From: Eubacterium sp.
Lineage (GTDB): Bacteria; Bacillota; Clostridia; Lachnospirales; Lachnospiraceae
Assembly (NCBI GenBank): GCA_017406925.1
Contig: JAFQXO010000013.1
Span: 1 to 49,773, forward strand
Reading direction: 5' to 3'
DNA length: 49,773 nt
How positions within the stretch are numbered: position 1 is the stretch's first letter; each line of letters begins with the position of its first letter. Made by a program: the position numbers and the translations under genes. The notes beneath the pieces were generated by a model. That model was not told the DNA's origin, searched no databases, and was given only the letters and a program-made list of their open reading frames with translations. This document shows, piece after piece, positions 1 to 49,773 of this stretch.

Positions 1-3000
1 CTTTAGCTTATTAGACTTGATAGTAAACTTAGTCTTCTTGTATGTCTTAGTTACTATAGCCTTCTTGTTCTTCTTAGCTTTCTTCTTAGAAGTATATACC
101 TTAACCTGGTAGCCCTTAGCTCTTGCTGCCTTCTTAACAGTAACTGTGAGCTTCTTAGCTGATTTCTTCTTCTTGGCAATCTTCTTAATCTTAACCTTAG
201 CTGGTTTAGCTATCTTAACTGGCTTTGTTGTAGGTGCAACCTTAGTTGTAGTTGGTTGAGTTGTAGGTGCCTCTGTTGTAGGAGCTGCAGTTGTTGAAGG
301 AGTCATTGTAGGACGACTTACAACAATTGAATCTGAAGCAGAAACTCCACTCTTGACACCATACTTGTTAACACCAGCAACACCAATTACATGCTCACCT
401 GCTGGAAGGTCCTCCAATGTAACTACTGGATCACCTGAAATGAGATACTCAACCTCATCTACATAGTAGACATACTTGTTGTTGTATGTAGCTGGCTGCT
501 TATGCTGTGCCTCATTCTCAAGGAACTCTGGATAAATGTACTGTGGATCGCATACAACCTGTACATCACCGTTTCCAAGATCTGTAAGTTCGATAGCATT
601 TGGTCCTGTTGGAATATCGATAGCATCATCGAATTCAACAGCATCAAAGTGTACGTATGAACGTGCCTGAAGCTCATCAAAATCAAATACTACATTAGTA
701 TTTGTTCCCTTGTACTGGAATGAAGGAACCACATATGTGTTTGTTCCTGGACGAACCTTGAAGTCATAGTTAACTCCATCGATAGTCGCGCGAAGTACAT
801 CATTTGCTTCCTCTTCAGTGTCAAGTTTTGTTGCCTTATCATATGTGAATGTGATAAGTGCAGCATATGTCTTATCAACAGTAAGATTCTTCTCAGTTGT
901 ATATCCTCTGAGTGTACCCATCAAAGCACGAGCATCAACCCATCCAGATACACTTGCAAGATACATTTCTGTGCCACTAACCGTATCATCAGTAGTCTTA
1001 TATCTCATCTTACCGTACTGACCCTGTGCCTGTGATGTTCCCACTACAGCATTGAGTGTCCATCTACCTGCAGTTGTAGCTGTGTTATTAGGAACCTTCT
1101 TATATTCTGAATCAACCTTAACTACATTAACCTTAGTAATCTTAATCTGGTCATTTCTCTGAAGTTGATCAAAGTTGAAGATAACGTCGCCTGAATTCTC
1201 AGTATACAACAATGGTTGCGCTTCTGAACCAACTGTGAATGAATTTGCACCATTCTTGATACGAGCAGTGTAAGGGTACTGATCGTCACCCTTCTGTGTA
1301 TAACCATTGATTATATCTTTGTCATCTACATTAACAATCAAGTTAGAATATGTCTCTGTAGGATCAGCCTTTGTATATGTTGCTTCAACCTCAATGTAAT
1401 ACTCGTCATCTTCTTCGATACCTGCAGTAGTTAAGAGATTTTCAATTCTTGCTGAAACACCACAAACTGGGTTGTTCCATCCTGATGAACTTCTAATAAG
1501 CATCTCAGTATTTCCAAGAGCTTCTGCTGGATCACCAGTTGTCTTGTAAGACATCTTACCCCAAGTCTCTGTCTGTGCATTCATTTGTGCAAGAAGTCCC
1601 CAAGGACCAACTGTAGTATACTCTGATACTGGAGTCCACTCACCAATTGGTGTAAACTCGATATTGCTAAACTTCAAAGTAGTATCTGCATCAATCTGGT
1701 CAAGTTCGAACAATACATTATCTCCAAATCCCTCATATGTGAAGTCATCGAATTCATAATCCTGTCCACCTGTCTGAGTGATACGTAGGTACTTAGTGTA
1801 GTCATTACCCTTGCTATCACTATCCATTGTCAACTGGAGATATTTGTAATCTCCCTCATCGGTAATACCTGTTGTCTTATCTGAATCAATTGAAAAGTTA
1901 ATCTTATATTGCTGTCCAACAACTAAGTTGTTTCCATTAACATCTTTAACTCTGTCAAGATATCCTGGATACTGTGCCATAGTTGCGTAAGCATTAAGCC
2001 ATCCTGAACTACTCTTAACCTTAACAAGTACATCTTCAGGATTTTTAACATCTGCCTCAGTAGCTGCACCGTTAAGCTTATATTTAAGTCTTCCCCACAT
2101 ACCGATAGGTGAAGTACCACCATTATATGCAAACAAACTCATAACTGGATCTGTTTCATTTGGGAATATCTTTTCTACTCCATTTTCGACATCTTTCCAA
2201 CCCTGTTGGTCTTCTTTGTTTGTAAATGTAATAGACTTAACATAGAATTCTGTACCTTTTTCAAGTTGGTCAAAACAGAAAGTAATGTTTCCTGTTCCAG
2301 GATACTTAGGATCTGAAACAGCATTATATTTCATGTTTTTAATCTCAATTGTCTGATCTCCACCATCTAGTTTTACATCATAGATGTTACCATCAACTAT
2401 AACACGTAATTTCTTATCGTGATGTAACTCATCTTGGCCTGTAGCCTTTGAAGAATTAACTTCAATCTCTACATCATAGATATCTCCAACCAAGAGACCT
2501 TCGTTTTTACAATAATCTCTTAACTGAGCTGTAACTGCATATGCACCAAGCCATCCAGATGTGCTGTTAACCTGTACTTTTGTATCAGCTAACTGGTCAC
2601 CCTGACCTTCATCTAACTTGTGATACTTCATCTTACCATACATACCATACTCAGCATTTGATGAATACATAGCACTAAGGTCAAACATGCCTACGTGAGT
2701 AGCGTATCCACCCACTGCAGGATCTACGTTAGGAACTGGAACCCACTCTTTGTTTACTTCTTCGAAAGAAATATCATCGATTGAGATTTCAGTGTTTGTT
2801 GGCATCATACCAAAGTAGAATGAAATCTTGTTCTGAACTTCCTGCTTAACAAACAAGTCGTGATCAAAAGTACCCAAATCAAACTCAACAGACTGGTTTA
2901 CATCTTCGTCCTTGATTTTGATTCTCTGCTCTACACCTTCGATAGTAACAGGTATAGTACCCTTCTTAGTCGCAGTAATCTTTACTTTAGCATTGTAACT

Positions 3001-3315
3001 GTGGTCTGCCTCAAGAAGTGCTGTTGCATTAAGAATAGTAGCTGAACTACTATACTCTTTATCACCTGAATCATTACCAGGTGATGCAATCATCTTGAAC
3101 GATGTGTCACCAACTGCTCCTGAACCCAAATAACCGAGTTTAGAACCGTCTTCCGCAACTGCAAACAAGTCATAGTTGCCAACAACAACATGTGTTTGAT
3201 TTGGAATTTCAGTGTAATCCTCAGCATTTGCTGTAGCAGGTGCAATTGCCATTCCAGTTATTGCCATAGCAAGTGCACAAACAATAGCTAGAATTCTTTT
3301 GAACTGCTTAATCAT
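1..3315 (-). CDS. Large secreted repeat protein, C-terminus cut by window edge
   Basis: This frame is open for 1105 codons and runs off the left edge without a stop. It starts at an ATG preceded by GGAGGAAGAAAG. Residues 1-31 are a signal peptide (basic start, hydrophobic core, small residues before the probable cut). After an N-terminal beta-rich part come four repeats of about 150-170 residues. Each opens with a YGxMxYK-like motif, has SGW about 25 residues later, and ends in a stretch like FxFDQLxxxTxxxI. An Fn3-like module, a Thr/Pro linker and a Lys-rich module follow. That last module matches the complete ones at 3438-6503 and 23840-28414, so roughly 35 residues are missing. The repeats look like jelly-roll carbohydrate-binding modules, but I cannot assign a family. 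No catalytic domain is visible. It is probably exported and wall-associated. The next gene upstream is its paralogue. Confidence 0.85.
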   Translation of the reverse strand, partial: MIKQFKRILAIVCALAMAITGMAIAPATANAEDYTEIPNQTHVVVGNYDLFAVAEDGSKLGYLGSGAVGDTSFKMIASPGNDSGDKEYSSSATILNATALLEADHSYNAKVKITATKKGTIPVTIEGVEQRIKIKDEDVNQSVEFDLGTFDHDLFVKQEVQNKISFYFGMMPTNTEISIDDISFEEVNKEWVPVPNVDPAVGGYATHVGMFDLSAMYSSNAEYGMYGKMKYHKLDEGQGDQLADTKVQVNSTSGWLGAYAVTAQLRDYCKNEGLLVGDIYDVEIEVNSSKATGQDELHHDKKLRVIVDGNIYDVKLDGGDQTIEIKNMKYNAVSDPKYPGTGNITFCFDQLEKGTEFYVKSITFTNKEDQQGWKDVENGVEKIFPNETDPVMSLFAYNGGTSPIGMWGRLKYKLNGAATEADVKNPEDVLVKVKSSSGWLNAYATMAQYPGYLDRVKDVNGNNLVVGQQYKINFSIDSDKTTGITDEGDYKYLQLTMDSDSKGNDYTKYLRITQTGGQDYEFDDFTYEGFGDNVLFELDQIDADTTLKFSNIEFTPIGEWTPVSEYTTVGPWGLLAQMNAQTETWGKMSYKTTGDPAEALGNTEMLIRSSSGWNNPVCGVSARIENLLTTAGIEEDDEYYIEVEATYTKADPTETYSNLIVNVDDKDIINGYTQKGDDQYPYTARIKNGANSFTVGSEAQPLLYTENSGDVIFNFDQLQRNDQIKITKVNVVKVDSEYKKVPNNTATTAGRWTLNAVVGTSQAQGQYGKMRYKTTDDTVSGTEMYLASVSGWVDARALMGTLRGYTTEKNLTVDKTYAALITFTYDKATKLDTEEEANDVLRATIDGVNYDFKVRPGTNTYVVPSFQYKGTNTNVVFDFDELQARSYVHFDAVEFDDAIDIPTGPNAIELTDLGNGDVQVVCDPQYIYPEFLENEAQHKQPATYNNKYVYYVDEVEYLISGDPVVTLEDLPAGEHVIGVAGVNKYGVKSGVSASDSIVVSRPTMTPSTTAAPTTEAPTTQPTTTKVAPTTKPVKIAKPAKVKIKKIAKKKKSAKKLTVTVKKAARAKGYQVKVYTSKKKAKKNKKAIVTKTYKKTKFTIKSNKLK

Positions 3316-3355
3316 CTTTCTTCCTCCTTAATTCTTGTTCTTATGAAAGATATTT

Positions 3356-3385
3356 ATTTTAACGAGCGCTTATGCGTCTCGCCAA
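3356..3385 (-). promoter_or_regulatory. Candidate promoter of the leftmost secreted protein
   Basis: On the minus strand TTGGCG is followed after 18 bases by TAAAAT, about 40 bases upstream of the ATG at 3315. It lies in the 122-base gap between the two paralogues. No clear terminator is seen in that gap, so co-transcription is also possible. Confidence 0.35.
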
Positions 3386-3437
3386 TTTAACACATCAATA
3401 TGAATTGATTTTTCCTCGATGTGATAAATTCATTTGG

Positions 3438-6400
3438 TTATCGTTTAATCTTAACCTTCTTAATCTTACTCCAAGCACCGTACTGTTTCTTGCCATTCTT
3501 TCCATTGACATAGTTGAAAGCACGTACTCTCACATAGAGTTTCTTCTTTTTCTTGAGCTTCTTGGATTTAAGTGTAAATTTCTTCTTGTACTTCTTAAAT
3601 GTCTTAGTATAGATAGCCTTCTTTCTCTTCTTAGCATTTTTCTTGCTCTTGAAGACTTTGAACTGATATCCTTTAGCTCTTGCTGCCTTCTTAATCTTAA
3701 TCTTAAGTTTCTTGGCAGATCTCTTCTTCTTGTAAATCTTCTTTATCTTAACCTTTGCAGGTTTCTTAGTTTTAGTAGTAGTTGTAGACGCTGGATTTAC
3801 TGTAGTAGACTCAGGATTTACTGTAGTTCCTGATGGATCCGTTGTACTCTCTGGATTGTGTGAGGTACTCTCAGGATTATATGATGTCGTTGGATATGTC
3901 TCTGTTGGTCTTGCTGTCGTTGTGACATCCGCTGTAACAACTACTGAAGTACGAAGACCTGTAGTCGTATCTATTCCATTGGCTCTTGCCCTTACTTCAA
4001 TCTCGTGTCTTCCAGCTGTCAATCCTGAAATATTAACATCCGTATCATCTGTAACTACATTTTCTGCACCATCTACATAGTAAACATATTCTTGTGCGTA
4101 CTTGTATGGTCCAGCATGCTGTTCACCAGCACCATAGCAATATGGATAAATGGTATCCTTTGGTTCTACCTCTACTCTGATAGTTCCATTGCCCAAATCT
4201 GTAGCCGTAACGCCCGTACCATTCTTAGGTAAATCTATGGCTTCGCCAAATTCAACGCTGTTAATCTTAATCATTGAACGCTCACCCAATTCATCAAGAT
4301 CAAATCTCACATTTGTATTTGCTCCTGTGTAAGTGAAGCGTGGAATAATATATGTATATGTTCCTGGTTTCAGTTTGAAATCAAAGTTATCAGCGCCGTT
4401 TAACGATGCACGTAATACTCTAGTTCCAAACTCTGTCATCATTGACTCGTCATACGTAATGTTAACTGCCATCATGTATTGCTGATTTGCAACTAACCCC
4501 TTCTCAGTTGTGTAATGAGTAAGTGTCATCATTGTATCTCTGGCCTCAACATCTCCGCCTCTTCTCTTTACGAGAACAGTGGTGTTGCCCATATCATCCG
4601 GAGAACCTTCTGTCTTATAAGCAAGTTTTCCATAGTCTGTTCCACCGTATTTAGCATACAATGTCCATGGTCCAACTGCCGTAGGAGTATCATCTGGAAC
4701 ATTAGTAAAGCCTTGATTGTTATGAACTAGTTCAATGCTCTTGATTTTTATTTCTGTAAATAACTCTAAGTTATCAAACCATAACTCTAAGTCCTTATTT
4801 TTTTCACTGTTCGTTCTATAAACGAAATTGTACTCAAGATAATTATCACCCACTTCAAGTGGCGCATCAAGCGTTCCCAAGTCACCACACTTAACACGAA
4901 GAACTTTTCTCTGACCAGCATATTTAGGATCTGTATCAATTCCTGTGGCTGTATCCGAGTAAACTGTCATCTTGATAGTATATGATTCTTCTTCCTCGCA
5001 TCCATGGATAGCATTGAAGTTATACCATATAGCCTGTGTAGCCCACGCATCTCTGTAACCAGAAACACCCTTGAGTTTGAATGTCATATCATTATACTCT
5101 GTTGGATTTTGCTTATCTGACTTGTATGCGATTCTTCCCCAACGGTCTGGGTTTGGTGGGTAAAGATTGTAAAGTGCTTTACATGTCCATGGACCTACTG
5201 TAGTACTCTCGTCTTCTCTGTTGATTGGAAGGTTAGTCCATCCATCATTAGTAGTACATGTAAACTGAAGATCCTCAATAGTAATCTCTGTCATCTTCTG
5301 GAGTTCATCAAATCTGAATAAGATGTCAGGAGAACCACCCTCTTGGTAATCACCGCTAAATGTGAACTCAGGAATAGTCAATGTGTATAACTTATCATCA
5401 CTTCCTGGTATATCTTCAACAGTTACATTCTGCTCTCCAGTATTTAGATGATAATCGTAATCCTTTCCATCCAAGTTGAATCTAAATCTTCCCTGGTAAG
5501 GCTCCTTGCCGTCGGGCTCGATAATCGCCGTAGGTTTAGAACTTCTTACCTTCAAAACTCCTGTATATTTCTCACCTCTGAATAATTTTTCAATAGTGTA
5601 CTTCTCGTACTTAATAAAGTTTGCATAACACTGTACAGCTGGAGTATCTCCATCTAGCCATTGTGATGTACATCTGCAAAGGAATGAGTGTGTATCCATC
5701 TCATTCTGTGAGTCAGGGTTCTCTTTGTAAGACAACTGTCCCCACTGACCATACTGTGCATGAGTCTCATTGAAGTTTGCATACGCAATATAGTTTCCTA
5801 CTGGAGTGTTCTGATCATTAGGAACTGGTTCCCAACCTTGATCCTGAACATCAAGAGATTCGATGCTAAATGTTCCAGGCTGCAATCCACTACCAACACC
5901 TTGGTGTGTATATGGATTGATATAATTTCCTACGCCAATGCTGAACTTAAGTTTTGAGTCTTTGTCTGGAACGATAGTTCCGCTAAACTCAACTGGCTGA
6001 CCGTTTGTTGTGTTTTTTGTAGTGTATGAAATATTATCTTCCTGAAAAGCACCCTGCGTTCCAAAACTGATATCGACAGGATTAGTATGACTTGAGTTCG
6101 CATATGTGAACTTAAGTTTAATTGTCAACTTATATACACGTCCACCCTGAAGTCCTAGTGCCTGTTTTGCATCATCAAGTTTGAGATAAAAACCATTGTA
6201 CTTATACTCTGCAGTCTTGAACAAGAAATCTGTAACTGAGTTAGCATAACGATAACTACCTGGTTTATTCATCCAAGACTCTTCTTGTCCCTGTGAATTG
6301 TAGTTCTTTGGAATGGTATATCTCCATAGTCCTTGTTCATCGCCCTCTTCATAAACATCAGTTCTAGCCTGATCCTGATCTACATATGCCTCATACCACT

Positions 6401-6503
6401 GTAATGGGTCTGCAGACGTTGTTTTAGGCACGAAAATAACGCTGGATCCCACCAGCATTATAGCCAACAATGATGCCATAATTCTCTTCATAATTGTTTT
6501 CAT
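3438..6503 (-). CDS. Large secreted repeat protein, paralogue of its downstream neighbour
   Basis: This is a 1021-residue protein with a signal peptide at about residues 1-31 ending near TTSA. The start follows GGAAGG ten bases upstream. It has an N-terminal beta-rich domain, then three repeats of the same module as the gene at 1-3315, with openings such as YGQWGQLSYK, DRWGRIAYK and DYGKLAYK. A short Fn3-like module, a linker with NPEST/NPAST repeats and a Lys/Arg-rich Fn3-like module of about 105 residues complete it. No enzyme motif is visible. Tandem placement and shared architecture indicate duplication followed by gain or loss of repeats. The likely role is an extracellular, wall-attached binding protein, perhaps for polysaccharide; this is inference. 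Confidence 0.88.
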   Translation of the reverse strand: MKTIMKRIMASLLAIMLVGSSVIFVPKTTSADPLQWYEAYVDQDQARTDVYEEGDEQGLWRYTIPKNYNSQGQEESWMNKPGSYRYANSVTDFLFKTAEYKYNGFYLKLDDAKQALGLQGGRVYKLTIKLKFTYANSSHTNPVDISFGTQGAFQEDNISYTTKNTTNGQPVEFSGTIVPDKDSKLKFSIGVGNYINPYTHQGVGSGLQPGTFSIESLDVQDQGWEPVPNDQNTPVGNYIAYANFNETHAQYGQWGQLSYKENPDSQNEMDTHSFLCRCTSQWLDGDTPAVQCYANFIKYEKYTIEKLFRGEKYTGVLKVRSSKPTAIIEPDGKEPYQGRFRFNLDGKDYDYHLNTGEQNVTVEDIPGSDDKLYTLTIPEFTFSGDYQEGGSPDILFRFDELQKMTEITIEDLQFTCTTNDGWTNLPINREDESTTVGPWTCKALYNLYPPNPDRWGRIAYKSDKQNPTEYNDMTFKLKGVSGYRDAWATQAIWYNFNAIHGCEEEESYTIKMTVYSDTATGIDTDPKYAGQRKVLRVKCGDLGTLDAPLEVGDNYLEYNFVYRTNSEKNKDLELWFDNLELFTEIKIKSIELVHNNQGFTNVPDDTPTAVGPWTLYAKYGGTDYGKLAYKTEGSPDDMGNTTVLVKRRGGDVEARDTMMTLTHYTTEKGLVANQQYMMAVNITYDESMMTEFGTRVLRASLNGADNFDFKLKPGTYTYIIPRFTYTGANTNVRFDLDELGERSMIKINSVEFGEAIDLPKNGTGVTATDLGNGTIRVEVEPKDTIYPYCYGAGEQHAGPYKYAQEYVYYVDGAENVVTDDTDVNISGLTAGRHEIEVRARANGIDTTTGLRTSVVVTADVTTTARPTETYPTTSYNPESTSHNPESTTDPSGTTVNPESTTVNPASTTTTKTKKPAKVKIKKIYKKKRSAKKLKIKIKKAARAKGYQFKVFKSKKNAKKRKKAIYTKTFKKYKKKFTLKSKKLKKKKKLYVRVRAFNYVNGKNGKKQYGAWSKIKKVKIKR

Positions 6504-6542
6504 TTACTCTTTTCCTTCCGTGTAAAAAAACTGGTTTTCGTT

Positions 6543-6645
6543 TTTCACCCCACAATACGCAAAATTATACCATTTTCCCATATATATAGTAACGTTTCAT
6601 TTTTTAATAAGGTATACTTTTTTTAACGTTTTATATGGGGTGAAA
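6543..6645. repeat. Inverted repeat flanking a promoter region
   Basis: TTTCACCCC at 6543-6551 is the exact reverse complement of GGGGTGAAA at 6637-6645. The right arm is itself part of a short palindrome (GGTG-AAA-CACC). Two TAACGTTT copies lie between the arms. The arrangement brackets the promoter at 6564-6592 and could be an operator pair; the binding protein is unknown. Confidence 0.35.
6564..6592 (-). promoter_or_regulatory. Extended -10 promoter for the 1021-residue secreted protein
   Basis: On the minus strand there is TTACTA, a 17-base spacer ending in TGG, then TATAAT. The extended TG motif compensates for a poor -35. It lies about 60 bases upstream of the start at 6503. Confidence 0.6.
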
Positions 6646-6711
6646 CACCGAAAAATATACATAAATGGTCCTTTTTAACTAAAAGATGACCCCCTCAATT
6701 AGCGTTTATTT

Positions 6712-9700
6712 TTAAATCGTCATTAGAGTAATGCTCTTTTTAGGCTCTGTTACCGTTCCGGTATATATTGTTTGAGCTGAAGTAGCCGATACTCTCTCTC
6801 CATTCACACCTCTTACATTCAAGTACAATGTGTATGGATTACCCTTTGTCATGTAGTTTGAAAGATTAATTTCTCTAATATCTCCTTTTACTGTCGCCGA
6901 TTTTATAAGCGTATTAGATTCATAGAGTTTGTAAGCTACTGTCTTAACTGTGAAATCTGGATTCAATGTGAATGACCAAATTCCTGTGGCTGTATCCAAC
7001 CTAATATCAAGTGGTGCCGATTGTGTCGTAGTTGTTGGAGCTACTGTCGTTGTAGTAGGTGCCACTGTTGTTGTAGTAGGTTCCTCTGTTGTTGTAGTCG
7101 GAACCACTGTAGTTGTAGTTATTGGTGCCTGAGTTGTAGTTGGTACTACTGTTGTTGTGGTTATTGGCGCCTGCGTTGTAGTTGGCGCTACTGTAGTTGT
7201 AGTTGTTGACGCCACTGTTGTTACTGTAGTCTCGATAGATGGATCATACAAATACAAATCTGATGTCGCACTATACTTTTCTCTGTTCGTTCCAGTGATA
7301 GCCAAATATAGTTTGTACTGTTGTCCAGATATCATGCTACTTGATAAATCAATCTCTCTTACATTTTCTCTAATAACCGATGAAGCAACTAGTGTGTTCA
7401 CGTTGTAGAGTTTGTATACTACTGTTTTGGCAACAATGTCTGGATTGAGTTCAAACGACCATACACCCGTCTGCTTATTCATCTGCAAGTTGATAATTCC
7501 TGTTGATTTTGCAGTTGTTGGTACTACCGTAGGCTCTTGAGTGGTTGTTGGTGCCACAGTTGTCGTTGTAGTTGTTGTAGTAGTCGTTGGCACTGCTGTA
7601 GTTGTAGTCGTGGTTGTTGGTGCCACAGTTGTCGTTGTAGTTGTTGTAGTAGTCGTTGGCACCACTGTAGTAGTTGTTGGCGCTACTGTCGTTGTAGTTG
7701 TTGGTGCCACTGTCGTTGTAGTTGGATCATACAGATATAAATCTGAAGTCGCACTATATTTTTCTCTGTTAGTTCCAGTGATAGCCAATGATAGTTTGTA
7801 TTGTTGTCCAGCCAACATAACACTAGACAAATCGATTTCTCTTACATTTTCTCTAACAATTGCGGAAGAGACTAGCGTGTTCACGTTATAGAGTTTGTAT
7901 ACTATTGTCTTAGCAACAATATCTGGATTAAGTTCAAACGACCATATGCCCGTCTGCCTATTCATCTGCAAGTTTATAATGCCTGTAGGCTCTGTAGTCG
8001 TCGTAGGTTCTTGTGTAGTTGTTGGCGCCATTGTAGTAGTTGTCATTGTTGGTACTACTGTCGTAGTCGTGGTTGTTGTCGTAGGCATAACAGTTGTTGT
8101 GGTTGTTGTTGGTTCAACTGTTGTAGTTGTAGTTGTGATGGTCGTTGGTACTACTGTAGGTTGAAGTGTAGTAGTCGTTGGCGCCATTGTGGTAGTCTCA
8201 CCATCTTTCATTAAATTGAAATCTTCCAAGTAAACCGTACCTGACCAGTTAGATTCATGATATTGTTCCACGCCATCCACTTTCTGCATAAATGCACCAA
8301 AGTACATATATACATTCAAATCTCCAAAACCTTTATCTGTAGTCAGAGGAATACTTATAGTCTGATAACTTGTTCCCAACTGATAAATCTCACTATGATA
8401 TACATTTTGAAGTCCGTCTGTGATCCTTATTCTCATATATTTTTCACTTGTCGCTTTCATATTGAGTGTCAAGGTATACGTCGCATTCTGATCTATCGAT
8501 ATTTCTGTGGATGCGCGCAATGTGTATGGATCAACGTAATAGTTTCCAGAACCATCATCAGAATATAATGCCGACCAACCATTGCTCTCGATGCCTGCGG
8601 CGAATTGATTGGATACTCCAGTTGCTGTTACTGTCTTTGCATCATCACTTCCCTTTTGACTTCTTGCTTCATGTGAAAAATCAGATGATGTAAGTGCAGT
8701 AACTCCTGAATCGCCAAATGTTACACCGTTAAACGCGCACAACTCCCAAGGATTCCAAGAGGCCGTACTAGTTCCGGTCTGATAGAAACTCCATGGTGAC
8801 ATGCTCCATGTTGCCCCGCCTTCTCGAGTGGTAGTCTCTACCGGAGCAGTCGTTGTCAATGTTGTGGTAGTAGGTTTGATTGTTGTAGTTGTAGTTGTAA
8901 TTGTTGTTGTCGGTTTGGCTGTTGTAGTCGTTGTTGTCGTTGGTTTGACTGTAGTAGTTGTCGTAATCTCCTCTCCATCTGCATAATAAACCCAGCAAGT
9001 ATACGACTTACCTCCTGATGTTACTGTAAATTGTGTTTCCTTAGCTGTAAAGTTTGACAAGCCAAGGATAATACCAGCACCCTGAACATCATAACTACTC
9101 AACGAACTCGATGATATAGCCGATGGGAATGTTGCGTAGATGCCATCCTCGGAGGCAAAACCCGGACGTTGAACATTCACCACCCCTACGCCTGTTTCTG
9201 GGCAATAAAATTTATATTTATTAGAATACTTGCCACCTCCGGCTCCATCTCCAAGATATCCTATCGAATCCCAGTCTACTCCACTTGAACCTGTTGGTGC
9301 TTGTGTAGTTGTAGCCTTTGTAGTTGTTGAAGTAGTTGTAACTTTCTTAGTTGTTGTAGTCGGTGTCTTTGTGGTTGTAGTCGTCGGCGTCTTAGTAGTT
9401 GTCGTTGTGGTTGTAGTCGTTGGCGTGCCACCCTTTTGATATACATTGACGTAGTCAACATACATATTGGTAGTCTTATAACTGTCAGTAGGTCCCTGAT
9501 ATCCCGTATACGCAGAGCCAGAACTTCCCAATGCAACATTCAATAACAAGTGATAATTCTTTTGAAATGCATATGCGTTTTCACTCGTAATATTACCTGT
9601 CATATAAACATTCCCATCAACATACCACTGAATCTGAGATTCATCCCAGATGATTCCGTAAGTATGCCAGGCATCAATACCTTGATTTGCATTTGGGAAA

Positions 9701-10281
9701 TTGTAAGCTTGTGCATAATATGCATCATAATACGCTCCACCCAATCCGTTTGGATTCCAGTGCATACATCCGCCAATATAAGTGTTGGAGTTGGCATGCT
9801 CCATGATATCTAACTCTCCACAATCAGGCCAAGTCACACCATTATTGATGTCGTCACCTAATCCCCAGAAAGCTGGCCACACACCTGTCTGATTTCCGTT
9901 CTCTACTTTGATGCGGGCCTCGATTTTTCCGTACTTAAAAGTTTTCTTTTGAGATGTTTTGATACGACCTGAAGTATAGCTACTACCACCGTAGCTCTCT
10001 TTCTTTGCCGTAATCTTCAGGTAACCATCTGACACTGAGACATTCGAAGTTCTGTTAGTGTAATACTGACTTTCCCAGTTACCCCATCCTTGGCTACCGG
10101 TTCCAATGTCATAACTCCACACTGATGTGTCCAGGCTAGTTCCTGTGAAGTCATCGCTCCACACTAGGGTGTAATCGTCGGCTTTTGCTTCCTCTGGTTG
10201 TTTCGCAGTAATAACAATACCCGAGATTACTAATGCAAGCGCAGTCATTATTGCAATCTGACGCTTATAAAAAGATTTCAT
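6712..10281 (-). CDS. Secreted GH16 endo-beta-glucanase with Thr linkers and accessory modules
   Basis: This 1189-residue protein has a signal peptide at about 1-34. Residues 35-283 form a glycoside hydrolase family 16 domain. The signature GELDIMEH places the nucleophile at E156, the helper at D158 and the acid/base at E161. The extra M in the EXDXXE motif is the beta-bulge form typical of laminarinase-type (beta-1,3 or mixed-linkage) enzymes rather than lichenases. Thr/Pro/Lys linkers then separate an unrecognised module (about 335-440), a CBM4/9-like jelly-roll module (about 490-700) and three Fn3-like repeats of about 85 residues, two of them nearly identical. The gene starts 23 bases after polC ends, with GAAAGGAG before the ATG and no terminator between, so read-through from the polC operon is likely. 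It probably degrades beta-glucans outside the cell. Confidence 0.93.
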   Translation of the reverse strand: MKSFYKRQIAIMTALALVISGIVITAKQPEEAKADDYTLVWSDDFTGTSLDTSVWSYDIGTGSQGWGNWESQYYTNRTSNVSVSDGYLKITAKKESYGGSSYTSGRIKTSQKKTFKYGKIEARIKVENGNQTGVWPAFWGLGDDINNGVTWPDCGELDIMEHANSNTYIGGCMHWNPNGLGGAYYDAYYAQAYNFPNANQGIDAWHTYGIIWDESQIQWYVDGNVYMTGNITSENAYAFQKNYHLLLNVALGSSGSAYTGYQGPTDSYKTTNMYVDYVNVYQKGGTPTTTTTTTTTKTPTTTTTKTPTTTTKKVTTTSTTTKATTTQAPTGSSGVDWDSIGYLGDGAGGGKYSNKYKFYCPETGVGVVNVQRPGFASEDGIYATFPSAISSSSLSSYDVQGAGIILGLSNFTAKETQFTVTSGGKSYTCWVYYADGEEITTTTTVKPTTTTTTTAKPTTTITTTTTTIKPTTTTLTTTAPVETTTREGGATWSMSPWSFYQTGTSTASWNPWELCAFNGVTFGDSGVTALTSSDFSHEARSQKGSDDAKTVTATGVSNQFAAGIESNGWSALYSDDGSGNYYVDPYTLRASTEISIDQNATYTLTLNMKATSEKYMRIRITDGLQNVYHSEIYQLGTSYQTISIPLTTDKGFGDLNVYMYFGAFMQKVDGVEQYHESNWSGTVYLEDFNLMKDGETTTMAPTTTTLQPTVVPTTITTTTTTVEPTTTTTTVMPTTTTTTTTVVPTMTTTTMAPTTTQEPTTTTEPTGIINLQMNRQTGIWSFELNPDIVAKTIVYKLYNVNTLVSSAIVRENVREIDLSSVMLAGQQYKLSLAITGTNREKYSATSDLYLYDPTTTTVAPTTTTTVAPTTTTVVPTTTTTTTTTTVAPTTTTTTTAVPTTTTTTTTTTVAPTTTQEPTVVPTTAKSTGIINLQMNKQTGVWSFELNPDIVAKTVVYKLYNVNTLVASSVIRENVREIDLSSSMISGQQYKLYLAITGTNREKYSATSDLYLYDPSIETTVTTVASTTTTTVAPTTTQAPITTTTVVPTTTQAPITTTTVVPTTTTEEPTTTTVAPTTTTVAPTTTTQSAPLDIRLDTATGIWSFTLNPDFTVKTVAYKLYESNTLIKSATVKGDIREINLSNYMTKGNPYTLYLNVRGVNGERVSATSAQTIYTGTVTEPKKSITLMTI
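7541..7662 (-). repeat. In-frame tandem repeat in a Thr-linker coding region
   Basis: A 53-base segment at 7541-7593 recurs exactly at 7610-7662. The offset is 69 bases (23 codons), so the reading frame is kept. It encodes Thr/Val/Ala/Pro linker in the GH16 protein. Such repeats can expand or contract by recombination or slippage. Confidence 0.8.
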
Positions 10282-10304
10282 AACTAGCTCCTTTCGTTGA
10301 TACC

Positions 10305-13300
10305 CTAGAAGTCAAATATAGATAACTGACTATCCTCGGGCATTCCTTCTAGTAACCCTAGTTTTGTCATCGTCTCCATTACCGTTTTATTGAGTTTGCA
10401 CTTCTCTGCCATTTCTGTCTTCGAAGTGAATGATCCCCCCTGGTTTCTCACTCCCTCTTCTAAACTTCTCGCAGCCTTTTCGCCCATTCCATCGATGCTC
10501 ACCAGTGATGGCATCAGTTTTCCGTCTACTATCTGGAATTCTGTGGCTTTGGCTTTGTAGATGTCTATCGGTGTAAATTCAAAACCTCTTGCATACATTT
10601 CTCTGACTACACGCATATCAATATATTCTGCATCAGCTTTGTCAGTTGTTATGTTTGCCTTTTTCTGCTTCTTATATTCTGCTATGTTTTGCTCTAATTC
10701 TTTTCGTCCAAGGCACATCTTCTCATAATTGAAAGCCTTTGATCTGATTCCAAAGAACGCTGCGTAATACGCCAATGGATGATATACCTTATACCATGCT
10801 ATACGTAGTGCCATCATGATATATGCTGCTGCATGGGCCTTAGGGAACATATACTGGATTCTCTTACAAGACCAAATGTACCACTCTGGCACTCCATGCT
10901 CTTTCATCAATTGTTCAACATCGATTTCATTGCCGTCGGCATCCGTAAATGTAGGAATCTTACGACCTCTACGAACGCTCTCCATAGTCTGGAATGAAAT
11001 CTCTGGGTCTATTCCTTTGTTCATAAGATAGACCATGATGTCGTCTCGCGTACAGATTGCGGACGACAATGTACACTGCTTCTCGCGAATGAGTGTCTGT
11101 GCGTTGTTGAGCCACACATCTGTACCATGTGAAAGTCCTGCTAGTCGCACAAGATCCGCAAAATGCGTAGGTTTCGTATCGACAATCATCTGAATAACGA
11201 AATCTGTTCCCAACTCTGGAAGTCCCAATGAACCTGTAGGACAGTTGTCTATATCTGATGACGAGATACCAAGTGCTTCTGGACTCTCGAACAATGACAT
11301 TACTTTTTCATCATCGAATGGAACATCTTTTTTAACATCTGTTCCAGTCAACTCTTCGAGTCGCTTGATCATCGTAGGATCATCGTGTCCGAGCTCGTCT
11401 AGTTTCAACAAGTTCGATTCGATCGCATGATAATCGAAATGAGTCGTGATGATGTCTGTGTTCATATCGTTTGCAGGGCGCTGAATAGGGGTAAAGTCGT
11501 AAATCTCCTTGTCCCTTGGGACAATAACGATACCACCTGGATGCTGACCGGTAGTTCTTCTGATACCAGTACATCCCTGCTTTATTCTCTCAATCTCTGC
11601 TTTACGCTTTTCTTCTTGATGATCTTTGTAGTAATTCTTCACATATCCGAACGCTGTCTTTTCAGCGATACCAGATATAGTTCCCGCTCTAAAAGTACTA
11701 CCCTTTCCGAACATTTCCTCTGTGTACTCGTGAGCTCTCGCTTGATATTCACCTGAGAAGTTCAAGTCAATATCCGGTTCCTTCGTTCCACCGAATCCGA
11801 GGAAAGTCTCAAATGGAATCTCAAGTCCATCTTTCTCCAAGTCTGCTCCGCAACATGGGCACTTCTTTTCAGGCAAATCGTAACCCACACCACTTATGGA
11901 ACGCACTTCAGTAATGGCGTCCTGATATTCCTTTATAACTGATTCGTCTACGTCTTTCGACAACGAATATTCATTCTCAAATATTGATGTGCGACATTCT
12001 GGACAATGATAATGCGGTGGCAATGGATTACACTCCGTGATACCAGCCATTGTGGCCGCAAATGAGGATCCTACAGAACCTCTAGAACCCACTAGATAAC
12101 CATCTTCTAGGGATTTCCATACTAGTCGCTGAGCCATAATGTACATTACGGCGTAGCCATTTCCTATAATAGAATCGAGTTCAACATCAAGACGATTTTC
12201 CACTATTTCTGGTAAATCGTCACCGTAAACCTCTTTGGCCTTCTCAAAACAGATGTCTTTTAGTTGTTTTTCCGAATTTTCCAATACAGGCGGACACTTA
12301 TCCGGGTGTATTGGGGATACTATGTCTATTTTATCACAAATCTCGTTGGTATTGTCAATGACTATCTCTCTAGCCAAATCCGGTCCTAGATAGGCAAATT
12401 GCTCCAACATTTCGTTGGTTGTTCTCAAATATAGAGGTGGCTGATGGTCTGCATCTGAAAAACCATTACCATACTGAATAATACGTCTATATAACTCGTC
12501 TTCTGGGTCAAGGAAATGGACATCACATGTAGCCACAGTCTTCTTGCCCATCTTTTTGCCAAGCTCTATGATTCGTTTATTTACTTCCTGTAGATCCTCC
12601 TCAGAATCTACTAAAACTTTCTTTTCATCGTCTATGGTAGGATCGCCTGTGCGAATCATATATTCGTTGTTTCCGATAGGTTGAACTTCGAAATAGTCAT
12701 AGAACTCTGCTATCCTAGCAATCTCCTGAGGCGTTTTCTTGTTAAATACTGCCTCGTAAAGTTCACCCTTTGAACAAGCGCTGCCAATCATCAATCCTTC
12801 GCTCATTTTCAAGTAATCACTCTTCATAATACGAGGACGTCTATAATAAGTCTCTATATGTGACTTCGAAATCAATTTATAGAGATTTTTTCTACCTTCC
12901 CAATTCTCTACAAGTATAACAGCATGGTGTGATGGAAGTTTGTTTGCTCGATTATTTGATTTCATTCCTTTTTCATTGATTTTATCAAGGTCATCCATTC
13001 CATCTTCTTCGGCCATAGCACAAAGTTTTTGGAATATCAACGCTGTCGTTTCTGCATCATCCACAGCTCTGTGATGATGCTCCAAAGGAATTTTCAAAGC
13101 CTTTGCGACATTGTTTAGTTTGTATTTAGCGAGACCTTCAAGCATAAATCTTGCCATTCCCACCGTATCCACTGATGTAAAATCACAAGGAATATCTTGC
13201 CTACGGCAATTCTCTTCAATAAAGCTCATATCGAACTCGACATTGTGACCAACCATAATGGAGCCTTCGGCAAACTCCATAAAACGTGGAAGTACTTTTT

Positions 13301-14852
13301 CTATAGTTTCAGCGTCTTCCACCATACTATCACTAATGCCTGTCAGTTCTTCTATTCTGAACGGAATAGGTCTCTCAGGGTTCACAAACTCAGCAAACCT
13401 ATCCACTATCTCTCCATTTTTAATTTTCACAGCACCAATCTCGATAATTCTATCTTCGACTGGCGAGAAACCTGTGGTCTCCAAGTCGAATACCACATAT
13501 GTCTCATCCAAACTCTGACCTTTAGAGTTTGTGACTATATTCTTGAGGTCATCTACAAGATAGGCCTCAACACCGAGGATAACTTTAAAGTCACATTCCT
13601 TACCCTCTTCCTTACACTCTTTAACTATTTTCTGATACTCTTTCCACGCTTCTGGGAACGCCTGAACCACTCCGTGATCCGTGATAGCGATAGCCTTATG
13701 GCCCCATTCATATGCCCTGCGGACAATCTTCTTCACATCGGTCACTGCGTCCATCTCGCTCATTGTCGTATGACAGTGAAGTTCTACTCTCTTGTCGACA
13801 GCAGTGTCCATACGAATTTCTTTTTTGAAAGGCTTGATACGTTTAAGTCCTAGGACTCTACCCATCTCAACCTGGCCATCGTATTCGTCAAATCCTATGA
13901 CACCTCTAGCCTCGATATACTTTCCTTTGTCCACATCTAAAAGGAATTCATCCTTGGCGTGTTCATCTGGAAGGAAAAGTTTTAATGTCACACTGTCTGT
14001 GTAATCTGTGACATCCATGATTATCAAGAACTTACCAGTTCTAGTTTCTCTAGTAGTCAGGTTGATAACCTCACCCTTGATTACACATGAACCAGTACCC
14101 TCGTAGATATCTTTCATCTCGAGGATTTCATCATCTTTATAATCTTTTCCATAGATTAATCTAGGAAGTGTATTTCTTAACTTACTGTTCTCTGAAGCCT
14201 TTGGTTTTTCTTTTGTTTCTTCTTTTTCTTCAGGGAGTTCTTCTTCATTGTCTTCGACATCATCATCGTTGGATTGCAACTTGTCGATGATGTTTTGAAC
14301 TTCGTTCTCGAGTTTTCTCGAATGGCGCTTCTCTATAATCTCTGTGTCGCCCTTCTTCAATGCAACCTCGACATTCACGTCCATATCGAAACGCTGGCTG
14401 AAGATGTTCTTGATGATTTCTTTCATCTCCTCAACCTTCGCCTCAGAGACAATGTTTTCCTCGAAGTCTATGATGATAGTCTGACCATCGATAGTGATTG
14501 GCGCAGTTCTAAACATCGCAGAAAGCGCAGGACTCAAGAGATTAATCTCACGCATAATGCTGTCCTTGTAGGCTTCCATCAGATTTGCGAGTGTATACTG
14601 GTTCGAGAGTTTATACTTCTCGATAATCTTTATCTCCAACCTTTTTCCCGCAGAGAGAGATTTCGCAATGGCTTTTTCGTATGCGAAAATAGCAGACTTT
14701 TCAATAAGTCTACTACTCTCGATGTATACTCGCATTTTCGTGTGCTCGCGGTTCGTTGTAACACGCGTCACATCAACATATTCGAGTACAGCCAATATGT
14801 CTTCCCTGACTTGAATGTCAGGAAATACTTCCAAAAATTTCTTACGTTCCAT
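10305..14852 (-). CDS. polC: DNA polymerase III alpha subunit, Gram-positive PolC type
   Basis: This is the replicative polymerase with built-in proofreading, 1515 residues, slightly longer than Bacillus PolC. The order is an N-terminal domain, an acidic linker near 195-220, an OB fold at about 250-340, and a PHP domain starting near 355 (HCH at 359-361). The PHP domain is split by a DEDD exonuclease (DLETTG at 456-461, later HHHRAVDDAE). Then come the polymerase palm and fingers, with a zinc site made of CPEC and CPCC pairs. The ATG at 14852 has AGGAG upstream. It follows ispG by 21 bases, and the order dxr-rseP-ispG-polC supports the call. The last gene of this block may be the GH16 gene 23 bases downstream. 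Confidence 0.98.
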   Translation of the reverse strand: MERKKFLEVFPDIQVREDILAVLEYVDVTRVTTNREHTKMRVYIESSRLIEKSAIFAYEKAIAKSLSAGKRLEIKIIEKYKLSNQYTLANLMEAYKDSIMREINLLSPALSAMFRTAPITIDGQTIIIDFEENIVSEAKVEEMKEIIKNIFSQRFDMDVNVEVALKKGDTEIIEKRHSRKLENEVQNIIDKLQSNDDDVEDNEEELPEEKEETKEKPKASENSKLRNTLPRLIYGKDYKDDEILEMKDIYEGTGSCVIKGEVINLTTRETRTGKFLIIMDVTDYTDSVTLKLFLPDEHAKDEFLLDVDKGKYIEARGVIGFDEYDGQVEMGRVLGLKRIKPFKKEIRMDTAVDKRVELHCHTTMSEMDAVTDVKKIVRRAYEWGHKAIAITDHGVVQAFPEAWKEYQKIVKECKEEGKECDFKVILGVEAYLVDDLKNIVTNSKGQSLDETYVVFDLETTGFSPVEDRIIEIGAVKIKNGEIVDRFAEFVNPERPIPFRIEELTGISDSMVEDAETIEKVLPRFMEFAEGSIMVGHNVEFDMSFIEENCRRQDIPCDFTSVDTVGMARFMLEGLAKYKLNNVAKALKIPLEHHHRAVDDAETTALIFQKLCAMAEEDGMDDLDKINEKGMKSNNRANKLPSHHAVILVENWEGRKNLYKLISKSHIETYYRRPRIMKSDYLKMSEGLMIGSACSKGELYEAVFNKKTPQEIARIAEFYDYFEVQPIGNNEYMIRTGDPTIDDEKKVLVDSEEDLQEVNKRIIELGKKMGKKTVATCDVHFLDPEDELYRRIIQYGNGFSDADHQPPLYLRTTNEMLEQFAYLGPDLAREIVIDNTNEICDKIDIVSPIHPDKCPPVLENSEKQLKDICFEKAKEVYGDDLPEIVENRLDVELDSIIGNGYAVMYIMAQRLVWKSLEDGYLVGSRGSVGSSFAATMAGITECNPLPPHYHCPECRTSIFENEYSLSKDVDESVIKEYQDAITEVRSISGVGYDLPEKKCPCCGADLEKDGLEIPFETFLGFGGTKEPDIDLNFSGEYQARAHEYTEEMFGKGSTFRAGTISGIAEKTAFGYVKNYYKDHQEEKRKAEIERIKQGCTGIRRTTGQHPGGIVIVPRDKEIYDFTPIQRPANDMNTDIITTHFDYHAIESNLLKLDELGHDDPTMIKRLEELTGTDVKKDVPFDDEKVMSLFESPEALGISSSDIDNCPTGSLGLPELGTDFVIQMIVDTKPTHFADLVRLAGLSHGTDVWLNNAQTLIREKQCTLSSAICTRDDIMVYLMNKGIDPEISFQTMESVRRGRKIPTFTDADGNEIDVEQLMKEHGVPEWYIWSCKRIQYMFPKAHAAAYIMMALRIAWYKVYHPLAYYAAFFGIRSKAFNYEKMCLGRKELEQNIAEYKKQKKANITTDKADAEYIDMRVVREMYARGFEFTPIDIYKAKATEFQIVDGKLMPSLVSIDGMGEKAARSLEEGVRNQGGSFTSKTEMAEKCKLNKTVMETMTKLGLLEGMPEDSQLSIFDF

Positions 14853-14873
14853 TATATGCTCCTAGCTTAAATT

Positions 14874-15929
14874 CTAAGCCCAATTCTTCAATTCATCTTC
14901 GAGCGCACTCACCAACTGATCTTCAGGAACCTTTCCTATGATTTCACCCTTCTTGATGAGCAAGCCTTCTCCCTTGCCTCCGGCAATACCGATATCTGCT
15001 TCCTTGGCTTCGCCAGGACCGTTAACTACGCACCCCATAACAGCCACTTTGATATTTAGATGGTCATACTTGTTGACCACGCTCTCCACTTCATTTGCAA
15101 GAGAAATGATATCTATCTGCGTGCGTCCGCAAGTTGGACAAGATACAACTGAGATGCCACCCTCTCTCAAACCTAGAGTTTTCAGGATAAGCTTCGCACT
15201 CTTAATCTCCTCAATAGGATCGCCTGTGAGAGATACTCTAATCGTATCGCCGATACCCTCGTGCAAGATAAGTCCTAAGCCAATGCCCGACTTAATGTTT
15301 CCAGATGTAACTGTGCCCGACTCTGTAATACCCACGTGAAGTGGATGGTCAGTCTTCTCGGCGATAAGTTCGTGAGCCTTTAGGCACATCAAAACGTCAG
15401 AAGACTTGATGCTGATAACTAGATTGTTGTAGCCTAAGTCCTCAATTATTTTCACTTTATCAAGGGCGCTCTCAACAATACCCTCTGCGGTAACCTTTCC
15501 ATACTTTTCTAAGATAGGTTTCTCAAGAGATCCGCTGTTCACGCCTACTCGGATAGGAATGTTCTTTTCCTTTGCCACATCTACTACTGCTTTCACATTT
15601 TCAATGCTTCCGATGTTACCAGGGTTAATGCGAATCTTGTCCGCTCCATTTTCCATTGCCGCAATGGCAAGTTTGTAATCGAAATGTATGTCTGCGACAA
15701 GTGGGATGTTTATCTGCTTCTTGATTTCTGCGATAGCCTCAGCCGCCTCCATAGTTGGAACTGCGCAGCGAATAATGTCGCAACCTGCAGCTTCCAGTTC
15801 TTTTATCTGTTTAACTGTAGCATCCACGTCCTCCGTGAATGTGTTAGTCATCGACTGAATCAAGATAGGATTTCCACCACCTATCACTCTATCTCCAATT
15901 TTTACTTCTCGAGTGTTATCTCTAAACAT
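14874..15929 (-). CDS. ispG: 4-hydroxy-3-methylbut-2-enyl diphosphate synthase
   Basis: IspG (GcpE) performs the penultimate step of the MEP isoprenoid pathway, converting MEcPP to HMBPP. At 351 residues it has the bacterial two-domain length: an N-terminal TIM barrel (from IGGGNPILIQSMTNT onward) and a C-terminal 4Fe-4S domain. The cluster ligands are visible as CPTC, then C in CVVNGPGE, with the Glu of that motif as fourth ligand. It starts 9 bases after rseP, with AAGGAG before the ATG. It sits in the same transcription unit as dxr, which acts earlier in the same pathway, and uppS, which uses the product. Confidence 0.97.
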   Translation of the reverse strand: MFRDNTREVKIGDRVIGGGNPILIQSMTNTFTEDVDATVKQIKELEAAGCDIIRCAVPTMEAAEAIAEIKKQINIPLVADIHFDYKLAIAAMENGADKIRINPGNIGSIENVKAVVDVAKEKNIPIRVGVNSGSLEKPILEKYGKVTAEGIVESALDKVKIIEDLGYNNLVISIKSSDVLMCLKAHELIAEKTDHPLHVGITESGTVTSGNIKSGIGLGLILHEGIGDTIRVSLTGDPIEEIKSAKLILKTLGLREGGISVVSCPTCGRTQIDIISLANEVESVVNKYDHLNIKVAVMGCVVNGPGEAKEADIGIAGGKGEGLLIKKGEIIGKVPEDQLVSALEDELKNWA

Positions 15930-15938
15930 AAAAACTCC

Positions 15939-17246
15939 TTAGAAGAAAATCTTTCTTACGTCGTTAAATACTAGTAGTACCATAAGCGCCATCAGGATAA
16001 TGAATCCGACAAAGTGGATAGCGCCCTCCTTGTCTCGCGGAATCTTCTTGCGCGTGACAATCTCTACTATGTAAAGAAGTATACGTCCACCGTCTAGCGC
16101 TGGTATAGGCAAGAGGTTCATCACACCTAGGTTGGCACTTAGGAGTATCGCCAAACTTACTAACGATAGTAATGTAATGCCGAATCCTTGAGTTCTAGTC
16201 TCTTTATATGTGTCACCTATTACTTTTACGATTCCAACTGGTCCTGATACTTCCTCAGCCGCAACCTTGCCAGTTACAAGCATCTTCAAACTCTTCAAAA
16301 CTGCCATTACCTGGTAGCGCATTTCCACGAAACTGTATCTGATGGTTCCAAAGAAATCTTGGCGAACTCTCGCCATATTGTATATGAAACCTGGTGAGTA
16401 AACATTTTGCTCAATAGGTTTTACTTTCACTGAGTATGTCTTGTTGTTGCGCTTTAGTAATACATTCACAACTTTTCCGTCTAGTGGATGAGCTACGAGA
16501 TATTTCGCCACGGCTTCACCAGTTTTGACGGCTACGCCGTCAATCTTCATAACAATGTCGCCTCTCTTAACTCCTGCCTTCTCAAACGCAGAGTCTTTGG
16601 TAACCTGCGAAATTGTTGGCGCGTTAGAGCCAGATGTATAACTCATACCTAGGATATATTTCTTTACCGCATCCGGTTTATAGTGGATAGTGTAAGACTT
16701 GCCATCTCTCTTGAAAGAGAGTTTCATCATACTTCCATCTATCGGAGCGACAAAGTCTTCGAGATACATCTCTCGTCCGATGGAAACGTGAGTCCCGTCG
16801 TAGTTTGTGATGTAATCACCCTTTCTGAGTCCTGCCTTGTAAGCGTTCGAAGACTGATCAACTGAAACAACAGTCGATGGGTCCGAGCCAACTGATGCTA
16901 TCACGATGAGTGCCAAGAAAAACGCCAAGACAAAGTTAAAGAACGGTCCTGCAAATACGATAGAAAGTCTTCTCCAGACTGACTTCGAATTAAAAGAGCC
17001 CTCTTCTTCATTGTCCTCATCCTCACCGAGCATCGCGCAAGATCCTCCGATAGGGAACGCCTTCAGCGAATAAACAGTTCCACTCTTCTTCGACTTGTGT
17101 TTCAAAAGTCGTGGTCCCATACCAACTGAAAACTCTTCCACGACTACACCGTTTAGTCTAGCGACTATAAAGTGTCCGAATTCGTGGAAGACAACCAATA
17201 CGCTGAATATGATTAATGCAATTATGATACTGATTAGTGTCTGCAT
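15939..17246 (-). CDS. rseP: RIP metalloprotease RseP/RasP (site-2 protease)
   Basis: This membrane zinc protease cleaves transmembrane substrates such as anti-sigma factors and signal-peptide remnants. The zinc motif HEFGH is at residues 21-25 in the first membrane helix, and the second catalytic motif, NLLPIPALDGGR, lies near residue 390. Two PDZ domains are visible between them (around GLRKGDYI and GVKRGDIV), as in E. coli RseP, whereas Bacillus RasP is usually described with one. The C-terminus carries a further hydrophobic helix. The start is one base after the dxr stop, suggesting translational coupling. The length of 435 is normal for the two-PDZ form. Confidence 0.96.
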   Translation of the reverse strand: MQTLISIIIALIIFSVLVVFHEFGHFIVARLNGVVVEEFSVGMGPRLLKHKSKKSGTVYSLKAFPIGGSCAMLGEDEDNEEEGSFNSKSVWRRLSIVFAGPFFNFVLAFFLALIVIASVGSDPSTVVSVDQSSNAYKAGLRKGDYITNYDGTHVSIGREMYLEDFVAPIDGSMMKLSFKRDGKSYTIHYKPDAVKKYILGMSYTSGSNAPTISQVTKDSAFEKAGVKRGDIVMKIDGVAVKTGEAVAKYLVAHPLDGKVVNVLLKRNNKTYSVKVKPIEQNVYSPGFIYNMARVRQDFFGTIRYSFVEMRYQVMAVLKSLKMLVTGKVAAEEVSGPVGIVKVIGDTYKETRTQGFGITLLSLVSLAILLSANLGVMNLLPIPALDGGRILLYIVEIVTRKKIPRDKEGAIHFVGFIILMALMVLLVFNDVRKIFF

Positions 17247-17247
17247 A

Positions 17248-18381
17248 TTAACCTCTTTGTGCTATAGTCTCGTAAACCCATTTCTCAACTTCTAGTATCT
17301 CTTCGAATGATGGGTTTTCGATGACTGTGTGCTTTTTCATACATTCCTCAATGATATCTGTGATATCTAAAAATCCAATCTCACGGTTTAAGAACATGGC
17401 CACTGCCTTCTCGTTGGCCGCATTAAAAACAGTAGGCATAGATCCACCTGTGCGACCTGCCTCGTAGGCTAGTTTAAGGCCTCTGAAATTTTCAAGGTCC
17501 GGTGTTTCAAACTGGATGCTTGCAATCTCTGCAAAATCCACGCGATCGCCCGCCAAAGGCTTACGCTTTGGATAGTACAACGCATACTGGATAGGGAGTT
17601 TCATATCTGGTGTGCCCAGTTGGGCAATGATTCCACCATCCTCATACTGCACCATTGAATGAATAAGGCTCTGTGGTTGTACCACTACCTGGATGTCATC
17701 GAAGTCTACGTCGAATAACCACTTCGCCTCGATTACTTCCAAGCCCTTGTTTACCATGGTAGCAGAATCAATGGTTATTTTTTGTCCCATTGTCCAGTTT
17801 GGATGTTTTAAGGCATCCTCCACCGTTTTATCTTTCATCTGCCATCTAGTGAGTCCTCTGAAAGGTCCACCTGATGCCGTGAGTAATATCTTGTCAATCT
17901 TGTTTCCTTCTTCGCCGTTTAGCGATTGGAATATAGCCGAGTGTTCGCTATCGACTGGGAGAATCTTTACATTGTTTTCTTTGGCGGCAGCCATCACGAG
18001 ATGTCCGGCTGTGACTAATGTCTCTTTGTTGGCCAAAGCAATGTCCTTCTTCGCCTTTATAGCTTCTAGCGTAGGCTTGATACCAATCATTCCCACGAAG
18101 GCTGTGACTACTATCTCGGCTTCTGATATCGTAGCCGCCTTTATAAGTCCATCCATACCCGATACAACTTCGATGTCGATTCTTTGTTTTAGTTCTTCTG
18201 CCTTTTCCTCGTTGAACACGCAAACCAATGAAGGCGAAAATTCCTTCGCCTGCTCTTCTAGGAGGTCGATGTTTGAGCCCGCTGCAATCGCAACGACATT
18301 CAAGTCATCGTTCGCTCTCACTATCTCTAAAGTTTGTGTGCCTATCGAACCTGTCGATCCGAGTATAGAAATATTTTTCAT
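17248..18381 (-). CDS. dxr: 1-deoxy-D-xylulose 5-phosphate reductoisomerase
   Basis: Dxr converts DXP to MEP with NADPH, the committed step of the MEP pathway. At 377 residues it is full length. The N-terminal Rossmann motif GSTGSIGTQTLEI (about 7-19) binds NADPH. The metal and substrate region is visible as LPVDSEHSAIFQ and the later NHPNW-like and MVNKGLE motifs. It lies 10 bases after cdsA's upstream end and one base before rseP, in the conserved uppS-cdsA-dxr-rseP order. Confidence 0.97.
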   Translation of the reverse strand: MKNISILGSTGSIGTQTLEIVRANDDLNVVAIAAGSNIDLLEEQAKEFSPSLVCVFNEEKAEELKQRIDIEVVSGMDGLIKAATISEAEIVVTAFVGMIGIKPTLEAIKAKKDIALANKETLVTAGHLVMAAAKENNVKILPVDSEHSAIFQSLNGEEGNKIDKILLTASGGPFRGLTRWQMKDKTVEDALKHPNWTMGQKITIDSATMVNKGLEVIEAKWLFDVDFDDIQVVVQPQSLIHSMVQYEDGGIIAQLGTPDMKLPIQYALYYPKRKPLAGDRVDFAEIASIQFETPDLENFRGLKLAYEAGRTGGSMPTVFNAANEKAVAMFLNREIGFLDITDIIEECMKKHTVIENPSFEEILEVEKWVYETIAQRG

Positions 18382-18391
18382 AGTTTATAGC

Positions 18392-19282
18392 CTAAAATAG
18401 TTTTAGCATTTTCATTGCTGTAAGCAATATCCAGATAACTGGCGCTACGTAAATAACGCTGTCGAATCTGTCCATAATTCCACCATGACCTGGAATAACT
18501 TTTCCGTAGTCCTTGATGTCGTGGTTACGCTTGATGGCTGATGCCGCAAGATCGCCGACCATTGAGATCAACGCTCCCACTGCGCATACCACTGCAAAGA
18601 TGACAACCACGTTGTTCATCTGAATCTTTGGCGCCATAATGGCTGCGTATATTCCACCGATAAGTGCTGCGCCGACAACTCCACCGATAGCTCCTTCGAT
18701 TGACTTCTTAGGACTTAGTACCGGTGCCATCTTATGTTTGCCGAAGGCAACTCCTGCTACGTAAGCGCATGTGTCACTACCCCATGACGCGATAAAGATG
18801 AGCCATACGATGTAAACACCTTGGTCCATCATTCGCACTTGGTAGAGATACGATAGCATAACGCCCGCATAAATCATGCACATCAGTGTATTTGAGATTT
18901 CTTCTGTCTTGTACTTTGGATATGTGAACACATACTGTGCGAACAAGACAATCAAAAATACTACGAGCATTATCATCGTGTACTTATCCGCGTGGATAGT
19001 TCTTCCAAAAATCTCTTTTCCATACTGTGTCATATAAATCAATGCGTAGTAACAAATCAATGCCACATATCCTACATAAGCTATTCCTTTTTTGTGAATT
19101 CCAATAGCTTTGTAGAGTTCGTAAACTGCCACTAATGAAATGATCAGGTTCGCAAAGAAGAGAGGCTTTCCACCCCAAAGGTCTCCGCCCCAAATTAATC
19201 CAAGGATTAGAAGTGCAACTAGTACTATTCCACTACATAATCTCGTCACGAATGATTTGTTTGCAAAATTTTTAACTCCCAT
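18392..19282 (-). CDS. cdsA: Phosphatidate cytidylyltransferase (CDP-diacylglycerol synthase)
   Basis: CdsA makes CDP-diacylglycerol for phospholipid synthesis. The 296-residue protein has about eight hydrophobic segments. The family signature is seen near the C-terminus as SAIKRNHDIKDYG followed by PGHGGIMDRFD, including the Lys/Asp metal-site residues. SWGSDTCAY and SPKKSIEG are also conserved. Its ATG shares one base with the uppS stop (TAATG), so the two are translationally coupled. Confidence 0.96.
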   Translation of the reverse strand: MGVKNFANKSFVTRLCSGIVLVALLILGLIWGGDLWGGKPLFFANLIISLVAVYELYKAIGIHKKGIAYVGYVALICYYALIYMTQYGKEIFGRTIHADKYTMIMLVVFLIVLFAQYVFTYPKYKTEEISNTLMCMIYAGVMLSYLYQVRMMDQGVYIVWLIFIASWGSDTCAYVAGVAFGKHKMAPVLSPKKSIEGAIGGVVGAALIGGIYAAIMAPKIQMNNVVVIFAVVCAVGALISMVGDLAASAIKRNHDIKDYGKVIPGHGGIMDRFDSVIYVAPVIWILLTAMKMLKLF

Positions 19283-20013
19283 TATTCTCCTACTCCTCCG
19301 TATCTTCTATCCCTGTCATTATATGCAGCAATAGCTTTTTTCAATTCCTCTTTATCAAAATCTGGCCATAGCACATCTGTGAAATAAAACTCAGCGTATG
19401 CCAACTGCCAAAGCAAAAAGTTCGATAGTCTCTCCTCACCACTAGTCCTTATGAGAAGGTCTGGGTCAGGAATGTCTGCAGTATCTAAGTAATCACTTAT
19501 AGTATCTTCAGTGATATCGTCTGCGTTCAACTTTCCATTGGCGCAGTCTGCGCCAATCTTTTTCACAGCTCTGTCAATCTCATCTCGACTTCCATAGTTG
19601 AGCGCGATGATAAAAGTGATGCCTGTGTTATTCTTTGAGTGCTCCTCAAGTTCCGTAATCCTCTCTCGAATATCCTCATCAAGTCGGGTACGATCGCCGA
19701 TACATCTCACGCGCATCTTGTTCTCGTCAGCCTTGTTGATACAATCCTTCAAGTAATCGCGCAAAAGATTCATAAGCGCATTTACTTCCTTGTCAGGTCT
19801 GTTCCAATTCTCAGTCGAGAAAGCGTAGACTGTGAGATACTTCACACCCATTCTGTGAGCATCTTCAGTAATCTGCTCCACTGCCTTTGCACCTTGGCGA
19901 TGACCTGCGTTTCTAGGTAAGTGCTTTTTCTTCGCCCATCTGCCATTTCCATCTAGGATAATAGCAATGTGATTCGGTATTTTCATGTCGGATATATCTA
20001 TACCCTTAGCCAT
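19282..20013 (-). CDS. uppS: Undecaprenyl diphosphate synthase (isoprenyl transferase)
   Basis: UppS condenses isopentenyl diphosphate into the C55 carrier lipid for cell-wall synthesis. It has 243 residues. The catalytic Asp is in LDGNGRWAKKK near residue 20, and the C-terminal signature is DLLIRTSGEERLSNFLLWQ with ending FTDVLWPDF. The start uses AAAGGAG upstream. A hairpin at 20033-20059 lies between frr and this gene, so expression may be reset here. The stop overlaps the cdsA start. Confidence 0.97.
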   Translation of the reverse strand: MAKGIDISDMKIPNHIAIILDGNGRWAKKKHLPRNAGHRQGAKAVEQITEDAHRMGVKYLTVYAFSTENWNRPDKEVNALMNLLRDYLKDCINKADENKMRVRCIGDRTRLDEDIRERITELEEHSKNNTGITFIIALNYGSRDEIDRAVKKIGADCANGKLNADDITEDTISDYLDTADIPDPDLLIRTSGEERLSNFLLWQLAYAEFYFTDVLWPDFDKEELKKAIAAYNDRDRRYGGVGE

Positions 20014-20032
20014 ATCATTTCTCCTTTAACGG

Positions 20033-20059
20033 AAAATAGAGGAAACGATTGTTTCCTCT
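20033..20059 (-). terminator. Intrinsic terminator or attenuator between frr and uppS
   Basis: On the minus strand AGAGGAAAC and GTTTCCTCT form a perfect 9-base stem with a 4-base loop, followed by ATTTT. The U tract is short, so partial read-through into uppS is plausible. Confidence 0.6.
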
Positions 20060-20081
20060 AAAATCCAAACTAATCATTCTT

Positions 20082-20636
20082 TTATACTGTCATTACGTCG
20101 TCAGTCTTTGCCTTTACTGCTTCGTCTATTTTCTTTATGTACTCGTCATGCTTCTCTTGAACGTCATCCTCGTACTCTTTGATTTCGTCCTCTGAGATGC
20201 CCATGTCCTTGCCTTTTTTCTTAACGTGCTCCATAGCGTCACGTCTGATGTTTCTGACAGCTACCTTGGCTTCCTCGCCAAGTTTCTTAACATCCTTAGC
20301 AAGTTCCTTACGTCTCTCCTCTGTAAGGTCTGGGAAGACTAGTCTCACCATCTTTCCGTCGTTAGTAGGATTGATTCCGATGTCAGCCTTGTTGATAGCA
20401 TGCTCGATTTCCTTGAGCATTGAAGCATCCCATGGCTGAATACAAATCATTCTTGGCTCTGGAACAGAGACATTGCCCACCTGGGCAAGAGGTGTAGGTG
20501 TGCCGTAATAATCCACCTGAACGTCATCTAAAACGTGTGGATTTGCACGACCTGCTCTGATAGTCGTAAACTCATGCTTTAAATTTTCCAATGACTTAGT
20601 CATCTTACTTTCACATTTTTGAAGTAATTCTTCCAT
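20082..20636 (-). CDS. frr: Ribosome recycling factor
   Basis: RRF splits post-termination ribosomes together with EF-G. The 184-residue length is typical, with the three-helix bundle visible as Lys/Glu-rich ends around a central beta domain (VDYYGTPTPLAQV). The conserved NPTNDGKMVRLVFPDLTEERRKEL region is complete. AGGAGG lies 6 bases before the ATG. It is 9 bases downstream of pyrH, the standard pyrH-frr pair. Confidence 0.98.
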   Translation of the reverse strand: MEELLQKCESKMTKSLENLKHEFTTIRAGRANPHVLDDVQVDYYGTPTPLAQVGNVSVPEPRMICIQPWDASMLKEIEHAINKADIGINPTNDGKMVRLVFPDLTEERRKELAKDVKKLGEEAKVAVRNIRRDAMEHVKKKGKDMGISEDEIKEYEDDVQEKHDEYIKKIDEAVKAKTDDVMTV

Positions 20637-20645
20637 AATATCCTC

Positions 20646-21341
20646 CTAAACTGTTATCTTCGTTCCGATAGCCTCTCCCGACGCTGCTCGGATAATACTG
20701 TCTTCTTCGCCAAGTCCAAATAGAACCATAGGCATTTTATTTTCCATTGCTAGAACGCTAGCTGCGAGATCTATAACTCCGAGTTTTCCTTCGACAACTT
20801 CTGAGATAGCCATATCGTCGAACTTCTTCGCGTCAGGGTTGACCTCAGGGTCATCGTCGTAAACTCCGTCCACTGCCTTCGCGCCTAGAATCATATCAGC
20901 TTCGATTTCAATTGCTCGAAGCACCATTGTCATATCTGTTGAGAAGTAAGGGTGTCCTGTGCCTCCGGCAAAGAATACTACCTTTCCTTCCGTTAAATCT
21001 TTAATCGCATCATCTTTCGAGAAAACTTCAGTCCATTTGCCGCAGGCAAAAGGTGTATAGATGCTAGTGTTCATTCCCTCAGTTCTGAAAATCTCGGACA
21101 CATACATACAGTTCATAACTGTCGCAAGCATTCCTATTCCATCAGCTTTCGTGCGGTCGATTTTGTTGGATGAACGTCCTCTCCAGAAGTTACCGCCGCC
21201 GATAACAATCGCAACCTCGATGCCACTGTCCACAACTTTCTTCACCTGTCGGGCGACACTCACACATGTGGCTTCGTCGAAGCCTGTGCCGGCTTCTCCA
21301 GCCAATGCCTCACCGCTAAGTTTCAGTAAAACTCTCTTCAT
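20646..21341 (-). CDS. pyrH: UMP kinase
   Basis: PyrH phosphorylates UMP to UDP for pyrimidine nucleotide synthesis. I place the start at 21341 (MKRVLLKLSGEALAG), which has AAAGGA six bases upstream and gives the usual 231 residues. The open frame extends 30 codons further, but that stretch overlaps a promoter-like sequence and the neighbouring gene and is not conserved-looking. Amino-acid-kinase motifs KLSGEAL, IGGGNFWRG and GGTGHPYFSTD are present. In Bacillus it follows rpsB-tsf directly; here those genes are 10 kb away. Confidence 0.97.
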   Translation of the reverse strand: MKRVLLKLSGEALAGEAGTGFDEATCVSVARQVKKVVDSGIEVAIVIGGGNFWRGRSSNKIDRTKADGIGMLATVMNCMYVSEIFRTEGMNTSIYTPFACGKWTEVFSKDDAIKDLTEGKVVFFAGGTGHPYFSTDMTMVLRAIEIEADMILGAKAVDGVYDDDPEVNPDAKKFDDMAISEVVEGKLGVIDLAASVLAMENKMPMVLFGLGEEDSIIRAASGEAIGTKITV

Positions 21342-21387
21342 AATCGTTCCTTTCTGGCTTGTATTTTTAGCAAGCACACCTAGAAAT

Positions 21388-21396
21388 ATGATACCA
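21388..21396 (-). promoter_or_regulatory. Extended -10 element upstream of pyrH
   Basis: On the minus strand TGGTATCAT lies about 46 bases before the pyrH ATG. No good -35 is seen 17 bases upstream. It would give pyrH-frr its own promoter in the gap after the 99-residue gene. Confidence 0.35.
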
Positions 21397-21411
21397 TATT
21401 TTAGGGCAAAA

Positions 21412-21711
21412 TTAACTAAAAAATCCAACAAGCACCAAAATCAGAACTCCTATAATAGAAACTATAATTAAGCAACCAACCGCGGCATCTCCAGCATCGC
21501 CTCCGCCAGTTTTATCTTTATCGTGAGCTTCTTTTAATTCTGCTTCGATTCTCTTGTTCTGCTCTTGTATTTTGCGATTCTGCTTCTCAATACGTTTGTT
21601 TTGTTTTTGAAGTTGTTTGGCCTGTTTGCGAGTCAGTTTCTTTTCTTCGTCGCCATACATGGCCTCATACAGTAATGCGTCGTCAAATGCATCCCAATCT
21701 TCTTCTGACAT
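21412..21711 (-). CDS. Small membrane-anchored coiled-coil protein, unknown function
   Basis: The 99-residue protein has an acidic N-terminus, then a strongly charged heptad-like region rich in Gln, Lys, Asn and Arg (about 25-60), a short Gly/Asp hinge and a C-terminal membrane helix (about 76-98). It resembles a C-tail-anchored coiled-coil protein. It lies 12 bases after tcdA and probably shares its transcript. I do not recognise a family. Confidence 0.75.
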   Translation of the reverse strand: MSEEDWDAFDDALLYEAMYGDEEKKLTRKQAKQLQKQNKRIEKQNRKIQEQNKRIEAELKEAHDKDKTGGGDAGDAAVGCLIIVSIIGVLILVLVGFFS

Positions 21712-21723
21712 AACTGCTCTCCT

Positions 21724-22419
21724 TTATTTACAGAGATCTTTTATCACTTCACCTGCTATAATAAGCCCTACTGTCGATGGCACGAATGCATTGCTCCCCG
21801 GAGCATGTCTACCATTTTCTTCATCCGCCACGACACTGATAGGAGCCTCTTTAGAGTATACCACTTTTAGCGACTCTATACCTCTATCCTTCAGTTCTTT
21901 TCGCATAACTTTCGCGAGCGGACAAACCGTAGTTTCGTAGATATCTGCCACCTCAAAAGCAGTCGCATCCATCTTGTTTCCTGCTCCCATCGAGGAGATG
22001 ATAGGCACTCCCGCCTCCTTTGCAGCCTCGATTAGCTGTAGCTTTCCAGTGACTGTGTCGATGGCATCGACCACATAATCATAATCTGACAAATTAAACT
22101 GCTCTGCAGTTTCAGGTGAATAAAAAACTTTACGAGTCTCAACATCTATATCTGGATTGATGTCGAGACATCTCTTCTTCGCCACTTCTACCTTGGCTTC
22201 GCCAACCGTAGAATGTAGCGCAATAATCTGTCTATTAATATTCGACTCTGATACCACATCATCGTCAACTAAACAAAGTGCGCCCAAGCCTGTTCTCGCA
22301 AGGGCTTCAACGACGTAACCGCCGACTCCGCCTATGCCAAAAACAATAACTTTGGCCGCACTTAGTTTGTTCATATTATCATTTCCTAATAATATCGCTG
22401 TGCGCTCAAACTGTGTCAT
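21724..22419 (-). CDS. tcdA: tRNA threonylcarbamoyladenosine dehydratase (TcdA/CsdL, E1-like)
   Basis: This ThiF/E1-family enzyme of 231 residues adenylates t6A37 of tRNA and cyclises it to ct6A. The ATP-binding motif GIGGVGGYVVEALARTG lies near the N-terminus and is followed by the Asp/Arg features DDDVVSESNINRQ. The region YDYVVDAIDTV is typical, and MGAGNKMD fits TcdA rather than MoeB or ThiF. Its ATG overlaps the stop of the upstream phosphatase gene by one base. Confidence 0.9.
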   Translation of the reverse strand: MTQFERTAILLGNDNMNKLSAAKVIVFGIGGVGGYVVEALARTGLGALCLVDDDVVSESNINRQIIALHSTVGEAKVEVAKKRCLDINPDIDVETRKVFYSPETAEQFNLSDYDYVVDAIDTVTGKLQLIEAAKEAGVPIISSMGAGNKMDATAFEVADIYETTVCPLAKVMRKELKDRGIESLKVVYSKEAPISVVADEENGRHAPGSNAFVPSTVGLIIAGEVIKDLCK

Positions 22420-23828
22420 TACTTTTTAATCTTCACCTTCTTAGTTTTAGACCAAGATCCGTAAACTGTAGTCTTTCCACCAGTATTGTATGCACGCACT
22501 TTAACGTAATATGTCTTTTTCTTTTTTAATTTTGCAATCTTTACAGAAGTCTTCTTGGTAGTCTTCTTCTTTGCACCTTTAAAGTTTTTCTTCTTTGCCC
22601 AAGATACCTGATATCCCTTGGCAACCTTTACTTTCTTCCAAGTAACCTTAATAGACTTCTTCTTAATGTTCTTAGCCTTGATAGTTACCTTGCCAGGTTT
22701 TGCAGGTTTAGTAGTAGTTGTTGTTGTAGTTTCTGGCTGTGTAGATTCAAGCATAATAGTTCTAATGGTATTAATCTGTGCATCAGTCATACCAAGAGCA
22801 TCTTTTGCGTATCTCTTACAACCATCCTGAAGATCCCCACCACCATATGCTTCCATAAGGTCTATGAGTTCATCAAGATTTGCTGCATTAAAAGCGATAA
22901 CATCGCTTACGCCATTGTTACCAAGTTTCGAGAAATATGACAACTCGTATTCACGATAAATATCCACCTTGCTCATTCCCAGAATGCCTTCTAAAACGAG
23001 TGCGAGAGTTCCTGTTCTATCTCTTCCCAAATTGCAGTGGAAATAGATAGGATAGTTTGACTTATCTGTGAATACTTCAAGTTCCCTCTTCATAGTTGCG
23101 AAACTTGTATCATAGCCGATGTTCTCATATTGTACTCCAGAAATCTGGATGTAGTTCGAATTAGGACCTAATGGTGGAGTCACTGCTGTCTCGCGAAGAT
23201 CTAAATCAGTTTTAATTCCTAATTTAGTGTTCGCCTTCTCAATACCTGCATCAGTGATGCTGTTCATATTTGCTCCACGATAAAGCATACCTTGTTTTAC
23301 ACGGTACTTTCCATCTTCTGTGTAGCATCCACCTATATCTCTTGTATTAGTAACTCCATCAATGCTTATAGTTCTAGGCAAGTTTGCTGTCGTGAACTTT
23401 GTGATGCTAGATTTTGCATCCACACCAGCAGCACTTACTTGATAGTAATAGTCTGTACCTGCATATAAGTCTTCAACATCTGTGCTGGTACCCAACACAG
23501 TATATGTCGTGGCATCTGAAAGATTAGCTTTAGTGCCTATTGATAGGATATATCCTGTAGCACCAGTTACTGCATTCCAAGCAAATGCAACTGGCTTTGG
23601 TTCATACTTATCGCTGTATCTAGTTCTCCACTCTTTCGCCGAAACACCTATCTGATAGTTAGCTGAAAATTCATAGATATTCCCCTCTAGCATATTTACA
23701 GTTGTGCCATTTGCAGGCGTGCAAGTAATTGCATTGGCGCTGTCAGCCTTCGAGCTGACAGTGCCAAACGCAAATGTAAAACTAAATATTAATGTTGTCG
23801 CGATAACAAGACTTAGGATCCTTTTCAT
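22419..23828 (-). CDS. Secreted tyrosine/dual-specificity phosphatase with basic Fn3-like tail
   Basis: The protein has 469 residues. The signal peptide is at about 1-28. Residues 35-148 form an Fn3-like domain (DYYYQVSA). The phosphatase domain (about 150-355) has NTRDIGG at 161-167, a hallmark of the Y_phosphatase3 family, and the P-loop HCNLGRDRTGT at 264-274, with catalytic C265 and R271. A Thr linker leads to a Lys-rich Fn3-like module. The catalytic residues are intact, so activity on phosphoprotein or another phosphoester outside the cell is expected; the substrate is unknown. It lies 11 bases after a larger phosphatase gene with the same domain. Confidence 0.92.
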   Translation of the reverse strand: MKRILSLVIATTLIFSFTFAFGTVSSKADSANAITCTPANGTTVNMLEGNIYEFSANYQIGVSAKEWRTRYSDKYEPKPVAFAWNAVTGATGYILSIGTKANLSDATTYTVLGTSTDVEDLYAGTDYYYQVSAAGVDAKSSITKFTTANLPRTISIDGVTNTRDIGGCYTEDGKYRVKQGMLYRGANMNSITDAGIEKANTKLGIKTDLDLRETAVTPPLGPNSNYIQISGVQYENIGYDTSFATMKRELEVFTDKSNYPIYFHCNLGRDRTGTLALVLEGILGMSKVDIYREYELSYFSKLGNNGVSDVIAFNAANLDELIDLMEAYGGGDLQDGCKRYAKDALGMTDAQINTIRTIMLESTQPETTTTTTTKPAKPGKVTIKAKNIKKKSIKVTWKKVKVAKGYQVSWAKKKNFKGAKKKTTKKTSVKIAKLKKKKTYYVKVRAYNTGGKTTVYGSWSKTKKVKIKK

Positions 23829-23839
23829 AAGATCACCTC

Positions 23840-26800
23840 TTATCTTTTAATCTTAACCTTCTTAATAGCGCTCCACTTACCGTACTGCTTCTTGCCGGTC
23901 TTACCGTACATAAAGTTGTAAGCACGTACTCTTACGAAGAGTTTCTTCTTTTTCTTAAGCTTCTTCGACTTAAGTGTGAATTTTTTCTTATACTTCTTGA
24001 AGGTCTTAGTGTAGATCGCCTTCTTAACCTTCTTAGCATTCTTCTTTTTCTTGAATACCTTGAATTGGTAGCCGATAGCACCCTTGGCCTTCTTGATCTT
24101 AATCTTAAGCTTCTTAGCTTTTCTCTTCTTCTTGTAAATCTTCTTAATCTTAACCTTAGCAGGTTTAGCTACCTTTTTCTTCGTTGTAGGTACAACTCCA
24201 GTCTCTCCAGAAGTTGTCTCAACAGCTGTCGTAACTTCCTCAGAGGTTGGAACTACTGAAGGAGCCTCTGTAGTAGCTCTCTTGATATTAACAGTTATTT
24301 CTTTTCCTGTACTTTCAATACCGTTGTAGACAGATGTTACCTTAAATGTGTGTTCACCCTCTGCCAAGCCACCGTATGTCTTAGTTACAGCAGAATCGAA
24401 ATAATCTACATAATAACCATCTACATATACATAGTACATCTGGTTAAGTGCTACCATCGCAGGTGTCTCCTGCCATGTAATAGTTGCATAACTGTCACCT
24501 TGGTCTACACAAGTAAGTCCAACAACGTCTATTGGCTGAACGCCACTCTTAGTAGTTGTAACAACTGGAACGTCACCCTTAGTAGTAGTTGTTTCAGTAA
24601 CGATTGGTTTAGTTGTGGCTCCTGAAGTAGTCGCCAATGTTGTTCCTGGATCTACTGTAGCGCCTGTGATAGTCTCATGTCCGCCTGATGTGCTTTCAGG
24701 AATATCACCTGTCTGCTCTAGACAAATATTCTGAATAGCCTTGATTTGTGCGTCAGTGAAATCAAGTTTCTCTTTCGCAAACTTGATACAGTTCTCCTGG
24801 AAAGTTCCGTTTCCATAGAAGTGAATGTAATTATATGTAGGGTTAAGTGTAATTGTGTTGTATTTGTTTGCATCAACAATATCTGTACATCCAATCTTTG
24901 AGAAGTATGTCAATTCAAACTCTCTGCGGATATCTGGCACTGTCATGCCGAGGATACCCTCAACAAGCATAGCAAGTGTTCCTGTTCTATCTCTTCCCAA
25001 ATTACAGTGGAAATAGATTGGATAGTTATCAGGATTTGTAAATACTAATAATTCTTGTTTTAGTCTAGCAAGATTTTCATCATCCTCTATCTCTGAGTAC
25101 TGAACTCCAGAAATCTGGATGTAGTTTGATGTAGGTCCAAGAGGAGGTGTCACTGCATACTCACGCAAGTCTAACTCTGTCTTGATACCCAAATCGTTAA
25201 GCATCTTAGCCTTACCTTCTTCAGTAATGTTATCCAAATTGGCGCCGCGGTAAATCAAACCATGTTTTACTCTATAGTAGGCGCCATCATTATAGCAACC
25301 ACCGATATCTCTAGTATTGCCAACTCCGTCAATACTGATAGTCTTAGGTAGGTTAGCTGTTGTAAAGTGAATAATCTCTGACTTCTTGCTTGTACTATTT
25401 CTAGATGCAGTAACCTGATAGTAGTAATCCTCACCTGGATTCAAATCTTCTATCTCAATAGAAGTTGCTGTTCCTGCATCATATGTCTTTCCATCTGAAA
25501 GATTAGCCTTCTGACCAATTTTTACTGAATAATTAGTCGCTCCGCTCTGTGCATTCCAAGTCACTAGAAGTGGTGTTGGATAATATATATCAGAGCCAGT
25601 TTTCAAATCTTCCGCTGCACCTTCATAATAGTTAGATGCAAATCTATAAACTTTACCAGAAAGCAAGCTTACTTCTGCACCATCTACAGGAGTGCAGATA
25701 AATCCTGACGCTCCAGAAGTTGGTACTGGTGTGGTTGTAACTGGTGGTCTTGTTGTAGTTGTTGGTGCTGGTGTAGTAGTCGTTGTTGGCTGCTCACCTG
25801 CATCATTAATTGTATATTTTCCAGCATTAGTGTATACGTTCTTAGAAAGATCAATATGCATTACTGGTCTGATACAGTTCTTGTTATAAGTTGCAACATT
25901 ACCCTGTGGATAAGCTTCACCATCCATTGTAACTGTAGCAGCATTTGCGTTAGTAGCACCTGGAGTTCTCAACCAGTAATATGCGTTATTATTTTCATTT
26001 GTAAATGCTCCCTTTGCTATTGCATAAGGAGTAGCTGTTGCTCTTCTTCTAGCTGAAAGTGTTCCTCTATTTGTAGGGAATCCATAACTAGCATTACTCA
26101 TTTCCTGAATTGATGGAAGATAGATATAACTTGTTGTATCATCTCCACCTTGGCCTGCAGGATATGCTGGATTGTCTGGTGTTGAAACCGTTGTTGGTAT
26201 AATCGCATCTTGCTCGTCAGCAGTAAATGCAGTTCCGAAAAAGTCTTGGAACCACTCATCCATGTAAGTGTTTGTAGCCCAAGTAACATTTCCTGAAACA
26301 TTATTATATGGAATACAGTCAATCGCCTGATCAGCCATAACAAATGCGTCGTTTCCGTTTACATCCAATACTCTCCATTTGATTGGCTGCATTGTGCTTG
26401 TATTTGCATCTGCAAGATACATATAGTTTCCGAAATAAATACAATCCCAAGTAGTCTTGTCGCCAGTTGTAACAGGATCATCAACGTCGATTGATGGCTG
26501 TGTAACAGGCTCTGTTGTAGTCACTGGAGTCTTAGTTGTAGTTGTTGGTTGATCCTGTGACTTGCTAAATGACACATCAAATACTGAGAAAGTACCAGCA
26601 TGTGCTGCTTCCCACTTAGGTTTCGTTTGACCTGCTTCAACTAGTGATCCATATGAAATGGCGATTTTAACATTTGCGCCGTAGTCTCTAGTGAATGTTC
26701 CTGTAAATGTTGTATATGTGTCATCTTCCTCTGATAGTTCAAGTTTTTTCTCCATCACACAATCCTGAGATTCGCCATTTTGAATGATAATTTTCATCCA

Positions 26801-28414
26801 TTGACCCTCATCCTCATCCAACATTTTTGGATCAGTAATCGGAGCATATCTGATGACAACGCTTACATCATATTTAACTTCGTTTTGTATATTAAATTCA
26901 TTCTGAATGCCACTAGATAAGAACTGTGCTCCGTCCCAGCCATACTTTTTCTGGTTATATGTGAAGTTTTCTACTGAGTCTGCATCCTTATATCTGGCAG
27001 CCATATTTCCCCATTCGTTGTCTAATACTTGATAGTTCCATACGCCGTTGCCTGACTCTGTATATGTAGGATTTACAACGCCTGGCTCGTCGCCTTCTTG
27101 GTGTATATGACATGGGAACCATCCAGGTTCTTCTGTCTCTGGCTCTTTAGTTGTAGTTGATGTTGGTGTGAACGAGATTGAAACAATACTTACTTCAGCT
27201 TGATACGCACCAGTACCGCTTCCATCTACCTGTCCATAAGACAGCATCAAATATGCGTCATTAGATGAAACAGTAATGTCGCCACTATAAGTAGTCTGTC
27301 CGCTTCCCGTTTGTGAAGCATTCAAATCTTGTGTAGAATTATATGCTTCTTTTTTACCATCTTTTAAAGCAACTTGTAAGTTTTGAGGTTTGTTCATGTC
27401 ACCGGTCGTGGTAACCTGATTATTATTTGTGGTACCACCAGAACCAGATCCTTTAAACTGATAACTTACAACCATATTCATCTTGTAACTTTGTCCTTCC
27501 TGTAGGTTAAACAAAGATTTCAATTTATCGGTCTGGAAATATACTCCATCCCAACTGTATTTTTGAAGTTCAAATGTGAATCCTTGAACATCGCTAGCAT
27601 ACTTATATCTACACTTTGCATCTTTTGATTCATTCTGAATCAACAAATAATTCCAGACACCTTGACCAGCGCCTTCTTCTGTGTTTGTTGGCATAGAGAT
27701 GCCTTCTGGGTCAGTGTCCTTATGAACCTGACATGCAAACCATGGAAGTGCTTCTGTCTCTGGTTGAGTTGTTGGTGTAGTAGTCTCAGTAAATGTTAAT
27801 CCTGAAACTGTAAGTGTTGCAGCATATGCACCAGTACCTTCACCATTTATCTGACCATAAGATAACATCAAATATGTAGGGTCACTATCTGGTGTGAATG
27901 TTCCTGTGAATGTAACCGTAGCAGATCCGGTTTTATTAGGATTAACGTCCTCCACTTGGTTGTATGCTGCTGCTTTACCATTCTTCAACTGAACTTGAAG
28001 GTTTTGAGCTTTTCCCTTATCAGCATTACTTCCATTACATACGTAATCGATACTCAAAGAAACCTTGTAAGATTTTCCCGCTACAAGATGATACTTGTCT
28101 TTAATATCTTTTGTTTGCCAATATGCTCCATCCCAGCAATATGCTTGCTGTTGATAAACTAAACCAACAACATCACCGGCGTTCATATATCGGCCTTTCA
28201 TACTATTCCACTGATTCTGGATAAGTTGGTATTTCCATATACCTTCATCTCCTGACTCAGTAACTGTTGTTGCAGTAATACCTTGGCTTCCTACCGTACA
28301 AGTGTGCCAAGTGTCGTCCGCCTTAACTTTGTCAAACTGCATTCCAATCATAGACGTAACAACTAGAGCCACACTCATTAGTATAGCCCAAAATTTCTTT
28401 CTGCTTGCTTTCAT
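23840..28414 (-). CDS. Giant secreted phosphatase with triple binding-like repeats and DUF6273-like domain
   Basis: The 1524-residue protein has a signal peptide at about 1-32. Three similar modules of about 190-200 residues (openings WHTCTV, WFACQVH, WFPCHIH) look like jelly-roll binding domains. After a Thr linker, residues about 650-865 match the DUF6273 type common in Lachnospiraceae (IKWRVLDVNGNDAFVMAD, later YYWLRTPG and IRPVMHIDL). An Fn3-like domain and a phosphatase domain follow, with NTRDIGG and HCNLGRDRTGT (catalytic C1137). Another Fn3-like domain and a Lys-rich C-terminal module end it. The phosphatase half is a close paralogue of the downstream gene. AGGAAAG precedes the ATG. 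It is likely displayed on the cell surface; the combination of binding repeats with a phosphatase is unusual. Confidence 0.9.
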   Translation of the reverse strand: MKASRKKFWAILMSVALVVTSMIGMQFDKVKADDTWHTCTVGSQGITATTVTESGDEGIWKYQLIQNQWNSMKGRYMNAGDVVGLVYQQQAYCWDGAYWQTKDIKDKYHLVAGKSYKVSLSIDYVCNGSNADKGKAQNLQVQLKNGKAAAYNQVEDVNPNKTGSATVTFTGTFTPDSDPTYLMLSYGQINGEGTGAYAATLTVSGLTFTETTTPTTQPETEALPWFACQVHKDTDPEGISMPTNTEEGAGQGVWNYLLIQNESKDAKCRYKYASDVQGFTFELQKYSWDGVYFQTDKLKSLFNLQEGQSYKMNMVVSYQFKGSGSGGTTNNNQVTTTGDMNKPQNLQVALKDGKKEAYNSTQDLNASQTGSGQTTYSGDITVSSNDAYLMLSYGQVDGSGTGAYQAEVSIVSISFTPTSTTTKEPETEEPGWFPCHIHQEGDEPGVVNPTYTESGNGVWNYQVLDNEWGNMAARYKDADSVENFTYNQKKYGWDGAQFLSSGIQNEFNIQNEVKYDVSVVIRYAPITDPKMLDEDEGQWMKIIIQNGESQDCVMEKKLELSEEDDTYTTFTGTFTRDYGANVKIAISYGSLVEAGQTKPKWEAAHAGTFSVFDVSFSKSQDQPTTTTKTPVTTTEPVTQPSIDVDDPVTTGDKTTWDCIYFGNYMYLADANTSTMQPIKWRVLDVNGNDAFVMADQAIDCIPYNNVSGNVTWATNTYMDEWFQDFFGTAFTADEQDAIIPTTVSTPDNPAYPAGQGGDDTTSYIYLPSIQEMSNASYGFPTNRGTLSARRRATATPYAIAKGAFTNENNNAYYWLRTPGATNANAATVTMDGEAYPQGNVATYNKNCIRPVMHIDLSKNVYTNAGKYTINDAGEQPTTTTTPAPTTTTRPPVTTTPVPTSGASGFICTPVDGAEVSLLSGKVYRFASNYYEGAAEDLKTGSDIYYPTPLLVTWNAQSGATNYSVKIGQKANLSDGKTYDAGTATSIEIEDLNPGEDYYYQVTASRNSTSKKSEIIHFTTANLPKTISIDGVGNTRDIGGCYNDGAYYRVKHGLIYRGANLDNITEEGKAKMLNDLGIKTELDLREYAVTPPLGPTSNYIQISGVQYSEIEDDENLARLKQELLVFTNPDNYPIYFHCNLGRDRTGTLAMLVEGILGMTVPDIRREFELTYFSKIGCTDIVDANKYNTITLNPTYNYIHFYGNGTFQENCIKFAKEKLDFTDAQIKAIQNICLEQTGDIPESTSGGHETITGATVDPGTTLATTSGATTKPIVTETTTTKGDVPVVTTTKSGVQPIDVVGLTCVDQGDSYATITWQETPAMVALNQMYYVYVDGYYVDYFDSAVTKTYGGLAEGEHTFKVTSVYNGIESTGKEITVNIKRATTEAPSVVPTSEEVTTAVETTSGETGVVPTTKKKVAKPAKVKIKKIYKKKRKAKKLKIKIKKAKGAIGYQFKVFKKKKNAKKVKKAIYTKTFKKYKKKFTLKSKKLKKKKKLFVRVRAYNFMYGKTGKKQYGKWSAIKKVKIKR

Positions 28415-28532
28415 AATCTTTCCTCCGTAAAAACTTTTCTGCTAGTTTTCATATTTTGCTAATGTATATAATAACATATTTTATGAATTGTTGTGCGACT
28501 TTTGATGTAAATGTAATAATGATACCTGACAT

Positions 28533-28577
28533 AAAAAATGAACGCCTTGTGCCTTTTTCGGCCCATAGCGTTCATTT
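28533..28577 (-). terminator. Intrinsic terminator after the SufB-like gene
   Basis: On the minus strand AAATGAACGC pairs with GCGTTCATTT, with an inner GCC/GGC stem, followed by TTTTTTAT. It closes the SufC/SufB-like operon and separates it from the giant phosphatase gene. The remaining gap to 28414 is AT-rich and holds no gene. Confidence 0.85.
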
Positions 28578-28617
28578 ATATTTTTACTCTGTTTAATATG
28601 CAATTAGCTCTCTTACT

Positions 28618-29535
28618 CTAAGCTAAGAATCCGTGGATAATCATCTCTTCCGCTTCCTTTTCAGAAAGCCCCATAGTCATAAGCTTTGTCAGCTGCTCTC
28701 CCGCAATCTTTCCAATTGCAGCCTCATGAATCAATGATGCCTCTACATCGGATGCCGTCAATTGTGGCGTAGCCACAATGGTTGCATCATCCATTATGAT
28801 TGAGTCACACTCTGCATGACCATTACAGTCTGCATTTCCATCTATTTTAATCACCACTTCTTGGTGGCTCTCTTCCTTGGCGACGCCACGACTAATGAGA
28901 TCGCAGTCTGAACCATCACCGTTCATCTCAACTGCCAACTCTGCCTTTGCATTTTGGTCACCTTCTGTGAGAATTTTATCGTGAATGATAATCGAAGCAT
29001 CATCGTCGAGTTTCGCTCTCGTAATGCGAAGCGTGTCATCAATTCCACCAATCTGGGAAGTCTCAAGTTCCATCACGGCACCTTCCTCGAGTTCAATCTC
29101 AGTAGTTGGATTCATCAGACGCTTTCCTCTACCTGTACCCTCACCGTAATGTCGCTCAATATATTTAACGTGGCTATTCTTGCCAACGAAGAATCTATGT
29201 ACACCGTCATGCTTCGAGTCCTCGCCACCGCAGTTTGAAATGCCACAGCCGGCCACGATAGTCACATCGCAATCCTCGCCGATATTGAAGTCATTGTACA
29301 CAACTTCTTTCAATCCACTCTGACTTATAATCACAGGGATGTGTACACTCTGCTTCTTCGTGTGTGGTTTGATGTTAATATCAATACCCTGTACGTCTTC
29401 TTTTGTGACGATGTCAATCTCTGCTGTCGTATTTCGAGCGGCACTTTCGCCGTTACTTCTTATGTTATACGCGCCTACCGGAAGCGCATCTAACTCTGCC
29501 ACTTCCTTCAAGAGGCTCTTTTGAATCTTATCCAT
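28618..29535 (-). CDS. sufB: SufB/SufD-like Fe-S cluster assembly scaffold (short form)
   Basis: This 305-residue SufBD-family protein has the beta-helix core in its middle and C-terminal half. It is much shorter than SufB (about 460-480). Visible features include NIGEDCDVTIVAGCGISNCGG, with two Cys that could be ligands, and the C-terminal helix MGLSEKEAEEMIIHGFL typical of the family. It overlaps the SufC-like gene by 8 bases. With no SufS, SufU or SufD next to it, the pair resembles the minimal two-gene SUF-like type (SmsCB) described in archaea and anaerobes. That assignment is inference. Confidence 0.85.
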   Translation of the reverse strand: MDKIQKSLLKEVAELDALPVGAYNIRSNGESAARNTTAEIDIVTKEDVQGIDINIKPHTKKQSVHIPVIISQSGLKEVVYNDFNIGEDCDVTIVAGCGISNCGGEDSKHDGVHRFFVGKNSHVKYIERHYGEGTGRGKRLMNPTTEIELEEGAVMELETSQIGGIDDTLRITRAKLDDDASIIIHDKILTEGDQNAKAELAVEMNGDGSDCDLISRGVAKEESHQEVVIKIDGNADCNGHAECDSIIMDDATIVATPQLTASDVEASLIHEAAIGKIAGEQLTKLMTMGLSEKEAEEMIIHGFLA

Positions 29536-30235
29536 TAGTAACCTCCTTCTCCAAACGCATCTTTTCTAATACTTCATCTCGCTCACCATAGTCGCGAACC
29601 TTTCCATCTTCAAGATAAATAATCTTATCAGCGATGTTCAAGATTCTCTCCTGATGACTGATAATCATAATCGTACCTTTTGTATCTCTGTAAAGCTTCT
29701 TAAAAACTTTAATTAAGTTTTGGAAACTCCATAGATCTATTCCCGCTTCAGGCTCATCGAAAAGAGTGAGTTCTGTGCCTCTGGCTGCCGCCATAGCAAT
29801 CTCAATACGCTTCATCTCTCCACCTGACAATGTATCATCGATATCACGGTCGATATAGTCCTTTGCGCAAAGTCCAACTTCACTGAGGACATTGCATGCA
29901 CGAGTCAATCTATCCTTCTTCTTTTCTTCCTGATCACCTGTGAGTTCTAAGAGGTCTCTAACTTTAAGTCCCTTAAATGTCACTGGCTGCTGGAACGCAA
30001 AACTAATACCACGATTTGCTCTCTCTGTAATCGAGAGATTCGTGATATCTTCGCCATCCATGAAAACTTTACCTGATGTAGGTTCAATAATTCCCATGAT
30101 AACTTTCAATAAAGTCGACTTACCACTTCCGTTAGGACCTGTGATAGCGACAAATCTATCATCCACCTCGAGATTCACATTATCGAGGATCTTTTTGCCT
30201 TCTATTTCATATGAAATATTTTCAAGCTTTAACAT
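29528..30235 (-). CDS. sufC: SufC-like ABC ATPase of Fe-S cluster assembly
   Basis: The 235-residue soluble ABC ATPase has Walker A GPNGSGKST (about 34-42), signature LSGGEMKR, and Walker B LTLFDEPEAGIDL. The Walker-B region with EAGIDL and the partner gene place it in the SufC family rather than among transporters. It would energise cluster assembly on the scaffold encoded by the overlapping downstream gene. GGGAG lies 5-6 bases before the ATG. Confidence 0.9.
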   Translation of the reverse strand: MLKLENISYEIEGKKILDNVNLEVDDRFVAITGPNGSGKSTLLKVIMGIIEPTSGKVFMDGEDITNLSITERANRGISFAFQQPVTFKGLKVRDLLELTGDQEEKKKDRLTRACNVLSEVGLCAKDYIDRDIDDTLSGGEMKRIEIAMAAARGTELTLFDEPEAGIDLWSFQNLIKVFKKLYRDTKGTIMIISHQERILNIADKIIYLEDGKVRDYGERDEVLEKMRLEKEVTNG

Positions 30236-30296
30236 TTTTTCTCCCAGTTCTTTTTAGTCTTTTTACAACGTTAATATAATAACACAAAACGAGAAT

Positions 30297-30329
30297 AAAA
30301 AAAGACCTGTAGGCTCTAACCTACAGGTC
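30297..30329 (-). terminator. Intrinsic terminator after the secreted 384-residue protein
   Basis: A perfect 10-base stem (GACCTGTAGG/CCTACAGGTC) with a 6-base loop is followed on the minus strand by seven U. It is one of the clearest terminators in the window. Confidence 0.92.
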
Positions 30330-30343
30330 TCAGATAATGTTAT

Positions 30344-31498
30344 TTATCTTTTTTTCTTTCTAGTAATCTTTTTAGTTTTAATTCTCTTCTTCTTGATAAT
30401 ATTCTTAGGACTCATTGCCCATGTGTAGTGTGGCTGATGAACGGTATCATACCAAGCACCAATCTTTTGTCTTATCATGGCACCAAATGCATTGGTGGAA
30501 CCAAAATCAATGAGGATAACCGGAGTCTTCATTCCTGTATAAACCTGTCTTGAATATCCTTTATAGACATTATAAACTTTCAATCTATCTGGATTGTTTA
30601 CGCTATCCTTAATCTCACGGTAAGTTTTTCTAGCAAGTTTGATGAAGTCAGTTACAACCACTTTAACTCTATACTTTTTCTTACCCTTCTTTGCTATAAG
30701 AGTACATCTTCCACCCTTCTTAGCCTTGATTCTTCCAGATTTTTTCTTAATCTTTATAACTTTCTTTCTAGAACTCTTCCACTTAGGTTTCTTAACTCCA
30801 TATGGCTTAGGAGCTTTCGCCTTGCTGCCTTTGGCAACAAACCAATATCCGGAAGTGCAATAAACTCTATATTTAATACTATTACTCCTTGCCAGCTTAA
30901 CAGTAATTACACATGTACCTATATGATGTGGTGTGATGTGAATCATACCTCTACCATCTATAGAATCACTAATCTCAACTGAAGCAGTAGCCACCTTCTT
31001 GTTGCTTGTCTTAACGGAAGCGCCTGCTTTTGCATAATCGCTGGTTCCTGTGTATGAGAAGTTTACAGTTTTTTTGCTATTTACAGTTCCACTTCTCTTG
31101 TTGAGATAAAACTTTCCAAATGCCTTCTTTACGATTTTAACCGAATACTTTCCAGTTCCATAAACTCTCAACTTATAATTGCCTACCGGCAAGTACGCCA
31201 TTATATTTCTAGTTGGAGCATCAACAGATGGGAATACCGCTTTATCGCCTGATAACTTCCAACTAATATCAGCAGAAGTCGAAAGAGTTTCCACAGTGAT
31301 ATACACCTCTGTTCCTGGAGAAACATAGAAGTTATAATAATCACTATCTGTTGAATAGTAAGATGACTTCAATGTATTCGTATATGTGGTACCAAACACA
31401 AGATTCTGTGTCTTTCCTGCATCAGCCTTCTGTGGCATAGCAACAATTCCTGCAAATGCAAGACTGAACGACAAAACTAACGCTAATAATTTTTTCAT
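30344..31498 (-). CDS. Secreted protein with PPC-like and Ig-like domains, very basic
   Basis: This 384-residue protein has a clear signal peptide (1-27, cut near ADA). Residues about 30-125 resemble the bacterial pre-peptidase C-terminal beta domain (STDSDYYNFYVSPGTEVYI, then YLPVGNYKLRVYG). The middle has Ig-like (Big_2-type) strands (TSNKKVATASVEI, KSGRIKAKKGGRCTLIAKKG). The C-terminal part is unrecognised and ends in a Lys/Arg cluster. No catalytic motif is evident. It is a single-gene unit with its own promoter and strong terminator. Confidence 0.85.
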   Translation of the reverse strand: MKKLLALVLSFSLAFAGIVAMPQKADAGKTQNLVFGTTYTNTLKSSYYSTDSDYYNFYVSPGTEVYITVETLSTSADISWKLSGDKAVFPSVDAPTRNIMAYLPVGNYKLRVYGTGKYSVKIVKKAFGKFYLNKRSGTVNSKKTVNFSYTGTSDYAKAGASVKTSNKKVATASVEISDSIDGRGMIHITPHHIGTCVITVKLARSNSIKYRVYCTSGYWFVAKGSKAKAPKPYGVKKPKWKSSRKKVIKIKKKSGRIKAKKGGRCTLIAKKGKKKYRVKVVVTDFIKLARKTYREIKDSVNNPDRLKVYNVYKGYSRQVYTGMKTPVILIDFGSTNAFGAMIRQKIGAWYDTVHQPHYTWAMSPKNIIKKKRIKTKKITRKKKR

Positions 31499-31527
31499 TT
31501 TTCCACCTCCATTCGTTCACTGTAATA

Positions 31528-31549
31528 ATTATATCATAAAAAATGATAT
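31528..31549 (-). promoter_or_regulatory. Extended -10 promoter overlapping a palindrome
   Basis: On the minus strand TGATATAAT forms an extended -10 about 30 bases before the ATG at 31498. Its upstream side belongs to the inverted repeat ATATCAT-N5-ATGATAT (31531-31549), which could be an operator. Confidence 0.5.
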
Positions 31550-31570
31550 AAAATCATAATCACATCTTAT

Positions 31571-31610
31571 AAAAAACATCGAATGTAAATAAATTACATC
31601 CGATGTTTTT
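31571..31610 (-). terminator. Terminator after tsf
   Basis: ACATCGAATGTAA and TTACATCCGATGT pair with one mismatch, flanked by A and U runs on both sides. On the minus strand six U follow the stem. It ends the rpsB-tsf transcript. Confidence 0.8.
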
Positions 31611-31635
31611 ATTATTATTGGCTTCAGCCAATGAT

Positions 31636-32559
31636 TTAGTTCATCTGAGCTGCAACTTCTGCTGCGAAGTCTTCTTCCTTCTTCTCAAGTCCCTCACCAG
31701 TCTCGAATCTTACGAACTTCTTAACTGTGATAGTTCCGCCTGCTTCGTTGCCAACCTGCTCAAGGTACTTCTCAACAGACTGCTTTCCGTCTTCAGCTTT
31801 AACATATACCTGATCCATCAAGCATACTTCCTTGAACTGCTTCTTGATACGTCCCTTGATCATGCCCTCGATAACCTTCTCTGGCTTCTGTGACTCTTTA
31901 GGGTCGTTCATAATCTGAGCCTTGAGGATTTCCTCCTCGTGAGCAATGTAATCATCATCGATTTCATCCTCAGATACAAACTTAGCGTTCATAGCTGCTA
32001 CCTGCATTGCAACATTCTTGAGTGCTTCCTCAACTGCATCGCTCTTAGGAGCATCAGCCTCAACCAAAACACCAATCTTGCCGCCGGCATGGATGTATGA
32101 AACGATTACACCATCTGACTCAAGTTTTTCAAATCTTCTGATGTTCATGTTCTCACCGATTACAGCGATCTGTGAAACAAGCTCATCCTTTACAGTCTTT
32201 GATGTGTCTGCGTTCCAGGCTTCAGCCAATAGTGCATCAACATCTGCTGCGTCTGAATCTATAATCTGCTTTGCAACTGCGCTAACGAAAGTCTGGAACT
32301 TGTCATTCTTTGCCACAAAGTCAGTCTCTGAGTTAACCTCTACGATAGCTGCCTTTCCATCTTCAACCAATGTAGCAACTACACCTTCTGCTGCGATTCT
32401 ACCAGACTTCTTAACAGCTGTAGCCTCGCCATTCTTTCTCAAAACCTCAATAGCTTCTTCCTGATTTCCATCAGTCTCCACAAGAGCTTTCTTACAAGCC
32501 ATTACTCCAGCGCCTGTAGCTTCTCTCAACTCTTTAACCATTGCTGCTGTAATATCCAT
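31636..32559 (-). CDS. tsf: Translation elongation factor Ts
   Basis: EF-Ts regenerates EF-Tu-GTP. The 307-residue protein has an N-terminal UBA domain (ITAAMVKELREATGAGVMACKKAL), the two signature regions with NSETDFVAKN and HAGGKIGVLVE, and a full dimerisation region. AGGAGG lies before the ATG. It is 27 bases downstream of rpsB, the usual pair. The pair is not followed by pyrH here, because a terminator and about 10 kb of other genes intervene. Confidence 0.98.
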   Translation of the reverse strand: MDITAAMVKELREATGAGVMACKKALVETDGNQEEAIEVLRKNGEATAVKKSGRIAAEGVVATLVEDGKAAIVEVNSETDFVAKNDKFQTFVSAVAKQIIDSDAADVDALLAEAWNADTSKTVKDELVSQIAVIGENMNIRRFEKLESDGVIVSYIHAGGKIGVLVEADAPKSDAVEEALKNVAMQVAAMNAKFVSEDEIDDDYIAHEEEILKAQIMNDPKESQKPEKVIEGMIKGRIKKQFKEVCLMDQVYVKAEDGKQSVEKYLEQVGNEAGGTITVKKFVRFETGEGLEKKEEDFAAEVAAQMN

Positions 32560-32586
32560 AATAGTTTTCCTCCTATATAATCTAAA

Positions 32587-33486
32587 TTATTCTGCGTCTG
32601 CCTCTGCAGCGTCTTCCTCTACGTCAGCATCTGCTGATGCCTCAGCCTCAACTTCATCTGCCACTTCCTGCTCTGTCTTCTCTTCATCAGTCTCTGGAGT
32701 GTCATCTTCAGCTTTTTCCTCGGCAACATCCTCTTTTGCTTCCTCAGCCTTAGGAGCCTCAGTCTCATCATCATACTCGTCGTCATATTCGCCGTCATAT
32801 GATGCACCCTGATTTGCTTCGATAACTGCATCCGCCATAGTTGAAACGATAAGGTTAACCGCACGGATAGCATCATCGTTACCTGGGATGATATAATCTA
32901 AATCTTCTGGATCACAGTTAGTATCAGCGATACCAATCAATGTGATTCCAAGTGAATGTGCTTCCTGCACACAAATCTTTTCTTTCTTAGGATCTACTAC
33001 AAAGATAGCATCTGGAATACGCTTCATATCTTTGATACCACCCAAGTTACGCTCGAGCTTAGCCCATTCCTTCTTAAGGTTAACAACTTCCTTCTTAGGA
33101 AGAACGTCGAAAGTACCATCTTCTGACATTCTCTCGATGTCCTTAAGTCTTCTAATTCTTGACTGCATAGTCTTGAAGTTAGTAAGAGTACCACCGAGCC
33201 ATCTCTCGTTAACGTAGAACATTCCACATCTCTCAGCCTCTGTCTTTACAGCTTCCTGAGCCTGCTTCTTTGTTCCTACAAAGAGAATAGTGCCGCCCTC
33301 TGCGGCAATGTCTGATACTGCCTTGTACGCATTGTCTACCATACCAACTGACTTCTGCAAGTCAATGATATAGATGCCATTACGCTCTGTGTAGATATAT
33401 GGAGCCATTTTAGGGTTCCATCTACGTGTCTGGTGTCCAAAGTGAACACCTGCCTCTAGTAACTGTTTCATTGAAATAACGCTCAT
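32587..33486 (-). CDS. rpsB: 30S ribosomal protein S2 with long acidic tail
   Basis: Residues 1 to about 226 are a standard S2 ([17 protein letters not shown], then [12 protein letters not shown] and [11 protein letters not shown]). The remaining 70 or so residues are almost entirely Glu, Asp, Ala, Lys and Thr. This strongly acidic, probably disordered tail brings the protein to 299 residues, against about 240-255 in most bacteria. AGGAGG is placed ideally before the ATG. The promoter and a structured leader lie upstream. Confidence 0.98.
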
Positions 33487-33600
33487 TTTACTTACCTCCT
33501 GGTTTTATTATTTAATCTTCCACCTGCTTCACCGTGTCAGGAAACCCCGAGCCAGGGCACCGTCCTCACACTCCACAGATGTGTTTAGTGCAACTCGGTT
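33487..33600 (-). promoter_or_regulatory. Structured 5' leader of rpsB (candidate autoregulatory RNA)
   Basis: Between the promoter and the rpsB start, minus-strand RNA can form a nested stem (CCGAG with CTCGG, GCAC with GTGC, CACA with TGTG) and a second hairpin (TTCC with GGAA enclosing CCTG with CAGG) just before the ribosome site. Ribosomal-protein operons often carry leaders bound by their own product, so an S2-responsive leader is a reasonable guess. The predicted start of transcription would trim part of the outermost stem, which weakens that helix. Confidence 0.45.
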
Positions 33601-33629
33601 ATGATAGCACAAAACCTTGCTTAAAGCAA
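33601..33629 (-). promoter_or_regulatory. Promoter of rpsB-tsf, embedded in the topA terminator
   Basis: On the minus strand TTGCTT, a 17-base spacer and TATCAT. The -35 lies inside the stem-loop that ends topA. Confidence 0.6.
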
Positions 33630-33635
33630 GGTTTT
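33611..33635 (-). terminator. Hairpin after topA
   Basis: AAAACCTTGC and GCAAGGTTTT form a perfect 10-base stem with a 5-base loop, 10 bases past the topA stop. Only the four U of the stem itself serve as U tract. Confidence 0.65.
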
Positions 33636-33645
33636 GAAATAGTGT

Positions 33646-35715
33646 TTATTCGTCTTTTTTCTCGATGATTTCTACGTATCCACACTCTGGATCAGCACAT
33701 GCCAGTTTCTTTCCTTTCTCTACCATATAGCCTCCACACTCTGGACACTTCTCGGTAGATGGCTTTTGCCATGACATGAATTCGCAGTCTGGATTGTCGA
33801 TACATCCATAATATGTACGTCCCTTTCTAGTTCTTCTATAGACAACGTCTTTGCCACACTTAGGACAAGGAACGCCTACCTTTTCTAGATAAGGTTTCGT
33901 ATTTCTACAATCTGGGAAGCCTGGACATGCGAGGAACTTTCCGTATGGTCCATACTTGATAACCATTCTGCGTCCACACTCTTCGCAAATCTCATCTGAC
34001 TCCTCATCTGCTATCTCTATCTTTTCCAGTTCTTCCTCTGCAGTTTTAACCTGCTTTTCAAGATCTGGGTAGAAGTTTCTGATGATATCCTTCCACTGCA
34101 TCTTGCCGTTTTCAACGGCATCAAGGAGTGACTCCATATTGGCCGTGAATGATGGGTCAACTATCACAGAAAACATTTCTTTCATTACATTGTTTACAGC
34201 CTGACCAATCTCAGTCACATAAAGATTTTTCTTTTCCTTAGTCACATAGCGTCTAGCAATAATCGTACTAATCGTTGGCGCATATGTACTTGGACGTCCA
34301 ATGCCCTGCTCCTCTAATGCTTTTACCAATGCTGCCTCAGTAAAGTGTGCAGGTGGCTGTGTAAAGTGCTGGTTCTCTTCGAACTCTACAAAGTTTAGTT
34401 CATCGCCCTTCTCGAGTTTGGCAATCACCTTGTCGGTAGACACCTTCTCCTCTTTCTGAACATAGACTTTCATAAAACCGTCGAAGTCGACTTTAGAAGT
34501 AGCTGCTCTAAACTCATACTCTCCGGCAGTAATTCTCGCATTGATAGTTTCATACTTCGCATTGTCCATACGACTTGCGAGGAATCTCTTCCATATAAGT
34601 TGATAAAGTCTGAACTGATCTCTCGAGAGCTGGCTCTTCACCTCGTCAGGTGTGATGTTCACATCTGTAGGTCTGATGGCTTCGTGCGCATCCTGGATCT
34701 TCTTAGAAGAAGACTTCTTTCCTGCGCCCTTCGCCAAATACTGTTCGCCATAGTTCTCCTCGATGAAAGCCTTCGCCTGAGCTGCAGCTGTATCTGATAC
34801 ACGAGTCGAATCAGTTCTTAAATATGTAATAAGACCAACTGTACCACGCTTTTTCAAATCCACACCTTCGTATAGTTGCTGCGCAATACGCATAGTCTTC
34901 TGTGTCGAAAAATTAAGAGCCTTTGATGCTTCCTGCTGCATTGTGGATGTTGTAAAAGGGAGTGGCGCTTTGCGAGTTCTACTTCCGTGTTTCACAGTAG
35001 ATACACTAAAATCACTGCCCTTTAACTCCTCAATGATTTCATCGAGCTGCTCTTTTCCTGTAATTTCAACTTTTCCATTTTTATCGCCGTAAAAACTAGC
35101 CTTAAAATCTTTCTTGCCATTGTTTAATACGACATCCATATCCCAATATTCCTGTGGAATAAATGAGTCTATCTCTTCTTCTCTGTCGCATACCATCTTC
35201 AACGCAACTGACTGAACGCGACCTGCTGATAGGCCTCGCTTAATCTTTTGCCAAAGCAATGGACTGATAGAATACCCCACAACTCTGTCGAGCACACGTC
35301 TTGCCTGCTGCGCATCTACGAGATCCATATCTATCTCTTTTGGATTCTTAAGTGATTCCTTGATAGCATCCTTAGTAATCTCATTGAATGTAATGCGGTA
35401 TGTGGTCTTTGGATCTAACTTCATAGCATTAAATAGATGCCATGATATAGCTTCACCTTCGCGGTCAGGGTCGGTAGCGAGATACACTTTCTTCGCTTTC
35501 TTCGCATGACGCTTAAGTTCAGCCAGTTTCTCACCCTTACCACGGATAGTAATATATTTAGGCTCGTAGTCGTTCTCAACGTCCACGCCCATCGTGCTTT
35601 TAGGAAGATCGCGAACGTGACCATTTGATGCAATCACATCATAATTCTTTCCCAAAAACTTTTTAATCGTTTTAACTTTTGTTGGTGACTCCACTATTAC
35701 AAGATTATTTGTCAT
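33646..35715 (-). CDS. topA: DNA topoisomerase I
   Basis: This type IA topoisomerase relaxes negative supercoils. I start it at 35715 (MTNNLVIVESPTK), where AAGGGG lies 8 bases upstream; the open frame extends 9 codons further without a ribosome site. It has 689 residues. The Toprim domain (VIVESPTK, DPDREGEAISWH) and the active-site Tyr region (GLITYLRTDSTR) are visible. Three C-terminal four-Cys zinc ribbons follow (CEECGRR, CPKCGKD, CPECGGY). A consensus promoter stands upstream. Confidence 0.98.
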   Translation of the reverse strand: MTNNLVIVESPTKVKTIKKFLGKNYDVIASNGHVRDLPKSTMGVDVENDYEPKYITIRGKGEKLAELKRHAKKAKKVYLATDPDREGEAISWHLFNAMKLDPKTTYRITFNEITKDAIKESLKNPKEIDMDLVDAQQARRVLDRVVGYSISPLLWQKIKRGLSAGRVQSVALKMVCDREEEIDSFIPQEYWDMDVVLNNGKKDFKASFYGDKNGKVEITGKEQLDEIIEELKGSDFSVSTVKHGSRTRKAPLPFTTSTMQQEASKALNFSTQKTMRIAQQLYEGVDLKKRGTVGLITYLRTDSTRVSDTAAAQAKAFIEENYGEQYLAKGAGKKSSSKKIQDAHEAIRPTDVNITPDEVKSQLSRDQFRLYQLIWKRFLASRMDNAKYETINARITAGEYEFRAATSKVDFDGFMKVYVQKEEKVSTDKVIAKLEKGDELNFVEFEENQHFTQPPAHFTEAALVKALEEQGIGRPSTYAPTISTIIARRYVTKEKKNLYVTEIGQAVNNVMKEMFSVIVDPSFTANMESLLDAVENGKMQWKDIIRNFYPDLEKQVKTAEEELEKIEIADEESDEICEECGRRMVIKYGPYGKFLACPGFPDCRNTKPYLEKVGVPCPKCGKDVVYRRTRKGRTYYGCIDNPDCEFMSWQKPSTEKCPECGGYMVEKGKKLACADPECGYVEIIEKKDE

Positions 35716-35774
35716 AATGTTTCCCCTTTTAAATTTTCGCAAAAGATAAGCGAATTTTGTTGTAAACGTAAAAC

Positions 35775-35804
35775 ACTATACAACAGATAAAAAACTTTTG
35801 TCAA
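35775..35804 (-). promoter_or_regulatory. Strong promoter of topA
   Basis: On the minus strand a perfect TTGACA, an 18-base spacer and TATAGT, about 60 bases upstream of the topA start. Confidence 0.85.
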
Positions 35805-35875
35805 GAAAAATGTCTTTTTCATACACACCTCTTAGTCCAATTATTATAATCAAATTTTTTCCATTATTTTATTTG

Positions 35876-36043
35876 TTATTTATCGAAACTTTTAAAATTT
35901 ATGGCTTCCGCCAAATAGTTTTTCGAAATCTGCTCATCTGCAAACATCTCGCTCTGTGCAGTTACATCGATTCCTGTCTGGATAGTAACCGTATTTACAA
36001 CGGTTCCCTCCAACGTACGTATAAATATCTTGTTATAAAAAAT
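35876..36043 (-). pseudogene. Possible gene remnant, C-terminal fragment
   Basis: The gap between topA and the kinase gene (35743-36163) has one protein-like open frame of 55 codons. It reads like folded protein (TVVNTVTIQTGIDVTAQSEM, then FADEQISKNYLAEAINF) and ends in TAA. It has no ATG or GTG near its 5' end and no ribosome site, and it begins just after a terminator hairpin. It is most simply the tail of a lost gene. Chance is possible. The rest of the gap holds only the topA promoter and two hairpins. Confidence 0.3.
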
Positions 36044-36069
36044 TTAAAGGGTGTGCAAAATGCACACCC
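36040..36069 (-). terminator. Second terminator hairpin downstream of the kinase gene
   Basis: GGGTGTGC and GCACACCC form a perfect 8-base stem, followed on the minus strand by TTTAAATTTTTT. Confidence 0.6.
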
Positions 36070-36092
36070 CTATTTTATATGTAGAAACTCAT

Positions 36093-36118
36093 AAAAATGA
36101 GCATTCGTAGATGCTCAT
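36093..36118 (-). terminator. Terminator of the P-loop kinase gene
   Basis: ATGAGCAT and ATGCTCAT pair with a 6-base loop, followed on the minus strand by TTTT. It lies 45 bases past the stop of the kinase gene, 24 bases before the second hairpin. Confidence 0.7.
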
Positions 36119-36163
36119 TTCTACACGCTATTATGTTTTCACTGGCTCACAAACTGGAATTTA

Positions 36164-36673
36164 TCAGTTCACTTTCAAAATATACGAAGCTATAAGTTCT
36201 GCCGTTTCTTCCTCTGCCTTCTCTGTGTTATCTATAAACAACTGGAACTTAGACTTATTTCTTCTGAACCATCCGTTATATTCAATATGCGGTCTTATTA
36301 TTTCATCAGAAGTAAACCCTCTCTCGGCCGGTCTTGCTTTAAGTCTTTGTTCAATAACATCATCACTTGGGCATAATGCAATCCAATGTGTTGTCTCAAT
36401 TTCCTCTGGTACATCTATTTTTTGAAAGTAATCTATTGGATTCAGACAGCTTACATAAATCAGATTCTTTCCTTCTGCCATTTTCGTAGCACATCTCAAA
36501 GTATCTTCATTATATTTTGATTCATTTTCAGTTCCGGCATAATCCCACCAGTTCAGACCAACCTCGTCACCATCAACAGGCACATACAGTTCATTTGTTA
36601 ACCTTTTTGATAAATAATCCTTCATTGTTGATTTTCCAGCTCCGCAGGTTCCTGTTATAACAAATAATTTCAC
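36164..36673 (-). CDS. P-loop nucleoside/nucleotide kinase-like protein
   Basis: The 169-residue protein starts with a Walker A motif, TGTCGAGKST (about 7-16), in the position expected for adenylate-kinase-like and AAA_18/AAA_33 kinases. A lid-like Arg-rich segment (EQRLKARPAERGF) follows near residue 113. The substrate cannot be named. The start is GTG, with AGGAGG seven bases upstream. It has its own terminators. It marks the left part of the accessory region. Confidence 0.8.
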   Translation of the reverse strand: MKLFVITGTCGAGKSTMKDYLSKRLTNELYVPVDGDEVGLNWWDYAGTENESKYNEDTLRCATKMAEGKNLIYVSCLNPIDYFQKIDVPEEIETTHWIALCPSDDVIEQRLKARPAERGFTSDEIIRPHIEYNGWFRRNKSKFQLFIDNTEKAEEETAELIASYILKVN

Positions 36674-36729
36674 CTTGTTACCTCCTGTTTCATATTCATA
36701 AACTTGAATTTATTTTTCATCAAAAAACT

Positions 36730-36819
36730 CTATTTCTTCTCCCAGCGGTCCAAAGCAAAATGCTTTTCAATCTTTTCACTTATGTACTCACTACCTATTG
36801 ATCCAAAATCATCAAACAT
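36730..36819 (-). CDS. Short ORF of 29 residues, unknown
   Basis: The ATG at 36819 is preceded by GAAAGGA, nine bases upstream. The peptide begins MFDDFGSIGSEYISEK and ends in Lys-Lys. It lies behind a TATAAT box and upstream of the kinase gene, so it may be a leader peptide or the relic of a longer gene. No family is recognised. Confidence 0.35.
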   Translation of the reverse strand: MFDDFGSIGSEYISEKIEKHFALDRWEKK

Positions 36820-36856
36820 AACTTATATCCTTTCTTCTCTTTACCTTATGGTATTA

Positions 36857-36884
36857 ATTATAACAAAACAACTGTCCTTTCAAA
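36857..36884 (-). promoter_or_regulatory. Candidate promoter for the short ORF and kinase gene
   Basis: On the minus strand TATAAT is preceded by TTTGAA at 16 bases. The -35 sits in the loop of a perfect hairpin (AACTGTCC/GGACAGTT, 36870-36893) that may act as terminator for the 217-residue gene upstream. Confidence 0.45.
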
Positions 36885-36988
36885 GGGACAGTTGCATTTT
36901 TATTACACCTATTAATATTCATTTTTTGAAAACTATATCTTTATATTTAATCGTTCAGCTATTCTTTGTTTGTTTTACTAATTTTTCT

Positions 36989-37642
36989 TTACCACCAATT
37001 ATTTTTGCCAAATACATTAACATCGTCTGGATAATATTTTTTAGATAACAATTGCATACTTGTAACAATAGAGTCAATCTGTTTTAAATTATCATCTCCG
37101 TCTGGATATGCTAAACTATATTTCGCAATATTTCTTGTTTTCTCAAAAAGTTCTAAAACACATCTAATAACCTTTAGATGAGCAAAAGATTTTTCTTTAG
37201 TAAACCAAAATAGATTAAACGCAACAAGATCAAACTTATTCTTAGCATCTTCAATATCTTCATAAAATCTTTTTACACCATTACTATTAAGTATGCCCTC
37301 TGAATCCATCTGTAATTTAAATAGTCTTGTCAATAAAAAGACATTTGAATAAAACTCTTGAAACAACTCATTCCTTATCTTTTGAAACTGCAAAATACTT
37401 GTCACAATCACAACTACCATACTACAAAAGATTCCTACCAAAAAGTCTATTAAAAGCGGAAATATAGACACTTGTTTTTTATTTATGAATAATATCGTTG
37501 ACAACACAACACAAATAATACTTATCCAAAATCCAATTGATATTATTCTTTGGTACATAGCTAAAGTGCTACTTTGCTTTGAAGGAATCATACATTTCTT
37601 AAAAGCATATATTTTTTTACTGTCAATCATCTTTTTTATCAA
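36989..37642 (-). CDS. Two-helix membrane protein, partner of the DUF4365-like gene
   Basis: The 217-residue protein has two membrane helices (about 33-53 and 59-84) and a C-terminal, mostly helical cytoplasmic part. The start is TTG, with AGGAGG eight bases upstream; the next ATG, 12 bases on, would be too far from that site. It follows the 587-residue gene by 28 bases and probably forms a two-gene unit with it. Nuclease plus membrane protein is an arrangement known from several anti-phage systems, where the membrane part acts as effector; that role here is inference. Confidence 0.75.
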   Translation of the reverse strand: MIKKMIDSKKIYAFKKCMIPSKQSSTLAMYQRIISIGFWISIICVVLSTILFINKKQVSIFPLLIDFLVGIFCSMVVVIVTSILQFQKIRNELFQEFYSNVFLLTRLFKLQMDSEGILNSNGVKRFYEDIEDAKNKFDLVAFNLFWFTKEKSFAHLKVIRCVLELFEKTRNIAKYSLAYPDGDDNLKQIDSIVTSMQLLSKKYYPDDVNVFGKNNWW

Positions 37643-37670
37643 TATCTACTCCTCCTTCGTTCACTTATAA

Positions 37671-39434
37671 TCATATTTCCCTAAATAATCGAAATATTGG
37701 ATATTTTTCATATCTTTCTTTTTCCTCTGTCGAAAACTCTTCAAAACACTCCTGTGCTTTGATTCTATCTTCTAATAACACATTCTTCCCGAATCCTATG
37801 TATATATCCTTTTCCTCTATTCTTTCAATTATTTCTGCATCCGACTCTGATAATTCCCCTCTTCTTTTTTTAATTTGCATTTTGTTTAAGACCAAATAAT
37901 CCTCATCTTTCAATATCATTAATTCGTCAACAAGATTATCAGCATAATCTAAGAATTTGTTATCATTAGTAATATCATAAACATTAATCATTTTTAATGC
38001 TGCACCCAAAACAAAATCAAATGTTTTATCGTTACACTCCATCAATTCTATTTGTTTTTCGAATTCATCATAATTATACTCATATAAATTCGAAAGAATA
38101 CTTTCGTGAAGATGCATAAAAGCAGGCACTCTATAAATTTTATTATCTTCACCACTATCATTTGAATTAGATATTCCAATAACTCTTTTTTTAGGATATG
38201 CAGCGTTTTCCAATAACACTTTTTCTTTATCTTTAATTACAAATAGTGGAACCTTTTTACCGTCATAATTCCAAATGATTGTGCTAATACCTTCAGGAAT
38301 AGTTTTATCACTATTCCCTCTTTTATAATTAAGCAAAGCAAAAATGTCGTTTTTTTGCTTTTGACTAAGATCTGAGTAAGCACTATCTATTTCCACACCA
38401 ATCATTTCTAATGTTTCATATAAATCAACTATATAGTCCAATTTTTGTTTAAAATCACTATTTTCTTCAATCGTGCCCAAATCAACTACAGTCCCATTAA
38501 TCTTCATTTTCTTTCCATCAATCAACGACAACAAAAATCTAGCATCATTATATAATTGTTTAATTGTTGTTTTGTACTCAAATAAAATTCTAGATTTTTT
38601 GAACTCTATAATCAAATTTTCACTTATTCTAACCGTTGAAAGAATACCCGCTTCTTCTATTGTTTCATAACTATTATAATAATCTTCTCCATCAACAGAT
38701 ATTGTTTGTTTAACATCACGTCCTAATGCAAAAAAACTATTTTGATTAAGTTGAATAGGTCTAGGATATTTATCATCTTTTTCTTTTCCATACAAACAAA
38801 TAGATCTATCAGACAATCCTTTTACTATATCAGACATGCTTCTATTTCCATAAACCTCAAAATTCATTTCCTTCAGGTCCTTAATGTCTGTTATATTTAT
38901 CCTGTCTTTAACTAGAGGAGTATGCACCGAACCTTGTTTTGATGCTTCAAGATTGAATTGTTTGGCAAGTTTATATAAATCGTCTGGATTCCCCTCTAAT
39001 CTATAAAATGGTATATGTATGCTTTTTTGATTGCCGCATCTTTCTATGTATTCCAATACTAACGAAGGATATAATGAAGCGTAAAAAATCTGTCCATTCC
39101 CTTTTCCATCCGTATATACAATAAAGTATACCCCACCTTTTTCACTACCAAATCCATTTAAATCACATAAGTCGACTTTGTGACTAATTTTAGTTTTATC
39201 AAAATAACTATGCTCTTGATCATCATGTCCCTTGATTTGCACGGGTATTCTAGCCTCAAAATTTCTCTTTGAAACATCTCCAGTATCATTTTTTGGCAAA
39301 ATAATATAACCATCCCATATTTCATGTGTATCATCTTCATTAAACGAATGGTCCATAGTATTGTGCTGACTTATTATTCTTCTAAGATAATCTACCGCTC
39401 TTTTACCTATTTTTTTACTGGAAACATCACTCAT
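37671..39434 (-). CDS. DUF4365-like nuclease candidate with helical C-terminus
   Basis: I start at 39434 (MSDVSSKK), with GGAG ten bases upstream. The open frame extends 22 codons into the mazG-like gene with Arg-rich, unlikely sequence. The protein has 587 residues. Residues 5-170 match the DUF4365 pattern of PD-(D/E)XK-like folds: WDGYI near 40-44 and VQIKG at 65-69, a plausible D41...Q66-x-K68 site. The middle part (about 180-430) is unrecognised. The end (about 450-587) is helical and TPR-like. DUF4365 proteins are often found in defence islands. It is followed by a membrane protein gene. Confidence 0.75.
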   Translation of the reverse strand: MSDVSSKKIGKRAVDYLRRIISQHNTMDHSFNEDDTHEIWDGYIILPKNDTGDVSKRNFEARIPVQIKGHDDQEHSYFDKTKISHKVDLCDLNGFGSEKGGVYFIVYTDGKGNGQIFYASLYPSLVLEYIERCGNQKSIHIPFYRLEGNPDDLYKLAKQFNLEASKQGSVHTPLVKDRINITDIKDLKEMNFEVYGNRSMSDIVKGLSDRSICLYGKEKDDKYPRPIQLNQNSFFALGRDVKQTISVDGEDYYNSYETIEEAGILSTVRISENLIIEFKKSRILFEYKTTIKQLYNDARFLLSLIDGKKMKINGTVVDLGTIEENSDFKQKLDYIVDLYETLEMIGVEIDSAYSDLSQKQKNDIFALLNYKRGNSDKTIPEGISTIIWNYDGKKVPLFVIKDKEKVLLENAAYPKKRVIGISNSNDSGEDNKIYRVPAFMHLHESILSNLYEYNYDEFEKQIELMECNDKTFDFVLGAALKMINVYDITNDNKFLDYADNLVDELMILKDEDYLVLNKMQIKKRRGELSESDAEIIERIEEKDIYIGFGKNVLLEDRIKAQECFEEFSTEEKERYEKYPIFRLFREI

Positions 39435-39438
39435 ATCA

Positions 39439-39720
39439 TTAAAACTCCGCATACTTCTTCGCATTCCCCTTAGCATCCTCCACCGGATACTTCTTCTCAT
39501 TCATCTCCATCTTGTCATTCACTATCTGATCCACATCCAACTCAAGAACATCCAACATATCCTGGCAGTAAACTATCACATCAGCTAGTTCTTCTATCAC
39601 ATGCTCTCTGTCATAGTTTTCTTCATCCCATTGGAAGCACTCCAATAACTCATTAGCCTCAATCGAAATCGACTTCGCCAAATTAGCTGGAGAATGGAAT
39701 TGCTTAGGGGTGTGCTTCTT
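39439..39720 (-). pseudogene. MazG-like nucleotide pyrophosphohydrolase, N-terminally truncated
   Basis: The frame encodes KQFHSPANLAKSISIEANE, then LLECFQW and EELADVIVYC. This is the core of a MazG-like (RS21-C6 type) NTP pyrophosphohydrolase with its metal-binding ELLE and EELAD motifs. Family members begin 15-25 residues earlier with a helix containing RDW. Here an in-frame TAA at 39721 cuts that off, and no ATG or ribosome site precedes the conserved part. A TTG at 39681 gives 80 residues but lies within the conserved block. The stop is 4 bases before the next start. The break may mark an island junction. Confidence 0.65.
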
Positions 39721-39724
39721 TTAT

Positions 39725-39752
39725 ATTGTAACATATGTGGGTTGAGTTTAAA
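39725..39752 (-). promoter_or_regulatory. Candidate promoter just upstream of the mazG fragment
   Basis: On the minus strand TTTAAA, a 16-base spacer and TACAAT. It would drive the truncated mazG and the two genes behind it. The surrounding 39.73-39.85 kb stretch is unusually G/T-rich on the plus strand. Confidence 0.35.
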
Positions 39753-39848
39753 TTATGTTTTTGAAATGCTATTTGGGGTGATGTGTGGGATTGTGTGAGA
39801 GGTGCCTGCGGCAAAATATGTGCGGGGATGGGTGTGGGTGTCAGGGAC

Positions 39849-39875
39849 AAAAAGCGCCTGCAGCAAAGCAGGCGC
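39849..39875 (-). terminator. Terminator of the four-gene YaaC/HEPN operon
   Basis: GCGCCTGC and GCAGGCGC form a perfect 8-base stem with a 6-base loop, followed by five U on the minus strand, 45 bases past the stop at 39921. Confidence 0.88.
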
Positions 39876-39920
39876 AAGTAACAGAATACTCTAATACATA
39901 CTAAATAATGTGCCAAACAA

Positions 39921-40601
39921 CTATTTATTTCTTTTTGGAGGTCTATCTTTAAACAAAAACAGTTCCGATATCATTATCAACAGAATTTCATATAGCTTTT
40001 TGATATCGTCATCGCGATATTCTACAATTCCATTATGTAAAATATTGTGCCTAAAAGGAATTCTTTTATCAATGCTCTCTTTAAAATCTCTAGTATTAGC
40101 ATATACAATCTTCGCTATACCAAACATTATGACGGCTGAAATACTATCAGATCCTATTTTCATATCCTTCTCAGTTAATTTACCTATGTCTTTTTTTATA
40201 CCATTTTTTGTCTTTGTCACTTTTGCGGTTTCATATAGTACCTTTTCAAAATGCAAAAGCAACACAGACACTTTTTCTCTAACATTTATTCTTTTATTAT
40301 TAATAATGTGTTTTATATATTTATCCGTGTCAGATTGTGCCTTATAATCCCTAATGTAATTTAATGCTTTTCTCTTGGTTTTATAGTCGAAGTTATCTAA
40401 ATAATCTACAACTTCATTGTACTTAATATCATAACCAAAATCTTCGGTTTTTTGACAAAGAATGCTATCCTTTATTATTCCAGGTAGAGCAAATTCAATT
40501 AGCATTATTATCCACATAAAGTCTTCATCAATAGTAAAACCATTCTTTTTGAACCGCTCTATAACACCACTTTTATTTAATCTATCCATTAAATTATTCA
40601 C
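39921..40601 (-). CDS. HEPN-like protein, last gene of the operon
   Basis: The 226-residue, mostly helical protein has FRHNILHNG at 183-191, an R-x4-H arrangement (R184, H189) like the catalytic motif of HEPN ribonucleases. The N-terminal half is rich in Lys and Asp with helices and no other motif. The start is GTG, with GAGGA seven bases upstream. It lies 32 bases behind the 74-residue gene. HEPN RNases are common toxins and abortive-infection effectors, so this is the most likely effector of the operon; that is inference from a short motif. Confidence 0.7.
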   Translation of the reverse strand: MNNLMDRLNKSGVIERFKKNGFTIDEDFMWIIMLIEFALPGIIKDSILCQKTEDFGYDIKYNEVVDYLDNFDYKTKRKALNYIRDYKAQSDTDKYIKHIINNKRINVREKVSVLLLHFEKVLYETAKVTKTKNGIKKDIGKLTEKDMKIGSDSISAVIMFGIAKIVYANTRDFKESIDKRIPFRHNILHNGIVEYRDDDIKKLYEILLIMISELFLFKDRPPKRNK

Positions 40602-40633
40602 TTTTAATTCCTCTATATTTCTTTCAGATTTCT

Positions 40634-40858
40634 CTATTCCACAAACACTTCTATACTATCTCTCTGACAGCCTGGATACTTATCCAAAAACATATTTAAA
40701 TATGGAGTTGCAGCTTCTATACTATATTCAAAATCATCAGCAACTTCATATTCTTCTGATATCCAACCTTCTAGGGCAGTTATCCCTTCTTCATCATGCA
40801 AATGTTTTTCTTTAAAGTTTATTATTGCTTCATTACCTTTAATAATTATCTTTTTCAT
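40634..40858 (-). CDS. Small acidic protein, unknown
   Basis: The 74-residue protein is acidic (many Glu and Asp), with alternating strands and helices and no known motif. AAAGGA precedes the ATG. Placed just before the HEPN-like gene, it could be its antitoxin or inhibitor, as HEPN toxins are often paired with a small upstream partner. The spacing (27 and 32 bases to its neighbours) supports one transcript. Confidence 0.6.
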   Translation of the reverse strand: MKKIIIKGNEAIINFKEKHLHDEEGITALEGWISEEYEVADDFEYSIEAATPYLNMFLDKYPGCQRDSIEVFVE

Positions 40859-40885
40859 ATTATTCCTTTCTTTGAAACTATCATT

Positions 40886-41956
40886 TCACTTATTTAGCAT
40901 CTCACTAGATAATATACTTTCAACTATTTGACTAATGTTGATCAATTCATCATTTAACACAGTTATAGAATACTTTGAGGTGTCGCCCATTTCACGATTA
41001 AAACTAATTGTTGATTGAAGAATAAAACCAAATTCATGTATCTTTCTGTCGTTAGATAACTCACAATCCAATAATGCTACTTCTCCAATTCCTCCGCTTG
41101 CCGAAGTTGAGAATCCACCTTGAACTAGAACTTTATAAAACTCACCAATACAATTGCTCTGATTTGTTTCTATATTAATTAAATTATTATTATCTATTAT
41201 AATTAACCTCATTCCACAAATTGCTTCGTACAATAGTTGACATGCCACTGACAAAGAAAATCTTAAAGCATATAGTATTATTATTGTTCCGAAAACTCTT
41301 CCTCCATTACCAATACTACCATCACTGATATTTTTCCATAATACTTCGATATTTGAATTAGTTGGATCAAAATAATCCTTACTAATAGATTTTTCAAGAC
41401 TACCAACAATCATACGTAAGTTATTTACATCATTTTTTTCTACTTCTTTTAATATATTTGAATTATAAAAAGATTTATACACTTCGCTCCCTCTAAAAGA
41501 AGTAGCTATTTTTTCTATATCCTCATCTGATAATAGCATTTCACTATTAGTATCATATTCTACTTCTTTCAACAAAGAATAAGGATTCATAACGTTACCA
41601 ATGTTAGGTGATTTAAGTGTTATTTCTTCTAAACATTTTTTCACAACGGCCATAATGGTACCATGACATATTTCAAATAATTTTCTATCCTCATTAGATA
41701 GTTTTTCCACCGCAAAAGGTGGTTGACTGTTGATACTTTCTACATTGTCATCAACAAATAAATATCCATGGAATTGACTACCGAACTGTCTTGCTACCAT
41801 AGCAAAATCGCCATTCATCTTATTTGTAATTGATTTTGTGTTTTGATTATCACTAATCGTGTTTAATTTATTTAACAATTCCTGTATTTTCTCTATTTTT
41901 TCATTTTTTTGAAGTTTTTTGCAAGCATCAAAAACTTCACTCCTAAATGTACTCAT
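40886..41956 (-). CDS. Unknown 356-residue protein of the YaaC/HEPN operon
   Basis: I do not recognise this protein. It is full length with a clear ATG. The N-terminal 45 residues are charged and helical. The centre has FRGSEVYKSFYNSNIL and a Gly-rich stretch, SIGNGGRVFGT, followed by a hydrophobic helix (about 223-246, LYALRFSLSVACQLLYEAI) that could be buried rather than membrane-spanning. The end has strands with a Gly-rich turn (GFSTSASGGIGEV). It lies 18 bases behind the YaaC-like gene and probably works with it. Confidence 0.7.
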   Translation of the reverse strand: MSTFRSEVFDACKKLQKNEKIEKIQELLNKLNTISDNQNTKSITNKMNGDFAMVARQFGSQFHGYLFVDDNVESINSQPPFAVEKLSNEDRKLFEICHGTIMAVVKKCLEEITLKSPNIGNVMNPYSLLKEVEYDTNSEMLLSDEDIEKIATSFRGSEVYKSFYNSNILKEVEKNDVNNLRMIVGSLEKSISKDYFDPTNSNIEVLWKNISDGSIGNGGRVFGTIIILYALRFSLSVACQLLYEAICGMRLIIIDNNNLINIETNQSNCIGEFYKVLVQGGFSTSASGGIGEVALLDCELSNDRKIHEFGFILQSTISFNREMGDTSKYSITVLNDELINISQIVESILSSEMLNK

Positions 41957-41974
41957 TATACTCTCTCCTCTAAC

Positions 41975-43090
41975 CTACTTTCTTATACTTTTAATAATAT
42001 CTTCAGATGTTAATTGTTTCTTGATTTCTCCTCCAACTATGTCTTTTATTTGATGCTCACCAATCGGTTTTATTGTGTCTGTTGATTTATACTTTTCAGG
42101 AATATATGTTAATCTGGTATTCATCAAATTATTCAATACAATATTCGGAATCATTCTCTTGGCATAATAAATGAACTTTTCTATTAATAGTTTTTCTCCC
42201 GACCCATCTTTCAAAACAAATGATCCCCACTTCTCAGGATGATATCTACATAAAGAAGCTAACACAAATAAAGAAATGTACATATTTAATTCTGTTGATA
42301 AACTGATTCCTTTTCCATTTTTTGTATAGTCTGATCTTAAATACGGTTGTCCTGAGAATGACATCTCACTAATATCCTTCCCATTAATCTTATGTCTCAA
42401 AATAAAGTATGACCTATTATCTGCCAAGGAACGACCTTCTGTTCTGTTTAAGTAAGAATCGTCAAAACCATCCACTTGGTTTAATGTATCGTTAACACGT
42501 TTTTTCTCACTCTCACTTGAATAATATACTTTTTCAATTTTTCCTTCAGGAGTATTGAAAACATCTAAAAACACTATTTTACTTGAATCACCATAACAGC
42601 TTTCAAAATCACCAGCTATTTCAGCAATGGCCCCAAACAATTCTTTTAAGTTCCATTCTCCATATTTGCATAAATCTTTATTCATATCTAAGGCTCTTGC
42701 GAATACATGCACTCCTCCTTTTTCAGCATTATTAAACCATAATTTTGTATCTGCAATGCATTCTGAATCTTCTGGGTCTATTCTCATCCCATGTGTTTCG
42801 ACTATACATTTTTCACCTGAAAGAAGGTTTGTCATTCCATAGAGAAGATTAGTTGATCCATAATACAATAACAATGGTGATATATGAAGGTTCGCAACAT
42901 TTGCTGATTTAAAGTATTCATGCGCTTGAAGAAACGAACCAGTTATACTATTGATTAATTCACTATCTGGTTCCACATTTCTTTTTGCAAAATATTTTTT
43001 TATGTTTTCCTCATAAGTAAACTGCTCTAATTCTCTCCAAATATCACTTTCTGGGTTTTCTGAATATAGAGTTTTAACATTCATGTCCAT
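41975..43090 (-). CDS. YaaC-like protein, first gene of the operon
   Basis: I start at 43090 (MDMNVKT), with AGAGG seven bases upstream; an earlier ATG six codons before lacks such a site. The protein has 371 residues. The N-terminal part resembles the YaaC family: W..L..F near 18-24, then AHEYF, and the hallmark SPLLLYYGSTNLLYG at 71-85. Biochemical function of YaaC proteins is unknown. Accessory relatives occur next to defence genes. A promoter at 43206-43233 precedes it. Confidence 0.75.
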   Translation of the reverse strand: MDMNVKTLYSENPESDIWRELEQFTYEENIKKYFAKRNVEPDSELINSITGSFLQAHEYFKSANVANLHISPLLLYYGSTNLLYGMTNLLSGEKCIVETHGMRIDPEDSECIADTKLWFNNAEKGGVHVFARALDMNKDLCKYGEWNLKELFGAIAEIAGDFESCYGDSSKIVFLDVFNTPEGKIEKVYYSSESEKKRVNDTLNQVDGFDDSYLNRTEGRSLADNRSYFILRHKINGKDISEMSFSGQPYLRSDYTKNGKGISLSTELNMYISLFVLASLCRYHPEKWGSFVLKDGSGEKLLIEKFIYYAKRMIPNIVLNNLMNTRLTYIPEKYKSTDTIKPIGEHQIKDIVGGEIKKQLTSEDIIKSIRK

Positions 43091-43205
43091 ACTAGTACCT
43101 CTTCTCATTTTTTATTAATATCTGACTAAATTCCATTTAATTTAAATATTGTGGCTCATAGGTTGTTAAAATTATTCGTTATATTTATGCATCTTTTACC
43201 CATTA

Positions 43206-43233
43206 TTTATATTTTTCAGTATAACACAAGCAA
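43206..43233 (-). promoter_or_regulatory. Promoter of the YaaC/HEPN operon
   Basis: On the minus strand TTGCTT, a 16-base spacer and TATAAA, in the 174-base gap after the AlbA_2 gene. The long gap indicates a separate transcription unit. Confidence 0.5.
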
Positions 43234-43264
43234 TACTGCTAATATTAGTCATTAAGCCATCTAA

Positions 43265-44419
43265 TTATTGATTAATCCTATATTCATTCAATATTCTTTG
43301 CATTACTTGCACAGTTTTATATTGATCTATCATATAATCGTAATTCAACTCCTTGTTAGGTAAATGTGGTTGAGGAATACCTTCAAGTATTTCTTCATAT
43401 GTATCATCCCAAACATCTTGAACATACTTTTCAAATAATTCTTTTTCTTTTTCGCTTTCAAAAACTAGAACTTCATTAAAAAATACATCATGCGCCCAAC
43501 ATTCTTCTATATCAGTTTCATCAAAGAAAAAAGTATTTAAAGAATTGTTCAAATCGTCTTTAATCATATAAGCATATAGTAACTCACGGTTCCCAAATTT
43601 TATCAATTCCAACTCTGGAACAACAGCAAAATATCTTCCACCATCTAAGCAAACAGCAAGAGTTTGCATCAATACTGTTTGTTTATACTTAATATAAACA
43701 CTTGCCCAACTAATACTGTTCATATCTATTTGATTAAGCATATAATACTCATAACCGTCTCTAAACTTTTCACTTTCAAAATCAGTCTCAATGGTAAACT
43801 CAGGAAACGGTTTGTAATGCATTATCTCATTATAAAATCCACTTTGTTTCCAATTATCCTTATCTTCCAAATAAGTCTTGCACCTTTCAAGCGGTGATAA
43901 TAACATTCCAAATCTCTTCTTCCATAATAATTCAACATGGTGAATATCAGCAGAAGAGTCACTCGGAGTGTTTGTGTCTTGCACTCTAGTATAAATGTTG
44001 TTTGGTCTTACTTTTCCAGATTTTTTCTTTAAATAATATGGAGTATCATTTGTATTATGTATAACTATAACATCAAGTGCACTGTTCTCTATTAACACCG
44101 TTTCGACTGTAACTGTTGGTCTTTTATCTCCTGCAAATTGTTTTGTTCTTAAAAAAGACACAACATTTTCTGTTGTTCTTCGTTCTTCATCATTTGATAT
44201 ATCAATCAATTTAAAATCGTTTTCTTCGTCCACACCAATGATAATATATGCATCTCTATTGGCTAGATTGTTAGACATACAGATAATATCGTGTAACATA
44301 TCATCTTTCTTGTCTTTGCCATACCATTGACGCTTAAAGTCCCAGTATTCACCTTCTTGTTTTAGCTCTATCAACTCTTTTATTTTTTCTGATAGTTTAT
44401 TTGTTTTATTATCTGACAT
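43265..44419 (-). CDS. AlbA_2 (Schlafen-like) domain protein
   Basis: I start at 44419 (MSDNKTNKL), with GGAG eight bases upstream; the open frame begins 12 codons earlier but overlaps the preceding gene without a ribosome site. The protein has 384 residues. Residues about 12-165 form an AlbA_2/Schlafen-AAA_4 fold: EYWDFKRQWYG, then MSNNLANRDAYIIIGVDE, and a Pro/Tyr-rich segment with YTRVQDTNTPSD. The C-terminal half is unrecognised. Such domains bind nucleic acid or nucleotide and recur in defence islands, some as nucleases. It is the last gene of a three-gene unit. Confidence 0.8.
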   Translation of the reverse strand: MSDNKTNKLSEKIKELIELKQEGEYWDFKRQWYGKDKKDDMLHDIICMSNNLANRDAYIIIGVDEENDFKLIDISNDEERRTTENVVSFLRTKQFAGDKRPTVTVETVLIENSALDVIVIHNTNDTPYYLKKKSGKVRPNNIYTRVQDTNTPSDSSADIHHVELLWKKRFGMLLSPLERCKTYLEDKDNWKQSGFYNEIMHYKPFPEFTIETDFESEKFRDGYEYYMLNQIDMNSISWASVYIKYKQTVLMQTLAVCLDGGRYFAVVPELELIKFGNRELLYAYMIKDDLNNSLNTFFFDETDIEECWAHDVFFNEVLVFESEKEKELFEKYVQDVWDDTYEEILEGIPQPHLPNKELNYDYMIDQYKTVQVMQRILNEYRINQ

Positions 44420-44445
44420 TATTCTTACTCCAACTATTACATAGA

Positions 44446-44934
44446 TTATTGCCATGTTTGTATTTCTTCATTCGTATATTCCTTTCCATCTTCATCTTGC
44501 CATTTTGTGATTACTTTGTATTTGTTTTCACTTACTATGTAAATTCCAATAGGCTCCTCAAAACCCGCTTCAGGTTCTAACTTTTCAAATGGAGTTATTT
44601 CCTTTGTTAATTGTATTTGATATTCCTCTGGAATGTCATAATCAACATTATATGCAGGAGCTGAACCAGAATTATAGATTTTGATTTTGTATTTTCTTCC
44701 GTAAACATTAACAATCCTAGCTTTTACACAAGCCTCTTTCGTCTTACTCTTTTCTGATTCAATTTTTTCAACTTCGTGTTTTTTTATTTGTAAATCATAT
44801 TCTTTGAGTTTTTCTTCTATTTTTGATACTTTTCTTGATTTTACAAACGCCACTACCGACAATATAAATGCAGAAATCGGAATAAAATATGACACAATCA
44901 CTTTTAATATTTCTAAAAAAGCTTTCATCTCCAT
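44446..44934 (-). CDS. Single-pass membrane protein with coiled coil and beta domain
   Basis: The 162-residue protein has a membrane helix at about 9-31, then a charged coiled coil (about 35-68, KLKEYDLQIKKHEVEKIES), then a beta-rich domain with NSGSAPAYNVDYDI. This architecture is frequent as an accessory gene beside Schlafen-like or nuclease genes. It lies 11 bases behind the zinc-ribbon gene and 26 before the AlbA_2 gene. Confidence 0.75.
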   Translation of the reverse strand: MEMKAFLEILKVIVSYFIPISAFILSVVAFVKSRKVSKIEEKLKEYDLQIKKHEVEKIESEKSKTKEACVKARIVNVYGRKYKIKIYNSGSAPAYNVDYDIPEEYQIQLTKEITPFEKLEPEAGFEEPIGIYIVSENKYKVITKWQDEDGKEYTNEEIQTWQ

Positions 44935-44945
44935 AAACCTTCAAT

Positions 44946-45203
44946 TTACTTAAGTGCTTTTTCTATTTCTTTTACTACTTCAGATGTAAATTCATTTTCC
45001 ATGTCTTCAATGTTTGCGTTTATTCTATCCTCGTTTTCATCAATCAACTCTTTTTTGGTAATAATTCTCCCACAATCAGAACACTTTAATTCCGCATACT
45101 CTGGTACATTATTCACATCTTTGTATTTTGGATCTACAGCCTCAAAATTATCGTTCCCGCATGCTTTACAAAGCATGGTAATACTTCTACTAATATCTTT
45201 CAT
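44946..45203 (-). CDS. Small zinc-ribbon protein
   Basis: I start at 45203 (MKDISRSITM), with AGGAG eight to nine bases upstream; the open frame upstream adds 18 basic residues without a ribosome site. The 85-residue protein has two CxxC pairs (C12/C15 and C41/C44), a zinc ribbon, followed by an acidic helix. It could bind nucleic acid or a protein partner. It is the first gene of the zinc-ribbon, membrane protein, AlbA_2 unit. Confidence 0.75.
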   Translation of the reverse strand: MKDISRSITMLCKACGNDNFEAVDPKYKDVNNVPEYAELKCSDCGRIITKKELIDENEDRINANIEDMENEFTSEVVKEIEKALK

Positions 45204-45276
45204 TTTATATCTCCTTTTTTTAATAAACATTTTTAGTTTGCTAATACTAAATAGCATTGCAATTATTCTTTATTAA

Positions 45277-45298
45277 GGGCTTCCCCAAGAAGAAGCCC
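45277..45298 (-). terminator. Hairpin after the 40-residue gene
   Basis: GGGCTTC and GAAGCCC form a 7-base stem 11 bases past the stop. The following bases on the minus strand are TTAATAAAG, a weak U tract. Confidence 0.45.
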
Positions 45299-45309
45299 CA
45301 CATAATTAT

Positions 45310-45432
45310 TTAGTGCATCTCGTGCTTATGTTTTGCTAGCACTTTTGCAGCTTCAGACTTTGCTTTTTTAGAAGCATTTTTATCTTTCAAAGTCCTCGCC
45401 GCTTTTTTAAGTCTAATACTTGTATGTCGCAT
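45310..45432 (-). CDS. Small basic protein of 40 residues
   Basis: The ATG at 45432 has a strong ribosome site, AGGGAGGTGAAG. The peptide begins MRHTSIRLKKAARTL, continues KDKNASKKAKSEAAKVL, and ends in a His/Lys-rich tail, so it is a basic, mostly helical chain. Its layout (HTS near the start, then A..L, AS..AKS.A) recalls a family of short proteins of unknown function on plasmids and islands; this is from memory and needs a search. A candidate RNA is encoded divergently next to it. Confidence 0.7.
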   Translation of the reverse strand: MRHTSIRLKKAARTLKDKNASKKAKSEAAKVLAKHKHEMH

Positions 45433-45469
45433 TTGCTTCACCTCCCTGTTGAGTATTTAGAAGCAAACA

Positions 45470-45586
45470 CACAGCAAAACTGTTTGCAAAATGCAACAGT
45501 TTGAGTTAGACTTATCTTGCGTGGGTAGTCTAATGCTATGCATTTGCTATCTATATGAACAGCCAAGATTTCTTGGCTGTTTTTTA
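45470..45586 (+). ncRNA. Candidate structured RNA ending in a plus-strand terminator
   Basis: Three stems follow one another: AAACTGTT(T)GC with GCAACAGTTT (45477-45502), TTAGACT with AGTCTAA (45506-45533), and a perfect 11-base terminator stem (AACAGCCAAGA/TCTTGGCTGTT, 45558-45581) with a U run on the plus strand only. No plus-strand protein gene lies upstream for that terminator to serve. The minus side of the stem lacks a U tract, so it does not serve the converging gene. No convincing promoter was found. The alternative is that the first two stems are leader structure of the 40-residue gene. Confidence 0.45.
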
Positions 45587-46645
45587 ATAGTTTTTTATCC
45601 ACTCAATATAATCCTTCTTACTAATTTTTTTCTTGTCATATTTTTCTCTCATCATCGCAATATTCTTTTTGTACTCATCAAAATCCTGCTGATACTTCTC
45701 ATTATCTGGATGACGCTTTTTTCTCATCAACAACGACATATACTTTTTTCTATATTCTCTTGTTAATTCATCCTCTTTTTCTTTCTTAATTCTACTCAAC
45801 TGAGCCCCTATTTCTTTGCATGTTTTACCAGTTGTCTGAGGCGATTCATATCCACAATATTTCGTATCGTTACGTCCACTAGGAACAAAATATTTCCCGC
45901 AGTTTTTGCATTTTACGAGAGTAGCACCATATTCAAGCATATTTGATAATTCAAAAATGAACAAAGACAGCGGTGTTCGAGGCGTATAAATAGGTTTAAG
46001 CCCTCCTTTTAAAGAAGCAATATTATAATCAATATGCTGCATACTTAAAAATTCAGCAAATAATTCAGATGGGAATTCGCTTAGTTTTTCATCATCGAAG
46101 TCAGCATTTCTTTCAAAAAAAGGTATGGCCCTTTCTGCTTCTTCTCTAGCCAATCCATAAAAAATAATATAGATTATATAAGCATTCATAATAATTTCAC
46201 CGATAGAATTATTATTTGTATTTTTAATACCTGAATCTTTTAATACATATTCTTTTACCTCATCATAATACTCAAATTGACTTCTGTACTCTTCCTCTAC
46301 CACTAATAACTCTTTTTCTTCAAGTCTAATAGTACTATCTATTATTGAAACCATTGACCCAATAAGCATTAGCACTGGTACTGGTGGATAGTGATTCAGC
46401 AGTTTCATTTTTATCCAATCCATAGATTCGAACAATTTCTTCTCACTATACTTTTCTTTAAAATAAGGAGTTCTAATAATAGTACTTTTGAATTCTATTG
46501 GTTTATTGCGAATATATTCACAATAAATACCACCAATATCATACTCTATTTCTTTCTCGCCTTTATCTATTATTGTATAGGTCAATAAATCTTGAATTAT
46601 AGGTAATCCTTTATGTAATATAATTTTTCCTTTTTTATTATCCAT
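45584..46645 (-). CDS. DUF6076-like protein with Cys zinc knuckle
   Basis: The C-terminal third contains VKCKNCGKYFVPSGRNDTKYC (about 240-260 from this start), a zinc-knuckle pattern seen in DUF6076 proteins of Lachnospiraceae, followed by a Lys/Glu-rich helical tail. The rest is an alpha/beta region without a known motif. The frame is open to an ATG at 46720, but a consensus promoter (46652-46680) lies inside that extension. I prefer 46645 (MDNKKGK), which would be nearly leaderless; neither ATG has a normal ribosome site. From 46645 it has 353 residues. Function is unknown. Confidence 0.7.
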   Translation of the reverse strand: MDNKKGKIILHKGLPIIQDLLTYTIIDKGEKEIEYDIGGIYCEYIRNKPIEFKSTIIRTPYFKEKYSEKKLFESMDWIKMKLLNHYPPVPVLMLIGSMVSIIDSTIRLEEKELLVVEEEYRSQFEYYDEVKEYVLKDSGIKNTNNNSIGEIIMNAYIIYIIFYGLAREEAERAIPFFERNADFDDEKLSEFPSELFAEFLSMQHIDYNIASLKGGLKPIYTPRTPLSLFIFELSNMLEYGATLVKCKNCGKYFVPSGRNDTKYCGYESPQTTGKTCKEIGAQLSRIKKEKEDELTREYRKKYMSLLMRKKRHPDNEKYQQDFDEYKKNIAMMREKYDKKKISKKDYIEWIKNY

Positions 46646-46651
46646 GCCCTT

Positions 46652-46680
46652 ATCATACAACACAAAACCACTTATGTCAA
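46652..46680 (-). promoter_or_regulatory. Near-consensus promoter of the DUF6076-like gene
   Basis: On the minus strand a perfect TTGACA, a 17-base spacer and TATGAT. Transcription would begin at about 46645, the ATG of the preferred start. A weaker pair (TTGTCT, 18 bases, TATACT) lies at 46757-46786 and would fit the earlier ATG. Confidence 0.6.
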
Positions 46681-46706
46681 CAATAGATATTCTAAAATAT
46701 CTATTG
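46681..46706. repeat. Perfect 11-base inverted repeat next to the -35
   Basis: CAATAGATATT and AATATCTATTG are exact inverted copies separated by CTAA, directly adjoining the TTGACA at 46675-46680. This is the layout of an operator. A further perfect palindrome, TTATCAATTGATAA, lies at 46728-46741. Confidence 0.7.
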
Positions 46707-46756
46707 CTAACAAATGCCATGGTATTATTATCAATTGATAACAGGAAACCATCTTA

Positions 46757-46786
46757 AGTATAAAATGAGCTTCGAATATTAGACAA
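46757..46786 (-). promoter_or_regulatory. Second, weaker promoter candidate for the DUF6076-like gene
   Basis: On the minus strand TTGTCT, an 18-base spacer and TATACT, about 37 bases upstream of the alternative ATG at 46720. If used, the protein would carry 25 more residues. Confidence 0.35.
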
Positions 46787-46909
46787 AGATCTAAGTGTTT
46801 GAGCCTCTATTCATCATGCCTGCTTTTTATAATTATCTTTGCCATACTATGTACTACTTATTGGACACTACATTATTATAAAAAATATATATGAACAATA
46901 ATATTAATA

Positions 46910-46938
46910 TTGCTTTTATTCGTTTGTTCGTATATATT
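46910..46938 (+). promoter_or_regulatory. Promoter of the DNA methyltransferase gene
   Basis: TTGCTT, a 17-base spacer and TATATT, leaving a leader of only about 15 bases before the ATG at 46961, which contains the ribosome site AAGGAGG. Confidence 0.6.
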
Positions 46939-46960
46939 ATGTATTATGAAGGAGGAAAAA

Positions 46961-49129
46961 ATGGATTATATTTCAGTTAGAGATGCTTCAATTAAATTTG
47001 GATTATCAGAACGAAGAATCCAGAAACTGTGTGAGGATAATAGAATTAACGGATGCATAATGGTTAGTGGAGTATGGCTTATTCCCTCTTCAGCAAAAAA
47101 ACCGGCTGATGAGAGAATCTCTGATATTCCAAAAAAACCAACTAATCTTACTCTCAAACAGTTTTGTGATTATTTGTCAATATCCGAAGCAACAGGCCGC
47201 AACTGGATTAGATTAAATAAAATTAAACCTAATTTGACTGCAACAGGTACGCCTTACTTTGATAAACAATATGCAAAAACTATAAAAAGAGAAATTAAAA
47301 CTGGTGAGAATTCAGCTTTAAAAAGTAGAAGAAACAAAAAATACATATCAGGGAATTCCCTATACAATTCATACGTTTCTTCGGATAACAAGAATCTTAG
47401 TAAAGTACAAAAATTATTATCCATATCGCAAGAGTATAAAATTAAATTCAATTCAAATAACATTGGTTACTTAATAGCCGATTGTGCTTTGCATTTATTT
47501 GCAAGTAAAAACAAACAAGAGTACAATAATGACTCTAATTTATTAGCTAAATACTTAAATAAAGATATTCAATTGAATTCATACAAAGAACTCGTTGAGG
47601 ATTTAATTGATAATAATAAATCAGCCATTCAATTCTGCAAAGAATATCCCCTACTTTTTAAAAACAATTACTCCTATGAGCCCAAAGAAGATATTCTTGG
47701 ATTGATTTATATTTCTTTTAAAAACCTTGATAAAAGAAAGGCCACAGGAGTCTACTACACTCCTACCACAATAGTAAAAAAACTAATATCTCAACTAAAT
47801 GTCAAAAAAAAGGATACTATACTTGATCCTTGTTGCGGAACTGGTAATTTTCTGCTTCAGCTACCAAATGATATTCCACTAAAAAATGTTTATGGTGGAG
47901 ATACTGATTCATTGAGCGTGAAAATAGCACGAGTTAATATGGCTTTGAGATTCAAAAATGCTGACCCTAACACTATCAAAGAACATATTTCTGAAAAGAA
48001 TTATCTTCTTAATAAACTCGATATGTCATTTGATTATATCATTGGGAATCCACCTTGGGGATATGATTTTTCTAAAGAAGACAATAAAATATTACGAGAA
48101 ATGTATAGATCTACCACCAGAAAAAAAATAGAATCGTATGATGTCTTTGTTGAGAAAGCTTTGAGCGATTTGTCATCAAATGGGCAATTATCTTTTGTTC
48201 TTCCCGAAGCCATTTTAAATGTAAAAGCCCATGAAGATATCAGGAAAATAATTATGGATGGACATTCCATTAAGTATCTAGAATATTTGGGAAATGCTTT
48301 TGACGGTGTTCAGTGTCCTAGTGTAATACTTCAACTCGTTCATACCGGAAAGCCATTTTCGTCAATCGGAACAACGGTCAACAAATCTGGTGTTACTATT
48401 ACCATAGAAACTGAAAGAGATATTACCTCTGAACGTTTTAGTTTTTTATCTACAGATAGTGAATATAAATTATTAAAAAAAATAAGAAACCAGAAAAAAG
48501 TAGTACACTTAGCAGATAATGCTGATTTCGCACTGGGAATTGTAACAGGTAACAATAAGAAATATATACGCAATACAAAAACAAAAAATAATGAAATGGT
48601 TCTTAAAGGCTCTGATATACGCAAGTTCCACTTCAACTCATCTGATAATTATATTGTTTTTGAACCAGATAAGTTCCAACAAGTTGCACCAACAGAGTTG
48701 TACAGAGCGCCAGAAAAACTATTATACAAGTTCATTAGCAGCCAGTTAGTATTTGCATATGATAATAAGCAAACACTATCATTAAATAGCTGCAATGTGC
48801 TCATTCCTAAAATAAAAGAATTGGATATAAAATATGTATTGGCAGTTCTAAATTCCAGTGTTGCACAATTTATTTTTAAAAAAGAGTTTAATTCATTTAA
48901 GGTATTAAGATCTCATATCGAGAGCATTCCTATACCGTTAATAAGCAAAAGCAAACAAAAAGAAATAATTATGTTAGTCAATCCACTAATAAAAGGTTTG
49001 GATGAAGAAGAAGCTATCGATACATATAAAAAACTTGATCAGAAAATATACGAACTGTTTAACATTAACAAAAATCAGCAAGACATAATTTACAAAGCCT
49101 TAGAAAATGAAAAGAATAATCTAATATAA
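46961..49129 (+). CDS. Type II N6-adenine DNA methyltransferase with N-terminal HTH domains
   Basis: The only clear plus-strand gene encodes 722 residues. The start at 46961 has AAGGAGG six bases upstream. Residues 1-50 are a MerR/excisionase-like helix-turn-helix (SVRDASIKFGLSERRIQKLC); a second HTH-like segment follows (LKQFCDYLSISEATGRNW). The methylase core starts near TGVYYTP, with the SAM motif DPCCGTGNF at 289-297 and catalytic NPPW at 363-366 (gamma-type N6-adenine). The C-terminal part is TaqI-like target recognition (FALGIVTGNNKKYI, then KGSDI). No nuclease motif is seen in it. It converges on a restriction-enzyme candidate. The HTH may allow autoregulation. Confidence 0.92.
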   Translation: MDYISVRDASIKFGLSERRIQKLCEDNRINGCIMVSGVWLIPSSAKKPADERISDIPKKPTNLTLKQFCDYLSISEATGRNWIRLNKIKPNLTATGTPYFDKQYAKTIKREIKTGENSALKSRRNKKYISGNSLYNSYVSSDNKNLSKVQKLLSISQEYKIKFNSNNIGYLIADCALHLFASKNKQEYNNDSNLLAKYLNKDIQLNSYKELVEDLIDNNKSAIQFCKEYPLLFKNNYSYEPKEDILGLIYISFKNLDKRKATGVYYTPTTIVKKLISQLNVKKKDTILDPCCGTGNFLLQLPNDIPLKNVYGGDTDSLSVKIARVNMALRFKNADPNTIKEHISEKNYLLNKLDMSFDYIIGNPPWGYDFSKEDNKILREMYRSTTRKKIESYDVFVEKALSDLSSNGQLSFVLPEAILNVKAHEDIRKIIMDGHSIKYLEYLGNAFDGVQCPSVILQLVHTGKPFSSIGTTVNKSGVTITIETERDITSERFSFLSTDSEYKLLKKIRNQKKVVHLADNADFALGIVTGNNKKYIRNTKTKNNEMVLKGSDIRKFHFNSSDNYIVFEPDKFQQVAPTELYRAPEKLLYKFISSQLVFAYDNKQTLSLNSCNVLIPKIKELDIKYVLAVLNSSVAQFIFKKEFNSFKVLRSHIESIPIPLISKSKQKEIIMLVNPLIKGLDEEEAIDTYKKLDQKIYELFNINKNQQDIIYKALENEKNNLI

Positions 49130-49156
49130 AAAAGCACCTTTTTAGGTGCTTTTTTA
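49128..49156. terminator. Bidirectional terminator between the convergent R-M genes
   Basis: AAGCACC and GGTGCTT form the stem, with A and U runs on both sides, so it can stop transcription from both strands. Confidence 0.9.
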
Positions 49157-49162
49157 TTTCAA

Positions 49163-49717
49163 TTAGTCTTTCAACAATTCAAATAATTCACTATAATTCA
49201 AAAAACGTTCAAAAAAGTTTTCTCTATGATATTTAATGCTAGTATTATTTATATGAAATTGTCCTTCACCTTCGTTATTTCTGTGTTGTTTGTTCGAATA
49301 CCCTTGACAATTCGGAATATCATGACTTGTCATTTTATATATTTCAATGATATCAGCAAAGAATAGTCCATAATACAAGACATCAAACTCTTCACATTTT
49401 ATTTGTTGAATATTGCAATCAAATTCTACAACCTCAGCTTCAGTTGATTTTATCATCCTATCCAAAACATTAGCCTTTCCAATTTGTTCTATAACATTAT
49501 TGATATTTATTGTATCGTTATTCTTTTCTTGAGTTCGAGAAAATTTCACTTCCACTCTATCATTGGTATTAGTGTCTCTTTTATCAAAAGCTAAATTATC
49601 TGATCCCTCTAAATTATACAATTTTTCTATCATTATTTCTGCAACATTGCCAAAGCGTCTGGTATTCATCATTAGAATTCCATCTCTAAACTTTTCTATT
49701 TCGATATCATAACTCAT
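49163..49717 (-). CDS. Probable type II restriction endonuclease
   Basis: The 184-residue protein has FGNVAEIMIEKLYN near the N-terminus, then D48 or D53 followed by VEVK at 55-58. This fits a PD-(D/E)XK site with E56 and K58. The strand-rich middle and His/Asn-rich end are unrecognised. It converges on the methyltransferase across a shared terminator, as expected for the cognate restriction enzyme. GGAGGG lies seven bases before the ATG. Family and site are not recognised; the assignment rests on motif and neighbour. Confidence 0.75.
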   Translation of the reverse strand: MSYDIEIEKFRDGILMMNTRRFGNVAEIMIEKLYNLEGSDNLAFDKRDTNTNDRVEVKFSRTQEKNNDTININNVIEQIGKANVLDRMIKSTEAEVVEFDCNIQQIKCEEFDVLYYGLFFADIIEIYKMTSHDIPNCQGYSNKQHRNNEGEGQFHINNTSIKYHRENFFERFLNYSELFELLKD

Positions 49718-49736
49718 AATTCAACCCTCCCATAAA

Positions 49737-49773
49737 TCAATTATACTCGTCCTCTTCATCTTCTTCAAGTCGC
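49737..49773 (-). CDS. C-terminal end of an upstream gene, very acidic
   Basis: The last 37 bases hold an open frame reading RLEEDEEDEYN then TGA on the minus strand, 19 bases before the restriction-enzyme start. It looks like the acidic tail of a gene continuing beyond the window and perhaps co-transcribed. The stretch is very short. Confidence 0.4.
   Translation of the reverse strand, partial: RLEEDEEDEYN

Follow-up and report, generated by a model that had tools for sequence, protein, structure and literature searches.

To our knowledge, no activity has been established for any YaaC protein, and the yaaC gene of Bacillus subtilis is presumably without a partner of the type described below. 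That gene is listed next to guaB, with its function given as unknown, in the excerpted text of one published account (PMC11141002). Across the open-licence literature, no link between YaaC and defense was found by title or text among the matches listed, no mention of PF14175 or "YaaC-like" was found, and none was found of the SEC-C motif together with defense terms or CBASS. HEPN proteins commonly carry RHxxLH-like stretches. Their motif is defined as Rx4-6H, with N, D, or H typically following the arginine, in the excerpted text of a second account (PMC3710099). The locus considered here had been proposed, in a sequence-only reading, to be an undescribed defense system of four genes: a YaaC-like gene, a gene of no assigned family, a small acidic antitoxin-like gene, and a gene with a HEPN motif. 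Comparison of sequences from other genomes supports a two-gene module of the YaaC-like gene and the partner that follows it, for which a defense role is plausible, and does not support a four-gene defense system.

The Locus and Its Genomic Setting

The window, that is, the whole stretch of 49,773 nucleotides analyzed, is one entire contig of a host genome assembly that comprises 15 contigs and is 84% complete. Its left part encodes ribosomal protein S2, EF-Ts, DXP reductoisomerase, PolC, and a topoisomerase; GC content, about 0.40 up to 36 kb, is about 0.30 beyond it, and the low-GC island that holds the four genes adjoins this chromosomal rpsB-tsf-topA cluster. The island contains, besides the four genes, a protein whose DUF4365 match falls short of the cut-off, a MazG-like gene, an SLFN_AlbA_2 protein, a zinc-ribbon protein, DUF6076, and a type II methylase beside which lies a weaker restriction-enzyme match (3.2e-8); at the contig end, these last two probably constitute a type II restriction-modification system. 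To call this region a defense-type island, as had been done, is fair in view of the GC fall at 36 kb and the PADLOC matches to PDC-S50, MTase_II, and, more weakly, REase_II. Scans for tRNAs over the window and for Rfam families over 35700-49773 gave no hits. The features referred to in the text are:

39439-39681, small MazG-like gene (PF12643, E = 1.6e-16)
39854-39875, minus strand, intrinsic terminator of the unit (8-bp stem with 7 G-C, then TTTTT)
39921-40601, minus strand, last gene (226 aa, GTG start)
40035-40052, minus strand, codons of R184 to H189 (RHNILH) in the 226-aa gene
40634-40858, minus strand, small acidic gene (74 aa)
40886-41956, minus strand, partner gene (356 aa)
41975-43108, minus strand, YaaC-like gene (377 aa as listed)
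43265-44455, minus strand, SLFN_AlbA_2 protein (PDC-S50, PADLOC E = 3.2e-122), 156 bp upstream of the YaaC-like gene
46910-49717, N6 methylase with a TaqI specificity domain and an adjoining weaker REase_II match (PADLOC MTase_II, REase_II)

The MazG-like gene overlaps the start of a 609-aa gene, the one with the sub-cut-off DUF4365 match. Elsewhere in the window, at 21724-28414, two adjoining large proteins combine tyrosine-phosphatase-like and fibronectin III domains, with a ThiF-like gene next door.

The layout is as had been claimed, with four minus-strand genes separated by gaps of 18, 27, and 32 bases. The strong terminator said to follow them is likewise present, and it was the one site found by a terminator scan under a loose rule, for which 1.0 was expected in shuffles. 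The single promoter of the earlier reading did not hold up, promoter-like sites numbering 25 against 23.8 expected, which is chance level. Because the promoter scan was at chance and no terminator-like site was found in the scan between the YaaC-like and SLFN genes, the transcript may start further upstream, and the SLFN_AlbA_2 gene may lie on it together with the four genes. Third-codon GC is 0.20-0.26 in the four genes and agrees with that of two neighbors (0.24 and 0.25).

Shine-Dalgarno-like stretches precede the last three genes (by inspection). The start listed for the YaaC-like gene at 43108 is without a good ribosome site; since AGAAGAGG directly precedes an internal ATG at 43090 and the relatives begin near the matching place, a start at 43090 (371 aa) is likelier. 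In 500 mononucleotide shuffles of a 3.2-kb stretch, read in three frames, the longest stop-free run was 136 codons, so the frames of 226, 356, and 377 aa are not due to chance. Runs of at least 74 codons arose in 81 of the 500, and the 74-aa gene, its length being within that of chance, therefore rests on its ribosome site and its place.

The YaaC–Partner Pair in Other Genomes

The product of the first gene, earlier called YaaC-like, is a divergent member of PF14175, scoring well over the gathering threshold (E = 1.4e-30, 107.2 bits, cut-off 27); among solved structures it had no significant match (best E 0.25). The family is rare in this part of the tree: PF14175 was found in 2 of 250 family genomes, namely the host's own and that of Blautia sp. 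An81 (G271), both of which carry the YaaC–partner pair. The Blautia genome is placed in the family of the host, which is thus probably a member of the Lachnospiraceae. In 299 phylum genomes there were six matches, five of them over the cut-off, with one (L059) at E = 4.7e-4. A divergent YaaC of 21% identity in another locus (L056, 6694-14366) has among its neighbors an Hsp90/sacsin-like ATPase and a protein that weakly matches HerA/mad8; no partner gene was found within 16 kb of it.

The second gene had been left without a family, and this stands, as its product has no significant match in Pfam, NCBIfam, PADLOC, or PHROGs (best E 0.11). Searches with the window partner gave one match in 245 class genomes, which was the host's own, and four in 397 family genomes, the host's own included; plasmids, phages, and viral contigs gave none, and neither did a first scan of genome contigs. 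The first relative found was that of Blautia sp. An81, lying after a YaaC of 47% identity. A scan of genome contigs with two YaaC proteins then yielded five loci (L013-L017), of which three have an intact YaaC followed by the partner: L013 from Blautia (L003 and L057 being the same locus), L014 from an uncultured member of the Eubacteriales, and L015 from an Acetatifactor metagenome-assembled genome. Viral contigs scanned with the partner or YaaC alignment gave none. With the partner alignment (A4), a search of the phylum matched 387 of 398 genomes, swamped by the SEC-C tail described below; the best match listed outside the host's own genome covers only positions 325-390 of 391 and is therefore not taken as a full-length relative. 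A further candidate, L005, was rejected as a chance match (E = 6.7e-4 over 77 residues of a 228-aa lipoprotein-like ORF).

The partner directly follows YaaC in all four full-length copies of the clade that were found, the window included and two of the four being near-identical. The latter are those of L013/L057 and L014, two species-level genomes that share 3,098 bp at 99.8% identity, the pair included, with TnpV adjoining; the pair thus represents three lineages, the window among them. The near-identical 3.1-kb stretch and TnpV indicate recent transfer of the pair, mis-binning of one assembly aside. YaaC of the window is 45-47% identical to the copies in L015, L014, and L057, and L014 and L015 are 58% identical to each other; the corresponding values for the partner are about 30 and 42%, both genes diverging in step. 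In the remaining loci, YaaC is truncated at about residue 121 by recombinase-like sequence (L016, by inspection), only an N-terminal YaaC fragment of about 66 residues is present (L017), or a C-terminal partner remnant has an SspF-like gene (E = 7.9e-14) a few kb away (L004/L058). These three lend no support to the pairing, since each shows one gene of the pair only.

Conservation of the partner is strongest near its C-terminus, where HEFG and MGDTS are invariant in four aligned rows, two of them near-identical. A SEC-C motif (PF02810) forms the C-terminal end of both relatives tested, with E = 6.2e-7 in L003 and 2.5e-7 in L015; the window partner stops before that motif.

The sequence retrieved around L013, L014, L015, and L057 contained nothing related to the 74-aa or 226-aa protein. 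Beyond the partner, the contigs continue for 518 bp (L057), 674 bp (L014), and 308 bp (L015), and because this much sequence remains, a tail immediately downstream, arranged as it is in the window, would show at least in part: the 74-aa gene in all three loci and the beginning of the 226-aa gene in two. A tail farther off would lie beyond view. The expected co-occurrence of the four genes therefore failed in this comparison: neither tail gene appears in any of the three other pair loci over the 0.3-0.7 kb that remain.

Seven loci carry YaaC or the partner of this clade (the window, L013/L057, L014, L015, L016, L017, and L058), and four of these have a neighbor with a PADLOC match stronger than 1e-5, such neighbors making up three of nine scanned in the window, four of four in L016, the single one in L017, and one of three in L058. 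The neighbors were chosen by us, with none from L013/L057 or L014 and only a regulator from L015 (best match 5.9e-5), and the defense neighbors of the pair are thus an association, not an enrichment. The stretch 2-4790 of L016 is a defense island, with MTase_II, REase_II, T5orf172 (PDC-S57), and a kinase; the neighbor in L017 is an orphan-type methylase, which may be an ordinary one of its kind, and that in L058 is the SspF-like gene. By Pfam and inspection, the neighbors in L013/L057 and L014 are TnpV, a response-regulator fragment, and unknown or housekeeping-like ORFs.

The Tail Genes

Of the two tail proteins, that of 74 aa is acidic (pI 4.45), as had been stated, and that of 226 aa is basic (pI 9.32). 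The small protein resembles no antitoxin in sequence, and the earlier suggestion of one derives from its size and place, to which its charge may be added; on these grounds it is a candidate inhibitor of the 226-aa product. It matched nothing in Pfam, NCBIfam, or PADLOC, an MNT partner of the HEPN-MNT kind included, and relatives were found neither in plasmids, phages, and viral contigs nor in 12 other genomes and the pair loci.

For the 226-aa protein, plasmids, phages, and viral contigs contained no relatives, and 396 other family genomes gave six matches (L007-L012, E 0.0012 to 0.0094), all set aside as chance-like (L007 was inspected). Its 90 C-terminal residues, used as a query, gave E values of 0.4 or worse, and the best of these matches (H10, L061) is without the motif.

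The R-x4-H of the earlier reading is present as RHNILH, with H185 directly after R184 and H189 at the end, in agreement with the definition excerpted above (PMC3710099). A second R-x4-H, R180-H185, overlaps and precedes it. Shuffled versions of the protein contained any R-x4-H in 19.6% of cases and R[NDH]x3H in 3.5%; the latter pattern is also present in 2 of the 30 genes of the window. No HEPN profile or sequence was matched in Pfam, NCBIfam, PADLOC, PHROGs, or PDB, the best matches all being non-HEPN (E 0.055 in PHROGs, 0.086 for Pfam EHN, and 1.4 in PDB); profile searches can miss diverged HEPN domains. With regard to the HEPN fold, which is all-helical and has the motif at the end of helix 3 and an acidic residue upstream, a crude propensity calculation called 38% helix and 18% strand, with predicted helix on either side of the motif, and Ex3[KR] occurs at E15, E144, and E175. 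Of the HEPN claim, then, the motif with its expected polar residue stands and a significant family match is lacking; judged from the sequence, a true HEPN fold has about an even chance.

Interpretation

The explanation we prefer, tentatively and with slightly less than even confidence, is a rare mobile two-gene YaaC–partner module, presumed to act in phage defense, to which one lineage has added a putative inhibitor and a candidate HEPN-like RNase as a tail. The unit kept across loci is a divergent YaaC-like protein followed directly by a partner of about 356-400 aa, and it moves on mobile DNA among gut Clostridia, the pair or its remnants often lying near defense genes at the few loci available. 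YaaC and the partner would act jointly in defense against phages; in the relatives, the zinc site of SEC-C may help target recognition or bind another protein. In the window, where the partner is without SEC-C, the transcript has two additional orphan genes, which would act as inhibitor and effector. The acidic 74-aa protein would restrain the basic 226-aa candidate HEPN RNase until a YaaC–partner complex senses infection, upon which the 226-aa protein would be released, cut RNA, and stall the cell.

A dedicated system of all four genes, in which YaaC and the partner sense, the HEPN-like protein kills, and the acidic protein restrains, seems unlikely. The tight spacing and common terminator, the similar third-codon GC of the four, and the coincidence of the missing SEC-C with the extra genes are in its favor, and the two-gene relatives would then use another effector or carry the tail elsewhere; however, the tail is missing from what can be seen of all three other pair loci, and the family genomes offer only chance-like matches to the 226-aa gene. 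A bolder proposal, which we consider rather improbable, is a new defense system whose sensor core consists of the YaaC-like protein and a partner belonging to a new family, with an interchangeable end module, which would be the SEC-C tail in the other copies seen and, in this lineage, a separate inhibitor together with an RNase of a new HEPN-type family. No tail pair is seen at the other three loci, on contigs that run out within 0.7 kb, and this speaks for two independent neighbors on one transcript, namely the YaaC–partner module and a captured, unrelated toxin–antitoxin-like pair downstream. The contrast in charge between the tail proteins fits such a pair, and islands collect pairs of this kind, but no free-standing relative of a tail gene was found (for the 74-aa gene, in 12 other whole genomes), and we regard this possibility, too, as doubtful.

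Least probable in our view is that the pair has an accessory metabolic or regulatory function and merely travels on mobile DNA. The listing of B. subtilis yaaC beside guaB (PMC11141002, in excerpt) is compatible with such a role, as is the setting of the other three intact pairs amid mobile-element, regulator, housekeeping-like, or unknown ORFs (partly by inspection); against it stand the defense genes near the window copy and near the broken relatives, the sporadic occurrence of the pair, and the signs of recent transfer. A mobile YaaC clade with one partner near defense genes gives the YaaC family a role that can be tested. Should the tail prove to be a HEPN RNase accompanied by an inhibitor, it would represent a HEPN family that escaped detection by the profile libraries used.

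Comparison With Known Systems

The closest candidate by position is PDC-S50 (SLFN_AlbA_2), a strong PADLOC candidate on the same strand as the YaaC-like gene and directly upstream; it is a separate family, and the sequence retrieved for L013, L014, L015, and L057 includes no relative of it. HEPN toxins and HEPN-MNT pairs resemble the tail in the R-x4-H with a polar residue after R and in the small gene upstream, but differ in that no HEPN or MNT model matches the window proteins, and 74 aa is too short for an MNT domain. PADLOC proteins with SEC-C (E1-E2, E2 models, PDC-S12) have that tail in common with the partner's relatives, although the match is limited to a tail of about 30-45 residues, the body of the partner matches nothing, and the window copy is tail-less. 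As for the YaaC family itself (PF14175, with B. subtilis yaaC), the product of the first gene passes its curated cut-off, yet the clade is set apart by scores of only E 1e-28 to 1e-32, compared with about 1e-102 in two other phylum genomes and 7.6e-64 in one.
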